A stretch of 64,000 nt of DNA from Ipomoea triloba (lineage: Eukaryota; Streptophyta; Magnoliopsida; Solanales; Convolvulaceae), in NCBI RefSeq assembly GCF_003576645.1, contig NC_044916.1, forward strand, positions 14,560,574-14,624,573. Direction: 5' to 3'. Below are positions 1 to 64,000 of the stretch, piece after piece (position 1 is the first letter of the stretch; each line of letters starts with the position of its first letter). The notes under the pieces are model-generated. The model had not been told where the DNA came from. It did no database searches and worked only from the letters and a program-made list of their open reading frames with translations. The translations under genes and the position numbers were made by a program.

Positions 1-2
1 TG

Positions 3-755
3 GGAGAGCAATTTCTGACATACTTCGCTGGGAGCATGAGGGCCAAAAGGCACTTCACGGCCCTAACAGCTGTGCAGCAAGGAGAGACTAAGACCCTAAA
101 AGAATTCTTAGGAAGATGGAAGAAAGAGATACAAACGGTGGAAAGTCTAGATGATCGGATGGCTATAACGTTGTTTATGGAGGCCTTAAAGGCGGGTGAT
201 ATGTTCGCTAGCCTCCGAACAGATACCCCGGAGACTTACGCCCAAGCCATACAAAGGGCAACCAGGTACGCCGAAATAGAAGAGGCCTTGCGACAAAAAC
301 AGAGGCGGCGGGAGAAACACCCAATGGAGGAGACGAGAACACGTCTTGTGGACCGATCACCAAAACAAAGGGACAGGGGCGATCACTACCACACGCCGGT
401 AGCCCACCAGCCCCAGGCCATTCCCACCTTGGGAGCAAGGACAGTACATGAGGTACGCCCTCCTCGGTTGACAGAAGATCCGCCACAACAAAACCCCGCG
501 CCGATAGTCAACCGACTGCCGGCAAGACAAGAAAGGTATTGTAGGTACCATGAATCTCCAACCCATAGCACAGAGGAGTGTACCACGTTACGGAAGGAAC
601 TCGAGGGATTGATAGAAAAGAGAATAGCCCTCAAACGAAGCATAGGTCGACCGCCCCAAGGGGGCCGATCGCTTGTGGGGCCGAACCAGTGGCGAAGACA
701 AGTGGAGATGCCCATGCACGAAATAGAGACCACGGGGCACGAAGCCGAAGCTTGA
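3..755 (+). pseudogene. Tat-lineage Ty3/gypsy gag, cut by window start
   Basis: This is the C-terminal two thirds of a retrotransposon capsid protein, which packages element RNA into cytoplasmic virus-like particles. The frame is open from base 3, so the Met at 36 is internal and the true start lies before the window. The first ~85 residues have the Retrotrans_gag pattern (aromatic F, then KEFLGRWKKE, then TLFMEALKAGDMF). A basic, Arg/Gln/Pro-rich linker follows. Near residues 165-195 there is a CRYHESPTHSTEEC cluster followed by LRKELEGLIEK, the altered zinc-knuckle arrangement typical of Tat-lineage gag. The frame ends at TGA (753-755), but the same frame continues with protein-like sequence, so this stop is probably a lesion within a gag-protease ORF. 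The Tat assignment is inferred from motifs. Confidence 0.72.
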
Positions 756-1459
756 AGTGAGGCCCCCAGGATCGCAAGGGAGACCCAAGAGGAGCAAGAC
801 AATCGTAGCGGGAAACGCAATAAACTCGTAATCCACATGATTTACGGGGGACAGTCGGAGGGGACAGCGCTCGGGAGAGGAAACGCTGGACTAGACAATT
901 ATACATAGGGGCAATACAGCATAGAGCACCACCCAAAGGGGGCCGAAGAGACCCCATTATCTTCTCAGATGACGATTTACCCGATGGTCCAACTCCGCAT
1001 CGGGACGCTATCCTGATCGCAATGGACGTCAATGGAGCTACAGTTCGAAGGGTATTCGTGGACACGGGCAGCAGTGTTAATGTCATGTATCTCGAAACAT
1101 TCACCAAGTTGGGACTGACCAAGGAGAACCTACACTAGGTGAGAACACCTCTAGCAGGATTCACTGGAAACAGCATAGAGCTAGAGGGTTGCATCACCCT
1201 GCCTACAGAGATCGGAGAATACCCCAGGGTAAGGGCCATCAATATGGAATTCGTGGTTGTAGACTTGAAATCTGCACACAACATAATCTTGGGAAGGCCT
1301 GGTTTGGAGGACTTGGGAGCCGTGGTATCACTTGAGCACCTATGTTTGAAATTCCGAACACCTGAAGGGGTAGGGACTGCCAGATGTGATCGCCAGGCGG
1401 CGCGATCCTGTTACCTCCTCACGTGCCGCCAAATAGGGAGTCAGGATCTACAGGTGTAG
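756..1459 (+). pseudogene. Broken Tat-type aspartic protease segment
   Basis: This continues the gag frame above. It carries VIHMIYGGQSEG, which resembles the sequence between gag and protease in Tat elements, then a TAG at 906-908. A frame change leads to a retropepsin-like domain with the catalytic triplet D-T-G-S at about 1061-1072. The frame hits TAG at 1136-1138 and stays open from 1139 to 1459, including the downstream IILGRPGL motif expected of the protease flap and C-terminal region. Reverse transcriptase, RNase H and integrase do not follow, so the rest of pol has been deleted or never existed here. Two stops plus at least one frame change make it a dead fragment. Confidence 0.65.
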
Positions 1460-1703
1460 ACCATTACAGAAAGGACTGCAAAGGAAGAAGCTAGGGACAG
1501 TCCAGAACCCACGGCAGAACTAGAGGAAATGCCCTAAGTAGAGGAATATGGCGTATTTTACAATTTTTGTCAGACTCATAATATGTATTTACAAATTTCG
1601 TCCGCTTCATGATGAAATTTTATTTAGCTGCATAACAGAAGTATGGTTACTGGTACAGACCAACTGACTTATCCACCATCGAGTGGAAAACACATATCCA
1701 TTA
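1460..1703 (+). other. Non-coding link between protease remnant and tandem array
   Basis: I see no gene here. The segment becomes AT-rich from about 1550 and probably marks where the internal deletion of pol joined the protease remnant to the 3' untranslated region. Confidence 0.4.
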
Positions 1704-2130
1704 GCCAGTGGCAGACTCGTATTCCCACCACCGTGTGGAAGAAACGCATACTCACTAGGCAATGAAAAAAAAAAAAGTCAGTGGCAGACTCATATTCCCA
1801 CCACCGTGGAAGAAACGCATACTCACTAGGCAATAAAAAAAAAGTATACCCATTAGCCAGTGGCAGACTCGTATTCCCACCATCGTGTGGAAGAAACGCA
1901 TACTCACTAGGCAATGGAAGACTTATACCCACCACCGTGTGGAAGACATATACCCATTAGCGAGTGGCAGACTCGTATTCCCACCACTGTGTGGAAGGAA
2001 CGCATACTCACTAGGCAATGGAAGACTTATACCCACTACCATGTGGAAGACATATACCCATTAGCCAGTGGCAGACTGGTATTCCCACCACAGTGTGGAA
2101 GAAATGCATACTCACTCTCCATGGTGAGCC
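1704..2130 (+). repeat. Tandem repeat array in Tat 3' UTR
   Basis: Five copies of a unit containing CAGTGGCAGACTC, then ATTCCCACCA and GCATACTCACTAGGC begin near 1706, 1779, 1859, 1962 and 2066. Spacing is about 73, 80, 104 and 104 bases, because the later copies include an extra segment with GTGGAAGACATATACCC and two early copies contain poly-A runs. Variable tandem arrays downstream of pol are a known trait of Tat-lineage elements, which supports the family call for the gag fragment. Confidence 0.85.
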
Positions 2131-3718
2131 ATAAAGCCACGTCTCGAAATAAGCAGGGGTTGAACTCGGCCAACCCTGCCGACGCTCAACACTAACACAT
2201 AACGTACATTATTATAACTCATAAAATACATTATCTTACCCCAGATTGTTCATTATTTTAACATGCACACATAGCTAAGATTTTTTTTACATCAAAATGA
2301 TGTCGTTTTAGACCGTGATCCATACAACTTGTTTTGCCGAGGAAGAAAGAAGACTGTTCTAAAAAATAAATAAAACTTAAACAATTTCACTTTCGGTCCT
2401 TTTAGAAACTTGAATTTTTATCCAAAAATGATGTTTGATAAATCATTCATTTAATTTTATTTATTTTTAGTGCGTGGTTGGAAATGAATAAATTATACTT
2501 TATTATATAGTAGTTGTTATACCGTGGACCATGAGTCATAGTTGATACTGCAGTTGTGTTGAACTGATATTGCAGTTATGTTGAAAGGATACTGTAGTTG
2601 TATTGAAATGATACTACAATTGCGTGAAACAGAGGCCGTGTTATCCATCTAGAAATGCAGTTGTGTTGAACAGATACTACAGTTGTGTTGAAAATATATT
2701 GCAGTTGTGTTGATAGGATACTGCAGTTGTGTTGAACGGATGAACGGTCTCTGTTTTGTGCAACTGCAGTTTCCTTTCAACACAACTGCAGTATCTTTTC
2801 AACACAACTGCAGTATTCTTTCGACACAACTGCAGTATCAGTTATGATCATGGCCACAATATAATTTGCGATTATATAGGTACTTTTCTAAAACATAAAT
2901 AGAAATTTATTACAAAGTTATTCTTATAATAATTTATTTTAGCTACATTATTAATTATTTGTAAAAATTTTTTTAGTTGGAAATTTTAAAATAATTTATT
3001 TATTATTACTTTAATGAAAAGTATTTATTAGTTTTTTAGAGTTTAGAATTTGTGCCTATGTAATTATACTATGCTTTTATTTATATAAAAATAAATTTAT
3101 AAAAACGTGTAAATAAATAATTTTTAATTTTCAACTTATTTTAATAAGAAAATAAACCACTTATTGGATAAACCCCGAAAAAAAAAAGTTTTTTTTTTCT
3201 CTTGTAGAGTTTTTCCTCCTACTTTTTCCTCTTCATGTGGCTTGTATTAATTAGTGTCTATTTATTGGCAGACTCTATCAACTTATAATTAAATATTATG
3301 GGAGAAAAATAAAATCTAAACCCAATTTTAAAGGAAATTACGAGGGTGGGTAGCAATGTAGCATTACTATGCGCAAAAAAATTAAATATTTATGTCTTCT
3401 GCCAATTATATTCAATCCTTTAAAAGTCAATCGTTATATCTTGGATTAAAGTCCACATTTCATTGTGGACTTGGTCCAATACAATGTCGTTTCATTAATT
3501 ATTTAAGCGGAAGTTGACGCGACGGACACCATTCCGTTCGCCCAATTGCGTTACAATTTTTTTAATTAAATATAAAAGGAAAGTTGTCTTCTTTCACATG
3601 ACATTACTTCCATTTTAATTCAAAAGCAAAATCACTGCAAAATGATGTTCGTGACAACCGCAACACAATCACGACATTTCTACTAAACGAAGAACCATTA
3701 TTTCTACTCAACGACTTG
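2131..3718. other. AT-rich spacer without genes
   Basis: No coding region is visible. The stretch holds the foldback repeat described separately, poly-A/poly-T runs near 3178-3200, and a short palindrome near 3450 (AGTCCACA...TGTGGACT). It could be old decayed element sequence or the flank into which element X inserted. Confidence 0.5.
2524..2857. mobile_element. Foldback (MITE-like) element built from 22-bp repeats
   Basis: The two outer arms, about 2524-2637 and 2743-2857, are reverse complements of each other with some mismatches. The left end GTGGACCATGAGTCATA pairs with the right end TATGATCATGGCCAC, and the inner ends CAGAGGCCGT and ACGGTCTCTG also pair. Both arms and the spacer contain copies of a roughly 22-bp unit with CTGCAGTTGTGTTGAA: about eight in one orientation (2549-2740) and four inverted (2763-2840). 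There is no ORF. I could not define a target-site duplication. It may be a non-autonomous foldback DNA transposon or a locally amplified hairpin. Confidence 0.65.
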
Positions 3719-5186
3719 TGATAAGCTGTGAATTAATCTATAAATATGCTTTAATTGTACTAATTTCTAAGTGAATGTCAGGTGTTTGTGCAAGAACAAA
3801 GCGTATTTCAAGTGTTTATGGCTCAAGGATTGAAAATTGAGAACTTAGGCATGTTGAAGCGTAAAATGTAAACGAATCGGGATAATTTTAAGGCAAAATG
3901 GTGCAAGAATGAAAGGCCAAAATCATAGGAAAGTTCAACGAAACAACGAAGCAAGGAGTTAAGTCAAGCCGTACCACCGGGAGGATGTCAAGCTGTTGGT
4001 CACGGCAGAGTGACATCCTTGACAACATTCTGATTAGTTGTCAAGCTGCTGGTCGGCTTGACGACTGCTGATCAGAAAGTGGTCATGGGAGTCACGGAGG
4101 AGGTCACGCCATGACCTCCATAGTGACCACTGTGACCACTTTGCTGATTTCGGCTTGACCAGCAAAGTGACTACTGAAATCTGCAAAGTTGTTGCTTGGT
4201 CACGATGTCGTGACCAGACAATTTGGTGGCGGTTTTTGGGCACGATTTCTTCAACTATAAATAGTCATAGGCTTTATTTTTAGTTTATCTTTCAAATTTT
4301 TAAGTCCTCTTTTAGTTTCCCTCTCCACAAACACTTTAGATCATTTGTCCTTTGTAATTCCATTGCTTTTGAAGAAGATTTATGAAGAATTATCCATTGT
4401 AATTACACATTAAACTTCAATTTCAGATTTGCTTTATACAAATTCAATCAAGTAAGATTTTCTATTTCTTTTTCTTGCAATTATCAATTCCATAGTATTC
4501 CAGTTGCTTTTAATTATCAATTCCATTATGAGTAGTTAAATCCTTTAGGGATTTGAATTGAATTGTCTTGTATGAATGCTTACATTAATTAAATTGTTTC
4601 ATCTAGGTTTTACATTGCTTTTAGTATAAATGTGATTCTGGACTTAAGGAATTAATTGACACTTGTTTGGTTAGGATCCAACCTTTCAAGTGATGTATGG
4701 AATTGGTGTTTCACCTATGAGAATAGGGATTCACCATGGCCAATCATTTCCACATTAATAACTTGCCCTTGAGAAAGGGGAGTTGGAAGGAATTATGCAC
4801 ACAATGTGCTTGATTAAATTCCTCACTTAGTCTAATTGCTATGAGAATGTGATTAGAACTTTGGTGGTAGCCAATGTCCACTAGAGTGGCATTGGCATTG
4901 AATTGATTCCCTCACTTCATTATTTAGCATTGATTAGCCTAGAACCTTAAGAACATTATAGAAGCATTTGTGCATTGCTATTTGATTTAAATCTTCCTGT
5001 TTATCATTGTTTATTTCTCAAATCAATTACTTGTTTTGTTTTGATCTCATGCAATCAAATACATCATTTTGGTTAGCTTTCAAACACTTGATGAACTCGT
5101 ATTTAATCCCTTCCTACTCGAATCCTTCCTAGCCATTCCTAGAGGACGACACTCACAAATTCAACCACTTAAAACTACAACTTTCA
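3719..5186 (+). repeat. 5' LTR of element X
   Basis: Starts TGATAAGCTG and ends CTTTCA, giving the TG...CA ends of an LTR, 1468 bases long. A primer binding site follows two bases downstream, and the beginning recurs at 54318-54701. Around 3980-4220 it holds short direct and inverted repeats of GTCACGGC / GCTGGTCA type. A TATAAATA at about 4256 could be the promoter TATA box. Confidence 0.85.
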
Positions 5187-5188
5187 AA

Positions 5189-5206
5189 TGGCGCCGTTGC
5201 CGAGGA
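5189..5206 (+). other. Primer binding site of element X (tRNA-Asp type)
   Basis: TGGCGCCGTTGCCGAGGA matches the complement of the 3' end of plant tRNA-Asp including CCA at 17 of 18 positions by my recall of that tRNA; the one difference is A instead of G at position 15. It marks the start of minus-strand DNA synthesis. Confidence 0.85.
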
Positions 5207-5418
5207 ATAACATCGGTTTTTGAGTAATGAGTCCATTTGGGTTAACATGGGACATCATTCAAGTTAGAGAGTCTAACCACCATCATTTACTTGTTATTTT
5301 TGCAATTTACTTGTTTGTTTTTGAAGTTTTTGGATACTTGAATTGTTACTACTTTCACAAGCAACTACTTCTAGTTGCAAAACACTATCATGTCTTTGTG
5401 ATTGTAGGTTGATCCTCT

Positions 5419-7382
5419 ATGATGTATTCTCAACCAAGATATCCACAAGAGGATTACTATGAAGACCAGGAGGATATAGGCAACCAAGGGGAAGCTACAA
5501 TGCTCAACTTTCTAACCCCTATGGTTATGAAGATGATGAGGACTATATAGCACAATATCAACCAAGAAGGCCACCACTAAGGACACATGATGATGAGGCA
5601 TATAAGTATGATGATCCACCACAAAGGAAATCATCAAGAGCTCAATATGATGATAGGGAATATGGTGATTATCACTACTCAAGGAGAGATCCACCACCCC
5701 TTCAAAGAGGATTATTCTATGATAACCCACCGGAGATATACCAAAGGTTTTATTATGGTCATGACTATGAATATTCAAGGAGGGCCCAACCACTGCGGAG
5801 ATACATCTCTTATGATCATTCAAGAGAACAACAAACACCTAGGTATTACCGGGATGATTATGAGGATGGATATCATGATCAAGAGAACTACTACTATGAG
5901 CACCAGGGGGATAGAAGGAGTGCATCTCACCAAAGCTACAATTTTCAATCTTACCCTTCTAGTTACTATGATGAGGATGAATACTACTTTCTACAAAGAA
6001 GAGCCATTAATTCTCCATCCTATGACTCCTACCCACGCCAAGCCTATTCTCCACAACCTTATACTCAAAACACACCTCTACCCAAAAATAAATCCATTAC
6101 TGAGCACATGTATGAACATTGGTTGGAACCCAAACCAATAGATCCTAACGATCCCTACAAAACCATTGAGGAACATATGTTTGAGAATATGAACTTACAA
6201 GTGATTTGTCATGCTTGTAAAGGCCCTCACTATAGGTATCAATGCCATAAGAACCTTTATTGTAATAAATGTAAGGCAAAATTCTCATGTGAATGTACGG
6301 ACAAGTACCAGAGGGATGGAGTTGGTCAAGGGTGCAATGCCAAGTTGCAAGGAAAGTATGGATTGAGTGAGGAAACTTGGGCATTGGCGAGGCGTTTTGG
6401 AATTAATATTGTGCCGGATGATAGCATGGAGGAGAATATTAGAGTGACTCCAAGTGTTGATCAAAGTTGGCATAACCGTAGGAAACAAGTGAGCTTCAAA
6501 GTGCACATAGAGGAGGTCATTGCAGATGTAAGGGAGAGTGAGCTAGAGATCCCCGTTAGTGAAGAGTTGCAAGGCCAAGAGAAGGAAAATCAAGATTGGG
6601 GATATAGAAATGAATCTGAAGAAAAGTAGGATGAGGAGGTGGAAGTAGTGTTGGATGATGAAGAACCTCATGGCGATACCTTTGAACCATCATATGGTAA
6701 TACTCTTGATTCTAGTTGTGGTGTCACTACTCTTGGTAATAATGGTGCAAAATCATTGGGTTATATGTGTGATGAGGAAATTACTTGTGATGATCATTGT
6801 GGTGATATTTGTAATGATGATTGTGTTAGTTATTGTGTTGAAAATATTGATTAAGTTGTGGAGGATGAAGTGGAAGTGAAAGGAGATGTCCTAGAGGAAG
6901 AAGAGCTTAAAGAAGATGTTAAGGACAAAGAAGAAAATATTGAAAATAAGTATGCATTGTTTGATGAAGTTCATTACAAAATCATGGAAGAGAAGAATGA
7001 GACTGAAGAAGAGAGAGGTAAAGAAAAGACAAGAGATGAGAATTTTGAAGAAGAAATGAAAGAAGAAAGGGAACAAGAGGAAGAGAATAAGAAGAAAGAG
7101 TCTGAGAGCATATTCTTTGAAGTAGATCAATGCCAAACCTTGAAAGAGAATATGCTAGTATTGAGCTTAAGAGAGTTTCTCAATGCTCGACATTTGAGAA
7201 CATACCTTGGGAAGAAAGTGCAAAGAGAGAATGGAATCTTCTTCCTGTCATCTGGGATAGATTGTTCTTTATTATTTGTGATTATTTTGTATTTCTTTGC
7301 AATTTTTTTTAAAAAATCTTTCACTATGTTTCTTTCTTTGCTTGTCACTTCTTATTTTCTTGATAGAGATTCTTGGAGATAG
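5419..7382 (+). pseudogene. Broken gag-like ORF of element X with Zn-binding and acidic regions
   Basis: The presumed start is ATG at 5419 (MMYSQPRYPQ). A one-base frame change near 5463-5472 moves reading into a second frame, which runs with only two stops (TAG 6627-6629, TAA 6852-6854) to 7382. The first ~220 residues are rich in Tyr, Asp, Arg and Pro with many short DD/YY patches. A domain with SITEHMYEHWLEPK follows, then a cysteine/histidine cluster near 6210-6300 (CX2CX3HX4C, then CX2CX6CXC) that could bind zinc or RNA. The C-terminal third is Glu/Lys-rich and probably coiled coil. Position after the primer site suggests a gag-like or packaging role, but I do not recognise the family. 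Three lesions make this copy inactive. The last part recurs inverted at 11727-13443. Confidence 0.55.
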
Positions 7383-8564
7383 AAAGAGAGAATTATCACA
7401 AGCTTGAATGCTAAAAACCGCTAGTGCACACAATTTTGAGGGAGTATTTCTATCCTTTCCTTTATACTTTTAAATGTGTTATTATTGTGTTTGGGAAGGA
7501 TATCTTTAATGGGCTTATGTGAAGCTCTTTTCAAATTAAAACTATGTGTCTTGCCCTTCCCCTTGTGTGCTTTGATTTCAATTTCACATCCATTGTGCGT
7601 TAAATTGTGTCTTTACATCGAGGATGATGTAAACCTTTAAGTGTGGGGAGGTTCAAGCAGCTATACATACTTTAAATACCGTTTTATTTTTTTTATTTTT
7701 TTGTTTTTTTCATTGTGATTTGCAATTGTAAAGATGAGGTAAATAGGATATGCATTTGAAATTTTGATTATGTTGTTGTTCCTTTTACTTTGTAAGTGTG
7801 GGAAGGGGGGTGTTGTAGGCTCAATTGGTTGAAAATGTTTGGAAACTATCCTTACACCGAGTGAGATTTGTATAGGACCCAAGTAGGTTTTAATTCAATT
7901 TTTCATGCTTGTTTGTGGTTCAATGCGCAATTTTCATAGACCTCGGTTAAAGATCTCTTGAAATGGGAGTGTACACGATAAGGTTTGTGGTAAGTAAGGT
8001 GGTATGACCTGGAATTGAACTTTTTCAGTGTGGTACAAGGCAAAAGGTGAGATTTTCTTTTGGTGAGATGTGTGATTCCCTACTCCCAATGAAAAAGGCA
8101 TGAGGGGATGCAAAAAGAGTTAATAGAAAAAGCTAAAAAAGACTTTAAGCTATCCTTGCTTGAGAGGGAACGACATGATGGGAGCCATCTCATAGGATTC
8201 AGGCAACCATTGCACAGACTTCAAAAAAGCGTAGAGCTCTACGTGAAGGTGGTTGACTCGACGGGGTATCCTAGAGGTGATTAGAAAATGGAGAGATTCT
8301 CAGGCTAAGCCAAAATGCGTGGAAAGGTTTGTGTCACACTATCACACATGTTTAATAGGGTCTTTGGGGCCAAATGAGGCAAAGTTGAAAAGACCGTGTG
8401 CATCGTTCCTATTAGTGGGCTCGACTTGGTAGGCCTGTGGAAATTGTGGATTGAATCAAACCCCTGTGCTTGTGAATTTATGTGTTTGAGAGGGTTTACC
8501 ATCCAAACAAATGAGTGACCTTGGGGTTTTTGGGGGTCCTTACATTTTGAGTCAATTGAGGGTA
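7383..8564 (+). other. Non-coding internal region of element X
   Basis: No ORF of note. It contains the GTGTGGGGAGG polypurine-like tract at about 7641 and a segment near 8040-8480 whose counterpart is recognisable, diverged and inverted, in element Y (56280-56900). That similarity ties X and Y to one family. Confidence 0.5.
8560..8564. repeat. Left target-site duplication (GGGTA) of Athila-like element
   Basis: GGGTA directly precedes the LTR start TGATGG at 8565. The same five bases follow the LTR end at 54128-54132. This pair shows that everything between belongs to one original insertion with later insertions inside it. Confidence 0.85.
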
Positions 8565-9740
8565 TGATGGAAAATTTTTAAATATTAAAGTCCTCGCAAG
8601 TGCACGAGTCAATTGCAGTGATAGTGTGCAAAGGCAAGGGTCGAACCCACAGGGAATTGATAATATGCAATTTGTAAACTTGAAATTAAACTAATTAACT
8701 TGACAATTTAAAGTGTTCAAAACTAAATGCAAAACTGAACCAAATGCTATGTTGAAAACCAAGACAAGAAACAAGCAATTAAAAACCGAGCAAATAAAGA
8801 TTGCAAATAAGTAAGAGATAACAAGAGAAAAAAAACTCTAAGATCATGAATAAACTACCATTATAGTAAGGCAATTTCGACTAACAAATAATTGAGCATT
8901 AGCATTATAATTCATTGAGTAGGCATCAAGGCTGTAGGCATTAGCATTATAATTCATTGAGTAGGCATCAAGGCTGTAGGCATAAAACGGTAGCAATGTA
9001 GTTCGTACTAACATAAAGAATTGAAATTATAATTACTAATTATTCTAAACTCAAATTAAAAGCATAAGAAAGGAAATCAAAATAGCTATTGCCGTCTACA
9101 CATTAATGCTGCTACCAACTTAGGATTTATTGAATTAGACACAAAAACCAAAGCTCCATACTTCAATATGCAATACTACAAATTGAGAAGGGAAAAGTAG
9201 GATGACGTGTCCAAAGTGAAGACAAAAAGAGAAAGCAAAACCAGAAGCAGACGCCAAGTGCCCAGCTGCTGCGACTCAGAATTTCGTAAAATCACCGCAA
9301 TTCGCCGCCCAGAAACGCCGCTGAACCAGAGATTGTCGGAAATAAAAATTGTCCGCCGAACCAAAATTAATTGTGAGACATTGTGAAAAGCAATCTTTGG
9401 AGAAACTGCCGGCCGAATGGAGATCGCCGAACGGACTTTTTGTGAAGGAATTGATGATTGGTGATGATCAACGAGAATCCAATATATAGTGCTTCAACCC
9501 CAAACTGTTTATCCGCTTACGTAATCTTAATTCATGGCGTCAATTCCACAGAAGGACGAGAACCGCGGAACGCCATTGGAGACAATTTCTTCCAACGCCT
9601 CTTGATCACTCTTCCGTCGAGGAGGTTTGTGGTTATTGAATCAGATCTGATGCCACGCCGAGAAGTCTTGTTCTGTTGTTGACCGGAGAAAAGGGAATCA
9701 AGACCGCCTCTGTTTATTTACGCAAATTAAAAAGACTTCG
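8565..9740 (-). repeat. Athila 3' LTR, main part
   Basis: Matches 52759-53892 of the intact right LTR with a few substitutions and one extra 42-bp duplication. It stops at a single N (9741). The end of the LTR is found again at 10540-10569 and 13444-13685. Small ORFs inside are not conserved genes. Confidence 0.85.
8896..8979. repeat. 42-bp tandem duplication inside Athila LTR
   Basis: Two adjacent copies of a 42-base unit beginning GCATTAGCATTATAATTC. Every other copy of this LTR region in the window (9742 on, the inverted copy, and 53090 on) has one unit, so this duplication is unique to this copy. Confidence 0.9.
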
Positions 9741-9741
9741 N

Positions 9742-10569
9742 ATTGAGCATTAGCATTATAATTCATTGAGTAGGCATCAAGGCTGTAGGCATAAAACGGT
9801 AGCAATGTAGTTCGTACTAACATAAAGAATTGAAATTATAATTACTAATTATTCTAAACTCAAATTAAAAGCATAAGAAAGGAAATCAAAATAGCTATTG
9901 CCGTCTACACATTAATGCTGCTACCAACTTAGGATTTATTGAATTAGACACAAAAACCAAAGCTCCATACTTCAATATGCAATACTACAAATTGAGAAGG
10001 GAAAAGTAGGATGACGTGTCCAAAGTGAAGACAAAAAGAGAAAGCAAAACCAGAAGCAGACGCCAAGTGCCCAGCTGCTGCGACTCAGAATTTCGTAAAA
10101 TCACCGCAATTCGCCGCCCAGAAACGCCGCTGAACCAGAGATTGTCGGAAATAAAAATTGTCCGCCGAACCAAAATTAATTGTGAGACATTGTGAAAAGC
10201 AATCTTTGGAGAAACTGCCGGCCGAATGGAGATCGCCGAACGGACTTTTTGTGAAGGAATTGATGATTGGTGATGATCAACGAGAATCCAATATATAGTG
10301 CTTCAACCCCAAACTGTTTATCCGCTTACGTAATCTTAATTCATGGCGTCAATTCCACAGAAGGACGAGAACCGCGGAACGCCATTGGAGACAATTTCTT
10401 CCAACGCCTCTTGATCACTCTTCCGTCGAGGAGGTTTGTGGTTATTGAATCAGATCTGATGCCACGCCGAGAAGTCTTGTTCTGTTGTTGACCGGAGAAA
10501 AGGGAATCAAGACCGCCTCTGTTTATTTACGCAAATTAAAAAGACTTCGACTACTAGAATTGTTTTACT
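9742..10569 (-). repeat. Second copy of Athila LTR segment after a single-N joint
   Basis: Repeats the LTR from the position equivalent to 8891 and runs 20 bases beyond the point where copy one stopped. The translated parts compared are identical to 8983-9740. It is bounded by a single N at 9741 and a 25-base N run at 10570-10594, so it is probably an assembly overlap and not a genomic duplication. It lacks the 42-bp tandem unit. Confidence 0.7.
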
Positions 10570-10594
10570 NNNNNNNNNNNNNNNNNNNNNNNNN
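10570..10594. other. Assembly gap (25 N)
   Basis: A run of N at the centre of the inverted arrangement. The sequence and true distance are unknown. Confidence 0.99.
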
Positions 10595-11726
10595 CGAAGT
10601 CTTTTTAATTTGCGTAAATAAACAGAGGCGGTCTTGATTCCCTTTTCTCCCGGTCAACAACAGAACAAGACTTCTCGGCGTGGCATTAGATCTGATTCAA
10701 TAACCACAAACCTCCTCGACGGAAGAGTGATCAAGAGGCGTTGGAAGAAATTGTCTCCAATGGCGTTCCGCGGTTCTCGTCCTTCTGTGGAATTGACGCC
10801 ATGAATTAAGATTACGTAAGCGGATAAACAGTTTGGGGTTGAAGCACTATATATTGGATTCTCGTTGATCATCACCAATCATCAATTCCTTCACAAAAAG
10901 TCCGTTCGGCGATCTCCGTTCGGTCGGCAGTTTCTCCCAAAGATTGCTTTTCACAATGTCTCACAATTAATTTTGGTTCGGCGGACAATTTTTATTTCCG
11001 ACAATCTCTGGTTCAGCGGCGTTTCTGGGCGGCGAATTGCGGTGATTTTACGAAATTCTGAGTCGCAGCAGCTGGGCAATTGGCGTCTACTTCTGGTTTT
11101 GCTTTCTCTTTTTTCTTCACTTTGGACACGTCATCCTACTTTTCCTTCTCAATTTGTAGTATTGCATATTGAAGTATGGAGCTTTGGTTTTTGTGTCTAA
11201 TTCAATAAATCCTAAGTTGGTAGCAGCATTAATGTGTAGACGGCAATAGCTATTTTGATTCCCTTTCTTATGCTTTTAATTTGAGTTTAGAATAATTAGT
11301 AATTATAATTTCAATTCTTTATGTTAGTACGAACTACATTGCTACCGTTTTATGCTACAGCCTTGATGCCTACTCAATGAATTATAATGCTAATGCTCAA
11401 TTATTTGTTAGTCGAAATTGCCTTACTATAATGGTAGTTTATTCATGATCTTAGAGTTTTTTTCTCTTGTTATCTCTTACTTATTTGCAATCTTTATTTG
11501 CTCGGTTTTTAATTGCTTGTTTCTTGCTTGGTTTTCAACATAGCATTTGGTTCAGTTTTGCATTTAGTTTTGAACACTTTAAATTGTCAAGTTAATTAGT
11601 TTAATTTCAAGTTTTACAAATTGCATATTATCAATTCCCTGTGGGTTCGACCCTTGCCTTTGCACACTATCACTGCAATTGACTCGTGCACTTGCGAGGA
11701 CTTTAATATTTAAAAATTTTCCATCA
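10595..11726 (+). repeat. Inverted copy of Athila LTR
   Basis: Reverse complement of the LTR from the CGAAGTC position to the LTR edge (CCATCA at 11721-11726). It is not identical to the left copy. Several differences (for example CCAATTG, and CCGACCGAACGG instead of CCGGCCGAATGG) agree with the right LTR at 53400-53580. Confidence 0.85.
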
Positions 11727-13443
11727 TACCCTCAATTGACTCAAAATGTAAGGACCCCCAAAAACCCCAAGGTCACTCATTTGTTTGGATGGTAAACCCC
11801 TCTCAAACACATAAATTCACAAGCACAGGGGTTTGATTCAATCCACAATTTCCACAGGCCTACCAAGCTCGAGCCCACTAATAGGAACGATGCACACGGT
11901 CTTTTCAACTTTGCCTCATTTGGCCCAAAGACCCTATTAAACATGTGTGATAGTGTGACACAAACCTTTCCACGCATTTTGGCTTAGCCTGAGAATCTCT
12001 CCATTTTCTAATCACCTCTAGGATACCCCGTCGAGTCAACCACCTTCACGTAGAGCTCTACGCTTTTTTGAAGTCTGTGCAATGGTTGCCTGAATCCTAT
12101 GAGATGGCTCCCTCATGTTTTCCCCTCTCAAGCAAGGATAGCTTAAAGTCTTTTTTAGCTTTTTCTATTAACTCTTTTTGCATCCCCTCATGCCTTTTTC
12201 ATTGGGAGTAGGGAATCACACATCTCACCAAAAGAAAATCTCACCTTTTGCCTTGTACCACACTGAAAAATTCAATTCCAGGTCATACCACCTTACTTAC
12301 CACAAACCTTATCGTGTACACTCCCATTTCGAGAGATCTTTAACCGAGGTCTATGAAAATTGCGCATTGAACCACAAACAAGCATGAAAAATTGAATTAA
12401 AAACCTACTTGGGTCCTATACAAATCTCACTCGGTGTAAGGATGGTTTCCAAACATTTTCAACCAATTGAGCCTACAACACCCCTTCCCACACTTACAAA
12501 GTAAAAGGAACAACAACATATCAAAATTTCAAATGCATATCCTATTTACCTCATCTTTACAATGCAATCACAATGAAAAAACAAAAAAATAAAAAAATAA
12601 AACGGTATTTAAAGTATGTATAGCTGCTTGAACCTCCCCACACTTAAAGGTTTACATCATCCTCGATGTAAAGACACAATTTAACGCACAATGGATGTGA
12701 AATTGAAATCAAAGCACACAAGGGGAAGGGCAAGACACATAGTTTTAATTTGAAAAGAGCTTCACATAAGCCCATTAAAGATATCCTTCCCAAACACAAT
12801 AATAACACATTTAAAAGTATAAAGGAAAGGATAGAAATACTCCCTCAAATTGTGTGCACTAGCGGTTTTTAGCATTCAAGCTTGTGATAATTCTCTCTTT
12901 CTCTCTCCAAGAATCTCTATCAAGAAAATAAGAAGTGACAAGCAAAGAAAGAAACATAGTGAAAGATTTTTTAAAAAAATTGCAAAGAATACAAAATAAT
13001 CACAAATAATAAAGAACAATCTATCCCAGATGACAGGAAGAAGATTCCCATTCTCTCTTTGCACTTTCTTCCCAAGGTATGTTCTCAAATGTCGAGCATT
13101 GAGAAACTCTCTTAAGCTCAATACTAGCATATTCTCTTTCAAGGTTTGGCATTGATCTACTTCAAAGAATATGCTCTCAGACTCTTTCTTCTTATTCTCT
13201 TCCTCTTGTTCCTTTCTTCTTTCATTTCTTCTTCAAAATTCTCATCTCTTGTCTTTTCTTTACCTCTCTCTTCTTCAGTCTCATTCTTCTCTTCCATGAT
13301 TTTGTAATGAACTTCATCAAACAATGCATACTTATTTTCAATATTTCTTCTTTGTCCTTAACATCTTCTTTAAGCTCTTCTTCCTCTAGGACATCTCCTT
13401 TCACTTCCACTTCATCCTCCACAACTTAATCAATATTTTCAAC
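11727..13443 (-). repeat. Inverted copy of element X interior
   Basis: Begins with TACCC, the complement of the Athila target site, then carries the reverse complement of 8559 back to about 6837 with scattered substitutions and small indels, including a one-base loss in the Glu-rich ORF. It joins LTR sequence at 13443/13444 with about two bases of shared sequence. So the whole X-Athila junction is present twice in opposite orientation. Confidence 0.85.
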
Positions 13444-13685
13444 AAAGACTTCGACTACTAGAATTGTTTTACTATTATTATTATTATAAACAAAGCGCAG
13501 ACTAAATAAACTAAAGCTCAAAATAAAATTAGCCTAGACTACATTATTAAATAATAGATTTAATTATAATTATTGGATAAACATAAAGTAAATAATTTAA
13601 TAATATTAAGCATAAAAAAGATAACTAATTAGTAAAAATATTAAGTAACATATAACAAAATAGAGTAATAAAATTGCACTTATCA
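13444..13685 (-). repeat. Outer end of Athila 3' LTR (its 5' edge on the - strand)
   Basis: Matches 53885-54127 and ends ACTTATCA, the complement of the TGATAAGT LTR start. It joins directly to the polypurine tract. Confidence 0.85.
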
Positions 13686-13700
13686 AAATTCCCCACACTT
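13686..13700 (-). other. Athila polypurine tract
   Basis: Read on the - strand, AAGTGTGGGGAATTT directly precedes the LTR start TGATAAG. This is the expected place and composition for the plus-strand primer. Confidence 0.8.
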
Positions 13701-14913
13701 ATTTATTTGCTTGCCCTCAAGCAAACACATTATTAAAAAGAAAAGGAAATAATTATAGGAAGTATTAAATCGAGCTTTACCCAAATTACCTTTCAAACGT
13801 ATTGCCTCATTAATGTAAATTAGTGTCAGCTCGAAGAATGCACAAAACACTTAGCTAGAAGATAACCTTAACATGCTTATTAACAAAATAAAACTTGTGC
13901 TCATGTGCTATCACCCCTAATATGAGTTATACAAAAAAATTCAATAAAGTGAATATGAAAATTTCACAACATATAACCTAATTCAAATTCAAAAATCTTC
14001 TATCATGGTGCCGGTGCAAAAACATGAAGGTACAAGGATCAAAGGCATTTATTGAAAATTAAAATGCGAATATTCGTCTCTTCCAAAGTTCATTCATTAT
14101 TTTTCTGTTTTTGACTTTTTCCAAAGAGAACTTCCCCAAAAAACCTCGCCATTTTACGCCAGGCATGTTTGGGTTTTCAATTATGTGTGTACTCATGAAC
14201 CAGACCACAACACTTATTTATTTATTTATGGTACATGTGTAGGTGGCTGATTCAGCGGAGTAGAATCTCTGATTTATTGCAAATAAAATAAATAAATAAG
14301 CACTCTCATTTTTTTGAATATATATATATTTTTATTTTTGACCTCACTTATGCCAAAAAGATGATCCTTGAACCCAACAAACTACACCACAATTTATAGC
14401 ACTCAAGAACTATTTAGGAATTTGAAAAAGATAATATAAAGTGAAACTAACATACAAACCATCAAAGAAATTGCATAAAACATATAAGGGTGTTCGTGAT
14501 TTTCAAATTCTATTTATTTATTTATTTTTGTTTCTTTTTTTTTTGGAAAGTTATTCAAAATATAAAACTAAAGCAATCAACTAGCCACATACAGTATACA
14601 CACTAAGAGCTGACAGAAACTTGCATTATTTTCATCATAGGCTATTCAAAAGACTTATTGGGTAAGAGCTCAAGTTTATACTTTAAAAAGTATTTTTTTT
14701 TTGAAACAAAAGAAATGAGAATGACAAACATATTAAAATAGAAATCCCCTTCTCCACACTTATTTCAAACAGTGTCCTCAATGTGGAGAACAAAAATTAA
14801 AATAGAAACACAATATAAGAGCTCATCAAATAAATTAAAGAACATAAATAAGGGAAATGAAAATAAAGGACAGGAGAAAGGGAAAGAGAACCGGGATGCC
14901 TCCTAAAAGGGCT
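13701..14913 (-). other. Athila 3' untranslated region
   Basis: AT-rich, with runs of A/T near 14315-14340 and 14530-14550. No convincing ORF on either strand. An envelope-like gene would lie here in full-length Athila relatives, and none is visible. Confidence 0.55.
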
Positions 14914-15860
14914 TCAGTTATTGTGACAACATGGGCATTCGTAATCCTGCAATTGTACCTGTTCAACAATATGGGCTGATGAATCACCCTCAAAGTATTG
15001 CTTAAGCCTTTGCCCATTTACCTTAAAATTTTCACCTGTGTTTGGGTTTTCAATCTCACAGGCACCATGAGAAAATACTTCTACTACCACAAATGGCCCT
15101 GTCCATCTCGATTTTAACTTACCTGGAAACAATCTTAAACGAGAGTTAAATAGCAAAACTTTCATTCCAGGTGCAAAATTCTTCCTCAAAATAGACTTAT
15201 CATGATAGGCTTTGGTTCTCTCTTTATAAATTTTTGAGTTTTCATAAGCCTCATTTCTTATTTCATCCAATTCATTCAAATTTAATTTTCTTATTTCACC
15301 AGCTTTTTGCAAATCAAAATTCAGGAATTTAATAGCCCAATAGGCTTTATGTTCTAACTCCACTGGCAAATGACAAGCTTTACCAAAGACTAACCTGTAC
15401 GGGCTCATACCAATCGGAGTTTTGTAGGCTGTCCTATAAGCCCACAGTGCATCATTCAACTTGATGGCCCAATCCTTTCGAAAAGAATTTACCGTTTTTT
15501 CAAACATCCCTTTAATTTGTCTGTTACTTACCTCTACTTGGCCAGAGGTTTGTGGATGGTACGGGGTAGCCACCCTGTGAGTAATGCCATATTTTTTCAA
15601 AAGACTTGCAAAAAGTTTATTACAGAAGTGGGTACCTTCATCGCTAATAATAGCTCTGGGCGTCCCAAACCTGGCAAAAATATCTTTCAAAAACTTCAAA
15701 ACAACTTTACTGTCATTCGTCCTAGTAGCTACAGCTTCAACCCATTTTGACACATAATCAACAACCACAAGAATATAATTATAACCAAAGGAAGTAGGAA
15801 AAGGCCCTATGAAATCAATTCCCCAAACATCAAAGAGATCAATAACCAGAATATTTGAAA
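14914..15860 (-). pseudogene. Athila integrase core and C-terminus
   Basis: Inserts element DNA into the genome. The open frame reads from about 15855 to 14914. The first catalytic Asp lies in GIDF just upstream of 15780, the second in ISDEGTHF, and the Glu in [13 protein letters not shown], so the D,D,E triad is complete. The downstream part contains [22 protein letters not shown], a motif shared by Ty3/gypsy integrases, and a C-terminal region with RWTGPFVV. The zinc-binding part is in another frame upstream, so a one-base indel near 15860-15870 separates the two. The Met at 15768 is not a real start. Confidence 0.85.
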
Positions 15861-16945
15861 GGGCATTTCATGACGCTTACTTATATTACCAGTCCTCTGG
15901 CATCTATCACACTTAGCACAAAATTCAAACGCATCCTTGAACAAAGTGGGCCAATAAAAGCCAGACTGCAAAACTTTCAATGCAGTTTTCTTCCCACTAA
16001 AATGTCCTCCGCAACTTAAAGTGTGGCTATGATTCAAAATATTTTGTTGTTCAAACTCAGGAATACACCTTCTAATTATTTGATCAGGACAAATTTTAAA
16101 CAAATAAGGCTCATCCCAAAAGAAATGTTTTGCTTTAGAAAGAAAATGTTTTTTTCCTTGTGAATTCAAGTCTGGGTGAAATTGACCCGAGACCAAATAA
16201 TTCACAACATCTGCATACCAAGGCTCTTTATTTTGTAACGAAAGCAACTGTTCATCAGGGAACCTGTCATTTATAGGAATGTCAGAGTTAGGACAATTAT
16301 TAGCTGAATCAGGTAAACGAGACAAATGATCAGCGACCACATTCTCGCACCCTTTCTTGTCCTTGATAGTCAAATCGAATTCTTGCAGCAACAAAATCCA
16401 TCTTATTAGTCTAGGTTTAACATCTTTTTTAGCCAACAAAAATTTCAAAGCTGAATGATCAGAATAAACAATCACCTTAGAACCAATCAAGTAAGAACGG
16501 AACTTTTCTAACGCAAAGACTATAGCCAACAACTCCTTTTCAGTAGTTGTACAGTTAACCTGAGCATTATCTAAAGTTTTACTTGCATAATGAATCACAT
16601 AAGACAGTTTATTAATTTTCTGTCCTAAAACAGCACCTAAGGCATAATCAGATGCATCACACATTATTTCAAAAGGATGCTCCCAATTAGGTGCAGCAAG
16701 AATGGGAGCGGAAGTTAATTTTTCTTTCAAAAAGTTGAAAGCAGATAAACATTCATCATCAAACTTGAAGACAACATCTTTTGCTAACAGGTTACACATG
16801 GGCCTACAAATTTTTGAAAAGTCTTTTATGAAGCGCCTGTAAAAACCTGCATGACCAAGAAAATTTCGCACTTCTTTCACAGATGTAGGGGGAGGTAATT
16901 TAGAAATAACTTCAATTTTAGCCTTGTCAACCTCTATGCCCCTGT
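15861..16945 (-). pseudogene. Athila RT end, RNase H and integrase zinc domain (copy 1)
   Basis: Part of pol. In order it contains the end of reverse transcriptase ([16 protein letters not shown]), RNase H with active-site residues in [26 protein letters not shown] and [10 protein letters not shown], and the integrase HHCC domain ([10 protein letters not shown], then CAKCDRCQR). The frame is then lost before the integrase core. Upstream it stops at a single N (16946), after which the same sequence starts again. Confidence 0.85.
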
Positions 16946-16946
16946 N

Positions 16947-18021
16947 CTTATATTACCAGTCCTCTGGCATCTATCACACTTAGCACAAAATTCAAACGCA
17001 TCCTTGAACAAAGTGGGCCAATAAAAGCCAGACTGCAAAACTTTCAATGCAGTTTTCTTCCCACTAAAATGTCCTCCGCAACTTAAAGTGTGGCTATGAT
17101 TCAAAATATTTTGTTGTTCAAACTCAGGAATACACCTTCTAATTATTTGATCAGGACAAATTTTAAACAAATAAGGCTCATCCCAAAAGAAATGTTTTGC
17201 TTTAGAAAGAAAATGTTTTTTTCCTTGTGAATTCAAGTCTGGGTGAAATTGACCCGAGACCAAATAATTCACAACATCTGCATACCAAGGCTCTTTATTT
17301 TGTAACGAAAGCAACTGTTCATCAGGGAACCTGTCATTTATAGGAATGTCAGAGTTAGGACAATTATTAGCTGAATCAGGTAAACGAGACAAATGATCAG
17401 CGACCACATTCTCGCACCCTTTCTTGTCCTTGATAGTCAAATCGAATTCTTGCAGCAACAAAATCCATCTTATTAGTCTAGGTTTAACATCTTTTTTAGC
17501 CAACAAAAATTTCAAAGCTGAATGATCAGAATAAACAATCACCTTAGAACCAATCAAGTAAGAACGGAACTTTTCTAACGCAAAGACTATAGCCAACAAC
17601 TCCTTTTCAGTAGTTGTACAGTTAACCTGAGCATTATCTAAAGTTTTACTTGCATAATGAATCACATAAGACAGTTTATTAATTTTCTGTCCTAAAACAG
17701 CACCTAAGGCATAATCAGATGCATCACACATTATTTCAAAAGGATGCTCCCAATTAGGTGCAGCAAGAATGGGAGCGGAAGTTAATTTTTCTTTCAAAAA
17801 GTTGAAAGCAGATAAACATTCATCATCAAACTTGAAGACAACATCTTTTGCTAACAGGTTACACATGGGCCTACAAATTTTTGAAAAGTCTTTTATGAAG
17901 CGCCTGTAAAAACCTGCATGACCAAGAAAATTTCGCACTTCTTTCACAGATGTAGGGGGAGGTAATTTAGAAATAACTTCAATTTTAGCCTTGTCAACCT
18001 CTATGCCCCTGTCAGAAATTA
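16947..18021 (-). pseudogene. Athila RT end, RNase H and integrase zinc domain (copy 2)
   Basis: Repeats 15880-16945 with an offset of 1067, and the translations are identical where compared. It extends nine bases further to another single N at 18022. The single-N edges make an assembly duplication more likely than a genomic one. Confidence 0.8.
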
Positions 18022-18022
18022 N

Positions 18023-18107
18023 CGCTGAGGTTGACGGACAGGAGTTGCCCCTTCTTCAAGTAGGATTCAGTGCATACAAACTGTTGGACTTATTCCTTTA
18101 ATATCCT
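18023..18107 (-). pseudogene. N-terminal fragment of Athila reverse transcriptase
   Basis: On the - strand the bases encode DIKGISPTVCMH, a stop, then ILLEEGATPVRQPQR, which matches the start of gypsy reverse transcriptase. The stop is TGA where an Arg codon is expected (a CGA to TGA change would explain it). The catalytic core of RT is missing across the N at 18022. The fragment ends at the Tekay insertion, which fixes the insertion point just upstream of RT. Confidence 0.65.
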
Positions 18108-19189
18108 TGTAACCCCTCACCTATTTGAGTAAAATTAAGGTTCGAAAAATATTTCTTTAGGCTATAACATTCATGAGATGATCTCCCGATGCCTCAAAAG
18201 AATTATTATAAGTAAGGACAGTTAGTAATAAGCTGCGATCATACGTCCTGGTCACGAACCGCAAAAATTTTAGGAACTAGTATTCGGACCCGTTTGTCCT
18301 AGGAAATGGATTTTTAGACATCATACTATTATTCTTGAATTTCCTATTTAATTAGATTAGCCCATAGCAGCTAAAATTTATTTGTGATCGTACATCGCGA
18401 GATTTCGCGGTGTACCGAACCTAGCCCAATTTTGAGTTTTAGACTGGAATAATTTTTTGGGTTCGAAAATTATTTGAATTGAATTAGTTTCTACCGAGAA
18501 TTCATCTGATTTAATCCCGATCAGTTTAAGCTAAGATATTTTCAAGATTAAACCATAGAATTGTGACAAGTGTCACACTATTTCACCATGTGAATAAAAA
18601 GGGATTAATTTAATGGGATGATTTGGATAAGTCTTGTAAGGGATTAAGTTGACTAAGTCTCCATTTTTCCCATTTACCCTTGCTATTGCCGAAAAAAAAA
18701 AGAGAGAGGGTAGAGGGAATTCTTCATCATCTTCATCAAACTTCAAGACTCCAAAGCTAGCAATTCTTCATAGATCTCCAAATATTCGGTAAAACTTCAA
18801 TTTTATTCGGTAGATAGCTTTATTTTTCATCCTAGAACATGAATCTAAGTTAAGATTTCTTAAAATCATGTGTTATGTTGTTGTTGGAATTCTAGGGTTT
18901 TAAGGTGAATTGGGGAAAATCATCTACAAGGATTTTCTACGGAATTAGAAACTCGGTTGAGGTAAGGAATCCCTTTAATTGGTTGAGGTTGTTTGAAACT
19001 AGATAATTGATAGCTTGGTTGAATTATGATGGGTTCTAGGTGGAATTTTTGTGTACATAATGAATGTATATATATGTAATTGTATTTTTTTTCATAAGGC
19101 ATATGTACAAAATGTTATGTTGGTATGAGGTGGTTGTTAATGTGCCTAAACCATGAAGTTGAGCATACTATGTATATTAAAATATGTGT

Positions 19190-19452
19190 AGTATATATGT
19201 ACTTGTAGTGTGATATATATATTTATAAATATTATGTACATATATATAGTATGTATGTACGTGTAGTGTAAAGTATATATATATATTAATATGTATTATG
19301 TACATATTATGGGTACGTGTAGAATAGTATATATATATATATATTTATATAGGTGATATATATATATATGTAGTGTAGATACGTGTAGTGTAGTATATAT
19401 ATATAATTATAAAGTATGGTATGTATATTGGTGTGTTGTAAGTGAATTATAG

Positions 19453-19491
<39 letters not shown>

Positions 19492-19620
19492 ATTGTATAT
19501 ATGTATATATATCTATATACGTGGGGTGTGTGGGTATTTAACCTATATATATATATATATGTACATATATGGGTATGTATGTATTAATAACATGTTGTAT
19601 TATGTATATATATATAGGGT
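19190..19620. repeat. TA/TG microsatellite zone in Tekay LTR
   Basis: Runs of TA and TG dinucleotides separated by TGTACGTGTAG-like phrases. The matching zone in the 3' LTR is 49546-50080 and differs in run lengths. ORFs here only reflect the repeats. Confidence 0.9.
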
Positions 19621-21240
19621 AAAATGTCACATTTTGTGTATAGTATATGGTATGTATAACCCACAATTATATATGTGGTTAGTGAAAAGAACAAATATAT
19701 TTTATGTGTTATGCCTAGGTTGAAGTTGGGAAATGTATATGTTATATGCATTGAGATGTATGTGCCAAATGTGAGATTTATGTGATAATTGTGGAGTTGA
19801 AAGTGTACAGTAGTTACACTTGATTTACTTTTGTGAAAGTATGTTAGTGGATCATCCAAGTGTTTGGCAAAAGAAAAGGAAGATTTTTGAATTGGGTTAA
19901 AAAGGAGGATTAATTTCCGAGTACTGGATTTGACCCAAGTATGTTCAAAATATTTTCAATGCAAGAAAAAGAAAGAGTAGAAAAATGTTTTCAAACCTTA
20001 GTTCTAGTAAAGTGGTGAAGGATCTTATTAACCACGGAATAAAGATGAGCTTAAAGTGCCTATTCCGCATGGTAATTATGTGTATGATCAATCATACTGT
20101 GGGTGAAGTCTATTCGCCGAGTACTATATCACCCGGAAGGAAAAGGTACTCCTACGGGGGTGTGCACACTTAAGTATAGTCACTCTATGTTCGGGTAGGT
20201 GTCGTTCTTATGAACCTAGTGAGGCTAGCTAGGAATCATTCCAACGCTCCTATAAGTCCAGGGGATCAGTATTAGACCGGGCGATGACCACTGAACCCGA
20301 GTTCAACGATCCAAGTGGTCAAAAGTGGAGAAAGAACTCCAAAGGCCTCACACTTTCTATCTAGGACTAAGTGGAATTTTGAAATGTGAATGTAGTTGCG
20401 CCGTAGCTACGGGAAAGAGAGATGTAACGAGTTTTAAGTACCCAAAGGTTGTGGGTGATCTCTCTCTTTGAGAAGTGAAAAGTGATGAGCATCTCATTAT
20501 GAGGGAAAGGTTTCTACTAAAGTGATCACAAGCAAGATATGTGATTTATGTTTTATACTACTTACTAGTATGCTTAATTGTTTAGCAATATATTGTTGAG
20601 TATGTAAATGAATATCAAATGACCTTGTCAAGAGGGAAAATGTTATGAGACATTATTGGATTTTGCTCATAATGTATGCAAATTGCTATTTATAACTGTT
20701 GCAGGTAGAATCTTGCAGATGAGTAAGGTATAGGGTTTCTATGTAACAATTTTTAGAAAACCTTTATTTAGTTTTGAATAACCCATGGATATCCTTACTT
20801 AGCCGTTGTGCTAAATACACTTCACTGTGTTCTTATCAGATGCAGTCTAGTGTCAGTTCCTGCAGCCCGGTGAACTCCGAAAATTCACCGGAGTATGTGT
20901 GTCAGGGCATGGATTATGACGATTACATACAGATGATGGAGGGAGAAGACCCATATGCACCTGGTTATGCTCCCGAGGCTCCCACCAACCTAGATACTCC
21001 TATGGCTCCGTCGGCTCCTTTTGTCTCTTGCCCGGTTATGGACGAGGTCCTAGGCTGCTTACGGCTTTTACTCCATAGAGCCGTTAGATGGTAGCGATCC
21101 CCTGGAGTTCATTGTACACTACCCCTACCCTTGGGACCCTAGTCCTCGGGATGTTTGGGAGGAGTGGTCGATGGTCATAACCACTTCTCGGTTTTTGAAC
21201 CATATTACCTGGTATGAGGGGGAGTGGCACCTGGTCTGGG

Positions 21241-21245
21241 GAGAG
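21241..21245. repeat. Left target-site duplication (GAGAG) of Sirevirus
   Basis: GAGAG precedes the LTR start TGTTGG at 21246. The same bases follow the other LTR end at 39410-39414, and Tekay LTR sequence continues across. Confidence 0.85.
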
Positions 21246-23043
21246 TGTTGGTCCCAAGGGGATGGGGTACAAGTCTAGAGGGGGGGGTGAATAGACTTGT
21301 ATAAGATTTTGCAAATCTTTTCGACCTCTCGTGTGTATTGAACTTAGGATGTTTAGGTTTGATACCTCACGAGGTGAAGATAAAGTTTTATGCGCAGCGG
21401 AAATGTTATCCCCTTTTAGTTAGCACGAGTTTGAGTTAGTTCGAGAAGTGCGTTTATATGCAGTGCAATCGAGAGGTTAGCGAGAGATAAAAGCAGTAAG
21501 TAAATGCAAGAGAGATTTTTAAGTGGTTCGGCCAACCCGCCTACGTCCACTCTTCTTCCAGAAACTCCCTGGAAGGATTGCACTAAAAAACTTCCCTTTT
21601 TAGTACAATATCGAGTGCTTGAGCTTTGATCACGAAGCCCGCCTCAAGCCTCAGGTTTTTCGCCCCGCTTCTTGTTACTCCACCTCTCGAGCACTTGACC
21701 TTTGATCACCAAGCCCGCGTCAAGCCTCAGGATCTTCACAAGACAGCTTCCAGGTTACTCCGCCTCTTCAAGGTCTTTCTCCCCGCTTCCAGCTACTCCA
21801 CCTCTCGAGCACTTGACCTTTGATCACCAAGCCCGCGTCAAGCCTCAGGTTTCTTTCACTCGGACAGCTGCCAGGTTACTCCACCTCTCTTGCTTAATCC
21901 AAAGCAAGGTGTTTTTGGTTGTCACAGTTGAATGTAACAGACTCCAATCTGACCACAAGCTATCGTTGAATCAACTTTGATGTAGAGCAGCTTCGGTCAC
22001 CTTCTAGATGTACAACAGTTTAAGCTTTGTAACTCTCTTAAACACTAAGATGTGTTTTCTCGCTGTTTTGAATATCAGGATGATATTCCAAATTTAGTAC
22101 TTGCACTTGAACGTTTTTGACAGACACCTCTTAAGAATTTCGAACTGGTTGAACCCCCTGAGCTTTTTTTTTTTTTGTGTCTTCTCGTCCTTATATATGA
22201 GAGTAGAGGAATAATTCCGTTGGAGGGAAAATTATTCCATTTGAAATTTGTTTCCCATGCTGATCATGGGTCTTGCATATTTTCAGCATATTTCATGGAG
22301 TGGTGATCTTGTAACTTGAACCTCTTTGTCTTGTAGTGAATATTCCATAGTTCACTTTCTTGAGTCCATGCTCCACTTTCGTCTTTTGGTAAAAGTTACT
22401 CTTTTTATATTCCCATTATTCCTTGTTTGTAGGGAATCAGACCACTTCAGCATTGGTGCACCTTTTGACCGTTTGTGGTGGAAATCAGACGTGTCATCCA
22501 TTTCCGCCCATTTTGAAATCTTCACGTTCGGCACCTCTTCATTATTTTATCTTCATGATATTCTTCTTCTCCAAGCTTTAAGTATGCTTCCTGATCGTCA
22601 TTCAGCTTTGTTGGAGAATTGTTAGTGTATCGAGACCAAGGTTGATATCTTGATTGCTTGATGTCTCGTACTCAAATATTGAGAGGTCTATCTCTCGAAC
22701 TCTGTTTATGTCTCGAACTAGATAGCTGTATCGAGAGGTCCTACCTCTCGAACTCTGCTTATGTCTCGAGACTTAGTTGATGTCTCGTAGACCCTTATTC
22801 CTCCAGAGTTGTCCCATGCTTTCTTCTGATCTGTCTATATGATTACAACATGAGACTTCTAAGATGTTCAAACAGGTTTACCTTAAGCTTAAATATTTTC
22901 CGAGTTGAGCTCAAAGTTACCCGGTTGTATTTTCGCTCTTGGTTTACTTGTCGAACTTACAGCGTTTTGCCTATGTATCGAGACTTGGGGATTTCTACTT
23001 AACAGTTGGTATCATCAAAACCTATTACATGATGTTCCTAACA
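21246..23043 (-). repeat. Sirevirus 3' LTR
   Basis: Runs TGTTGGTCCC to CCTAACA on the + strand, 1798 bases, and matches 37772-39409 and the solo LTR 46666-48306. Between 21610 and 21890 it has three diverged copies of a unit containing TTTGATCACSAAGCCCGC (S = C or G). It also carries several CTCTCGA / TCGAGAG motifs (near 21469, 21684, 21802, 22689, 22733, 22745). Confidence 0.9.
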
Positions 23044-23066
23044 ATTTCCCCCTTTTTGATGATGCC
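23044..23066 (-). other. Sirevirus polypurine tract
   Basis: On the - strand AAAAAGGGGGAAAT directly precedes the LTR edge TGTTAGG, as expected for the plus-strand primer of copia elements. Confidence 0.85.
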
Positions 23067-23324
23067 AACACTTATACTTACTCTATATGGCTGATTTGAT
23101 AGAAAGAATTAACATAGATTTTATTTTTCAGCGCATATGGTAAGTTTGACAAATACTCTACTAAAATAGTACTCACGCAACACCCCCAGCAAAAGATATA
23201 TATATGATTATAAAGAGGGAATGTTTACAAAGCAGAGTTTAGTAGGAAAGATTAAAAGAGATAAGACCAAGAACAACATAGACATCAATACATTGAAATA
23301 AGATGGAGTTTGGACCACGAGAGC

Positions 23325-26300
23325 TTACTTCTTGTTGGCTTTCCTCTTCTTGTTAATGGCTTCTCGTGTCTTGATGGGGTCTTTCGGATTTACCAGGCTT
23401 AGGTATTCATCTGTGACATCTAGATGCCTGTAGTTCCTGTAGGCTTCCCCCACGAACTCACCATCAATTACTCCATCTTTCCACCAGGCAATGCATTCTT
23501 CTGGAGACATATTGCTGTGTGTAGATATCCCAGTGGTTTTCAAAAGCTTGAATATCTCCAGGGTCAGAATTTGTTCAGTGTCTTCTCTGCTCCCAAACTT
23601 AAAGCTTGTCATGAGAAGATCTATCTTCCTTTCTTCTTCTAACTGTTGTTCTTGTCTTTTTCTTCTTCTTTCTCTGTCCTCTTCTCTCCTTCTCTCCATT
23701 TCCAGTGTGCGCTGGACCCTTAGATTTTCTGCCTTTTTGGCATCCTCCATTGCTTTGCTCATGATTCTTGGTATTTTTGGAGGTGGTCCAGCTGGTTCAC
23801 TTGCTGCCCTTTTCTTGCCCGTTGTATTTTCCCCCTTCTTTTTCCCTTTATTTTCCCCCTTGTTGGCATCATCAGCACGGGAGAGGAGGATGGACATACC
23901 TTCGAAGATTGCTTGAAGTTGGGCAGGCACTTGGTTCGACAGGTCATCGAGTATGGCCTTCATCACATCCTGTCGAAGTTCACTGGAATATTGGAAGGCT
24001 CGAAGCTCTGCTCGCATCTCGGCTAATTCAGCCCTCGCACTTGCAGCCTCTGCTCGAGCTACAGCGGCTTCATCAGTGGCTTTCCGTGCTGCATCCTCAG
24101 CCCATATCGCCTGTTCGAGAAGTTCGGCATGACGGCCTTGGGATTCACTTGTGCCAGCAGCAGGCATTGCAGCATTGCGGACCACAGCGAGTATTCTTTC
24201 GAGCTGAGCCATCTTCTGAGATTGATCAGCCATGAATTGACGCACTTCGCCAATGAAGACTTCTTCGGCCTGTTGATCATAGTCAGAAGTAGGAGATGAG
24301 GATCGAGATGTACCTTTCGTCGGAGGGGACTTGGGTGCTTCCAGATTTCCACCCATGACTTGCAATTGCGAGTCCACCTCTCGATTTAACGTCTGAGGAT
24401 CCACAGGGACACAAGGTTCAGAGCTCGAAGGTAGCTCCATGTCAGGTGCTTCCCGATTTCCACCTGAGGGATGGATCACTTCTTGCTCCTCACCTCTCGA
24501 ACCTGGAGCCTCAGCTTCAGCAACTGTGGAGATAGGGTCAGCCAGAGAGTGTTCTTCGGTATTGGACGCTTCCCTGTTTTCATCCAATAGAGGTTCCCCC
24601 TCAGCATCACCTCTCGAACCAGTGCTGGGAACTTTGTCATCTGCTGGTGAGGTTGGAGACGTAGTGTCGACAGGTGCTTCCGGGTTTCCACCTTCGATGG
24701 TATCATCAGTACTCCTCGAACCAGCAGGACTTGGGGCATTCTGCTCATGTTGCTCATTTGACTGCATTTCAGTCTGCTCCGATGAGTCTGGAATGATAAT
24801 TATTTCAGGAGCAGTAGGAAAACCCGGCAGTGTGAGCAACGGAACTTCACCCTCTCGAATTGTCTGTGCTTCATCAGTAGTGGTCGAGGGTGTGGACTCA
24901 GGTGGTGGCAAAAGTAGAACGGTGTTAGGTGCCACTTGAAGTGCTTCAGAGGTCTCGGATTCACCTCTCGAAGCTTCTACCTGTTCGTCCAGAGCAGAGT
25001 TGCTGACTTGGGACAGTGGGATTGCGGCTGTTGCAATATCATCGTGAGCAACCCCAGAGGTCTCTCCTGGACCTCTCGTGAATTCAATGTTCTGTCCCAA
25101 GGAGATGGCAGTGGCGAGCCTGATATCTTCTCGAAATTGTGCATCTAGTTCTGGATCCTCCTCAGGCTCAACCTCGGTTTCTTCAGCTATTCCTTTGCCC
25201 TTATCAGTTCTTCCACTGTTCAGTTTAGCCACTCTTGTTTCGTGGGCAAGGTCTAGGAGATGATGAGCTGGGATCTCGGAGATGCCCAACCACTGGAGTG
25301 CAAACTGCTCTTCTGCCTCCATTTCGGCTGCTTGACTCATCAATTGAGTGAAAGAACTGGTTCTCCAGTTGATCCACCTGATCACCCTGGAGAAGTCATC
25401 AAGAGTGGGTGCTTCCACTGCCAACTGAGTGGAAACTTCTTCATATAAGTCATCCCGCCCATCAGAGATGATTTCAGTAGCAGAGATTGCTTCGTCTATC
25501 TGAGCTGTGATCTCTCGACTATGCTCCAAGAGATCATCTCCCACCCTGACTGTGTAGTCTGTCTCTCGAACCATCTCACATGGTTCTTCTGCATCCCCTT
25601 GTACTGGATCACTGATCCCAGTACCTTCAACCTCTCGAGCCATCTCTCGAGATAAACCAACAGAGTCACCAGTACCCTCAGCAGTAATATCATCATTAAC
25701 ACACAAATCTCTTGACAGGGACCTGGTAGGGGGCACTCTCTCAACCTCAGTGGCCAGTGTAGCCTGAGGTTCCCCCTGGGCTTGTGCCCTGTCCTCGAAG
25801 GGTACTTGTATAACTGACGGTTCCACCTCTTGAACCCGGGTGACAGCAACAGTTTTGGCTTTCCTAGCCCTCTTTGGCAGATGAACCCTTTGTATCAGTA
25901 CATCGAGAGGTTCATCATCAGAATTCTTTTCCTCGGTTTGGGCTTTCCTTTTGCCCCTTCCTTTTGGCTGTGAGGGAGAAGGTGCAGCCTTAACACCTTT
26001 AGTTTTGGGGACTAGAGATTTCGTCCTACCCATATAGGTATTTCGATGAATCTCTTTTCCCTCCCTCAGTTCGAAGCCCTTCAGGCTTAGGAGAAATTGC
26101 ACAACAAAGCCGAAACCAACCTTTTTACTGATCGACAGGTTGGCGTTGGAGACTGAGCGCATCACTTGCTGTTGGAGGAAGTTGAAGATAATATGTGCCC
26201 AGTCCAGCTTGTTGTTGTTCCAAATGGCATGGAGGATTTTGAGGAGGTCTAGACTAACCTCGTCAGTTCCGGACACCTTGCCGAGCACAAACTTCATGAT

Positions 26301-26798
26301 TAGGTCGGCAGCGAGAGCAAACCTCTCCTTTAGGTGGTACTTGCGGAGGGCAGAGGATGCTCTGGGTGGTGCAGTCGCTAGTCGGATTTTCTCCCAGAAG
26401 GCTTGCTTGTCCAAGTCGTAATCCGATAGATGCTTGACTGCTTCCTCCGATGACGCGAAATCAAATGCCGCTCTGAGGTCACCTACAGATGTTGTGATGG
26501 GAAAATCATTAAAGCGGCTTTCGATTTTACCCTTCGTGACCTTGGCATTTGCGAACCATTCTGTGAAGTCGAGGGGGTGAACGGTCCCGTAGTCGTGCGT
26601 CATGTATTTCATCAGTCCTGCTTTCTCAAACTTCTTCAGGACTTTTTCCGCCATTTTTGGATTAGGGGAGTTGGTGATGAAGCCATTTCTGTCAAGGATA
26701 CTCCCCGCCTTGACTTGTTTGATCTGAGAGCGAATGTGTAGCAACTCCCTCTGATATGCGTCGGAAGATGAGGTTGATGTAGAGGATTCGGACGCCAT
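23325..26798 (-). CDS. Sirevirus accessory protein in the envelope position (intact copy)
   Basis: An intact 1157-residue ORF between pol and the 3' LTR, on the element's coding strand. The start MASESSTSTSSSD is shared with the second copy. Residues 1-250 look globular and resemble the putative plant transposon protein domain found in many unnamed plant proteins. Residues 260-320 are basic (KGRGKRKAQ, LPKRARKAK), suggesting nuclear import. Residues 320-860 are acidic, Ser/Pro-rich and contain spaced GGNxEAP-like repeats. Residues 880-1080 are Ala/Glu/Arg-rich with likely coiled coils (AEAASARAELAEMRAELRAF; RRREEDRERRRKRQEQQ) and another basic patch. A short C-terminal domain holds PEECIAWWKDG. 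No signal peptide or hydrophobic membrane segment is visible, so an envelope role is unlikely. Function unknown. Confidence 0.8.
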   Translation of the reverse strand: MASESSTSTSSSDAYQRELLHIRSQIKQVKAGSILDRNGFITNSPNPKMAEKVLKKFEKAGLMKYMTHDYGTVHPLDFTEWFANAKVTKGKIESRFNDFPITTSVGDLRAAFDFASSEEAVKHLSDYDLDKQAFWEKIRLATAPPRASSALRKYHLKERFALAADLIMKFVLGKVSGTDEVSLDLLKILHAIWNNNKLDWAHIIFNFLQQQVMRSVSNANLSISKKVGFGFVVQFLLSLKGFELREGKEIHRNTYMGRTKSLVPKTKGVKAAPSPSQPKGRGKRKAQTEEKNSDDEPLDVLIQRVHLPKRARKAKTVAVTRVQEVEPSVIQVPFEDRAQAQGEPQATLATEVERVPPTRSLSRDLCVNDDITAEGTGDSVGLSREMAREVEGTGISDPVQGDAEEPCEMVRETDYTVRVGDDLLEHSREITAQIDEAISATEIISDGRDDLYEEVSTQLAVEAPTLDDFSRVIRWINWRTSSFTQLMSQAAEMEAEEQFALQWLGISEIPAHHLLDLAHETRVAKLNSGRTDKGKGIAEETEVEPEEDPELDAQFREDIRLATAISLGQNIEFTRGPGETSGVAHDDIATAAIPLSQVSNSALDEQVEASRGESETSEALQVAPNTVLLLPPPESTPSTTTDEAQTIREGEVPLLTLPGFPTAPEIIIIPDSSEQTEMQSNEQHEQNAPSPAGSRSTDDTIEGGNPEAPVDTTSPTSPADDKVPSTGSRGDAEGEPLLDENREASNTEEHSLADPISTVAEAEAPGSRGEEQEVIHPSGGNREAPDMELPSSSEPCVPVDPQTLNREVDSQLQVMGGNLEAPKSPPTKGTSRSSSPTSDYDQQAEEVFIGEVRQFMADQSQKMAQLERILAVVRNAAMPAAGTSESQGRHAELLEQAIWAEDAARKATDEAAVARAEAASARAELAEMRAELRAFQYSSELRQDVMKAILDDLSNQVPAQLQAIFEGMSILLSRADDANKGENKGKKKGENTTGKKRAASEPAGPPPKIPRIMSKAMEDAKKAENLRVQRTLEMERRREEDRERRRKRQEQQLEEERKIDLLMTSFKFGSREDTEQILTLEIFKLLKTTGISTHSNMSPEECIAWWKDGVIDGEFVGEAYRNYRHLDVTDEYLSLVNPKDPIKTREAINKKRKANKK

Positions 26799-27609
26799 TG
26801 ATGAAGGTTAGATGTTTTGGAGGGAATGAGTACTGCGTTTAGTATTTGGGGATTTTGGGTAAACGGTTTTAGCTTGAATCCGGGTAAAGAAGAAGGATTT
26901 GGCTTTTATATCGTGTGGATTCGGGTTGGATATATGGGTAGGGTTGAGAGCTTGACCCAAGGAAGGATACCGGTTTTCTTTAAAGAAGTAAAAGGTCAGA
27001 AATACCCCTAGTAACGGTCAGCGTATATGAAAAATAAGGGTATTTTTGGTAAATTAACAGAGCGGTTTTAGGTTCAGGATAGTGGGGTAATAAAGAAAAG
27101 TAACTATATGATCATGCTCCCACTAATCAAGATAACTCCCTTAAGTGCGGAAAACCGCCAGTAACCGATGACCACGTGGCTAGCATTAATATCCAAAGTT
27201 AGCCGTTTCCTTCATGTATTCGTTGAACTTATCGGATTCACCTCTCGAAGGTGAAATGTCTTCCACATGAGTTTAAGGATCTTCCCCCTGAGTGATTGAT
27301 CCCTAAACCTCCTTATTCCTCCGTCTTGATCTGGTTAAGGATCTTCCCCCTGAGTGATTGATCCCTAACCCTCCTTATTCCTCCGTTCAGAGATATCAGT
27401 TTGTTATCTTTCGAAGTGACCTCTCGAACTACCCTCTCGAACTACCCTTCTTCGAGGTATAGCGTATATAGACAAACTGATCGGGTGACCTCTCGAACTA
27501 CCTTTCGAACACAGATTGCGAGAGAAACAAGTTTGATTCATCTAAAAGATATCACTTAAGTTCATTTAGTGATTTCCAGATACATTACATATGAATCAAT
27601 ATCCTATTA
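26799..27609 (-). promoter_or_regulatory. Upstream region of intact accessory ORF
   Basis: Non-coding; similar along most of its length to 30662-31475 upstream of the second copy. It includes four CTCTCGA motifs (27242, 27421, 27432, 27489). Conservation of this segment with the ORF suggests a duplicated gene-plus-promoter unit. A promoter here is inferred only from position. Confidence 0.45.
27278..27384 (-). repeat. Two direct repeats with polypurine-like core
   Basis: A ~63-base unit containing GGATCTTCCCCCTGAGTGAT and CTCCTTATTCCTCCG is present twice in tandem. The - strand core GGGGGAAG resembles the element's polypurine tract. The same pair is at 31139-31246. Confidence 0.8.
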
Positions 27610-27610
27610 N

Positions 27611-30600
27611 CTTCTTTTTCCCTTTATTTTCCCCCTTGTTGGCATCATCAGCACGGGAGAGGAGGATGGACATACCTTCGAAGATTGCTTGAAGTTGGGC
27701 AGGCACTTGGTTCGACAGGTCATCGAGTATGGCCTTCATCACATCCTGTCGAAGTTCACTGGAATATTGGAAGGCTCGCAGCTCTGCTCGTAACTCAGCT
27801 AGTTCAGCTTTCGCACTTGCAGCCTCTGCTCGAGCGAGAGCAGCCTCATCGGCAGCTTTCTGTGCTGCAGTATTAGCCCATACTGCCTGTTCGAGTAGTT
27901 CTTCATGATTGGCCTGAGACTCGGTTGTGCCAGCCACAGGTAGTGCAGCATTTCGAACAATGGCCAGTACGCGCTCAAAGCGAGNAGATTTCCACCCTTA
28001 ACTTGCAACTGCGAGTCCACCTCTCGAGTAAGTGTCTGAGGAGCCACAGGGACACCGGGTTCAGAGCTCGAAGGTAGCTCCATGTCAGGCGCTTCCCGGT
28101 TTCCACCTGAGGGATGGATCACTTCTTGCTCCTCACCTCTCGAACCTGGAGCCTCAGCTTCAGCAACTGTGGAGATAGGATCAGCCGGAGAGGGTTCTTC
28201 GGTATTGGACGCTTCCCGGTTTCCATCCAATAGAAGTTCCCCCTCAGCGTCACTTCTCGAACCAGTGCTGGGAACTTGGTCATCTGCTGGTGAGGTTGGA
28301 GACGAAGTGTCGACAGGTGCTTCCCGGTTTCCACCTTCGATGGTNNNNNNNNNNNNNNNNNNNNNNNNNNNNNNNNNNNNNNNNNNNNNNNNNNNNNNNN
28401 NNNNNNNNNNNNNNNNNNNNNNNNNNNNNNNNNNNNNNNNNNNNNNNNNNNNNNNNNNNNNNNNNNNNNNNNNNNNNNNNNNNNNNNNNNNNNNNNNNNN
28501 NNNNNNNNNNNNNNNNNNNNNNNNNNNNNNNNNNNNNNNNNNNNNNNNNNNNNNNNNNNNNNNNNNNNNNNNNNNNNNNNNNNNNNNNNNNNNNNNNNNN
28601 NNNNNNNNNNNNNNNNNNNNNNNNNNNNNNNNNNNNNNNNNNNNNNNNNNNNNNNNNNNNNNNNNNNNNNNNNNNNNNNNNNNNNNNNNNNNNNNNNNNN
28701 NNNNNNNNNNNNNNNNNNNNNNNNNNNNNNNNNNNNNNNNNNNNNNNNNNNNNNNNNNNNNNNNNNNNNNNNNNNNNNNNNNNNNNNNNNNNNNNNNNNN
28801 NNNNNNNNNNNNNNNNNNNNNNNNNNNNNNNNNNNNNNNNNNNNNNNNNNNNNNNNNNNNNNNNNNNNNNNNNNNNNNNNNNNNNNNNNNNNNNNNNNNN
28901 NNNNNNNNNNNNNNNNNNNNNNNNNNNNNNNNNNNNNNNNNNNNNNNNNNNNNNNNNNNNNNNNNNNNNNNNNNNNNNNNNNNNNACTCTTGTTTCGTGG
29001 GCAAGGTCTAGGAGATGATGAGCTGGGATCTCTGAGATACCCAACCACTGAAGTGCAAACCGTTCTTCTGCCTCCATCTCAGCTGCTTGGGCCATCAGTT
29101 GAGTGAAAGGACTAGTTCTCCAGTTGATCCACCTGATCACCCTAGAGAAGTCATCAAGAATAGGTGCTTCCACTCCCAACTAAGTATTGACCTCTTCTTC
29201 TCCATCATTCTGTTCATCAGACAGAACCCCTGTAGTAGTGATCTCTCGACCATTACCCGAGAGATCATCTTCCAATCTGACATCTGCTATTACTCGAGCA
29301 ACTGATCTATCAATCTGAGCAGATTCAGTGGGTGTCAACTCAACATTTAGAGCATGTTGCACTGGGTCCCTGACCACAATGCCCTGATCATCAGCAGCTA
29401 CCATGTAGTTCTGAGCTTCAGCTGCTGGATCATCTATCTCTCGAACCACCTGTCGTGGCTCTTCTGTATCCCCCTGTACTGGATCACTGATCCCAGTACC
29501 TTCAACCTCTTGAACCTCCTCTCGAGGTTCTAATACAGATTCACCAGTACCCTCAGCATCATTATCAACACACAAATCTCTTGACAGGGACCTGGTAGGG
29601 GGCACTCTCTCAACCTCAGTGGCCAGTGTAGCCTGAGGTTCCCCCTGGGCTTGTGCCCTGTCCTCGAAGGGTATTTGTATAACTGACGGTGTCACCTCTC
29701 GAACCTGGGTGACAGCAATATTTTTGGCCCTTTTGGCCCTCAAAGCAACTCTCTGAATCAGAGCATCCAAAGGCTCATCATCAGAGTCTTTCTCCTTGGC
29801 TGGGGCTTTCCTTTTGCCCCTTCCTTTTGGCTGTGAGGGAGAAGGTGCAGCCTTAACACCTTTAGCTTTGGTGACTAGAGATTTCGTCCTACCCATATAG
29901 GTATTTCGATGAATCTCTTTTCCTTCCCTCAGTTCAAAGCCCTTCAGGCTTAGGAGAAATTGCACAACAAAGCCGAAACCAACCTTTTTACTGATCGACA
30001 GGTTGGCGTTGGAGACTGAGCGCATCACTTGCTGTTGGAGGAAGTTGAAGATAATATGTGCCCAGTCCAGCTTGTTGTTGTTCCAAATGGCATGGAGGAT
30101 TTTGAGGAGGTCTAGACTAACCTCGTCAGTTCCGGACACCTTGCCGAGCACAAACTTCATGATTAGGTCGGCAGCGAGAGCAAACCTCTCCTTTAGGTGG
30201 TACTTGCGGAGGGCAGAGGATGCTCTGGGTGGTGCAGTCGCTAGTCGGATTTTCTCCCAGAAGGCTTGCTTGTCCAAGTCGTAATCCGATAGATGCTTGA
30301 CTGCTTCCTCCGATGACGCGAAATCAAATGCCGCTCTGAGGTCACCTACAGATGTTGTGATGGGAAAATCATTAAAGCGGCTTTCGATTTTACCCTTTGT
30401 GACCTTGGTATTTGCGAACCATTCTGTGAAATCGAGGGGGTGAATGGTCCGGTAGTCATGCGTCATGTATTTCATCAGTCCTGCTTTCTCAAACTTCTTC
30501 AGGACCTTTTTCGCCATTTTTGGATTAGGGGAGTTGGTGATGAAGCCGTTTCTGTCAAGGATACTCCCTGCCTTGACTTGTTTGATCTGAGAGCGAATGT

Positions 30601-30661
30601 GTAGCAACTCCCTCTGATATGCGTCGGAAGATGAGGTTGATGTAGAGGATTGGGACGCCAT
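27611..30661 (-). pseudogene. Sirevirus accessory protein, second diverged copy (broken)
   Basis: Starts at 30661 with MASQSSTSTSSSD and aligns with the intact copy for about 490 residues, nearly identical in the N-terminal domain but clearly diverged after residue 260, for example a PAKEKDSDDEPLDALIQR stretch and an extra segment before the break. A TAG follows residue 493 (29180-29182), where the intact copy reads Gln. Homology continues in frame to 28986, is lost in 641 Ns (28345-28985), returns in the GGNREAP repeat zone and coiled coil, crosses a single N at 27985, and ends at the N at 27610 before the C-terminal domain. The divergence shows it is not an assembly echo of the intact copy. 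Confidence 0.75.
28345..28985. other. Assembly gap (641 N)
   Basis: Unknown sequence inside the second accessory ORF. Long ORFs drawn across it are not evidence of coding. Confidence 0.99.
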
Positions 30662-31545
30662 TGATGAAGGTTAGATGTTTTGGAGGGAATGTGTACTGCG
30701 TTTAGGATTTGGGGATTTTGGGTAAACGGTTTTAGCTTGAATCCGGGTAAAGAAGAAGGATTTGGCTTTTATATCATGTGGATTCGGGTTGGATATATGG
30801 GTAGGTTTGAATCTTTGATCCGAGGAGGGATACCGATTAATTTTGAAGAAGTAAAAGGTCAGAAATACCCCTAATAACGGTCAGCGTCTATGAAAAATAA
30901 GGGTATTTTTGGTAATTTAACAGAGCGGTTTTAGGTTCAGGATAGTGAGGTATTAAAGAATAGTAACTATATGAGCATGCTCCCACTTATCACGAAAAGA
31001 TTTTTAAATATGGAAAACCGTTAGTAACCGGTGCCCACGTGGCTAGCATTAATATCCATAGTTAGCCGTTCCCCCTCATATATTCGTTGAACTTATCAGA
31101 TTCACCTTTCGAAGGTGAGTTGTCTTTCACATGAGTTTAAGGATCTTCCCCCTGAGTGATTGATCCCTAAACCTCCTTATTCCTCCGTCTTGATCTGGTT
31201 AAGGATCTTCCCCCTGAGTGATTGATCCCTAACCCTCCTTATTCCTCCGTTCAGAGATATCAGTTTGTTATCTTTCGAAGTGACCTCTCGAACTACCCTT
31301 CTTCGAGACATAACGTATATAGACAAACTGATCGGGTGACCTCTCGAACTACCTTTCGAACACAGATTGCGAGAGAAACAAGTTTGATTCATCTAAAAGA
31401 TATCACTTGGAACATATCCTTAAGTTCATTTAGTGATTTCCAGATACATTACATATGAATCAATATCCTATTAGATTCCCTAGAAACTTTTGTTTGGCCT
31501 TGGTCAGCCTAATAGGAATCTATCGTTAAAGCAGGAACTAGCCAT
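30662..31545 (-). promoter_or_regulatory. Upstream region of second accessory ORF
   Basis: Counterpart of 26799-27609, with the polypurine-like tandem pair at 31139-31246 and CTCTCGA motifs near 31286 and 31341. From 31476 on it continues into the small ORF region and has no match near the first copy, so the duplication boundary lies at about 31475. Confidence 0.45.
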
Positions 31546-32041
31546 CTAAAGTCCTATTTGTCTAATAACAGAACTAGGGGTGGCTATTCCCTTTTCTTGT
31601 TCTTCTCTCCGGAGCTGCTTACTGTAGTTGGGAGTGACCATCTTCATCGCTAATCCTCTTAATGTCTTTGGATTAGGTATGATCACCCCTTTGACTGCTT
31701 CTGACCTCAAAAAGTCCCATCTGGTCTTCCTCTCCATTTCCCTTGGTTCTCCATTTGGTTGAGGAAGGCCCTTCTCCAGAATGTGCAGCAGTAGGAGTCC
31801 CTCTTGTGCAGGACTCTCCTCCCGATTCCAGTATCCCATCGTTGTGGATCTCCTCGTATTTGGGGATCCATTCACCTTGGATGGGAATAGGATTCTTGCT
31901 TGGATTATCAGGAAGCTCCGCAATCTGTTCACCCTTCGTTGATTCTGGATAGTTTTCTCCTTGAAAATCTTTGGACTTGACTGCCGGTTTCTTTCCTCTA
32001 TAAAAGAATGGAACATCATCTTTTCCTTTCTTTTTCTCCAT
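31546..32041 (-). pseudogene. Small hypothetical ORF downstream of Sirevirus pol, probably frameshifted
   Basis: A frame from ATG 32041 (MEKKKGKDDVPFFYRGKK) encodes 122 residues ending at 31673. An overlapping frame from 32019 ends at 31546, and its second half (RWDFLRSEAVKGVIIPNPKT to the end) looks more protein-like than its first. A single protein of about 160 residues with one frame change near 31760-31800 would fit both. It is basic and hydrophilic with no motif I recognise. It could be a remnant of an older accessory ORF. Confidence 0.35.
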
Positions 32042-32241
32042 GGGAAGTTGATGATATGAACTTCTGAAAGAAACCCTCTTATTTATAGCCCAATAAGGTT
32101 ACCACTTTTGAGTCACGGGATGCAATATGAATGACCATTCAATGCTTGTGTAACTCCAAAGCTGCCATAAAGTTGATGAAACCGCCCCTCACATGCGAAA
32201 CAGTTCATGGCACTAAATACAAGAAGATAAGATTTGACCAT

Positions 32242-35200
32242 TTATCCCAATTCTATCATTCCCAATTCTAACCTTAGTTGAGAGAATCTATTTTCACATA
32301 ACGCTTTTGTGAAAATATCTGCTAGTTGCTCCTCCGTTGCAACATATTCCAAAATAATGTCCTTCCTCTCAACATGGTCTCGGATGAAGTGATACTTAAT
32401 ATCAATATGCTTTGTTCTAGAATGTAACACTGGATTGTGGGTGATGGCAATAGCACTTGTATTGTCACACATGATCTTAACCTCCTTACACTCAACCCCA
32501 TAATCCAGTAATTGTTGCTTCATCCATAAAACCTGAGCACAGCAACTTCCAGCTGCTACATACTCTGCCTCAGCGGTGCTTGTAGCTATCGAATGCTGTT
32601 TCTTGCTAAACCATGAGACAAGTCTTCCACCTAGAAACTGACATGTCCCTGATGTGCTTTTTCGATCTATCTTACAGCCGGCAAAGTCCGCATCTGAATA
32701 ACCCATAAGTTCGAAAGATCCACCTCTCGAATACCAAAGTCCAACACTTTGCGTACCTTTGAGATATCTAAGAATCTTTTTAGATGCATTTAAGTGGCTT
32801 TCCTTAGGACTTGCCTGAAACCTAGCACATACACCTACTGCAAAGGATATATCTGATCCACCTCTCGAATACCAAAGTCCAACACTTTGCGTACCTCGAT
32901 ATGTAGTTTGATCGACCTCTCGACCTTCACTGTCGACATCGATACGTAGAGAGGTTCCCATGGGTACTTTGACCGAGGATTTCCCTTCTATATTGTATTT
33001 TCTGAGCAGATCCTTGGTGTATTTCTCCTGATTGATGAAGATGCCTTCCTTAAGCTGTCGCACTTGTAATCCAAGGAAGTAGTTTAGTTCTCCCATCATG
33101 CTCATCTCGAACTTCCCTTTCATCAATCTGGAGAACTTCTCGCACAAGTCTGGATTGGTGCTTCCAAAAATGATATCGTCCACATAGATTTGCACCAATA
33201 AGATGTGATCCCCGTCCTTAATTCTAAACAATGTTTTGTCCACTAGGCCTTTGGTGAACCCACACTGAAGTAGAAAAGAGGATAAGGTATCATACCAAGC
33301 TCTCGGAGCTTGTTTTAAGCCGTAAAGTGCCTTCTTTAATTTGTATACTTTGTCAGCTCCCACGTCCTTCAAGAAACCCGGAGGTTGTTCAACGTACACC
33401 TCTTCTTCGAGAAGCCCGTTCAGAAAAGCGCTCTTGACATCCATTTGATATACCTTAAAGTCTTTGAAGGCGGCATATGCGAGAAAGATGCGTATGGCTT
33501 CGAGACGTGCCACTGGAGCGAAGGTTTCATCAAAATCTATTCCTTCCTCCTGACAATAGCCTTTGGCAACAAGTCTGGCCTTGTTCCTAACAATAACTCC
33601 ATCCTCATTCATCTTGTTTCTGAAAACCCACTTTATACCAATGACATTTTGATGATGAGGTCTCGGAACTAGTTCCCAAACATCGTTCCGCTCAAACTGA
33701 TGAAGTTCCTCTTGCATGGCTTGCACCCAATCTGGATCACATAGAGCCTCATCGATCATCTTAGGCTCTATTTGAGATAGAAAGCAAGCAAACATGCTTT
33801 CTCTGTATGCTGATCTGGTTCGAACTCTGTCACGTACATCTCCAATCACTTGATCAGTAGGGTGACTTCTCAGCCATCTTAGGTCGGGTTGTGGCTCTTC
33901 AGTTGATACTTCCATTGAAGGTTGAGATGTGGTTTGAACATCTATGATCTGGATTGGATCAACTGAGTCAGGTGCTTTCTTCTTGGTAGATTCTTCATCA
34001 TCTGAATCTGACTGGAGTTCTGCTACGTCTCGAACTATCGACTGCTTGTCTTCGAGAGGTAAGTTTGATCTCTCGATAGACTGTGGCTGATCTTCCTCAG
34101 CTGCTTCCGTTGTCTTTGATGGTTGATCTGTCGATGCCCTTTCATCAAAGGTAACATGTATGGACTCTTCAACCACTAAACTCCGCTTGTTGAAGACTCT
34201 GAATGCTTTGCTTGTTGATGAGTATCCTAGAAATACTCCATCATCTGCCTTTTCTTCAAAAGTTCTTAGTTGAGCCTTCCCATTGTTGTGGATATAGCAT
34301 TTGCACCCGAATGTGTGGAAGTGGCTTACATTCGGTTTTCTTCCATTCCACAACTCATATGAAGTCTTTCCAACTCCTTTTACGATCAAGGACCGATTTT
34401 GGGTGTAGCACGCTGTGTTGATTGCTTCTGCCCAAAATCCTTGTGATATGTTGGCTTGCGAGAGCATGGTCCTTGCGGCTTCTTTGAGAGTTCTGTTCCT
34501 TCTTTCAGCAACCCCGTTCTGTTGAGGCGTTCGAGCAGCTGACAGTTGATGATGAATCCCGTTCTCGTTGCAGTAGCTCTCGATTACTTGATTTATGAAC
34601 TCTCCACCTTGATCTGACCGGATCTTTAGTATCGAGACATCCTTTTCAACTTGAACTTGCTTCAAGAGATTTGGCAGGACAATTTTTGTCTCACTTTTCT
34701 TGGTTAAGAACACGGTCCATGTGAATCTTGTGTAGTCATCTACTACCACAAGAGTGTACTTCTTTCCCTTTATGCTGGGTGGATCCACTGGGCCAAATAA
34801 GTCCATGTGAAGAAGACTTAATGGTCTAGTGGATGATGTCTCGGCTTTGCTCTTGAAAGAGGATTTGATCTGTTTGCAACGTTGACATGCCTCACAAATT
34901 TTATCCTTTCGAAACGTCACTTTGGGCAGTCCTTCCACTAGGTTCCTCTTAGTAAGCTTGTTGATAGTCTTGAAGTTCAGATGACTAAGCTTACTATGCC
35001 AATCCCAGCATAAATCTTCCTTGCTCCTTGCTAGCATACATAGGGATGGTTTTGCAGACCTCCAATCCACTATGTACATGTTTCCTTTCCTTGCTGCTTC
35101 CAAGACGACTTCGAGAGATTCCTCGCTCATAATCTGACATTTGCTTTTGGTGAAGACAACCTTGTAGCCTTTGTCACAGAACTGGCTTGTACTAAGGAGA

Positions 35201-35430
35201 TTGAACTTGAGCCCTTCAACGTAGGATACTCCCTTAATAACCAGCTCATTCTTTTGAATTTCACCAACAGCTTTTGTGCGTCCCTTCTTCTCGTTGTCGC
35301 CAAATGTCACCAAGGGACCTTCGATAGGTTGGATGTTCTCTAGCAGTGTTAGATTTCTCGTCATATGTCTCGAACATCCACTGTCAATGAACCAAACGTC
35401 CCTGGTGTCCTGCAAGGCAATTAAGCAAGT
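32242..35430 (-). CDS. Sirevirus pol polyprotein (protease-integrase-RT-RNase H)
   Basis: The frame opens at 35430 just upstream of the gag stop and reads about 1060 residues. Domains in order: protease with D-S-G in [11 protein letters not shown] (start), integrase zinc domain ([10 protein letters not shown]...CEACQRCK, ~140-185), integrase core with Asp in LHMDLFG, Asp in IRSDQGGEF and Glu in [12 protein letters not shown] with YVDD near residue 745, and RNase H with YSDADFAG and TAEAEYVAA. No stop interrupts it. It lies in the -1 frame relative to gag with a short overlap and no nearby ATG, so translation probably needs frameshifting or another recoding event. One internal oddity is a 42-base segment (32855-32896) that is an exact copy of 32717-32758, replacing conserved sequence between RT and RNase H. 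This probably harms function. Confidence 0.88.
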
Positions 35431-37658
35431 TTAGGTACCCAAACTTTGGGTCCTGGTGGGTTAGTGAGTTTAGGCATCCATTTATACCTTATGCCCATTA
35501 TTCCAGGCCTAGGCGCAATGTAGCCATTGTACGTTTGATAATCATAAGGAATGCTAGCAAATGTTTTGGGCCTCTTTGGTGCATAAATCAACTTAGGTAT
35601 AGACTTTTCGATCGGCTTATGCACCATGCCTTTCATACGCTGTTTGGTCATGTGAAATTGCTGAAAGTGAGGTTTCTTCCAGAACTTGTGATTTGATGAC
35701 CAATTCTCACTAGATGGATAGAGTCTTCCTTTCTCCATCCGTGAGTTCCTAACTATGTGGATCTCAGACCTTCCATATTTTCCTTGAGGCGCATTATATG
35801 GAATGTAGCTCTTTTTGTACTTGGAATGGCCTTGCGAGAGATAGCAAGGTGATCTCTCGATATTGTTTACCCGGCCATTCTTCGTAGCTTTCCTATACTT
35901 TCCATTTCTGGTGTATAGGGACGGTTTATGAATAGCTACTCTGGTCTTTTCTGTTGGTCCTTTATGACCTTTATTTGGTTTGGGTTGAGATCCTCCATTT
36001 CTTGAAGTTCCCAAACCATTGGTCTGTTTATTTCTCGAGAGATGGTCTCGATGGAACCCTAGACCGGTTCTATCACTTGTAGGTCTGTGATCATTCACCA
36101 TTTTCTCCATAGCTTTGGAGGAATTAGTGTATGATGCTATGACCTTTCTAAGATTAAGCTCTCTCGTCTCTCGAGCTTTGCACTCTTCAGTTAGTAGGAT
36201 TACTTTGGCTTCTAACTCACTTACTTTGAGAGTCAGCTCCAAATTCTCTTTCGAGACGTTCTTAAGCATATCTCTTTCAGCAGTTAGCTTGCTGTTTTCA
36301 TCCATCACTCTAGCATGAGTGCTATTGGCGATGTTAAGGTTCCTTCTGAGCGATTCCAACATCTCGAAGGGGTCCTCATCGCTTTTAAATGAAGAACAAC
36401 GAGAGGTAGAAGTAGAGCAGCGAGATGTAGGAGTAGAGGTTACCTCGTTGTCAATGGCCATTAGGCATTGATTCTCCTCTTCCTCGGTGTATAAGCAGAT
36501 GAGCCCCCTCTCATCCTCTGAGCTGCTGCTGCTTTCGCTGGAGCTCGACGTCTCGGACTCCTCGATTGTCCTCTCGAATTCTTCAGCAACAAGCGCCTTC
36601 CTGCGCTGATACGTCTTTGATGATCCTTTGAAGCCACCTTGTGTTGGCTTCTCCCTGGATTCCTCTATTCTCTTGGAATCCTTGCCTTCTTGGCCCTGAT
36701 GCTTGCTTACTAGTGGGTAAGGGCATTCGGCCTTGAAATGTCCCGGTCTTCTACAGTTGTAGCATAGACCCTGATTTTCCTCCTCCGTCCTTCTGGATGG
36801 ATATCTCTCATTTTTCCTTCTTGAGGAGGAAGGTGAACTTTTGTTGCTCTCCTGGTTCATCTTCATGTATTTCCTGAACTTTCTCACAAAGAGAGCAAAC
36901 TGTTCGTCAGACATAACATTCATAGGATTAGAGTCTGACCTTGAAGATGTGGATGGTTGCTCAGCAACAAGTGCTACGTTTCGTCGATCCACAATGTCCT
37001 CATCTCTTGGGAACATCTCGAACTCGAAGGCTTTGAGATCCCGGAAGAGTTTGTCTGTTGTGGTTTCCTTCAGATCTCGGTGATCTCTCATCGTGATCAC
37101 CTTTACTTCCCACTCCTTAGTGAGGCCACGTAAGACCTTCAGGTTCAGCTCCTTTTGTGGGATCTCCTTTTCAAGGTCACTGATCTCGGTTGTGAGCTTC
37201 ATGAACCGAGACTCCATGCTGTCGATGCTCTCTCCTGGCTTCATCTTGAAGTCTTCGAACTTCTTCATGGCCACGGTGAGCTTGTTTTCCTTTTCCTGTT
37301 CGTCACCTTCACCAATTAACATCAAAGTATCCCATACCTCTTTTGCCGTTTTGCACTTCCTCACTTTTGGGAAGATGGTTTCGTCTATAGCTCTGAAGAG
37401 AATATCCTTGGCAATATTGTCCAGGTTGTTTCTCTTCCTATCATCACTGGTCCATTCTTCCCTAGGTTTTGGGATGTACTTTGGTGTTTCTTGGGTTTGA
37501 ACTGCAGCAGTATTAACCATTAGGATCTTGACTGGTCCAGAAGTTATAACCTCGGCCATCTCATCATGGAGGGCTGATAAGTACGCAAGCATGCGTGTTT
37601 TCCAGTCGTCAAACCTGCTAAGATCAAAGAGAAGATGTCTCGACAACATGCTGTCCAT
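35421..37658 (-). CDS. Sirevirus gag
   Basis: A 745-residue intact ORF starting at ATG 37658 ([19 protein letters not shown]), about 110 bases after the primer site. Residues 1-230 form the copia gag core ([33 protein letters not shown]). A zinc knuckle [14 protein letters not shown] lies near residue 297. An acidic Ser/Glu segment (~370-400) and a long predicted coiled coil (~430-515, [20 protein letters not shown]) follow, and the last 230 residues are basic and Lys/Pro/Tyr-rich. Sirevirus gags are longer than most copia gags because of such C-terminal extensions. It ends at TAA 35421-35423. Confidence 0.88.
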
Positions 37659-37757
37659 ATTGAAAAATTATCTCGTGCTTTGAAAATATTTAAGAAGATT
37701 TTTCAAAGAAGGATCTCTAGGCAATATAAACAAAGGTTTATATCGATCAGAGAACTT

Positions 37758-37769
37758 GCTCTGATACCA
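37758..37769 (-). other. Sirevirus primer binding site (initiator Met tRNA)
   Basis: TGGTATCAGAGC on the - strand, two bases inside the LTR edge. It is complementary to the 3' end of initiator tRNA-Met, as usual for copia elements. Confidence 0.9.
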
Positions 37770-37771
37770 AT

Positions 37772-39409
37772 TGTTGGTCCCAAGGGGATGGGGTACAAGT
37801 CTAGAGGGGGGGGGGAAAAGACTTGTATAAGATTTTGCAAATCTTTTCGACCTCTCGTGTGTATTGAACTTAGGATGTTTAGGTTTGATACCTCACGAGG
37901 TGAAGACAAAGTTTTATGCGCAGCGGAAATGTTATCCCCTTTTAGTTAGCACGAGTTTGGGTTAGTTCGAGAGGTGTGATTATATGCAGTGCAATCGAGA
38001 AGTTAGCGAGAGATAAAAACAGAAAGTAAATGCAAGAGAGATTTTTAAGTGGTTCGGCCAACCCGCCTACTTCCACTCTTCTTCCAGAAACTCCCTGGAA
38101 GGATTGCACTAAAAACTTCCCTTTCTAGTACAATAACGAGCGCTTGAGCTTTGATCACCAAGCCCGCCTCAAGCCTCAGGTTTTTCGCCCCGCTTCCAGT
38201 TACTCCACCTCTCGAGCACTTGACCTTTGATCACCAAGCCCGCGTCAAGCCTCAGGTTTCTTTCGCTCGGACAGCAGCCAGGTTACTCCGCCTCTCCTCA
38301 GGTTTTTCTCCCCGCTTCCAGTTACTCCACCTCTCGAGCGCTTGACCTTTGATCACCAAGCCCGCGTCAAGCCTCAGGTTTCTTTCACTAAGACAGCTGC
38401 CAGGTTACTCCACCTCTCTTGCTTAATCCAAAGCAAGGTGTTTTTGGTTGTCACAGTTGAATGTAACAGACTCCAATCTGACCACAAGCTATCGTTGAAT
38501 CAGCTTTGATGTAGAGCAGCTTTGGTCACCTTCTGGATGTATAACAGTTTAGCTTTGTAACTCTCTTCGAACACTAAGATGTGTTCTCTCGCTGTATTGA
38601 ATATCAGGATGATATTCCAAGTTAAGCACTTTGCACTNNNNNNNNNNNNNNNNNNNNNNNNNNNNNNNNNNNNNNNNNNNNNNNNNNNNNNNNNNNNNNN
38701 NNNNNNNNNNNNNNNNNNNNNNNNNNNNNNNNNNNNNNNNNNNNNNNNNNNNNNNNNNNNNNNNNNNNNNNNNNNNNNNNNNNNNNNNNNNNNNNNNNNN
38801 NNNNNNNNNNNNNNNNNNNNNNNNNNNNNNNNNNNNNNNNNNNNNNNNNNNNNNNNNNNNNNNNNNNNNNNNNNNNNNNNNNNNNNNNNNNNNNNNNNNN
38901 NNNNNNNNNNNNNNNNNNNNNNNNNNNNNNNNNNNNNNNNNNNNNNNNNNNNNNNNNNNNNNNNNNNNNNNNNNNNNNNNNNNNNNNNNNNNNNNNNNNN
39001 NNNNNNNNNNNNNNNNNNNNNNNNNNNNNNNNNNNNNNNNNNTATCGAGAGGTCTATCTCTCGAACTCTGTTTATGTCTCGAACTGGATAACTGTATCGA
39101 GAGGTCCTACCTCTCGAACTCTGCTTATGTCTCGAGACTTAGTTGATGTCTCGCAGACCCTTATTCCTCCAGAGTTGTCCCATGCTTTCTTCTGATCTGT
39201 CTATATGATTACAACACGAGACTTCTAAGATGTTCAAAAAGGTTTACCTTAAGCTTAAATATTTTCCGAGTTGAGCTCAAAGTTACCCGGTTGTATTTTC
39301 GCTCTTGGTTTACTTGTCGAACTTACAGCGTTTTGCCTATGTATCGAGACTTGGGGATTTCTACTTAACAGTTGGTATCATCAAAACCTATTACATGATG
39401 TTCCTAACA
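37772..39409 (-). repeat. Sirevirus 5' LTR (with gap)
   Basis: Same ends as 21246-23043. A 405-base N run (38638-39042) hides the middle. Differences from the left LTR include a G-run length change near 37806 and several substitutions, so the insertion is not brand new. Confidence 0.88.
38638..39042. other. Assembly gap (405 N)
   Basis: Unknown sequence inside the Sirevirus 5' LTR. By alignment to the other LTR it should hold mainly LTR sequence equivalent to about 22112-22673. Confidence 0.99.
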
Positions 39410-39414
39410 GAGAG
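39410..39414. repeat. Right target-site duplication (GAGAG) of Sirevirus
   Basis: GAGAG follows CCTAACA. It pairs with 21241-21245. A second copy of this junction appears at 41135-41139 because of the duplication at the 40802 joint. Confidence 0.85.
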
Positions 39415-39798
39415 TTCACCGGCCCTATGTACCGCATGCTTGACTAGACGTCGGATCCTTGGGAGTCTTTGGAAATATTTTTTTGGTGTACATATATTTT
39501 TGTTGCCTTAGTGATAGCTAGGCATGACCAGTTGCGTCTAGGTTGAACCTTGTTGGTATTTTGGCCCGAGGGGCAATCTTATGTATGTATTTTTGCAAGA
39601 TTATATACTTTGCTTAATGAAGCTTCACCAGTTGATATGTGTGAAAGTGCTAAGTATCTGTTGAGTGATTGTTGTGATGAGAAGAGTTCCTTTAGCCTGT
39701 GCACCTAGAGTGAGGTTCATTGAGGAATGATAGAACTCTCTCTCTAGGTGTGGCGGTAATGCCTAGGATGTACAGGAAGGTAGGTCCGGGGTGTTACA
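39415..39798 (+). repeat. Tekay 5' LTR, end part
   Basis: Continues the LTR interrupted at 21245 and ends GGGGTGTTACA just before the primer site. Confidence 0.8.
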
Positions 39799-39801
39799 AA
39801 G

Positions 39802-39813
39802 TGGTATCAGAGC
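39802..39813 (+). other. Tekay primer binding site (initiator Met tRNA)
   Basis: TGGTATCAGAGC, three bases after the LTR end. An identical copy is at 41527-41538. Confidence 0.88.
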
Positions 39814-40281
39814 CTAGGTTAAACCTTCGGGAATTAGGTCGAAGCCTAGGTTGTGTGGCCTTGTTGTAGGTCTAGGATTGAAATTCGGAGAACTCGATTT
39901 TCAAAGTCCAAGTTTGATATTTGCTAAGACTGAGCCTAAGTGTGAGTTCTGGAGCGGAGCTGGAGACCAGGCAGCATCAAAAAGGGGTACCTCATCATCC
40001 GAATTTCGCGAAATCTCCCGATTCTAAAATGCTTTGATTAATACTTGTGTATCTTTATGTGCGTTAATCATTGCTTATAATTGTTGTGAGTAAGCATGAT
40101 AGTATAATGCGTTCCTAACTGTTATGCCATAATTGTGGTACCTGGTTGATGAGCATGGCGAAGTGAATGTTAGGAATTGTTGGATAGTACTTGGGTAGTT
40201 GCTATACTAACTGCGTAGCTAGCTAACTCCTTAAGAGCTTTTATGCTTCAAGAACTAACTTGAAACTGTCGTTTGGTGAAG

Positions 40282-40801
40282 ATGTCGCCTAGACGAAATA
40301 TACCGGTCGGTCAGGGCGACGAGATATCGGCAATGGACCGTATGGCTCTCGCAATGGAACAAATGGCTAGATTTATGATGGCTCAACAAGTCCAGAATCA
40401 AAATAACAGACAGCCGCGAGTTGATTTTGCAAAGGCCATAGCAGGCAGGCAGCCACCATACTTTGCGGGTGAAGAAGACCCTGTAATCTTGGAAGAGTGG
40501 ATTAGAACGTTTGACAAGCTGCTCGATGCGGTCAACTGCCCTGCAGATCAGCGAGTATCCTCTGCCGTGTATTATCTGACAAAGGCAGCAGATAACTGGT
40601 GGTCAACGGCTGGACCCGACTTGCTGCAAGACCCAGACTTCGGCTGGGAGGAATTCAAGGAAGAATTGAGAGGACAATTCTATACAGAAAGGATCAAGGG
40701 AATCAAGTGTGAGGAATTCCTGCGACTGAAACAAAAGGGAGCGACTGTGCAGGCCTATTATGATCAGTACGTGGAGCTGATGAGGTTTGCTCAGAACATT
40801 G
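40282..40801 (+). pseudogene. Tekay gag, truncated first copy
   Basis: Identical to the start of the gag at 42007 and broken off by a single N at 40802 inside AQNIV. I take it as an assembly copy of that gene, not a second gag. Confidence 0.7.
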
Positions 40802-40802
40802 N

Positions 40803-42526
40803 CTCGAACTAGATAGCTGTATCGAGAGGTCCTACCTCTCGAACTCTGCTTATGTCTCGAGACTTAGTTGATGTCTCGCAGACCCTTATTCCTCCAGAGT
40901 TGTCCCATGCTTTCTTCTGATCTGTCTATATGATTACAACACGAGACTTCTAAGATGTTCAAAAAGGTTTACCTTAAGCTTAAATATTTTCCGAGTTGAG
41001 CTCAAAGTTACCCGGTTGTATTTTCGCTCTTGGTTTACTTGTCGAACTTACAGCGTTTTGCCTATGTATCGAGACTTGGGGATTTCTACTTAACAGTTGG
41101 TATCATCAAAACCTATTACATGATGTTCCTAACAGAGAGTTCACCGGCCCTATGTACCGCATGCTTGACTAGACGTCGGATCCTTGGGAGTCTTTGGAAA
41201 TATTTTTTTGGTGTACATATATTTTTGTTGCCTTAGTGATAGCTAGGCATGACCAGTTGCGTCTAGGTTGAACCTTGTTGGTATTTTGGCCCGAGGGGCA
41301 ATCTTATGTATGTATTTTTGCAAGATTATATACTTTGCTTAATGAAGCTTCACCAGTTGATATGTGTGAAAGTGCTAAGTATCTGTTGAGTGATTGTTGT
41401 GATGAGAAGAGTTCCTTTAGCCTGTGCACCTAGAGTGAGGTTCATTGAGGAATGATAGAACTCTCTCTCTAGGTGTGGCGGTAATGCCTAGGATGTACAG
41501 GAAGGTAGGTCCGGGGTGTTACAAAGTGGTATCAGAGCCTAGGTTAAACCTTCGGGAATTAGGTCGAAGCCTAGGTTGTGTGGCCTTGTTGTAGGTCTAG
41601 GATTGAAATTCGGAGAACTCGATTTTCAAAGTCCAAGTTTGATATTTGCTAAGACTGAGCCTAAGTGTGAGTTCTGGAGCGGAGCTGGAGACCAGGCAGC
41701 ATCAAAAAGGGGTACCTCATCATCCGAATTTCGCGAAATCTCCCGATTCTAAAATGCTTTGATTAATACTTGTGTATCTTTATGTGCGTTAATCATTGCT
41801 TATAATTGTTGTGAGTAAGCATGATAGTATAATGCGTTCCTAACTGTTATGCCATAATTGTGGTACCTGGTTGATGAGCATGGCGAAGTGAATGTTAGGA
41901 ATTGTTGGATAGTACTTGGGTAGTTGCTATACTAACTGCGTAGCTAGCTAACTCCTTAAGAGCTTTTATGCTTCAAGAACTAACTTGAAACTGTCGTTTG
42001 GTGAAGATGTCGCCTAGACGAAATATACCGGTCGGTCAGGGCGACGAGATATCGGCAATGGACCGTATGGCTCTCGCAATGGAACAAATGGCTAGATTTA
42101 TGATGGCTCAACAAGTCCAGAATCAAAATAACAGACAGCCGCGAGTTGATTTTGCAAAGGCCATAGCAGGCAGGCAGCCACCATACTTTGCGGGTGAAGA
42201 AGACCCTGTAATCTTGGAAGAGTGGATTAGAACGTTTGACAAGCTGCTCGATGCGGTCAACTGCCCTGCAGATCAGCGAGTATCCTCTGCCGTGTATTAT
42301 CTGACAAAGGCAGCAGATAACTGGTGGTCAACGGCTGGACCCGACTTGCTGCAAGACCCAGACTTCGGCTGGGAGGAATTCAAGGAAGAATTGAGAGGAC
42401 AATTCTATACAGAAAGGATCAAGGGAATCAAGTGTGAGGAATTCCTGCGACTGAAACAAAAGGGAGCGACTGTGCAGGCCTATTATGATCAGTACGTGGA
42501 GCTGATGAGGTTTGCTCAGAACATTG
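40803..42526 (+). repeat. Second copy of 39078-40801
   Basis: From the single N at 40802 the sequence jumps back to the end of the Sirevirus LTR (equivalent to 39078), then repeats the GAGAG junction, Tekay LTR end, primer site and gag start with an offset of 1725. The only differences I noticed are near its start (ACTAGATAGCTG as in the left Sirevirus LTR, instead of ACTGGATAACTG). Confidence 0.85.
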
Positions 42527-42835
42527 TGCCTGACGAAGCCAGTAAGGCGAGGAGGTTCGTACGTGGACTGGATTAGGCTGTGAGAGGGGCGATTGCACCG
42601 TTTACGTGCACTACTCTCAAGGAGGCATATGACAGAGCATCCGACCACTACCAAGTGTACCTGGATCAACAGGAGGTCTACAGCAAGAATAAGAGGAAGG
42701 GGGATGATAGATAGGGAAAGTTCAAGTCGGATAACAAGAAAACCAACCAGGGAAGATTCAATCCGATGCACGGGGAAAGGAAGGGAGGAGAATATCCTAT
42801 CGAGGAATGGAAAGACAACCTGAACCAAGGTTGAT
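42007..42835 (+). pseudogene. Tekay-type gag, degenerate
   Basis: Capsid protein of a chromovirus. ATG at 42007 (MSPRRNIPVGQGD) begins a frame with AMDRMALAMEQMARFM, then the gag core (EEWIRTFDKLLDAVNCPADQ, KAADNWW, EEFKEELRGQFY). It stops at TAG after RRFVRGLD (42576), continues in the same frame with KEAYDRASDHYQVY, meets another TAG near 42712 and a third stop near 42831. The zinc knuckle and the protease that should follow are absent before RT starts at about 42900, so a deletion has removed them. Confidence 0.8.
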
Positions 42836-42878
42836 GACGATGTAGAGGCTGATGTAGTACGCTCGCAAGGGGTGTGAA

Positions 42879-43901
42879 GTGTACCTCTGTTTGATGCAAG
42901 AAGCTGGAATGGAAGAACCTGAACTAAATCAAATCCCGGTGGTGCGTGAATTTCCTGATGTGTTCCCAGATGACCTCACGGAAATGCCGCCAGAGAGAGA
43001 AGTAGAATTTACCATCGACCTCGTACCGGGAACCGCATCAGTCTCGAAGGCGCCTTATCGAATGGCACCGAAGGAAATGGAAGAATTGAAGGCTCAACTG
43101 GCAGAGTTATTGGAGAAGGGATTTATTAGACCAAGTGTGTCACCTTGGGGCGCACCGGTACTGTTTGTAAGGAAAAAGGATGGAAGTCTAAGACTGTGCA
43201 TTGACTATAGAGAGCTCAATCGAGTCACAGTGAAGAACAGATACCCATTGCCCAGGATCGACGATCTGTTTGATCAACTGAGGGGGGCAGGCGTGTTTTC
43301 AAAAATTGATTTACGGTCAGGGTATCACCAAGTGCGACTCGCGGAACGGGATATTTCCAAAACCGCATTCCGGACTAGGTATGGGCACTACGAATTCACA
43401 GTTATGCCGTTCAGAGTGACCAACGCACCAGGAACTTTCATGGACTTGATGAACAAGATTTTCCTTCCATACCTGAATAAGTTCATTGTGGTCTTCATAG
43501 ATGACATTCTGGTTTATTCTAAGACACCGGAAGAGCACGAAGAGCATCTCAGGACGACGTTACAAATGTTGAGGGAAAAGAAACTCTACGCAAAACTTTC
43601 AAAATGCGAATTTTGGAAGGAGGAAGTAGCATTCCTGGGTCACATAATCACCAGGGAAGGAATAGCGGTGGACCCAACTAAGATAAGAGCTGTAATAGAA
43701 TGGGAACCACCCAAATCGGTTACAGAAGTCCGAAGTTTCTTGGGATTGGCAGGTTATTACAGGAGATTTGTCCAGGATTTCTCGAAGATAGCAAGACCTT
43801 TGACCAATCTGCTCAAGAAGACTACCAAATACAGTTGGAGTGGAGAATGCGAGCATGTGTTTCAGGAACTCAAGAAGAGGTTAACGACTGCCCAGTGTTA
43901 A
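42879..43901 (+). pseudogene. Tekay reverse transcriptase
   Basis: The frame contains the gypsy RT series: [60 protein letters not shown], the catalytic [10 protein letters not shown] near residue 207, and [15 protein letters not shown]. Substitutions hit conserved sites ([10 protein letters not shown] instead of the usual Gly and Ala residues). It ends at a false stop (KKRLTTAQC) caused by a one-base loss near 43893, after which RNase H continues in the next frame. The Met at 42879 is not a true start. Confidence 0.85.
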
Positions 43902-44443
43902 CCTTACCTGTGGGAACGGAACGCTATGAACTATACACAGATGCGTCTCACAAAGGACTGGGATGTGTCTTGATGCAACATGGAAGGGTAATAGCTTACG
44001 CGTCTCGTCAACTAAAACCACACGAGGCTAACTACCCAACCCACGATCTGGAACTAGCAGCTGTGGTGTTTGCCCTGAAAATCTGGCGACATTATCTTTA
44101 TGGAATCACTTGCAAGATCTTTACGGATCATCAGAGTTTGAAGTACATCTTCACTCAAAGGGATCTTAACTTAAGACAAAGGAGATGGTTGGAGTTAATC
44201 AAGGACTACGATCTGGAAATCCAATACCAAGAGGGTAAGGCAAACAAGGTGGCAGATGCGTTGAGCCGAAAGCCAAATCATGCTCTCTGGATATTACCCG
44301 AACAATTATGCAAGGATTTTCAGAAACTCAATCTGGAAATAACAATGTGCGGCCGGGCAGACCAAGAAATGAAGCTATATTACCTATCGGCCACTCCAGC
44401 CCTATTTGAAGAGATCAAACAAGCCCAAGGGGAGGATGACTAG
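43890..44443 (+). pseudogene. Tekay RNase H
   Basis: Reads on from RT after the frame change. RNase H active-site motifs [33 protein letters not shown] and KVADALSRK are all present, so the acidic residues are kept. The frame stops at TAG (44441-44443) where a Trp codon would fit, just before the integrase. Confidence 0.85.
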
Positions 44444-45313
44444 GTAAAGAATATCAAGGAGAAAATGGTGGATGGAAAACAGGGTCCATTTGAATTGCAT
44501 CCGGATGGGAGCATGAGATTCAAAGGCAGATGGATCATACCTGCAAGTTGTAAGGAATTAATGAACCAATTAATGAGGGAAGGTCACAACACACCTTATT
44601 CTGTTCATCCAGGAGGGGACAAACTGTACAAGGATCTGAGGCAAAATTTCTGGTGGATGGGCATGAAGAAGGACATTGCGAAATTTGTGGCTAAATGCTT
44701 GAATTGCCAAAAGGTTAAGGCAGAGAGAAGTAAGCCGAAAGGGTTGCTACAACCATTGGAGGTTCCTCAATGGAAGTGGGATTCAATCTCCATGAACTTT
44801 GTGGGAGGATTGCCAAGGACAAGAGCCGGAAACGACCAAGTATGGGTTGTTGTTGATCGGTTGACCAAGACAGCAAGATTTATTCCGATGAACAAAACTT
44901 GGTCAATGGAGAAAATGGCAAGAGCCTACATCAAGTATGTGGTTAAATATCATGGGATAGCACGCGATATTATTTCAGACCGAGATTCACGGTTCCTATC
45001 GAGATTTTGGGAAACATTACAGGTAGCCATGGGTACGCAACTCAAGATGAGCACAGCATTTCATCCTGCCACCGATGGTCAAACGGAGCGAACAATCCAA
45101 ACCTTGGAAGATATGCTCAGAGGTTGTACACTTGATTTCCAGGGTTCATGGGATGAGCAGTTGGATCTAATTGAATTCTCATACAACAGCAGCTATCATG
45201 CCACTATAAGAATGGCTCCTTACGAAGCATTATATGGACAGAAGTGTCGGAGTCCACTATGTTGGAACGACAAAAGTGATGCTGTTATTCTTGGACCTCA
45301 GTACTTACAATAA
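44444..45313 (+). pseudogene. Tekay integrase, one catalytic residue lost
   Basis: Same frame as RNase H. The zinc domain has HNTPYSVHPGGDK and CLNCQKVK. In the core, the first catalytic Asp is replaced by Asn (MNFVGGLPRT; AAC codon), the second Asp is kept in ISDRDSRF and the Glu is kept in DGQTERTIQ. It ends at TAA (45311-45313) inside the domain, with homology continuing in frame. The Asp-to-Asn change alone would be expected to abolish strand transfer. Confidence 0.85.
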
Positions 45314-45838
45314 ACCATTGAGGCAATCAAAATGATACAAGGGAGAATGAAAATCGCACAAGATCGCCAAAAGTCTTATGCTGATCTAAAGCGACAATCC
45401 GTAGAGTACCAAGTGGGAGAGAAAGTATTATTGAAAGTCTCACCCACAAAAGGGGTCAAAAGATTTGGAAAAAAAGGGAAACTGAGCCCTCGATTTATAG
45501 GACCCTACGAAATTTTAGAAAGAGTGGGAAATCTGGCATACCGGTTGGCTTTACCAATCGAACTGGACAGAGTACATAATGTGTTTCATATTTCTCAATT
45601 GAAACGATATGTACCTGATGTGTCTCATGTACTGGAGCCGGAGGGACTGACAATGGATGACTCATTGACGTATGAAGAAAGGCCAATTCAAATCTTGGAT
45701 TCTAAAACCCGAGACACGAGGAGGAAGTCGATCAGGATGGTCAAAGTTCAATGGTCAAACCATAGCCCAGAAGAAGCTACTTGGGAATTGGAAGACGCGA
45801 TGATGGAACNTTCGGGGACGAAACTTTTCTTAAGGAGG
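45314..45838 (+). pseudogene. Tekay integrase C-terminus with chromodomain
   Basis: Continues in frame with VEYQVGEKVLLKVSPTKG, RFIGPYEILERVG and NVFHISQLKRYVPD, then a chromodomain-like segment (RMVKVQWSNHSPEEATWE). Chromodomains on integrase define chromoviruses and direct insertion to heterochromatin. A single N at 45810 interrupts the last residues. Confidence 0.82.
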
Positions 45839-45844
45839 GTAGAC
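45829..45844 (+). other. Tekay polypurine tract
   Basis: CTTAAGGAGGGTAGAC directly precedes the LTR start TGTAACCCC, at the expected site. Confidence 0.75.
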
Positions 45845-45942
45845 TGTAACCCCTCACCTATTTGAGTAAAATTAAGGTTCGAAAAATATTTCTTTAGGCT
45901 ATAACATTCATGAGATGATCTCCCGATGCCTCAAAAGAATTA
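45845..45942 (+). repeat. Tekay 3' LTR, first part
   Basis: Identical in start to 18108-18205, broken after CAAAAGAATTA by the MULE-like insertion. Confidence 0.85.
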
Positions 45943-46660
45943 GAGTTAATACCTCCAATGGTCCTTCGAGTATTAGCGATTTACCAGGTGTGGTCCCTCG
46001 TCTTTAAAACGACCACGCGTCATCCTCCATGTTTTTAAAAATAACCACCCGTGGTCCTCCGTTAGATTTTGCTGTCAAATGGGTGTTAAGTGTGAGGGCA
46101 AATATGTCAGTTCACATAAAAAAAGACACCAGATTCACGTCCACCTCATGATCCACCTCCGTCGCTCTTTCCTTCATGGTCGCCGGCTGGCGATGGCTTA
46201 GTGTCCAAGGTAATAGGAATTGCCGAGAGAGAGAGAGAGAGAGAGAGTAGGGCAATGAAGACTGAGATGGTGGAGAATGACGTGAAATAGGAGCAGAAGA
46301 AAGGGATTGACAAGTCTCAGATAGCCAGAGGCTGCACTGCACTCTCGCCTCGAACACTTCAAGGAGAATGCCAAGTGTGTTCACTTTCTCTTTCTATGTA
46401 CACAACACAATGTGCTAGGCTTTGTGGGAACAATGTGCTGGGCTTTGTGGGAACAGTGTGCCGACTGCCAAGTGTTGTAGATTCATTGGTTGACTAGATT
46501 GATGAAATGTGGAGGGTGTTGCATATAGAGAAATTGGTGAAGGTAGTAACAATGTGCTAGGCTTTGTGGGAGAATAGAAATAGGATTGTGTGGCATGCAC
46601 AATGTGTTGATCTCATTCCATGATTATTCATGCAAATCAGTACGTAAATGGTTGGAGGTT

Positions 46661-46665
46661 GGCGT
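46661..46665. repeat. Target-site duplication (GGCGT) of solo LTR
   Basis: GGCGT before TGTTGG. Its partner GGCGT is at 48307-48311 after CTAACA. Confidence 0.85.
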
Positions 46666-48306
46666 TGTTGGTCCCAAGGGGATGGGGTACAAGTCTAGAG
46701 GGGGGGGTGAATAGACTTGTATAAGATTTTGCAAATCTTTTCAACCTCTCGTGTGTATTGAACTTAGGATGTTTAGGTTCGATACCTCACGAGGTGAAGA
46801 CAAAGTTTTATGCGCAGCGGAAATGTTATCCCCTTTTAGTTAGCACGAGTTTGAGTTAGTTCGAGAAGTGCGTTTATATGCAGTGCAATCGAGAGGTTAG
46901 CGAGAGATAAAAACAGTAAGTAAATGCAAGAGAGATTTTTAAGTGGTTCGGCCAACCCGCCTACGTCCACTCTTCTTCCAGAAACTCCCTGGAAGGATTG
47001 CACTAAAAACTTCCCTTATTTAGTACAATATCGAGCGCTTGAGCTTTGATCACGAAGCCCGCCTCAAGCCTCAGGTTTTTCGCCCCGCTTCTTGTTACTC
47101 CACCTCTCGAGCACTTGACCTTTGATCACCAAGCCCGCGTCAAGCCTCAGGATCTTNTTAATCCAAAGCAAGGTGTTTTTGGTTGTCACAGTTGAATGTA
47201 ACAAGCTCCAATCTGACCACAAGCTATCGTTGAATCAACTTCGATGTAGAGCAGCTTCGGTCACCTTCTGGATGTATAACAGTTTAAGCTTTGTAACTCT
47301 CTTGAAACACTAAGATGTGTTTTCTCGCTGTTTTGAATATCAGGATGATATTCCAAGTTGAGCACTTGCACTTGAACGTTTTAGACAGACACTTCTTAAG
47401 AATTTCGAACCTCTTTTCTTTTTAACTCCTTTTTCTTTTTTGTGTCTTTACGTCCTTATATATGAGAGTAGAGGAATAATTCCGTTGGAGGGAAAATTAT
47501 TCCGTTTGAAGTTTGTCTCCCACGCTGATCATGGGTCTTGCATATTTTCAGCATATTTCATGGAGTGGTGATCTTGTAACTTGAACCTCTTTGTCTTGTA
47601 GTGAATGTTCCATAGTTCACTTTTCTTGAGTCCATGCTCCACTTTTCGTCTTTTGGTAAAAGTTACTCTTTTTATATTCCCATTATTCCTTGTTTGTAGG
47701 GAATCAGACCACTTCAGCATTGGTGCACCTTTTGACCGTTTGTGGTGGAAATCTGACGTGTCATCCATTTCCGCCCATTTTGAAATCTTCACGTTCGGCA
47801 CCTCTTCATTATTCCATCTCCATGATATTCTTCTTCTCCAGACTTTAAGTATGACCGTCCTTCAGCTTTGTTGGAGAATTGTTAGTGTATCGAGACCAAG
47901 GTTGATATCTTGATCGTTTGATGTCTCGAACTCAAATATCGAGAGGTCTATCTCTCGAACTCTGTTTATGTCTCGAACTGGATAACTGTATCGAGAGGTT
48001 CTACCTCTCGAACTCTGATTATGTCTCGAGACTTAGTTGATGTCTCGCAGACCCTTATTCCTCCAGTGTTGTCCCATGCCTTCTTCTGATCTGTCTATAT
48101 GATTACAATACACGAGACTTCTAAGATGTTCAAACAAATTTACCTCAAGCTTAAATGTTTTCCGAGTTGAGCTCAAAGTTACTCGGTTGTATTTTCGCTC
48201 TTGGTTTACTTGTCGAACTTACAGCGTTTTTGCCTATGCATCGAGACTTGGGGATTTCTACTTAACAGTTGGTATCATCAAAACCTATTACATGATGTTC
48301 CTAACA
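46666..48306. repeat. Solo Sirevirus LTR
   Basis: Same LTR as 21246-23043, with complete ends and matching GGCGT on both sides and no internal sequence. It is the product of LTR-LTR recombination or, less likely, of assembly collapse. A single N at 47157 marks a loss of about 160 bases of the tandem unit zone. Confidence 0.88.
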
Positions 48307-48401
48307 GGCGTAACACCCATTATCTACCATTCTAGAAGCTCAATATGAGACCTACCATTCTAGAAGCTCAATATGAGACCACTATTCTTTCTGTGTAGAA
48401 G

Positions 48402-48766
48402 CCTCCCCAAGTGGATTATTGGAAAATCAACATTGACATAGCTATGGACTCAGCAAATGGAAAAATGGGGTTTGGTTGGGTGGTGAGGGATTCAGAAGGC
48501 GTAGTGATCAGGGTGGGTTTGCAAATGGTGAATGGACTTTATACGATTCGTGTGGCGGAGGCTTTGGGAGCTAGGGAGGCGTTGAGTTGGATAAGTGTAA
48601 GGGATGGAGTAGGGTGATTTTGGAGACAGATGCTCAAATGGTTACAAATGCAGTGTTACGGGGGCAGAATATTACTCAATTTGGAGCTATAATTGACGAG
48701 ATTCGGTCGCGAATACGAAGTCTGTTGATGGTTGAGTTTTGTTTTGTTAAACGTAGTGGAGACTAA
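48402..48766 (+). pseudogene. Captured plant RNase H-like (RVT_3 type) gene fragment
   Basis: Translates as PPQVDYWKINIDIAMDSAN, then GFGWVVRDSEGVV, AEALGAREALSW, a one-base frame break near 48604, then RVILETDAQMVTNAVL and ending FCFVKRSGD. This is the RNase H fold common in plants as free domains and at the ends of LINEs, with the Asp, Glu and Asp positions preserved. The true start is missing; GTG at 48411 only opens the frame. The C-terminal His region is replaced by the inverted repeat that starts at its stop codon. Confidence 0.7.
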
Positions 48767-48949
48767 TGGCATTTCTTTTATGCATGCATGAGCTCCGAGA
48801 CTGTGTAAAAGGTGCAAATGGTGAACGATAATACTCAACCATGCATGAGCTCCCAAACTCTCATGGTGCAAAGGTATTAACTCTCCTTGTTTCATGCATG
48901 CAGAAAAGAAATGCTCGGAGCTCATGCATGCAGAAAAGAAATGCCATTA
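48764..48949. repeat. Inverted repeat with 35-bp arms
   Basis: 48764-48798 (starts TAATGGCATTTC) is the reverse complement of 48915-48949 with one mismatch. The pairing extends loosely outward (GGTGCAAATGGTGAACGATAAT against ATTATCATTCACCATTTGCAC near 48986). A direct repeat GCATGCAGAAAAGAAATGC also occurs at about 48898 and 48927. Confidence 0.85.
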
Positions 48950-49079
48950 GCTGCATACATAAACTCCCAAACTCTCCTCGCTTTAATTATCATTCACCAT
49001 TTGCACAGTCCCTCGCAGTCTTTCAGACCCACTATCAAACATTTCATGGGAATCGGAAAAAGAGCGAGGTGAAATTTTA

Positions 49080-49545
49080 NNNNNNNNNNNNNNNNNNNNN
49101 NNNNNNNNNNNNNNNNNNNNNNNNNNNNNNNNNNNNNNNNNNNNNNNNNNNNNNNNNNNNNNNNNNNNNNNNNNNNNNNNNNNNNNNNNNNNNNNNNNNN
49201 NNNNNNNNNNNNNNNNNNNNNNNNNNNNNNNNNNNNNNNNNNNNNNNNNNNNNNNNNNNNNNNNNNNNNNNNNNNNNNNNNNNNNNNNNNNNNNNNNNNN
49301 NNNNNNNNNNNNNNNNNNNNNNNNNNNNNNNNNNNNNNNNNNNNNNNNNNNNNNNNNNNNNNNNNNNNNNNNNNNNNNNNNNNNNNNNNNNNNNNNNNNN
49401 NNNNNNNNNNNNNNNNNNNNNNNNNNNNNNNNNNNNNNNNNNNNNNNNNNNNNNNNNNNNNNNNNNNNNNNNNNNNNNNNNNNNNNNNNNNNNNNNNNNN
49501 NNNNNNNNNNNNNNNNNNNNNNNNNNNNNNNNNNNNNNNNNNNNN
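49080..49545. other. Assembly gap (466 N)
   Basis: Unknown sequence. By comparison with the 5' LTR it should hold the right end of the MULE-like insertion and LTR equivalent to about 18206-19280. Confidence 0.99.
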
Positions 49546-49893
49546 TATATTAATATGTATTATGTACATATTATGGGTACGTGTAGAATAGTATATATAT
49601 ATATATATATATATTTATATAGGTGATATATATATATATGTAGTGTAGATACGTGTAGTGTAGTATATATATATATAATTATAAAGTATGGTGTGNCATC
49701 TGCTGGTGAGGTTGGAGACGTAGTGTCGACAGGTGCTTTCGGGTTTCCACCTTCGATGGTATCATCAGTACTCCTCGAACCAGCAGGACTTGGGGCATTC
49801 TGCTTATGTTGCTCATTTGACTGCATTTCAGTCTGCTNTATATATATATAATTATAAAGTATGGTGTGTATATTGGTGTGCTGTAAGTGAATT

Positions 49894-49932
<39 letters not shown>

Positions 49933-49988
49933 GTGTATTGTATATATGTATATATATCTATATACGTGGGGTGTGTGGGCATTTAACC

Positions 49989-50020
<32 letters not shown>

Positions 50021-50713
50021 TATATGGGTATGTATGTATTAATAACATGTTGTATTATGTATATATATATAGGGTAAAATGTCACATTTTGTGTATAGTA
50101 TATGGTATGTATAACCCACAATTATATATGTGGTTAGTGAGAATAACAAATATATTTTATGTGTTATGCCTAGGCTGAAGTTGGGAAATGTATATGTTAT
50201 ATGCATTGAGATGTATGTGCCAAATGTGAGATTTATGTGATAATTGTGGAGTTGAAAGTGTAGAGTAGTTACACTTGATTTACTTTTGTGAAAGGATGTT
50301 AGTGGATCATCCAAGTGTTTGGCAAAAGAAAAGGAAGATTTTTGAATTGGGTTAAAAAGGAGGATTAATTTTCGAGTATTGGAATTGACCCAAGTATGTT
50401 CAAAATATTTTCAATGCAAGAAAAAGAAAGAGTAGAAAAATGTTTTCAAACCTTAGTTCTAGTAAAGTGGTGAAGGATCTTATTAACCACGGAATAAAGA
50501 TGAGCTTAAAGTGCCAATTCCGCATGGTAATTATGTGTATGATCAATCATACTGTGGGCGAAGTCTATTCGCCGAGTACTATATCACCCGGAAGGAAAAG
50601 GTACTCCTACGGGGGTGTGCACACTTAAGTATAGTCACTCTATGTTCGGGTAGGTGTCGTTCTTATGAACCTAGTGAGGCTAGCTAGGAATCATTCCAAC
50701 GCTCCTATAAGTC
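49546..50713 (+). repeat. Tekay 3' LTR, second part, truncated
   Basis: Matches 19281-20254 apart from microsatellite lengths and the misplaced block 49697-49837. It ends at AAGTCC (50713), where Athila protease sequence begins without an N. Confidence 0.82.
49697..49837 (-). repeat. 141-bp block of Sirevirus accessory ORF, misplaced
   Basis: Bounded by a single N on each side and nearly identical (two differences noticed) to about 24638-24778 in the accessory ORF. The TA-rich LTR sequence on its two sides overlaps itself. It looks like a short contig dropped into a gap. Confidence 0.8.
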
Positions 50714-50714
50714 C

Positions 50715-52484
50715 CAATTGCAAGTAGACAGAATAAGGCATCAAGTTAATGCTTGCCCCTAAATCAAGCATTGCCTTTTCTTTCATAGAATTCCCCACTG
50801 TAATAGTTATTATGAAACTACCGGGGTCTTCTAATTTTGGGGGCAAGTCAGTTTGTAAAACAGCACTCACAGTTTTAGACATGAAAACTTTTTCATTATG
50901 TTCATACCTACGCTTTCTAGTGTTTAGTTCTTTCAAAAACTTAGCATAGGCAGGCATATTTTTAATCATGTCTAACAAAGGCAAATTCACATTCACTTTT
51001 GACAACAAATCATCAATCTCAGAAAATGATCTATCAAACTTTGAATTTTTCAACCTACCAGGAAATGGAACTGGGGGAGCATATGGCTTAGGGGGCACAT
51101 AAGGATCATTAGATTTATGCAATTTGGGTTCATCCTTATTAGCATCATTATCAACATTCAAATTTTCAACTATTTCAGCTTGTTTAGAAGTGGTATTTTC
51201 CTTAACATCATTTTCAATAACTCTACCACTTCTTAACACAGTCATAACCTTAGCTTCTTCAGGTTGGCTAGGCAACTTACCTGGCAGATGGCCTTGTAGA
51301 GCTTCGGCAATTTGCCCCACTTGGACTTCCAACTTTCTCATGGAAGCTTCATTTCTGGCAAGTGAAGCCTCAGTTTTAGCAAGTGATGCCTCTGTTCGTT
51401 GGAACCGTTGATCGTTTGCTTCTTGTTGCATTTGGAACCACTGGTTATTTGCTTCTTACTGTCTATTACAATTCTGTATGAAAATATCCAAAGAATCCTC
51501 CCAAGATGGTTTTTTCGGTTGAGGTGGAGCAATAGGTTGAAAATTATTCTGGTTATTATTCCAAGAAAAATTGGGATGGTTTTTCCAACCCGGATTATAA
51601 GAATTAGAATACGGGTCATTTCTAGGCCTTTGATTGAAACTATTCATAGCATTGGCCTGTTCAAAATTGTGAACATCTTCGTCCACCATAGATGCATTGT
51701 TTTGCTTCATACTCATCATAGAATACATGCTTTTCACTTGTTTAGCTAACTCAGACACTTGAATTTCCAACCCAGCATTTGAATTAACTTCATACATACC
51801 TGGCGTCTGTCCCCTGACGCTCTTTTGTTGGGAGTTTGCCCCTAGCATTTCATACAATGCTAAGGTTTCCTCCGCAGTTTTTTCTCCCATGGCACCTCCA
51901 GCCGCATTGTCAACCATTGATTGGCTGGTTTGAGTCAAACCATCATAGAAAGTTTGATTTTGAAGCTCCAATGGGTAGCCATGGTGGGGGCATTGAATGA
52001 GCAACATGTTGAACCTTTCCCATGCCTCATGGAATGGTTCGCCTTCAGCTTGCGAAAAGGTCGCAATTTTTCTTCTCAATTCAGCAGTTTTCGCATGGGA
52101 ATAGAACTTACCAATAAACTTGTTATACACCTCCGGCCATGTCCGAAGGGATCCAGGTGTAAGAGTCATGAACCATGTTTTTGCTGCATCTTTCAAGGTG
52201 TATGGGAAACACCTCATCCTTAGTGCATCCTCGGTCAAGTCATTCAACGGGAATTGTTGGACTATCCCGTAGAAATCCCTAATAAAGGTAAGGGCATCTT
52301 CGCTTGCTGAACCGTGAAAAGACGGCAGCTGGTTGTAATGGACCGTCTTTAGCTCATAGTTCCTGGCTGCATCAGTAAGCACTATGCAAGAAGGTGAAGC
52401 TCCTACTTGGGGCCTACCAAAGTCTTTCATTAGCCTCGGGTTGGGTTGAGGGTTTGGTCGATGGGGTTGAAGAAGTGCGTCCAT
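50715..52484 (-). pseudogene. Athila gag and protease
   Basis: Capsid precursor plus protease. ATG at 52484 (MDALLQPHRP). Residues ~30-210 are the gag core (HYNQLPSFHGSASEDALTF, MRCFPYTLKDAAKTWFM, EPFHEAWERFNMLL). Residues 280-330 are Asn/Gln/Pro-rich (NPGWKNHPNFSWNNNQNN), typical of Athila gag. A TAA at 51456-51458 interrupts, and the same frame continues with three near-repeats of EASLA- type heptads (likely coiled coil). The protease follows, with LPPKLEDPGSFIIT and a D-L-G-A-S active-site motif. It is cut at 50715 by the truncated Tekay LTR. One stop codon separates it from an intact gag-protease frame. Confidence 0.82.
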
Positions 52485-52735
52485 TGTTGTGGTTGTTTCT
52501 TTTGGTTCAAAACTAGGTTTTTCAGAAGGTAAAGTTTTTTTCTTTTTTTTTTATCAATGCGGTCGTCCAAAGGCAATAGTGTAGGTTTTAAAGAACGACG
52601 ACCTTGCATAAAATAAAAACACAAATAAACTAACAAACGAACAAATAAACAAATACTAAAAGCACTTTTTATTATTATTTTTTTTGAAATAAATATTAAG
52701 CAAAGTAGAAACAAAAGAAATTGCAAAAATATAAT
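52485..52735 (-). other. Athila 5' leader
   Basis: Non-coding AT-rich leader between primer site and gag start. Confidence 0.6.
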
Positions 52736-52753
52736 TCCCCGGCAACGGCGCCA
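52736..52753 (-). other. Athila primer binding site (tRNA-Asp)
   Basis: TGGCGCCGTTGCCGGGGA on the - strand, matching all 18 bases of the tRNA-Asp 3' end complement as I recall it; five bases from the LTR edge. Confidence 0.9.
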
Positions 52754-52758
52754 AAAAT

Positions 52759-54127
52759 TGATGGACAATTTTTAAATATTAAAGTCCTCGCAAGTGCGCG
52801 AGTCAATTGCAGTGATAGTGTGCAAAGGCAAGGGTCGAACCCAGAGGGAATTGATAATATGCAATTTGTAAACTTGAAATTAAACTAATTAACTTGACAA
52901 TTTAAAGTGTTCAAAACTAAATGCAAAACTGAACCAAATGCTATGTTGAAAACTAAGACAAGAAACAATCAATTAAAAACCGAGCAAATAAAGATTGCAA
53001 ATAAGTAAGAGATAAAAAGAGAAAAGAAACTCTAAGACCATGAATAAACTACCATTATAGTAAGGCAATTTCGACTAACAAATAATTGAGCATTAGCATT
53101 ATAATTCATTGAGTAGGCATCAAGGCTGTAGGCATAAAACGGTAGCAATGTAGTTCGTACTAACATAAAGAATTGAAATTATAATTACTAATTATTCTAA
53201 ACTCAAATTAAAAGCATAAGAAAGGAAATCAAAATAGCTATTGCCGTCTACACATTAATGCTGCTACCAACTTAGGATTTATTGAATTAGACACTAAAAC
53301 CAAAGCTCCATACTTCAATATGCAATACTACAAATTGAGAAGGGAAAAGTAGGATGACGTGTGCAAAGTGAAGACAAAAAGAGAAAGCAAAACCAGAAGT
53401 AGACGCCAATTGCCCAGCTGCTGCGACTCAGAATTTCGTAAAATCACCGCAATTCGCCGCCCAGAAACGCCGCTGAACCAGAGATTGTCGGAAATAAAAA
53501 TTGTCCGCCGAACCAAAATTAATTGTGAGACATTGTGAAAAGCAATCTTTGGAGAAACTGCCGACCGAACGGAGATCGCCGAACGGACTTTTTGTGAAGG
53601 AATTGATGATTGGTGATGATCAACGAGAATCCAATATATAGTGCTTCAACCCCAAACTGTTTATCCGTTTACGTAATCTTAATTCATGGCGTTAATTCCA
53701 CAGAAGGACGAGAACCGCGGAACGCCATTGGAGACAATTTCTTCCAACGCCTCTTGATCACTCTTCCGTCGAGGAGGTTTGTGGTTATTGAATCAGATCT
53801 AATGCCACGCCGAGAAGTCTCGTTCTGTTGTTGACCGGAGAAAAGGGAATCAAGACCGCCTCTGTTTATTTACGCAAATTAAAAAGACTTCGACTACTAG
53901 AATTGTTTTACTATTATTATTATTATTATAAACAAATCGCAGACTAAATAAACTAAAGCTCAAAATAAAATTAGCCTAGACTACATTATTAAATAATAGA
54001 TTTAATTATAATTATTGGATAAACATAAAGTAAATAATTTAATAATATTAAGCATAAAAAAGATAACTAATTAGTAAAAATATTAAGTAACATATAACAA
54101 AATAGAGTAATAAAATTGCACTTATCA
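52759..54127 (-). repeat. Athila 5' LTR (intact)
   Basis: 1369 bases, TGATGG...TTATCA on the + strand, the undisturbed reference for the broken left LTR. It is followed by GGGTA, the target-site duplication. Confidence 0.9.
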
Positions 54128-54317
54128 GGGTACTACACTCACTTTCCCATTTTTGCAAAGTAGAAAGAAAAACAACATATCATTGATTTCTAGTGCATAG
54201 CTTATTTTCTTGATCTTTGGAATTATATAGTTGCTTTTGAATAGGCCTGGTATTTCGATTTGCTTAACTTGGTTTTGTTTTGCTTGAGGGCAAGCAAGGT
54301 CTAACTATGGTGAGATT
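54128..54317 (+). other. End of element X interior
   Basis: Resumes X after the Athila insertion. It contains TTGCTTGAGGGCAAGC, a phrase also seen (inverted) before the LTRs of Athila and Y, and a weak polypurine stretch GGTGAGATT before the LTR. Confidence 0.6.
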
Positions 54318-54701
54318 TGATAAGCCGTGAATTAACCCATAAATATGCTTTAATTGTACTAATTTCTAAGTGAATGTCAGGTGTTTGTGCAAGAACAAAG
54401 CGTATTTCAGGTGTTTATGGCTCAAGGATTGAAAATTGGGACTTAGGCATGTTGAAGCGTAAAATGTAAGCGAATCGGGATAATTTCAAGGCAAAATGGT
54501 GCAAGAATGAATGACCAAAATCATAACAAAGTTCAACGGAACAACGAAGCAAGGAGTTAAGTCAAGCCATACCACCGGGAGGATGTCAAGCTGCTGGTCA
54601 CGGTGTGACTAGAAGAGTGACATCCTTGATAACATTCTGATTAGTTGTCAAACTGCTGGTCACAGCTTGACGACTGCTGATCATAAAGTGGTCATGGGAG
54701 T
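54318..54701 (+). repeat. Element X 3' LTR, partial
   Basis: TGATAAGCCGTG start, closely similar to 3719-4096. It is cut at GGTCATGGGAGT by element Y. Confidence 0.85.
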
Positions 54702-56004
54702 TGACATATTGTTTTTCTAGTGGTGGTGAAATGATGGAATACTGAGGGTAAAATGGAGAAGAAGTTCCCCGAGTGTCGGTCTCGAAGGAAGGACGTGGAG
54801 GTGTGTCAAGTGTTCGAGTGTTCAATTGATTCAGTCATGTGATAGATTGAGTGTGGTTGTGGGTGTGGTGAATAGAGATTTAAAGGTGCAGAGATTCATA
54901 AGGTTGTGCAAAGTGAAGATAAAACAAATATGAGTAAATAAATGTAGGAAAGTAAGGGATTGGTTAGTGTTCATTTATGTTGCATCCTAGTGTGTCTAAA
55001 GCAATGGATAAACGAAGCAAAGATGTTGGCTATTCAGGAGTGTGTCTTCTTAGTCCTCTTCCACCTCTATGTACTAGGACTTCTTAGACTTAAGAGTGCC
55101 TTTAAGAAACCAAAGTTCTAAGAGACATTTTATCGAACACCTTAGCTACACACTTTCCTACTATTCTTATGAATTCCATAGGATCTATGATTGTCACAAA
55201 TCTTTCAATCTCAACTCTAATCAAAGACATGAAAGAGTCAAGAGCTCAATCTCTCATCTAGATTGCCCAAATCCAAACAAGATATCATCAAAACAACAAT
55301 CAATAGACAAGAATAGAAATTCCAACAAACAAAGCAACTTGATCCAAAATAAGACATAAGATTATCACACTAGCAATATATCTTCACACAATCCAAACCC
55401 TAGATTAAACTAGCCACACATGTTCAAGAATTCAGTGCAATAACTAATTTAATCCAAGAACAAGATAATAAAAATAGATTAAAATGTAATAGAGATCACC
55501 TAGTAATGAAGTATTTCTTCAATCCAAGCTTTTTGTCTTCCTTTACAAGGTGAATTTGCAAAGCTAAACTATTCTAAAAACTAAAAAAATGAAAAGAGAA
55601 CTTTCTAAGATTGGAGGAAGGGAGGAACTCCCTTGAAATTCTATCAAGGGGCCTTATATAGTCTCCGAAATTTCGACATAGAAATATTTCCATCCACGCC
55701 AGCACCACGCGTGGTTGCGTGCGTGGTTGGCTACTGGAATGCTGCCACGCCACCAACCATGCGTGTGGGTCTCATTCCGGGTCCTTCGGCGCTCCTGACT
55801 TGCTCAGTTTGCTTGCTTAGCTCGTTACTTGTTTCTAATAGCTCCCGGGACCTCTGTAATATCTCAATTCATGCCAAAGGTAGCTTTGTGTGCGGTTAAC
55901 GATTTTAAAACACAAATTCTCACAAAATTATCATATAAGGATACCGAAAACGCTATAAAGCACCCTAGTTTATACTCAAATAATAGGTGTCTTGGGAGCT
56001 TATC
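54702..56004 (-). repeat. Element Y 3' LTR
   Basis: 1303 bases with TG...CA ends. Includes a GC-rich block at 55690-55780 with repeated CACGC / GCGTG phrases. Confidence 0.65.
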
Positions 56005-57707
56005 AAGTTTTCACACTTTACTTCTTGCTTGCCCTCAAGCAAGATAACATACTTCTAAGCACATAAGCTTCCAAGATACCACTCGTACAAAACGGATCTC
56101 TTGGTCAATCAAAATGGTGGGTGTTTAAGGCTATCGAAAAAGGGGGAAATCTTTTGTGTTATCTACAAAGGATGTTGGTTAGACGCCATCAACTCAAGGA
56201 ATATTTTCGAGAAGTAAAAATCTTTAGTAGATAAACAATTAAAACAAAGGAACACACTTCTCGCACCACGCGCAAGCATGCAATCCCAAATTCGAATTTG
56301 CCTCTCATTTAATTAGGGCCTCTAGCTGATCCCACTAGTGGGAACGATGTGCACTAGTTAATCAACCCTTTCGTCCTAAATGCCAAAGCCCAACGATAAA
56401 ATAAGTGAGGGTAGGGGCATGGACCACACACAGCTTATGGCTTAGTGCGGTCCCTCTTTTCTTCTCACTTCCTAGGATAACGTCATCAAGTAACCCGACT
56501 TCACATGGAGCTCCATGCTTTTTATAAGACAGTGCAATGGGTACCCGGATCCTAGCGAAGCGGCTCACCTCATCTCAATTTTCTCAATTCCTTGGACAGT
56601 TTTATGTGGACAACCAACTCCAGATAAAGCTTTTGCTTACCGAAGACTATGGTTGAACACAACCCAACGAATTGGCTTTCCTCACTTTTTATCTCGATGA
56701 TTGGCCTTTGTGCCTTTTCAACTGTTTCTCCATGCAACCCCTCATGCCTTTTTCTTTTGGGATTAAGGGATTTTTCACTCTTATGCTTACCAACAGGTTC
56801 ACCTTTTGCCCCATGCCTTACCAAGATTAGTTCAATTCCGGGCCTCGCTAAAAATTATCTTTCTCAAATTAAAAAGAGCACACTCCCACTTCGAGAGATT
56901 CTTGACTAAGGTCCTACGTAAATAAGAGGCGAACATCATGCATGTAGGCAAGAATATAAACTTATTTCACTCTAAACACTCTCATGGGTGCGAAAAGTAA
57001 CTTTCTCAAAGATATTTCAAGAATAAAATTTTTTGGGTATCTAGTCAAAATTCTCTCTAGATAACACAAACAATAACTCTCTTTTCAAATTGCAAATACA
57101 CCCGTTTATCTTTCCCAAGAGACCAACTTTTCAACTCTAAGCAAATAAGCATGTTAAGCACAAAGTGTGTCCTTTCCACACTTTAAAATAAACATCGTCC
57201 TCGATGTTTCCTTATAACATAGGGTAAAGGAAAAATGGGTTTCAACGGATTTGGCAAATAAGAAATCCTTTCCACGCTTTGGAATTTGCTCTGGGATATA
57301 GGGTAATTGTTAAAATAACATGGTAAGCTCAAAACAAACACATACAAAGCTATATAAACATATTTCCACACTTTAGATTTGAAAACGGGGCATAAAATAG
57401 AAAAGGGATAAGAGGTTAACCAAGTATGCATCCCTCTTTCCACACTTTAGCTTCCAACATCGGCCAGCCTCCGTTATCAATGCTCTATTTCAAAAGATGG
57501 TAACAAGATATACAATAGCGATTCAAGAGAACTTTTCAATTATTATAAACTTGATAGAATATCTTATAGCAAAATAGATAAAAGCATAAAATCTAGATAA
57601 TTAAATATTTAAAATAGAACTACTTAATAGAGTAAAATTATTCAAATAAACTACCAAATATAATAGTGCATAAAAATAAAGCAGATAAACATAGAAAGCA
57701 TTGAATG
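56005..57707 (-). other. Element Y interior, non-coding
   Basis: Several CCACACTTTA phrases (57174, 57364, 57441) and TCGTCCTCGATG near 57191 mirror the GTGTGGGGAGG / ATCGAGGATGATG region of X. No gene is visible. From about 57480 it is AT-rich without similarity that I can see. Confidence 0.5.
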
Positions 57708-57712
57708 TAAAC
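57708..57712. repeat. Left target-site duplication (TAAAC) of element Z
   Basis: TAAAC before TGATATG; its partner is at 63762-63766. Confidence 0.85.
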
Positions 57713-57998
57713 TGATATGAAATAATATCACATGTAATCCATTGTATGGAAATAATATGAACAATTGAGAAAAGATACATCCAGTAGCTCCCAATTACTC
57801 TTTTATTCATTAATCTTGAATAGATGTAGAGAGAAGGGAGAGAGCAAGGCTTCTTTTTAGAGAGAGAGTCTAGAGCCGGAAAAAGTCCCTTACACGAGAG
57901 GTCAAGGTCCATTATATAGGATGGGCTAATACCCGTATTCGCATACAGTCTACGTATCAAATACTTAGGGCCGTATACCCGGGGTATATTCCCTATCA
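57713..57998 (-). repeat. Element Z 3' LTR
   Basis: 286 bases, TGATATGAAATAATATC to ATTCCCTATCA. Lacks the internal duplications of the right LTR. Confidence 0.85.
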
Positions 57999-58011
57999 AG
58001 TAGCCCCCCGA
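57999..58011 (-). other. Element Z polypurine tract
   Basis: TCGGGGGGCTACT on the - strand, directly before the LTR start TGATAGGG. Confidence 0.75.
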
Positions 58012-58090
58012 GTCCGAGCCCTGACGTCGAGTCAACAAGGAAGGGGTCGGGCTGGAAGACTGGCCTTACGGTCCGGGACTTACGCTAGTT

Positions 58091-58304
58091 GCCTCGTTAA
58101 AAACCTTGGGCTAAGAAAAAATCCAGTGGGAAAAAATCCTAGCTAAGGAAAAAAGAGCACAACTCCAAGCGCCAATGAGGAAGAGTTCGAGCTAGGGAAC
58201 TGACCGTATAGTATGTGACCTGCGCCGATTGCCTCGTTAAAAACCTTAGGCCAAGAAAAAACCCAGTGGGAAAAAATTTTGGCTAAGGAAAAAAGAGCAC
58301 AACC
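58091..58304 (-). repeat. Two direct repeats, period 140
   Basis: A block with GCCTCGTTAAAAACCTT and CCAGTGGGAAAAAAT begins at 58091 and again at 58231. Confidence 0.85.
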
Positions 58305-58439
58305 TTCAAGCGGCCTTTTGGACTATAAGGGTCGTCCGAACTCTACCGATCAAGGGATCGGTTTCAAGATACGATCAATAGGTCGAATTTTGCCGATCTA
58401 GGGATCAGGTTTCACCAATCAAGGGATTGGATTTATTCA

Positions 58440-58680
58440 AGGCGGAATGCCGACCTAGCGAGTTGAACTGGTCCCGGGCTAACTGTGCCAGTGATGGCAA
58501 TGCCGGTCTAATCGGGCTTACAATGCCAGTGGTGGTAGTGTCGACCTAACCGGACTTAATTGCCTACTATGTAGGACTTACGCCGAGATATGGTCTCGGG
58601 CTCAACGTGCCGATGGTGGCGATGCCAACCTAATCGGGCTTAAGGCGCCGGTAGTGGTAATGCCGACCTAACCGGACTTA
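58440..58680. repeat. Diverged short tandem repeats
   Basis: Five or so units of about 36 bases built on GTGCCRGTGGTGGYRATGCC and CTAAYCGGRCTTA (R = A/G, Y = C/T). Confidence 0.75.
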
Positions 58681-58766
58681 GCACACGACTAATCTATATA
58701 TATGACCGTGTACAATTTACAAAGAAAAGCAAACGAGGGTAATTCTTCCTCGGTGCAAAGAGTGTA

Positions 58767-59036
58767 GTTTTTTCCTACTTTTTGGTCGTAGCGTTTTTTT
58801 CCGACCGCCGTCGTAATAGATCGGTTCGAGGACCGAGCGGGCACCTTACTCCCGTAGTTTTTTCTGACTTTTCGGTCATTGCGTTTTTTCCCGACCGCCG
58901 TCGTAACAGATCGGTTCAAGGGCCGAGCGGGCACCTTACTCCCGTAGTTTTTTCCAACTTTTCGGTCGTAGCATTTTTTCCGACCGTCATCGTAATTGAA
59001 TGGTTCGAGGACCATAAACGGGCACCTTACTCCCGT
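58767..59036. repeat. Three tandem repeats, period ~90
   Basis: Units start AGTTTTTTCC at 58767, 58856 and 58946 and contain CGACCGCCGTCGTAA and GGGCACCTTACTCCCGT. Confidence 0.88.
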
Positions 59037-59385
59037 AGTGGGCACCTTGCTCCCACAAAGATCGGTCCGAGGACCATAACGGGCACCTTGCTCCCGTAGT
59101 GGGCACCTTGCTCCCACAAAGATCGGTCCGAGGACCATAACGGGCACCTTGCTCCCGTAGTGGGCACCTTACTCCCACAAAGATCGGTCCGAGGACCATA
59201 ACGGGCACCTTGCTCCCGTAGTGGGCACCTTACTCCCACAAAGATCGGTCCGAGGACCATAAACGGGCACCTTACTCCCACAAAAATCGGTCCGAGGACC
59301 ATAAACGGGCACCTTGCTCCCGTAGTGGGCACCTTACTCCCACAAAAATCGGTCCGGGGACCATAAACGGGCACCTTGCTCCCGT
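59027..59385. repeat. Minisatellite, period ~61
   Basis: Units of GGGCACCTTGCTCCCGTAG, GGGCACCTTRCTCCCACAAA and GATCGGTCCGAGGACCATAA repeat about five times (GTAGTGGGCACC near 59035, 59096, 59157, 59218 and 59323). Each unit holds the same GGGCACC phrase twice, so the array has a nested structure. An ORF through it on the - strand just repeats the same peptide. Confidence 0.9.
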
Positions 59386-59639
59386 TGCGTTTTTCCGACC
59401 GCCGTCGTGATTTAATTATAGCGAGATCTGACCTCGGGATTACAATGCCGGTGGTGGATCGACCGACCTGACCAGACTTATTACATAGACTCTACTATTA
59501 CAATTTTCTAAGTATGGGCCTATAACTTATACAATTTACAATTTAGGCCATACATTTAGAAAGCTATAAATAGTACAATTTACAATGTAAGACTAAACTA
59601 ATAATCTTATAAATTCTAAAAACGAAAGTCTACTCTTGC

Positions 59640-61422
59640 ATTTTTCAATGTTTGCATGCAGCATGTGATTGCTCTTTGAATTTTCCCAATTCCAATTTGC
59701 CTTTTGTTTTTGTTTTACCTTTTTCCCAAAGCTCACTTAATTCACACGCAGCAAGTTCAGATTGTCAGCAACCATCTTTGTCATCTTACGGCACCACCAC
59801 CCACAACGACCAATAATATTACGGAGGGTGAATTGTTTGTCTCCACTTGGTTTATTGCATTCCACCATCACTAACAGGAAGCCTGTAACCGAAGGGGGGT
59901 CTCACAATAGCAGATGTGCAACGCTTCATCATCAGTGGAGGACACATACAAGGCCGTAGGATGTTCAAGAATTTCGCAGCCGTGTAGGGAAGCTCGAATA
60001 GTGACAGACTGGCCAATTGAAGTAACATAGCATTTTATGTTTTTCTCGCAGCTTGGGAGGATGATCAACGAATAGGTGATTGGGAATTTTCCGCTCGTTC
60101 TTTTAGCTCTGGGCGTACATAGATGCGACAGCTTTGGATGGCCACCCAAACGGGATGCGCATGGCTGAAGAATCCGGTCAGTCCGAGGTAACCGACCATG
60201 CCACCGGGAAACTTGCCGCAACTGTCGGAGGACTCATCTACAATATCGAGCTAGAAGATGTCATAAAGATACAAAGAGCTGACCTATGCCTGACCGAGAA
60301 CCCTTCCCAACTCAAGTTGGTTAACTAAATTTATAATTTTTGCGATCACTTCCCGGTCAAATTGAGTAGACTTTTACTGGGAGAATAGCGTGACCGGAGA
60401 AGTCTGGAATCGCCCTGCATGCTGCGCCGCCTTGGTTAATTGAAATTGTTGACATGATCAGTGAGAATCAATACTGATGGAAACCATATGAAACTGCCAA
60501 CATCCATCTGATTGGTTTTGGGACGCATGTATGCTTGAAAACTGACGATAGGTTCAGGGGAAGATCGCGAAAATGGCGACTGCTCGGGAATTTGTTTACG
60601 TACACAGGAGCTCGGCAACACTCTGGATGGCATGCATGCATGCAAGCTTGACAACACTCTGGCTTAGACTGTCGGAGGTTCGTCCATCTCAGTCGACGTG
60701 ATCGGACCATGGTCGATGATCAGAACCGAACCAGGAGATCCAGACAATGTGTGCATACTCATTTTCCTCCTTATTTTGCAACTTTCCTTTTCTATCTCTT
60801 TTCACTATCTTGAATTTTGCGCTTCACCGCCATTATCCACCAACCAGCTTGCATGCATTCATTGAATTTCCTATTGGACCGCCCACACCCTCCATTAGAA
60901 GAGAGCTTCGCCACTACGGAGATAAAGGGGAAGCTGGCGGACGAGAGCCATTACTGGATCGGCGTGGAAACGCAATGGCGAGCGGCGACGATGCATGGCG
61001 AAGATCGCGGGGTTGGAATCTTCGGCGGCGTGACCAATTCGCGCCGGACTGCGGCTGCTCTGGCTAGGATTTGAGGAATATAGAGTGAAATGCAACACCA
61101 GGATGTAACTCCTCAAACCCGCTCTCTGAAATAAATTCAAGAGGAAAACCAAAATAACATAGCAGTCCGTCAGCCGCGAGGAATTCGTCACAGCCTCCAA
61201 AAAGAAGAAAAACCAGGCCAAGCACCTCCCTTCGACAACATTGGTTGCAGGTCTCTCTCAATAGACTGTAGAGACGATGACAGAATTTCTGATGGTGAAG
61301 ATGAAATCTCTCAACAGGTCAAAGAAACCAACTTCTCGTGCATGCAATAGATCCCAAATATGCAGCACCCCTTGAAAAGAAGGAGGCAATGGAAGTTTAA
61401 AGGGACACAGCTTTTCGCCGAA
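59640..61422. other. GC-richer unidentified segment inside Z
   Basis: Composition changes from AT-rich to nearly balanced, with several overlapping ORFs of 60-116 residues on both strands (for example 60221-59871 on - and 60817-61074 on +), none of which I recognise. GCATGCATGCATGC near 60631 is a short palindrome. It could be a captured host fragment or element leader. There is no splice-site or homology evidence. Confidence 0.45.
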
Positions 61423-61440
61423 TCCCCACGGACGGCGCCA
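61423..61440 (-). other. Element Z primer site, first copy
   Basis: Same as 63330-63347. It sits before a 50-base LTR stub (61443-61492) that ends at the single N 61493. Confidence 0.7.
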
Positions 61441-61493
61441 TTTGATATGAAATAATCTCACATGTAATCCATTGTATGGAAATAATATGAACN

Positions 61494-63399
61494 GTAAGAC
61501 TAAACTAATAATCTTATAAATTCTAAAAACGAAAGTCTACTCTTGCATTTTTCAATGTTTGCATGCAGCATGTGATTGCTCTTTGAATTTTCCCAATTCC
61601 AATTTGCCTTTTGTTTTTGTTTTACCTTTTTCCCAAAGCTCACTTAATTCACACGCAGCAAGTTCAGATTGTCAGCAACCATCTTTGTCATCTTACGGCA
61701 CCACCACCCACAACGACCAATAATATTACGGAGGGTGAATTGTTTGTCTCCACTTGGTTTATTGCATTCCACCATCACTAACAGGAAGCCTGTAACCGAA
61801 GGGGGGTCTCACAATAGCAGATGTGCAACGCTTCATCATCAGTGGAGGACACATACAAGGCCGTAGGATGTTCAAGAATTTCGCAGCCGTGTAGGGAAGC
61901 TCGAATAGTGACAGACTGGCCAATTGAAGTAACATAGCATTTTATGTTTTTCTCGCAGCTTGGGAGGATGATCAACGAATAGGTGATTGGGAATTTTCCG
62001 CTCGTTCTTTTAGCTCTGGGCGTACATAGATGCGACAGCTTTGGATGGCCACCCAAACGGGATGCGCATGGCTGAAGAATCCGGTCAGTCCGAGGTAACC
62101 GACCATGCCACCGGGAAACTTGCCGCAACTGTCGGAGGACTCATCTACAATATCGAGCTAGAAGATGTCATAAAGATACAAAGAGCTGACCTATGCCTGA
62201 CCGAGAACCCTTCCCAACTCAAGTTGGTTAACTAAATTTATAATTTTTGCGATCACTTCCCGGTCAAATTGAGTAGACTTTTACTGGGAGAATAGCGTGA
62301 CCGGAGAAGTCTGGAATCGCCCTGCATGCTGCGCCGCCTTGGTTAATTGAAATTGTTGACATGATCAGTGAGAATCAATACTGATGGAAACCATATGAAA
62401 CTGCCAACATCCATCTGATTGGTTTTGGGACGCATGTATGCTTGAAAACTGACGATAGGTTCAGGGGAAGATCGCGAAAATGGCGACTGCTCGGGAATTT
62501 GTTTACGTACACAGGAGCTCGGCAACACTCTGGATGGCATGCATGCATGCAAGCTTGACAACACTCTGGCTTAGACTGTCGGAGGTTCGTCCATCTCAGT
62601 CGACGTGATCGGACCATGGTCGATGATCAGAACCGAACCAGGAGATCCAGACAATGTGTGCATACTCATTTTCCTCCTTATTTTGCAACTTTCCTTTTCT
62701 ATCTCTTTTCACTATCTTGAATTTTGCGCTTCACCGCCATTATCCACCAACCAGCTTGCATGCATTCATTGAATTTCCTATTGGACCGCCCACACCCTCC
62801 ATTAGAAGAGAGCTTCGCCACTACGGAGATAAAGGGGAAGCTGGCGGACGAGAGCCATTACTGGATCGGCGTGGAAACGCAATGGCGAGCGGCGACGATG
62901 CATGGCGAAGATCGCGGGGTTGGAATCTTCGGCGGCGTGACCAATTCGCGCCGGACTGCGGCTGCTCTGGCTAGGATTTGAGGAATATAGAGTGAAATGC
63001 AACACCAGGATGTAACTCCTCAAACCCGCTCTCTGAAATAAATTCAAGAGGAAAACCAAAATAACATAGCAGTCCGTCAGCCGCGAGGAATTCGTCACAG
63101 CCTCCAAAAAGAAGAAAAACCAGGCCAAGCACCTCCCTTCGACAACATTGGTTGCAGGTCTCTCTCAATAGACTGTAGAGACGATGACAGAATTTCTGAT
63201 GGTGAAGATGAAATCTCTCAACAGGTCAAAGAAACCAACTTCTCGTGCATGCAATAGATCCCAAATATGCAGCACCCCTTGAAAAGAAGGAGGCAATGGA
63301 AGTTTAAAGGGACACAGCTTTTCGCCGAATCCCCACGGACGGCGCCATTTGATATGAAATAATCTCACATGTAATCCATTGTATGGCCATTTGATATGA
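61494..63399 (-). repeat. Second copy of 59587-61492
   Basis: Offset 1907, and translations are identical wherever compared. It starts immediately after the single N at 61493 and overlaps the LTR start on the right. Most likely an assembly overlap. Confidence 0.85.
63330..63347 (-). other. Element Z primer binding site
   Basis: TGGCGCCGTCCGTGGGGA on the - strand, two bases inside the LTR. The first nine bases match the tRNA-Asp 3' end complement and the rest only partly, a form I associate with Tat-lineage elements. Confidence 0.7.
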
Positions 63400-63761
63400 A
63401 ATAATCTCACATGTAATCCATTGTATGGAAATAATATGAACAATTGAGAAAAGATACATCCAGTAGCTCCCAATTACTCTTTTATTCAAGAAAAGATACA
63501 TCCAGTAGCTCCCAATTACTCTTTTATTCATTAATCGATACATCCAGTAGCTCCCAATTACTCTTTTATTCATTAATCATGAATAGATGTAGAGAGAAGG
63601 GAGAGAGCAAGGCTTTTTTTTAGAGAGAGAGTCCAGAGCCGGAAAAAGTCCCTTACACGAGAGGTCAAGGTCCATTATATAGGATGGGCTAATACCCGTA
63701 TTTGCATGCAGTCTACGTATCAAATACTTAGGGCCGTATACCCGGGGTATATTCCCTATCA
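63350..63761 (-). repeat. Element Z 5' LTR with internal duplications
   Basis: 412 bases versus 286 in the left LTR. The start is repeated (63350-63387 and 63388 on), and a unit with ATACATCCAGTAGCTCCC occurs three times (63455, 63495, 63539). Confidence 0.85.
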
Positions 63762-63766
63762 TAAAC
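63762..63766. repeat. Right target-site duplication (TAAAC) of element Z
   Basis: TAAAC after CCCTATCA; its partner is at 57708-57712. Confidence 0.85.
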
Positions 63767-64000
63767 GTAAAAGTGAATAAAAGTAAATAAAGAAATAAAG
63801 GGCGGAACCCCACGCACAGGAAACCTAATGTTTTCAATGGGACCATCAACTTATTGACTCTCTAAAATGTGATGTGAGATCCACAGCTAATTTGAAGTCT
63901 ATAAATGAAAATAGAATGGTCTAAAAGCGTAAAAGGGTTTAGAGATTAGTCTAATCCCCACCAACTTTATGAACGCAAACCATTGATGAAAGAGAAAAAT
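63767..64000. other. Flank right of element Z
   Basis: AT-rich start (GTAAAAGTGAATAAAAG) consistent with the sequence left of Z, so probably element Y or its neighbour continues. No gene is visible before the window ends. Confidence 0.4.

Follow-up and report, generated by a model that had tools for sequence, protein, structure and literature searches.

Searches for regulatory words in retrotransposons usually address the LTRs and other non-coding parts, and DNA sites for a factor within pol and gag are unusual. Activator boxes of the Tnt1 type are repeated boxes in U3 upstream of the TATA, which the U3 cluster described below resembles; we know of none in coding regions. The VANDAL elements, which carry the VANC motifs, are DNA transposons, not retrotransposons. 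In Sireviruses, repeated motifs (RM boxes) have been described at 200 to 400 nt from the LTR start (Bousios et al. 2010, PMC2829016). In the portion of that paper used here, RM-box clusters mark CpG islands, the authors were unable to name a binding factor, and box I of Tnt1 is named.

The element analysed here lies in a 64,000-nt stretch of Ipomoea triloba DNA (the window). It contains a short word, TCGAGAG (CTCTCGA on the other strand), in LTRs, non-coding regions and ORFs.

Element layout and motif excess

The Sirevirus was located at 21246-39409 on the minus strand. GAGAG flanks it on either side and reads as a putative 5-nt target-site duplication. Pfam domains were found in the Ty1/copia order gag_pre-integrs, rve, RVT_2, with integrase ahead of RVT_2. 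The PBS, TTGGTATCAGAGC, follows the 5' LTR and the PPT octamer, AGGGGGAA, lies exactly 10 nt upstream of the 3' LTR, both being Sirevirus features (PPT AGGGGGA(G/A)); the terminal-A variant, the same as here, has been published for ToRTL1 and Tnd-1. In Sireviruses, multiple PPT copies are expected in the linker, most of them behind env. Here, thirteen sense copies of AGGGGGAA and no antisense copy were counted in 20-50 kb of the window (one after the accessory ORF, four within it, two before it and six in the duplicated part).

On the plus strand, CTCTCGA occurred 37 times and TCGAGAG nine times in 21246-39409, giving 46 copies where the preliminary description had claimed about 40; the whole window held 41 and 15. 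Because the element is on the minus strand, most plus-strand CTCTCGA copies are read as sense TCGAGAG. The raw count of 46 is inflated by the two LTRs and by a second, gap-ridden copy of 23835-27609 at 27611..31478 (minus strand, eight sense sites). This duplicate lies between assembly gaps at 86-94% identity and was excluded from non-redundant counts. The non-redundant pieces (12,657 bases) contained 25 sense and six antisense sites, 31 together, with about 2.0 sense sites expected; both orientations are thus present, as first described. Four sense sites were set aside as local tandem copies, leaving 21.

The 3' LTR (1798 nt; 21246..23043, minus strand) carries sense sites at 22745-22751, 22692-22698, 21802-21808 and 21684-21690 and antisense sites at 22731-22737 and 21469-21475. 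Its U3 box cluster (22640..22800, minus strand; LTR sense positions about 245-400) consists of 53-nt units repeated in tandem, with a dyad of the form TCGAGAGGT-3nt-ACCTCTCGA and with the palindrome GTCTCGAGAC. TATA-like words are located at LTR positions 635, 847 and 1586. The accessory ('env-like') ORF of 1160 codons (23325..26807, minus strand) has nine sense sites (24378, 24494, 24611, 24852, 24965, 25512, 25563, 25632, 25644) and one antisense site (25903), and the 802-nt region upstream of it (26808..27609, minus strand) has sense sites at 27242, 27421, 27434 and 27490. The pol ORF (integrase, RVT_2; 32242..35430, minus strand) has sense sites at 34577, 34070, 32917, 32862 and 32724 and antisense sites at 35111 and 34052. 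In gag (35421..37667, minus strand) the sense sites are 36571, 36168 and 35854 and the antisense site is 36035. The 5' LTR (37772..39409, minus strand), with an assembly gap at 38638-39042 inside it, has sense sites at 39111, 39058, 38331 and 38209 and antisense sites at 39097, 39045 and 37967.

Positions listed at the outset were off by a few bases at most (among them 24965, 25563, 25903, 27434, 32724, 34052, 35854), apart from the looser 39105, where the sites are 39097 and 39111. The motif had been said to run through the whole element. This is so for the LTRs, the ORFs and the region before env, but no copy lies in the two linkers (766 nt on the 5' side, 284 nt on the 3' side) or in the 5' UTR of 104 nt. 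The CpG observed/expected ratio, taken alone, was 0.70-0.72 in the LTRs, 0.34-0.58 in linkers and ORFs, and highest among the pieces counted (0.85) upstream of the accessory ORF.

Codon-preserving shuffles were run 2000 times per ORF. Nine sense sites in env compared with a shuffle mean of 0.90, five in pol with 0.53 and three in gag with 0.65, and these numbers were reached in 0/2000, 0/2000 and 22/2000 shuffles. The check asked for in the preliminary description therefore rejects chance in env and pol, and weakly in gag. The 17 sense sites of the three ORFs fell in phases 0, 1 and 2 five, four and eight times. The motif is thus independent of frame, in agreement with the claim of all codon phases, and its proposed readings (Ser-Arg, Arg-Glu, Phe-Glu-Arg, Pro-Leu-Asp) were all correct.

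Sequence requirement and nucleotide constraint

The motif is better described as a 9-mer, TCGAGAGRT (AYCTCTCGA). The two bases RT directly follow the 7-mer at 19 of 25 sense sites and at all six antisense sites, and ACCTCTCGAAC was counted 11 times in the element. The sequence requirement is narrow: the exact 7-mer occurred 25 times versus 2.0 expected, and its 21 one-mismatch neighbours summed to 38, about 1.3 times expectation.

Stretches for comparison were chosen from places in the genome carrying ACCTCTCGAAC. In these copies the 25 sense sites were kept at 0.82, versus 0.61 for one-CpG 7-mers (P = 1/20000; against all 7-mers, P = 6/20000). At 26/30 sites (32868 omitted) the motif was better retained than its local surroundings (Wilcoxon, 2e-6). 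Symmetric sharing was 183/231 for the motif and 9885/21165 for the control, or 30/52 versus 675/3934 in copies of up to 85% identity; in sharing, the motif took fifth place out of 23 frequent one-CpG words. Where the amino acid was unchanged, motif codons were altered at 4/230 places and other codons at 1734/15625, and CpG codons were synonymously stable at 95/96 motif places versus 1143/1363 others. Retention above controls, together with this synonymous stability, indicates that selection acts on the nucleotides, and the Sirevirus family is under constraint at that level. In the accessory proteins of relatives, the peptide encoded by the motif was preserved at 18/21 alignable places.

Loss at neutral rates had been named beforehand as the refuting outcome, and the motif survived this comparison in the genome copies. 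In pol alone retention was no better than control (24/31 versus 0.78), and without site 32868 it was 24/25 versus 0.91 for other TCGA words. Upstream of env, the motif (0.67) was level with other TCGA words (0.64).

Other lineages and readings of the motif

TCGAGAGRT is also present in two further Ty1/copia lineages of the same genome, L152 and L154, where RT adjoins the motif at 26/26 places. Their pol is 29-33% identical in amino acids to that of the element in matching stretches, and they contain no AGGGGGA. The 1330-codon ORF of L152 has no motif copy. Genome-wide, TCGAGAGRT was counted 38,927 times versus 5,497 for the same pattern in reversed letter order, the sole comparison made. Two contaminant contigs with other Sireviruses, L001 and L002, had one and two copies of the 7-mer. 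A comparable scattered word in other Sireviruses was sought and rejected, as the strongest in L002, TCTTCTG, keeps a single frame in the gag and pol ORFs and so follows the amino acids. The RT piece had no relative among viral contigs, in which a 14-mer was found in at least 120 stretches. Literature searches for TCGAGAG with retrotransposons gave no such motif among the matches listed (titles, abstract openings), those for Sirevirus with Convolvulaceae found no paper, and further searches found nothing similar by title besides PMC2829016.

Among the roles first proposed, a factor-binding site best accommodates the excess, the constraint and the sharing between lineages. We lean towards reading TCGAGAGRT as a cis-acting site that a sequence-specific and most likely host-encoded factor recognises in the double-stranded DNA of several Ty1/copia lineages. 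The motif looks like a real recognition site because it is kept better than its surroundings and occurs in other lineages, and a host origin of the factor is suggested by its being common to several of them. The putative DNA-binding protein would recognise the palindromic box cluster in U3, upstream of the TATA-like words, as well as a second cluster ahead of the accessory ORF and single sites along the ORFs. Its binding would raise transcription or hold the element body open to it, as a multi-copy enhancer or by anti-silencing. Several lineages may even have converged on one 9-bp word as an element-wide DNA address code, by which a shared factor marks the body and counters silencing. This is conceivable but more doubtful; in the Sirevirus such a code would run through LTRs and through coding sequence under synonymous constraint.

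A weaker rival to the double-stranded DNA reading acts on RNA: Gag or a host RNA-binding protein would bind sense UCGAGAGRU for packaging, export or translation. We think this unlikely. The excess of 25 sense over six antisense sites is as an RNA packaging or structure role would have it, the ORF totals (17 sense, four antisense) are in line with it, and the internal 9-mers of L154 are sense in all three stretches (5:0, 1:0, 4:0). Local folds at the sites also exceeded GC-matched ones in stability (mean −10.4 versus −8.2; 0/150). However, with coding composition allowed for, the strand bias was not significant (P = 0.087 for the 7-mer, 0.27 for the 9-mer), and a strand-specific function gains no support from these values. 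The antisense copies all carry the same RT extension, and the LTRs of L152 and L154 contain antisense sites too. Constraint on the six antisense sites as a set was not significant (P = 0.13-0.14): 21475 and 25909 were kept 10/17 and 2/6, and the other four 19/20, 6/6, 7/7 and 6/6, the retention of these four counting against an RNA signal. Within the folds there is a tendency for the motif to be base-paired and not exposed. A hairpin with the motif in its loop was rejected, stems of at least 5 being found at 8/21 sites with about 6 expected. Inverted partners within 35 nt (at least 7/9 matches) were present at 8/21 sites, where the different controls gave expectations from 2.5 to 3.5, but this signal is weak because direct partners at 20 nt were in excess too (6 versus 2.4). 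Facing pairs, such as had suggested hairpins, do exist (22731/22745, 34052/34070), but the hairpin-loop reading did not hold.

It is somewhat less probable again that the accessory ORF encodes a DNA-binding protein of the VANC kind, which would use the motif to locate its own family, with the other lineages free-riding. This would parallel VANC21 and VANDAL21, where the 9-nt motif bound by a transposon protein has built up within that protein's own family; VANC6 motifs are also found in an unrelated element. Motif-coded peptides abound in the accessory proteins of three relatives. No strongly hydrophobic segment was found on the Kyte-Doolittle scale (top 19-residue mean 1.38), which is compatible with such a protein. 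Against it, the accessory protein had no Pfam match at E 0.01, and five family members gave weak, scattered matches at E 1. The structure prediction had a mean pLDDT of 39, a confidence too low for a fold search. A second long ORF was not seen in L152 or in the part of L154 covered, and VANC motifs sit in non-coding tandem repeats. The accessory ORF had no match in plasmids, nor a DNA piece of it in E. coli genomes.

That the copies are functionless products of template switching or slippage in reverse transcription, or of codon usage, is very improbable. Local duplicates do exist (21684/21802, 22692/22745, 27421/27434, 32862/32724), and the in-window duplicate loses sites in a neutral-looking way: 6 of 10 comparable sense sites were shared and four were one base off, no more than expected from 92% identity, so that the excess retention seen in genome copies is absent there. 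However, the flanks of the other 21 sense sites are mostly dissimilar, and synonymous stability, retention above neighbours and the identical word in other lineages all speak against this account.

Selection on short peptides of the accessory protein (VREV, SRGE) can be set aside, as the preliminary description had argued: three relatives do show an excess of these peptides, but the motif occurs in three reading frames, in gag, pol and LTRs, at a shuffle excess and with synonymous stability, and its spelling is exact (5/5 SRG tripeptides, duplicated part included, are spelled TCGAGAGGT; 12/27 RE pairs are CGAGAG, CGA being 23/198 of other Arg codons). Integration at the motif, another early suggestion, is equally implausible despite the GAGAG borders, since a 7-mer in either orientation lay within the adjoining 25 nt at 0/23 LTR heads and 0/19 tails labelled outer, a set with several duplicates, two inner heads with changed PPT, one case without flank and one tail with 9 nt only.

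Comparison with RM boxes and VANC motifs

The earlier link to published Sirevirus motifs holds for position but not for sequence. As RM boxes are presented in the portion of PMC2829016 used here, both are present in many copies, show dyad symmetry within the LTR and are conserved against diverged flanks. The LTR cluster begins about 290 nt in (sense positions 293 and 346 of 1798), within the 200-400 nt at which RM boxes start and, like their clusters, in the upper half of the LTR; two more sites, at 1236 and 1354, fall outside that half. A second cluster lies upstream of the env-like gene in both (here four sites in 802 nt). RM boxes have a CGG-CCG core, Tnd-1 being the published exception, whereas the core here is TCGAGAG. 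The palindromic form is confined to the LTR and a few internal places and most copies are single half-sites, unlike RM boxes. The motif is spread over the env, pol and gag ORFs, whereas in that text additional RM boxes appear only at the env start of two elements. RM boxes are reported there as Sirevirus-specific, whereas this motif also occurs in copia lineages without a Sirevirus PPT.

The VANC motifs of VANDAL, as described in the portion of Hosaka et al. 2017 (PMC5735166) used here, are likewise a short, exact 9-nt word amassed in a transposon family and found in an unrelated element as well. They lie in non-coding tandem repeats, whereas here 17 sense sites are in ORFs; the LTR copies are tandem. 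Unlike VANC motifs, the coding copies resist synonymous change. In the VANC/VANDAL system the element encodes a protein, demonstrated to bind, that removes methylation, whereas a binding protein for the present motif is putative. As the word withstands synonymous change within gag, pol and the accessory ORF and recurs in other copia lineages, its factor should be directly fishable. Should the word prove to be a code for escaping silencing, the VANC principle would reach beyond DNA transposons to retrotransposons, and the RM boxes of Sireviruses could gain a testable reader.

The element, its relatives and its assembly

A Ty1/copia element of the Sirevirus kind occupies 21246-39409 and runs on the minus strand. 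Gag, integrase and RVT_2 domains were detected in it (Pfam), the polypurine octamer AGGGGGAA lies exactly 10 nt ahead of the 3' LTR, TTGGTATCAGAGC directly follows the 5' LTR, and the 5-nt sequence GAGAG flanks the element on either side. Copies were searched for in 461,989,178 bases (17 contigs). A first look with the RT piece gave 6528 candidates, of which the best 150 were scored and were 98-100% identical, so the family is young. Plant names accompanied 31/52 gag relatives (28 Ipomoea, 3 Cuscuta); of three accessory-protein relatives, one was named Ipomoea triloba and two were filed under bacteria. Sirevirus-type sequence was found under the names Escherichia coli, Morganella morganii and Labilibacter sediminis (proteins P0173 and P0174, contigs L001 and L002) and is most likely plant DNA. 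Upstream of the RT match, the pol ORFs of these contigs contain PPT-like AGGGGGA words (four at L002 4156-4246, three at L001 1214-1271), spaced by multiples of 3 nt.

Within the assembled element, the accessory-ORF region 23835-27609 recurs at 27611-31478 (86-94% identical; gaps at 27610, 27985 and 28345-28985); either a second element was joined in or the duplication is real. To allow for this imperfect assembly, the key counts were taken from non-redundant pieces. Repeats of 99.8-100% identity and 0.8-1.9 kb also lie beside single-N gaps (8938-9740/9747-10549, 15880-16945/16947-18012, 39075-40801/40800-42526, 59587-61479/61494-63386) and look like unmerged overlapping contig ends.

Excess and unit of the motif

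The non-redundant pieces contain 25 sense (TCGAGAG) and 6 antisense copies, and the sense ORF sites use the three reading frames 5, 4 and 8 times; the motif thus occurs in all codon phases and both orientations, as the preliminary description stated. TCGAGAGRT is a better unit than the 7-mer, RT directly following 19/25 sense and 6/6 antisense copies. The exact 7-mer was 12-fold in excess. Its 21 one-mismatch neighbours together had 38 sense copies, approximately 1.3 times expectation, with two words also in excess (TCGAGAC, 6 vs 1.1 expected; TCGACAG, 4 vs 0.7).

Synonymous-codon shuffles (2000 per ORF) bore out the excess noted in the preliminary description for the env-like accessory ORF (env, 23325-26807; 9 observed vs a mean of 0.90) and pol (32242-35430; 5 vs 0.53), where no shuffle reached the observed count, including when dinucleotides were also kept. 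Gag (35421-37667; 3 vs 0.65) is only weakly in excess, since 22 shuffles, and 29 of 2000 under the stricter scheme, reached its count. With the duplicated ORF part included, 5/5 SRG tripeptides were spelled TCGAGAGGT and 12/27 Arg-Glu pairs CGAGAG.

A second recurrent word, ATGTCTCGA / TCGAGACAT, was present at 22640-22800 and in LTR copies; it contains TGTCTC, the auxin response element. In the same places the palindrome GTCTCGAGAC adjoins the main boxes. GTCTCGA was common to copies at 0.89 of 81 places.

Retention among genome copies and synonymous constraint

The separate pieces of the window element were aligned to twenty 10-kb genome stretches. All of these stretches came from places with the 11-mer ACCTCTCGAAC, a choice that biases them towards copies having that word at some sites. 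Only alignments that reached 400 nt and did not exceed 98% identity were used; of those of at least 250 nt, this left 30/37 for the LTR, 21/24 for env, 9/11 for the region upstream of env, 9/9 for pol and 7/11 for gag. Sense sites were retained at 75/79 places in the LTR, 53/65 in env and 13/14 in gag, compared with 0.67, 0.60 and 0.51 for one-CpG control words and 0.70, 0.67 and 0.58 for other TCGA words; these three pieces therefore carry the retention signal. Upstream of env (18/27; one-CpG words 0.47) retention equalled that of other TCGA words (0.64). In pol (24/31; controls 0.78 and 0.91) it was at control level, rising to 24/25 without site 32868. This site was kept in 0/6 copies and lies in a patch special to the window copy, so copies without the patch exist. 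At 32850-32907, in the RT-RNase H part, approximately 14 codons repeat a sequence that lies 138 nt further along; they differ from the closest relative protein, suggesting a conversion-like patch.

With this patch masked, symmetric sharing was 183/231 for the motif, 9885/21165 for one-CpG words and 1856/3350 for other TCGA words; in copies of at most 85% identity the values were 30/52, 675/3934 and 156/558. The motif ranked fifth among 23 frequent one-CpG words, and three of the four above it were TCTCGA- or CTCGAG-type words from the same boxes. Among these genome copies the motif did not show the loss at neutral rates that the preliminary description named as refuting: the 25 sense sites exceeded controls when sites, not copies, were resampled (P 1/20000; 6/20000 with all 7-mers as the control). 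In a paired comparison with the local neighbourhood, which excluded 32868, the motif was favoured at 26/30 sites. Taken by themselves, the six antisense sites had no significant constraint by this resampling. Poorly kept sites were 21475 (10/17) and 25909 (2/6) in antisense and 27427 (2/6), 27440 (4/6) and 25638 (4/7) in sense. The in-window duplicate had no excess retention, sharing 6/10 comparable sense sites, about as its 92% identity predicts; the other four were each one base off.

Where the amino acid was unchanged, synonymous changes affected 4/230 motif-codon places and 1734/15625 others (CpG codons, 1/96 and 220/1363; Arg, Glu and Ser codons, 4/185 and 429/3830; counts exclude site 32868 and edge codons). 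Because related copies are pooled here, Fisher P values are too small, and the site-level resampling gives the safer estimate. The motif-coded peptide was retained at 18/21 alignable places in the accessory proteins of the three relatives, whose other residues were identical at 0.55 to 0.70, and at 2/4 in the window's own accessory duplicate.

Other copia lineages and proposed recognition of the motif

Two further copia lineages, L152 and L154, had no match of at least 250 nt to the element pieces, and their pol is 29-33% identical to the element's in amino acids. The AGGGGGA octamer was not found in either; a search against the whole window matched one 166-nt pol segment of L152. L152 is an element whose two LTRs, 1.16 kb long, contain 3 sense and 2 antisense 9-mers apiece (0.03 expected); its 1330-codon ORF contains none, and one more lies just beyond. 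Internal 9-mers of L154 all have the sense orientation, two stretches containing 5 and 1 and a duplicated stretch 4 (shuffle means 0.02 to 0.04). RT follows 26/26 motif copies in L152 and L154.

Of eight further 3-kb stretches, picked at 11-mer matches, 4 matched the Sirevirus LTR (one of them gag as well), 2 the L152 lineage, 1 the L154 lineage and 1 none of these. The L163 cluster is a diverged L152-like LTR; the L164 cluster, also in L145, is an array with faint Sirevirus LTR similarity. In this array (L164 2190-2750, L145 8500-9090) TTCGAGAGRT alternates with GCTACAGTA, the motif having one orientation in L164. In the window plus L135-L162, 9-mer density per 10 kb was 23.5, 14.0 and 19.6 for the three lineages, compared with 2.1 elsewhere, and only this contrast counts because stretches were picked by motif; the L145 array accounts for nine of 26 leftover 7-mers. 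The 7-mer was absent from window 40843-46888, which holds Ty3/gypsy-type ORFs (42858-45313). Genome-wide, TCGAGAGRT occurred 38,927 times vs 5,497 for the reversed pattern, a control without CpG, and the 11-mer 7,752 times vs 280 for its control.

Recognition of double-stranded DNA fits these observations best: the 9-mer is the same in either orientation, the U3 cluster forms a palindrome ahead of TATA-like words, and the motif recurs in other lineages despite differing flanks. The strand excess in ORFs (17 sense to 4 antisense) does not decide for RNA, since P was 0.087 after allowing for the purine-rich coding strand (9-mer, 0.27). A putative DNA-binding factor would recognise the TCGAGAGRT duplex in several copia lineages, and the sharing of the sequence between lineages points to a host factor. 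By analogy with the repeated motifs (RM boxes) of Sireviruses (Bousios et al. 2010, PMC2829016) and the VANC proteins of VANDAL elements (PMC5735166), binding may activate the element or counter its silencing.

The LTR and pre-env copies resemble RM boxes in position and dyad structure. RM boxes, however, have a CGG-CCG core, which is lacking here, and are described as Sirevirus-specific, whereas this motif is also found in other copia lineages; it is therefore not classed here as an RM box in the strict sense. Among the literature matches listed, there was no precedent for synonymously constrained motif copies inside genes or for motif sharing across copia lineages.
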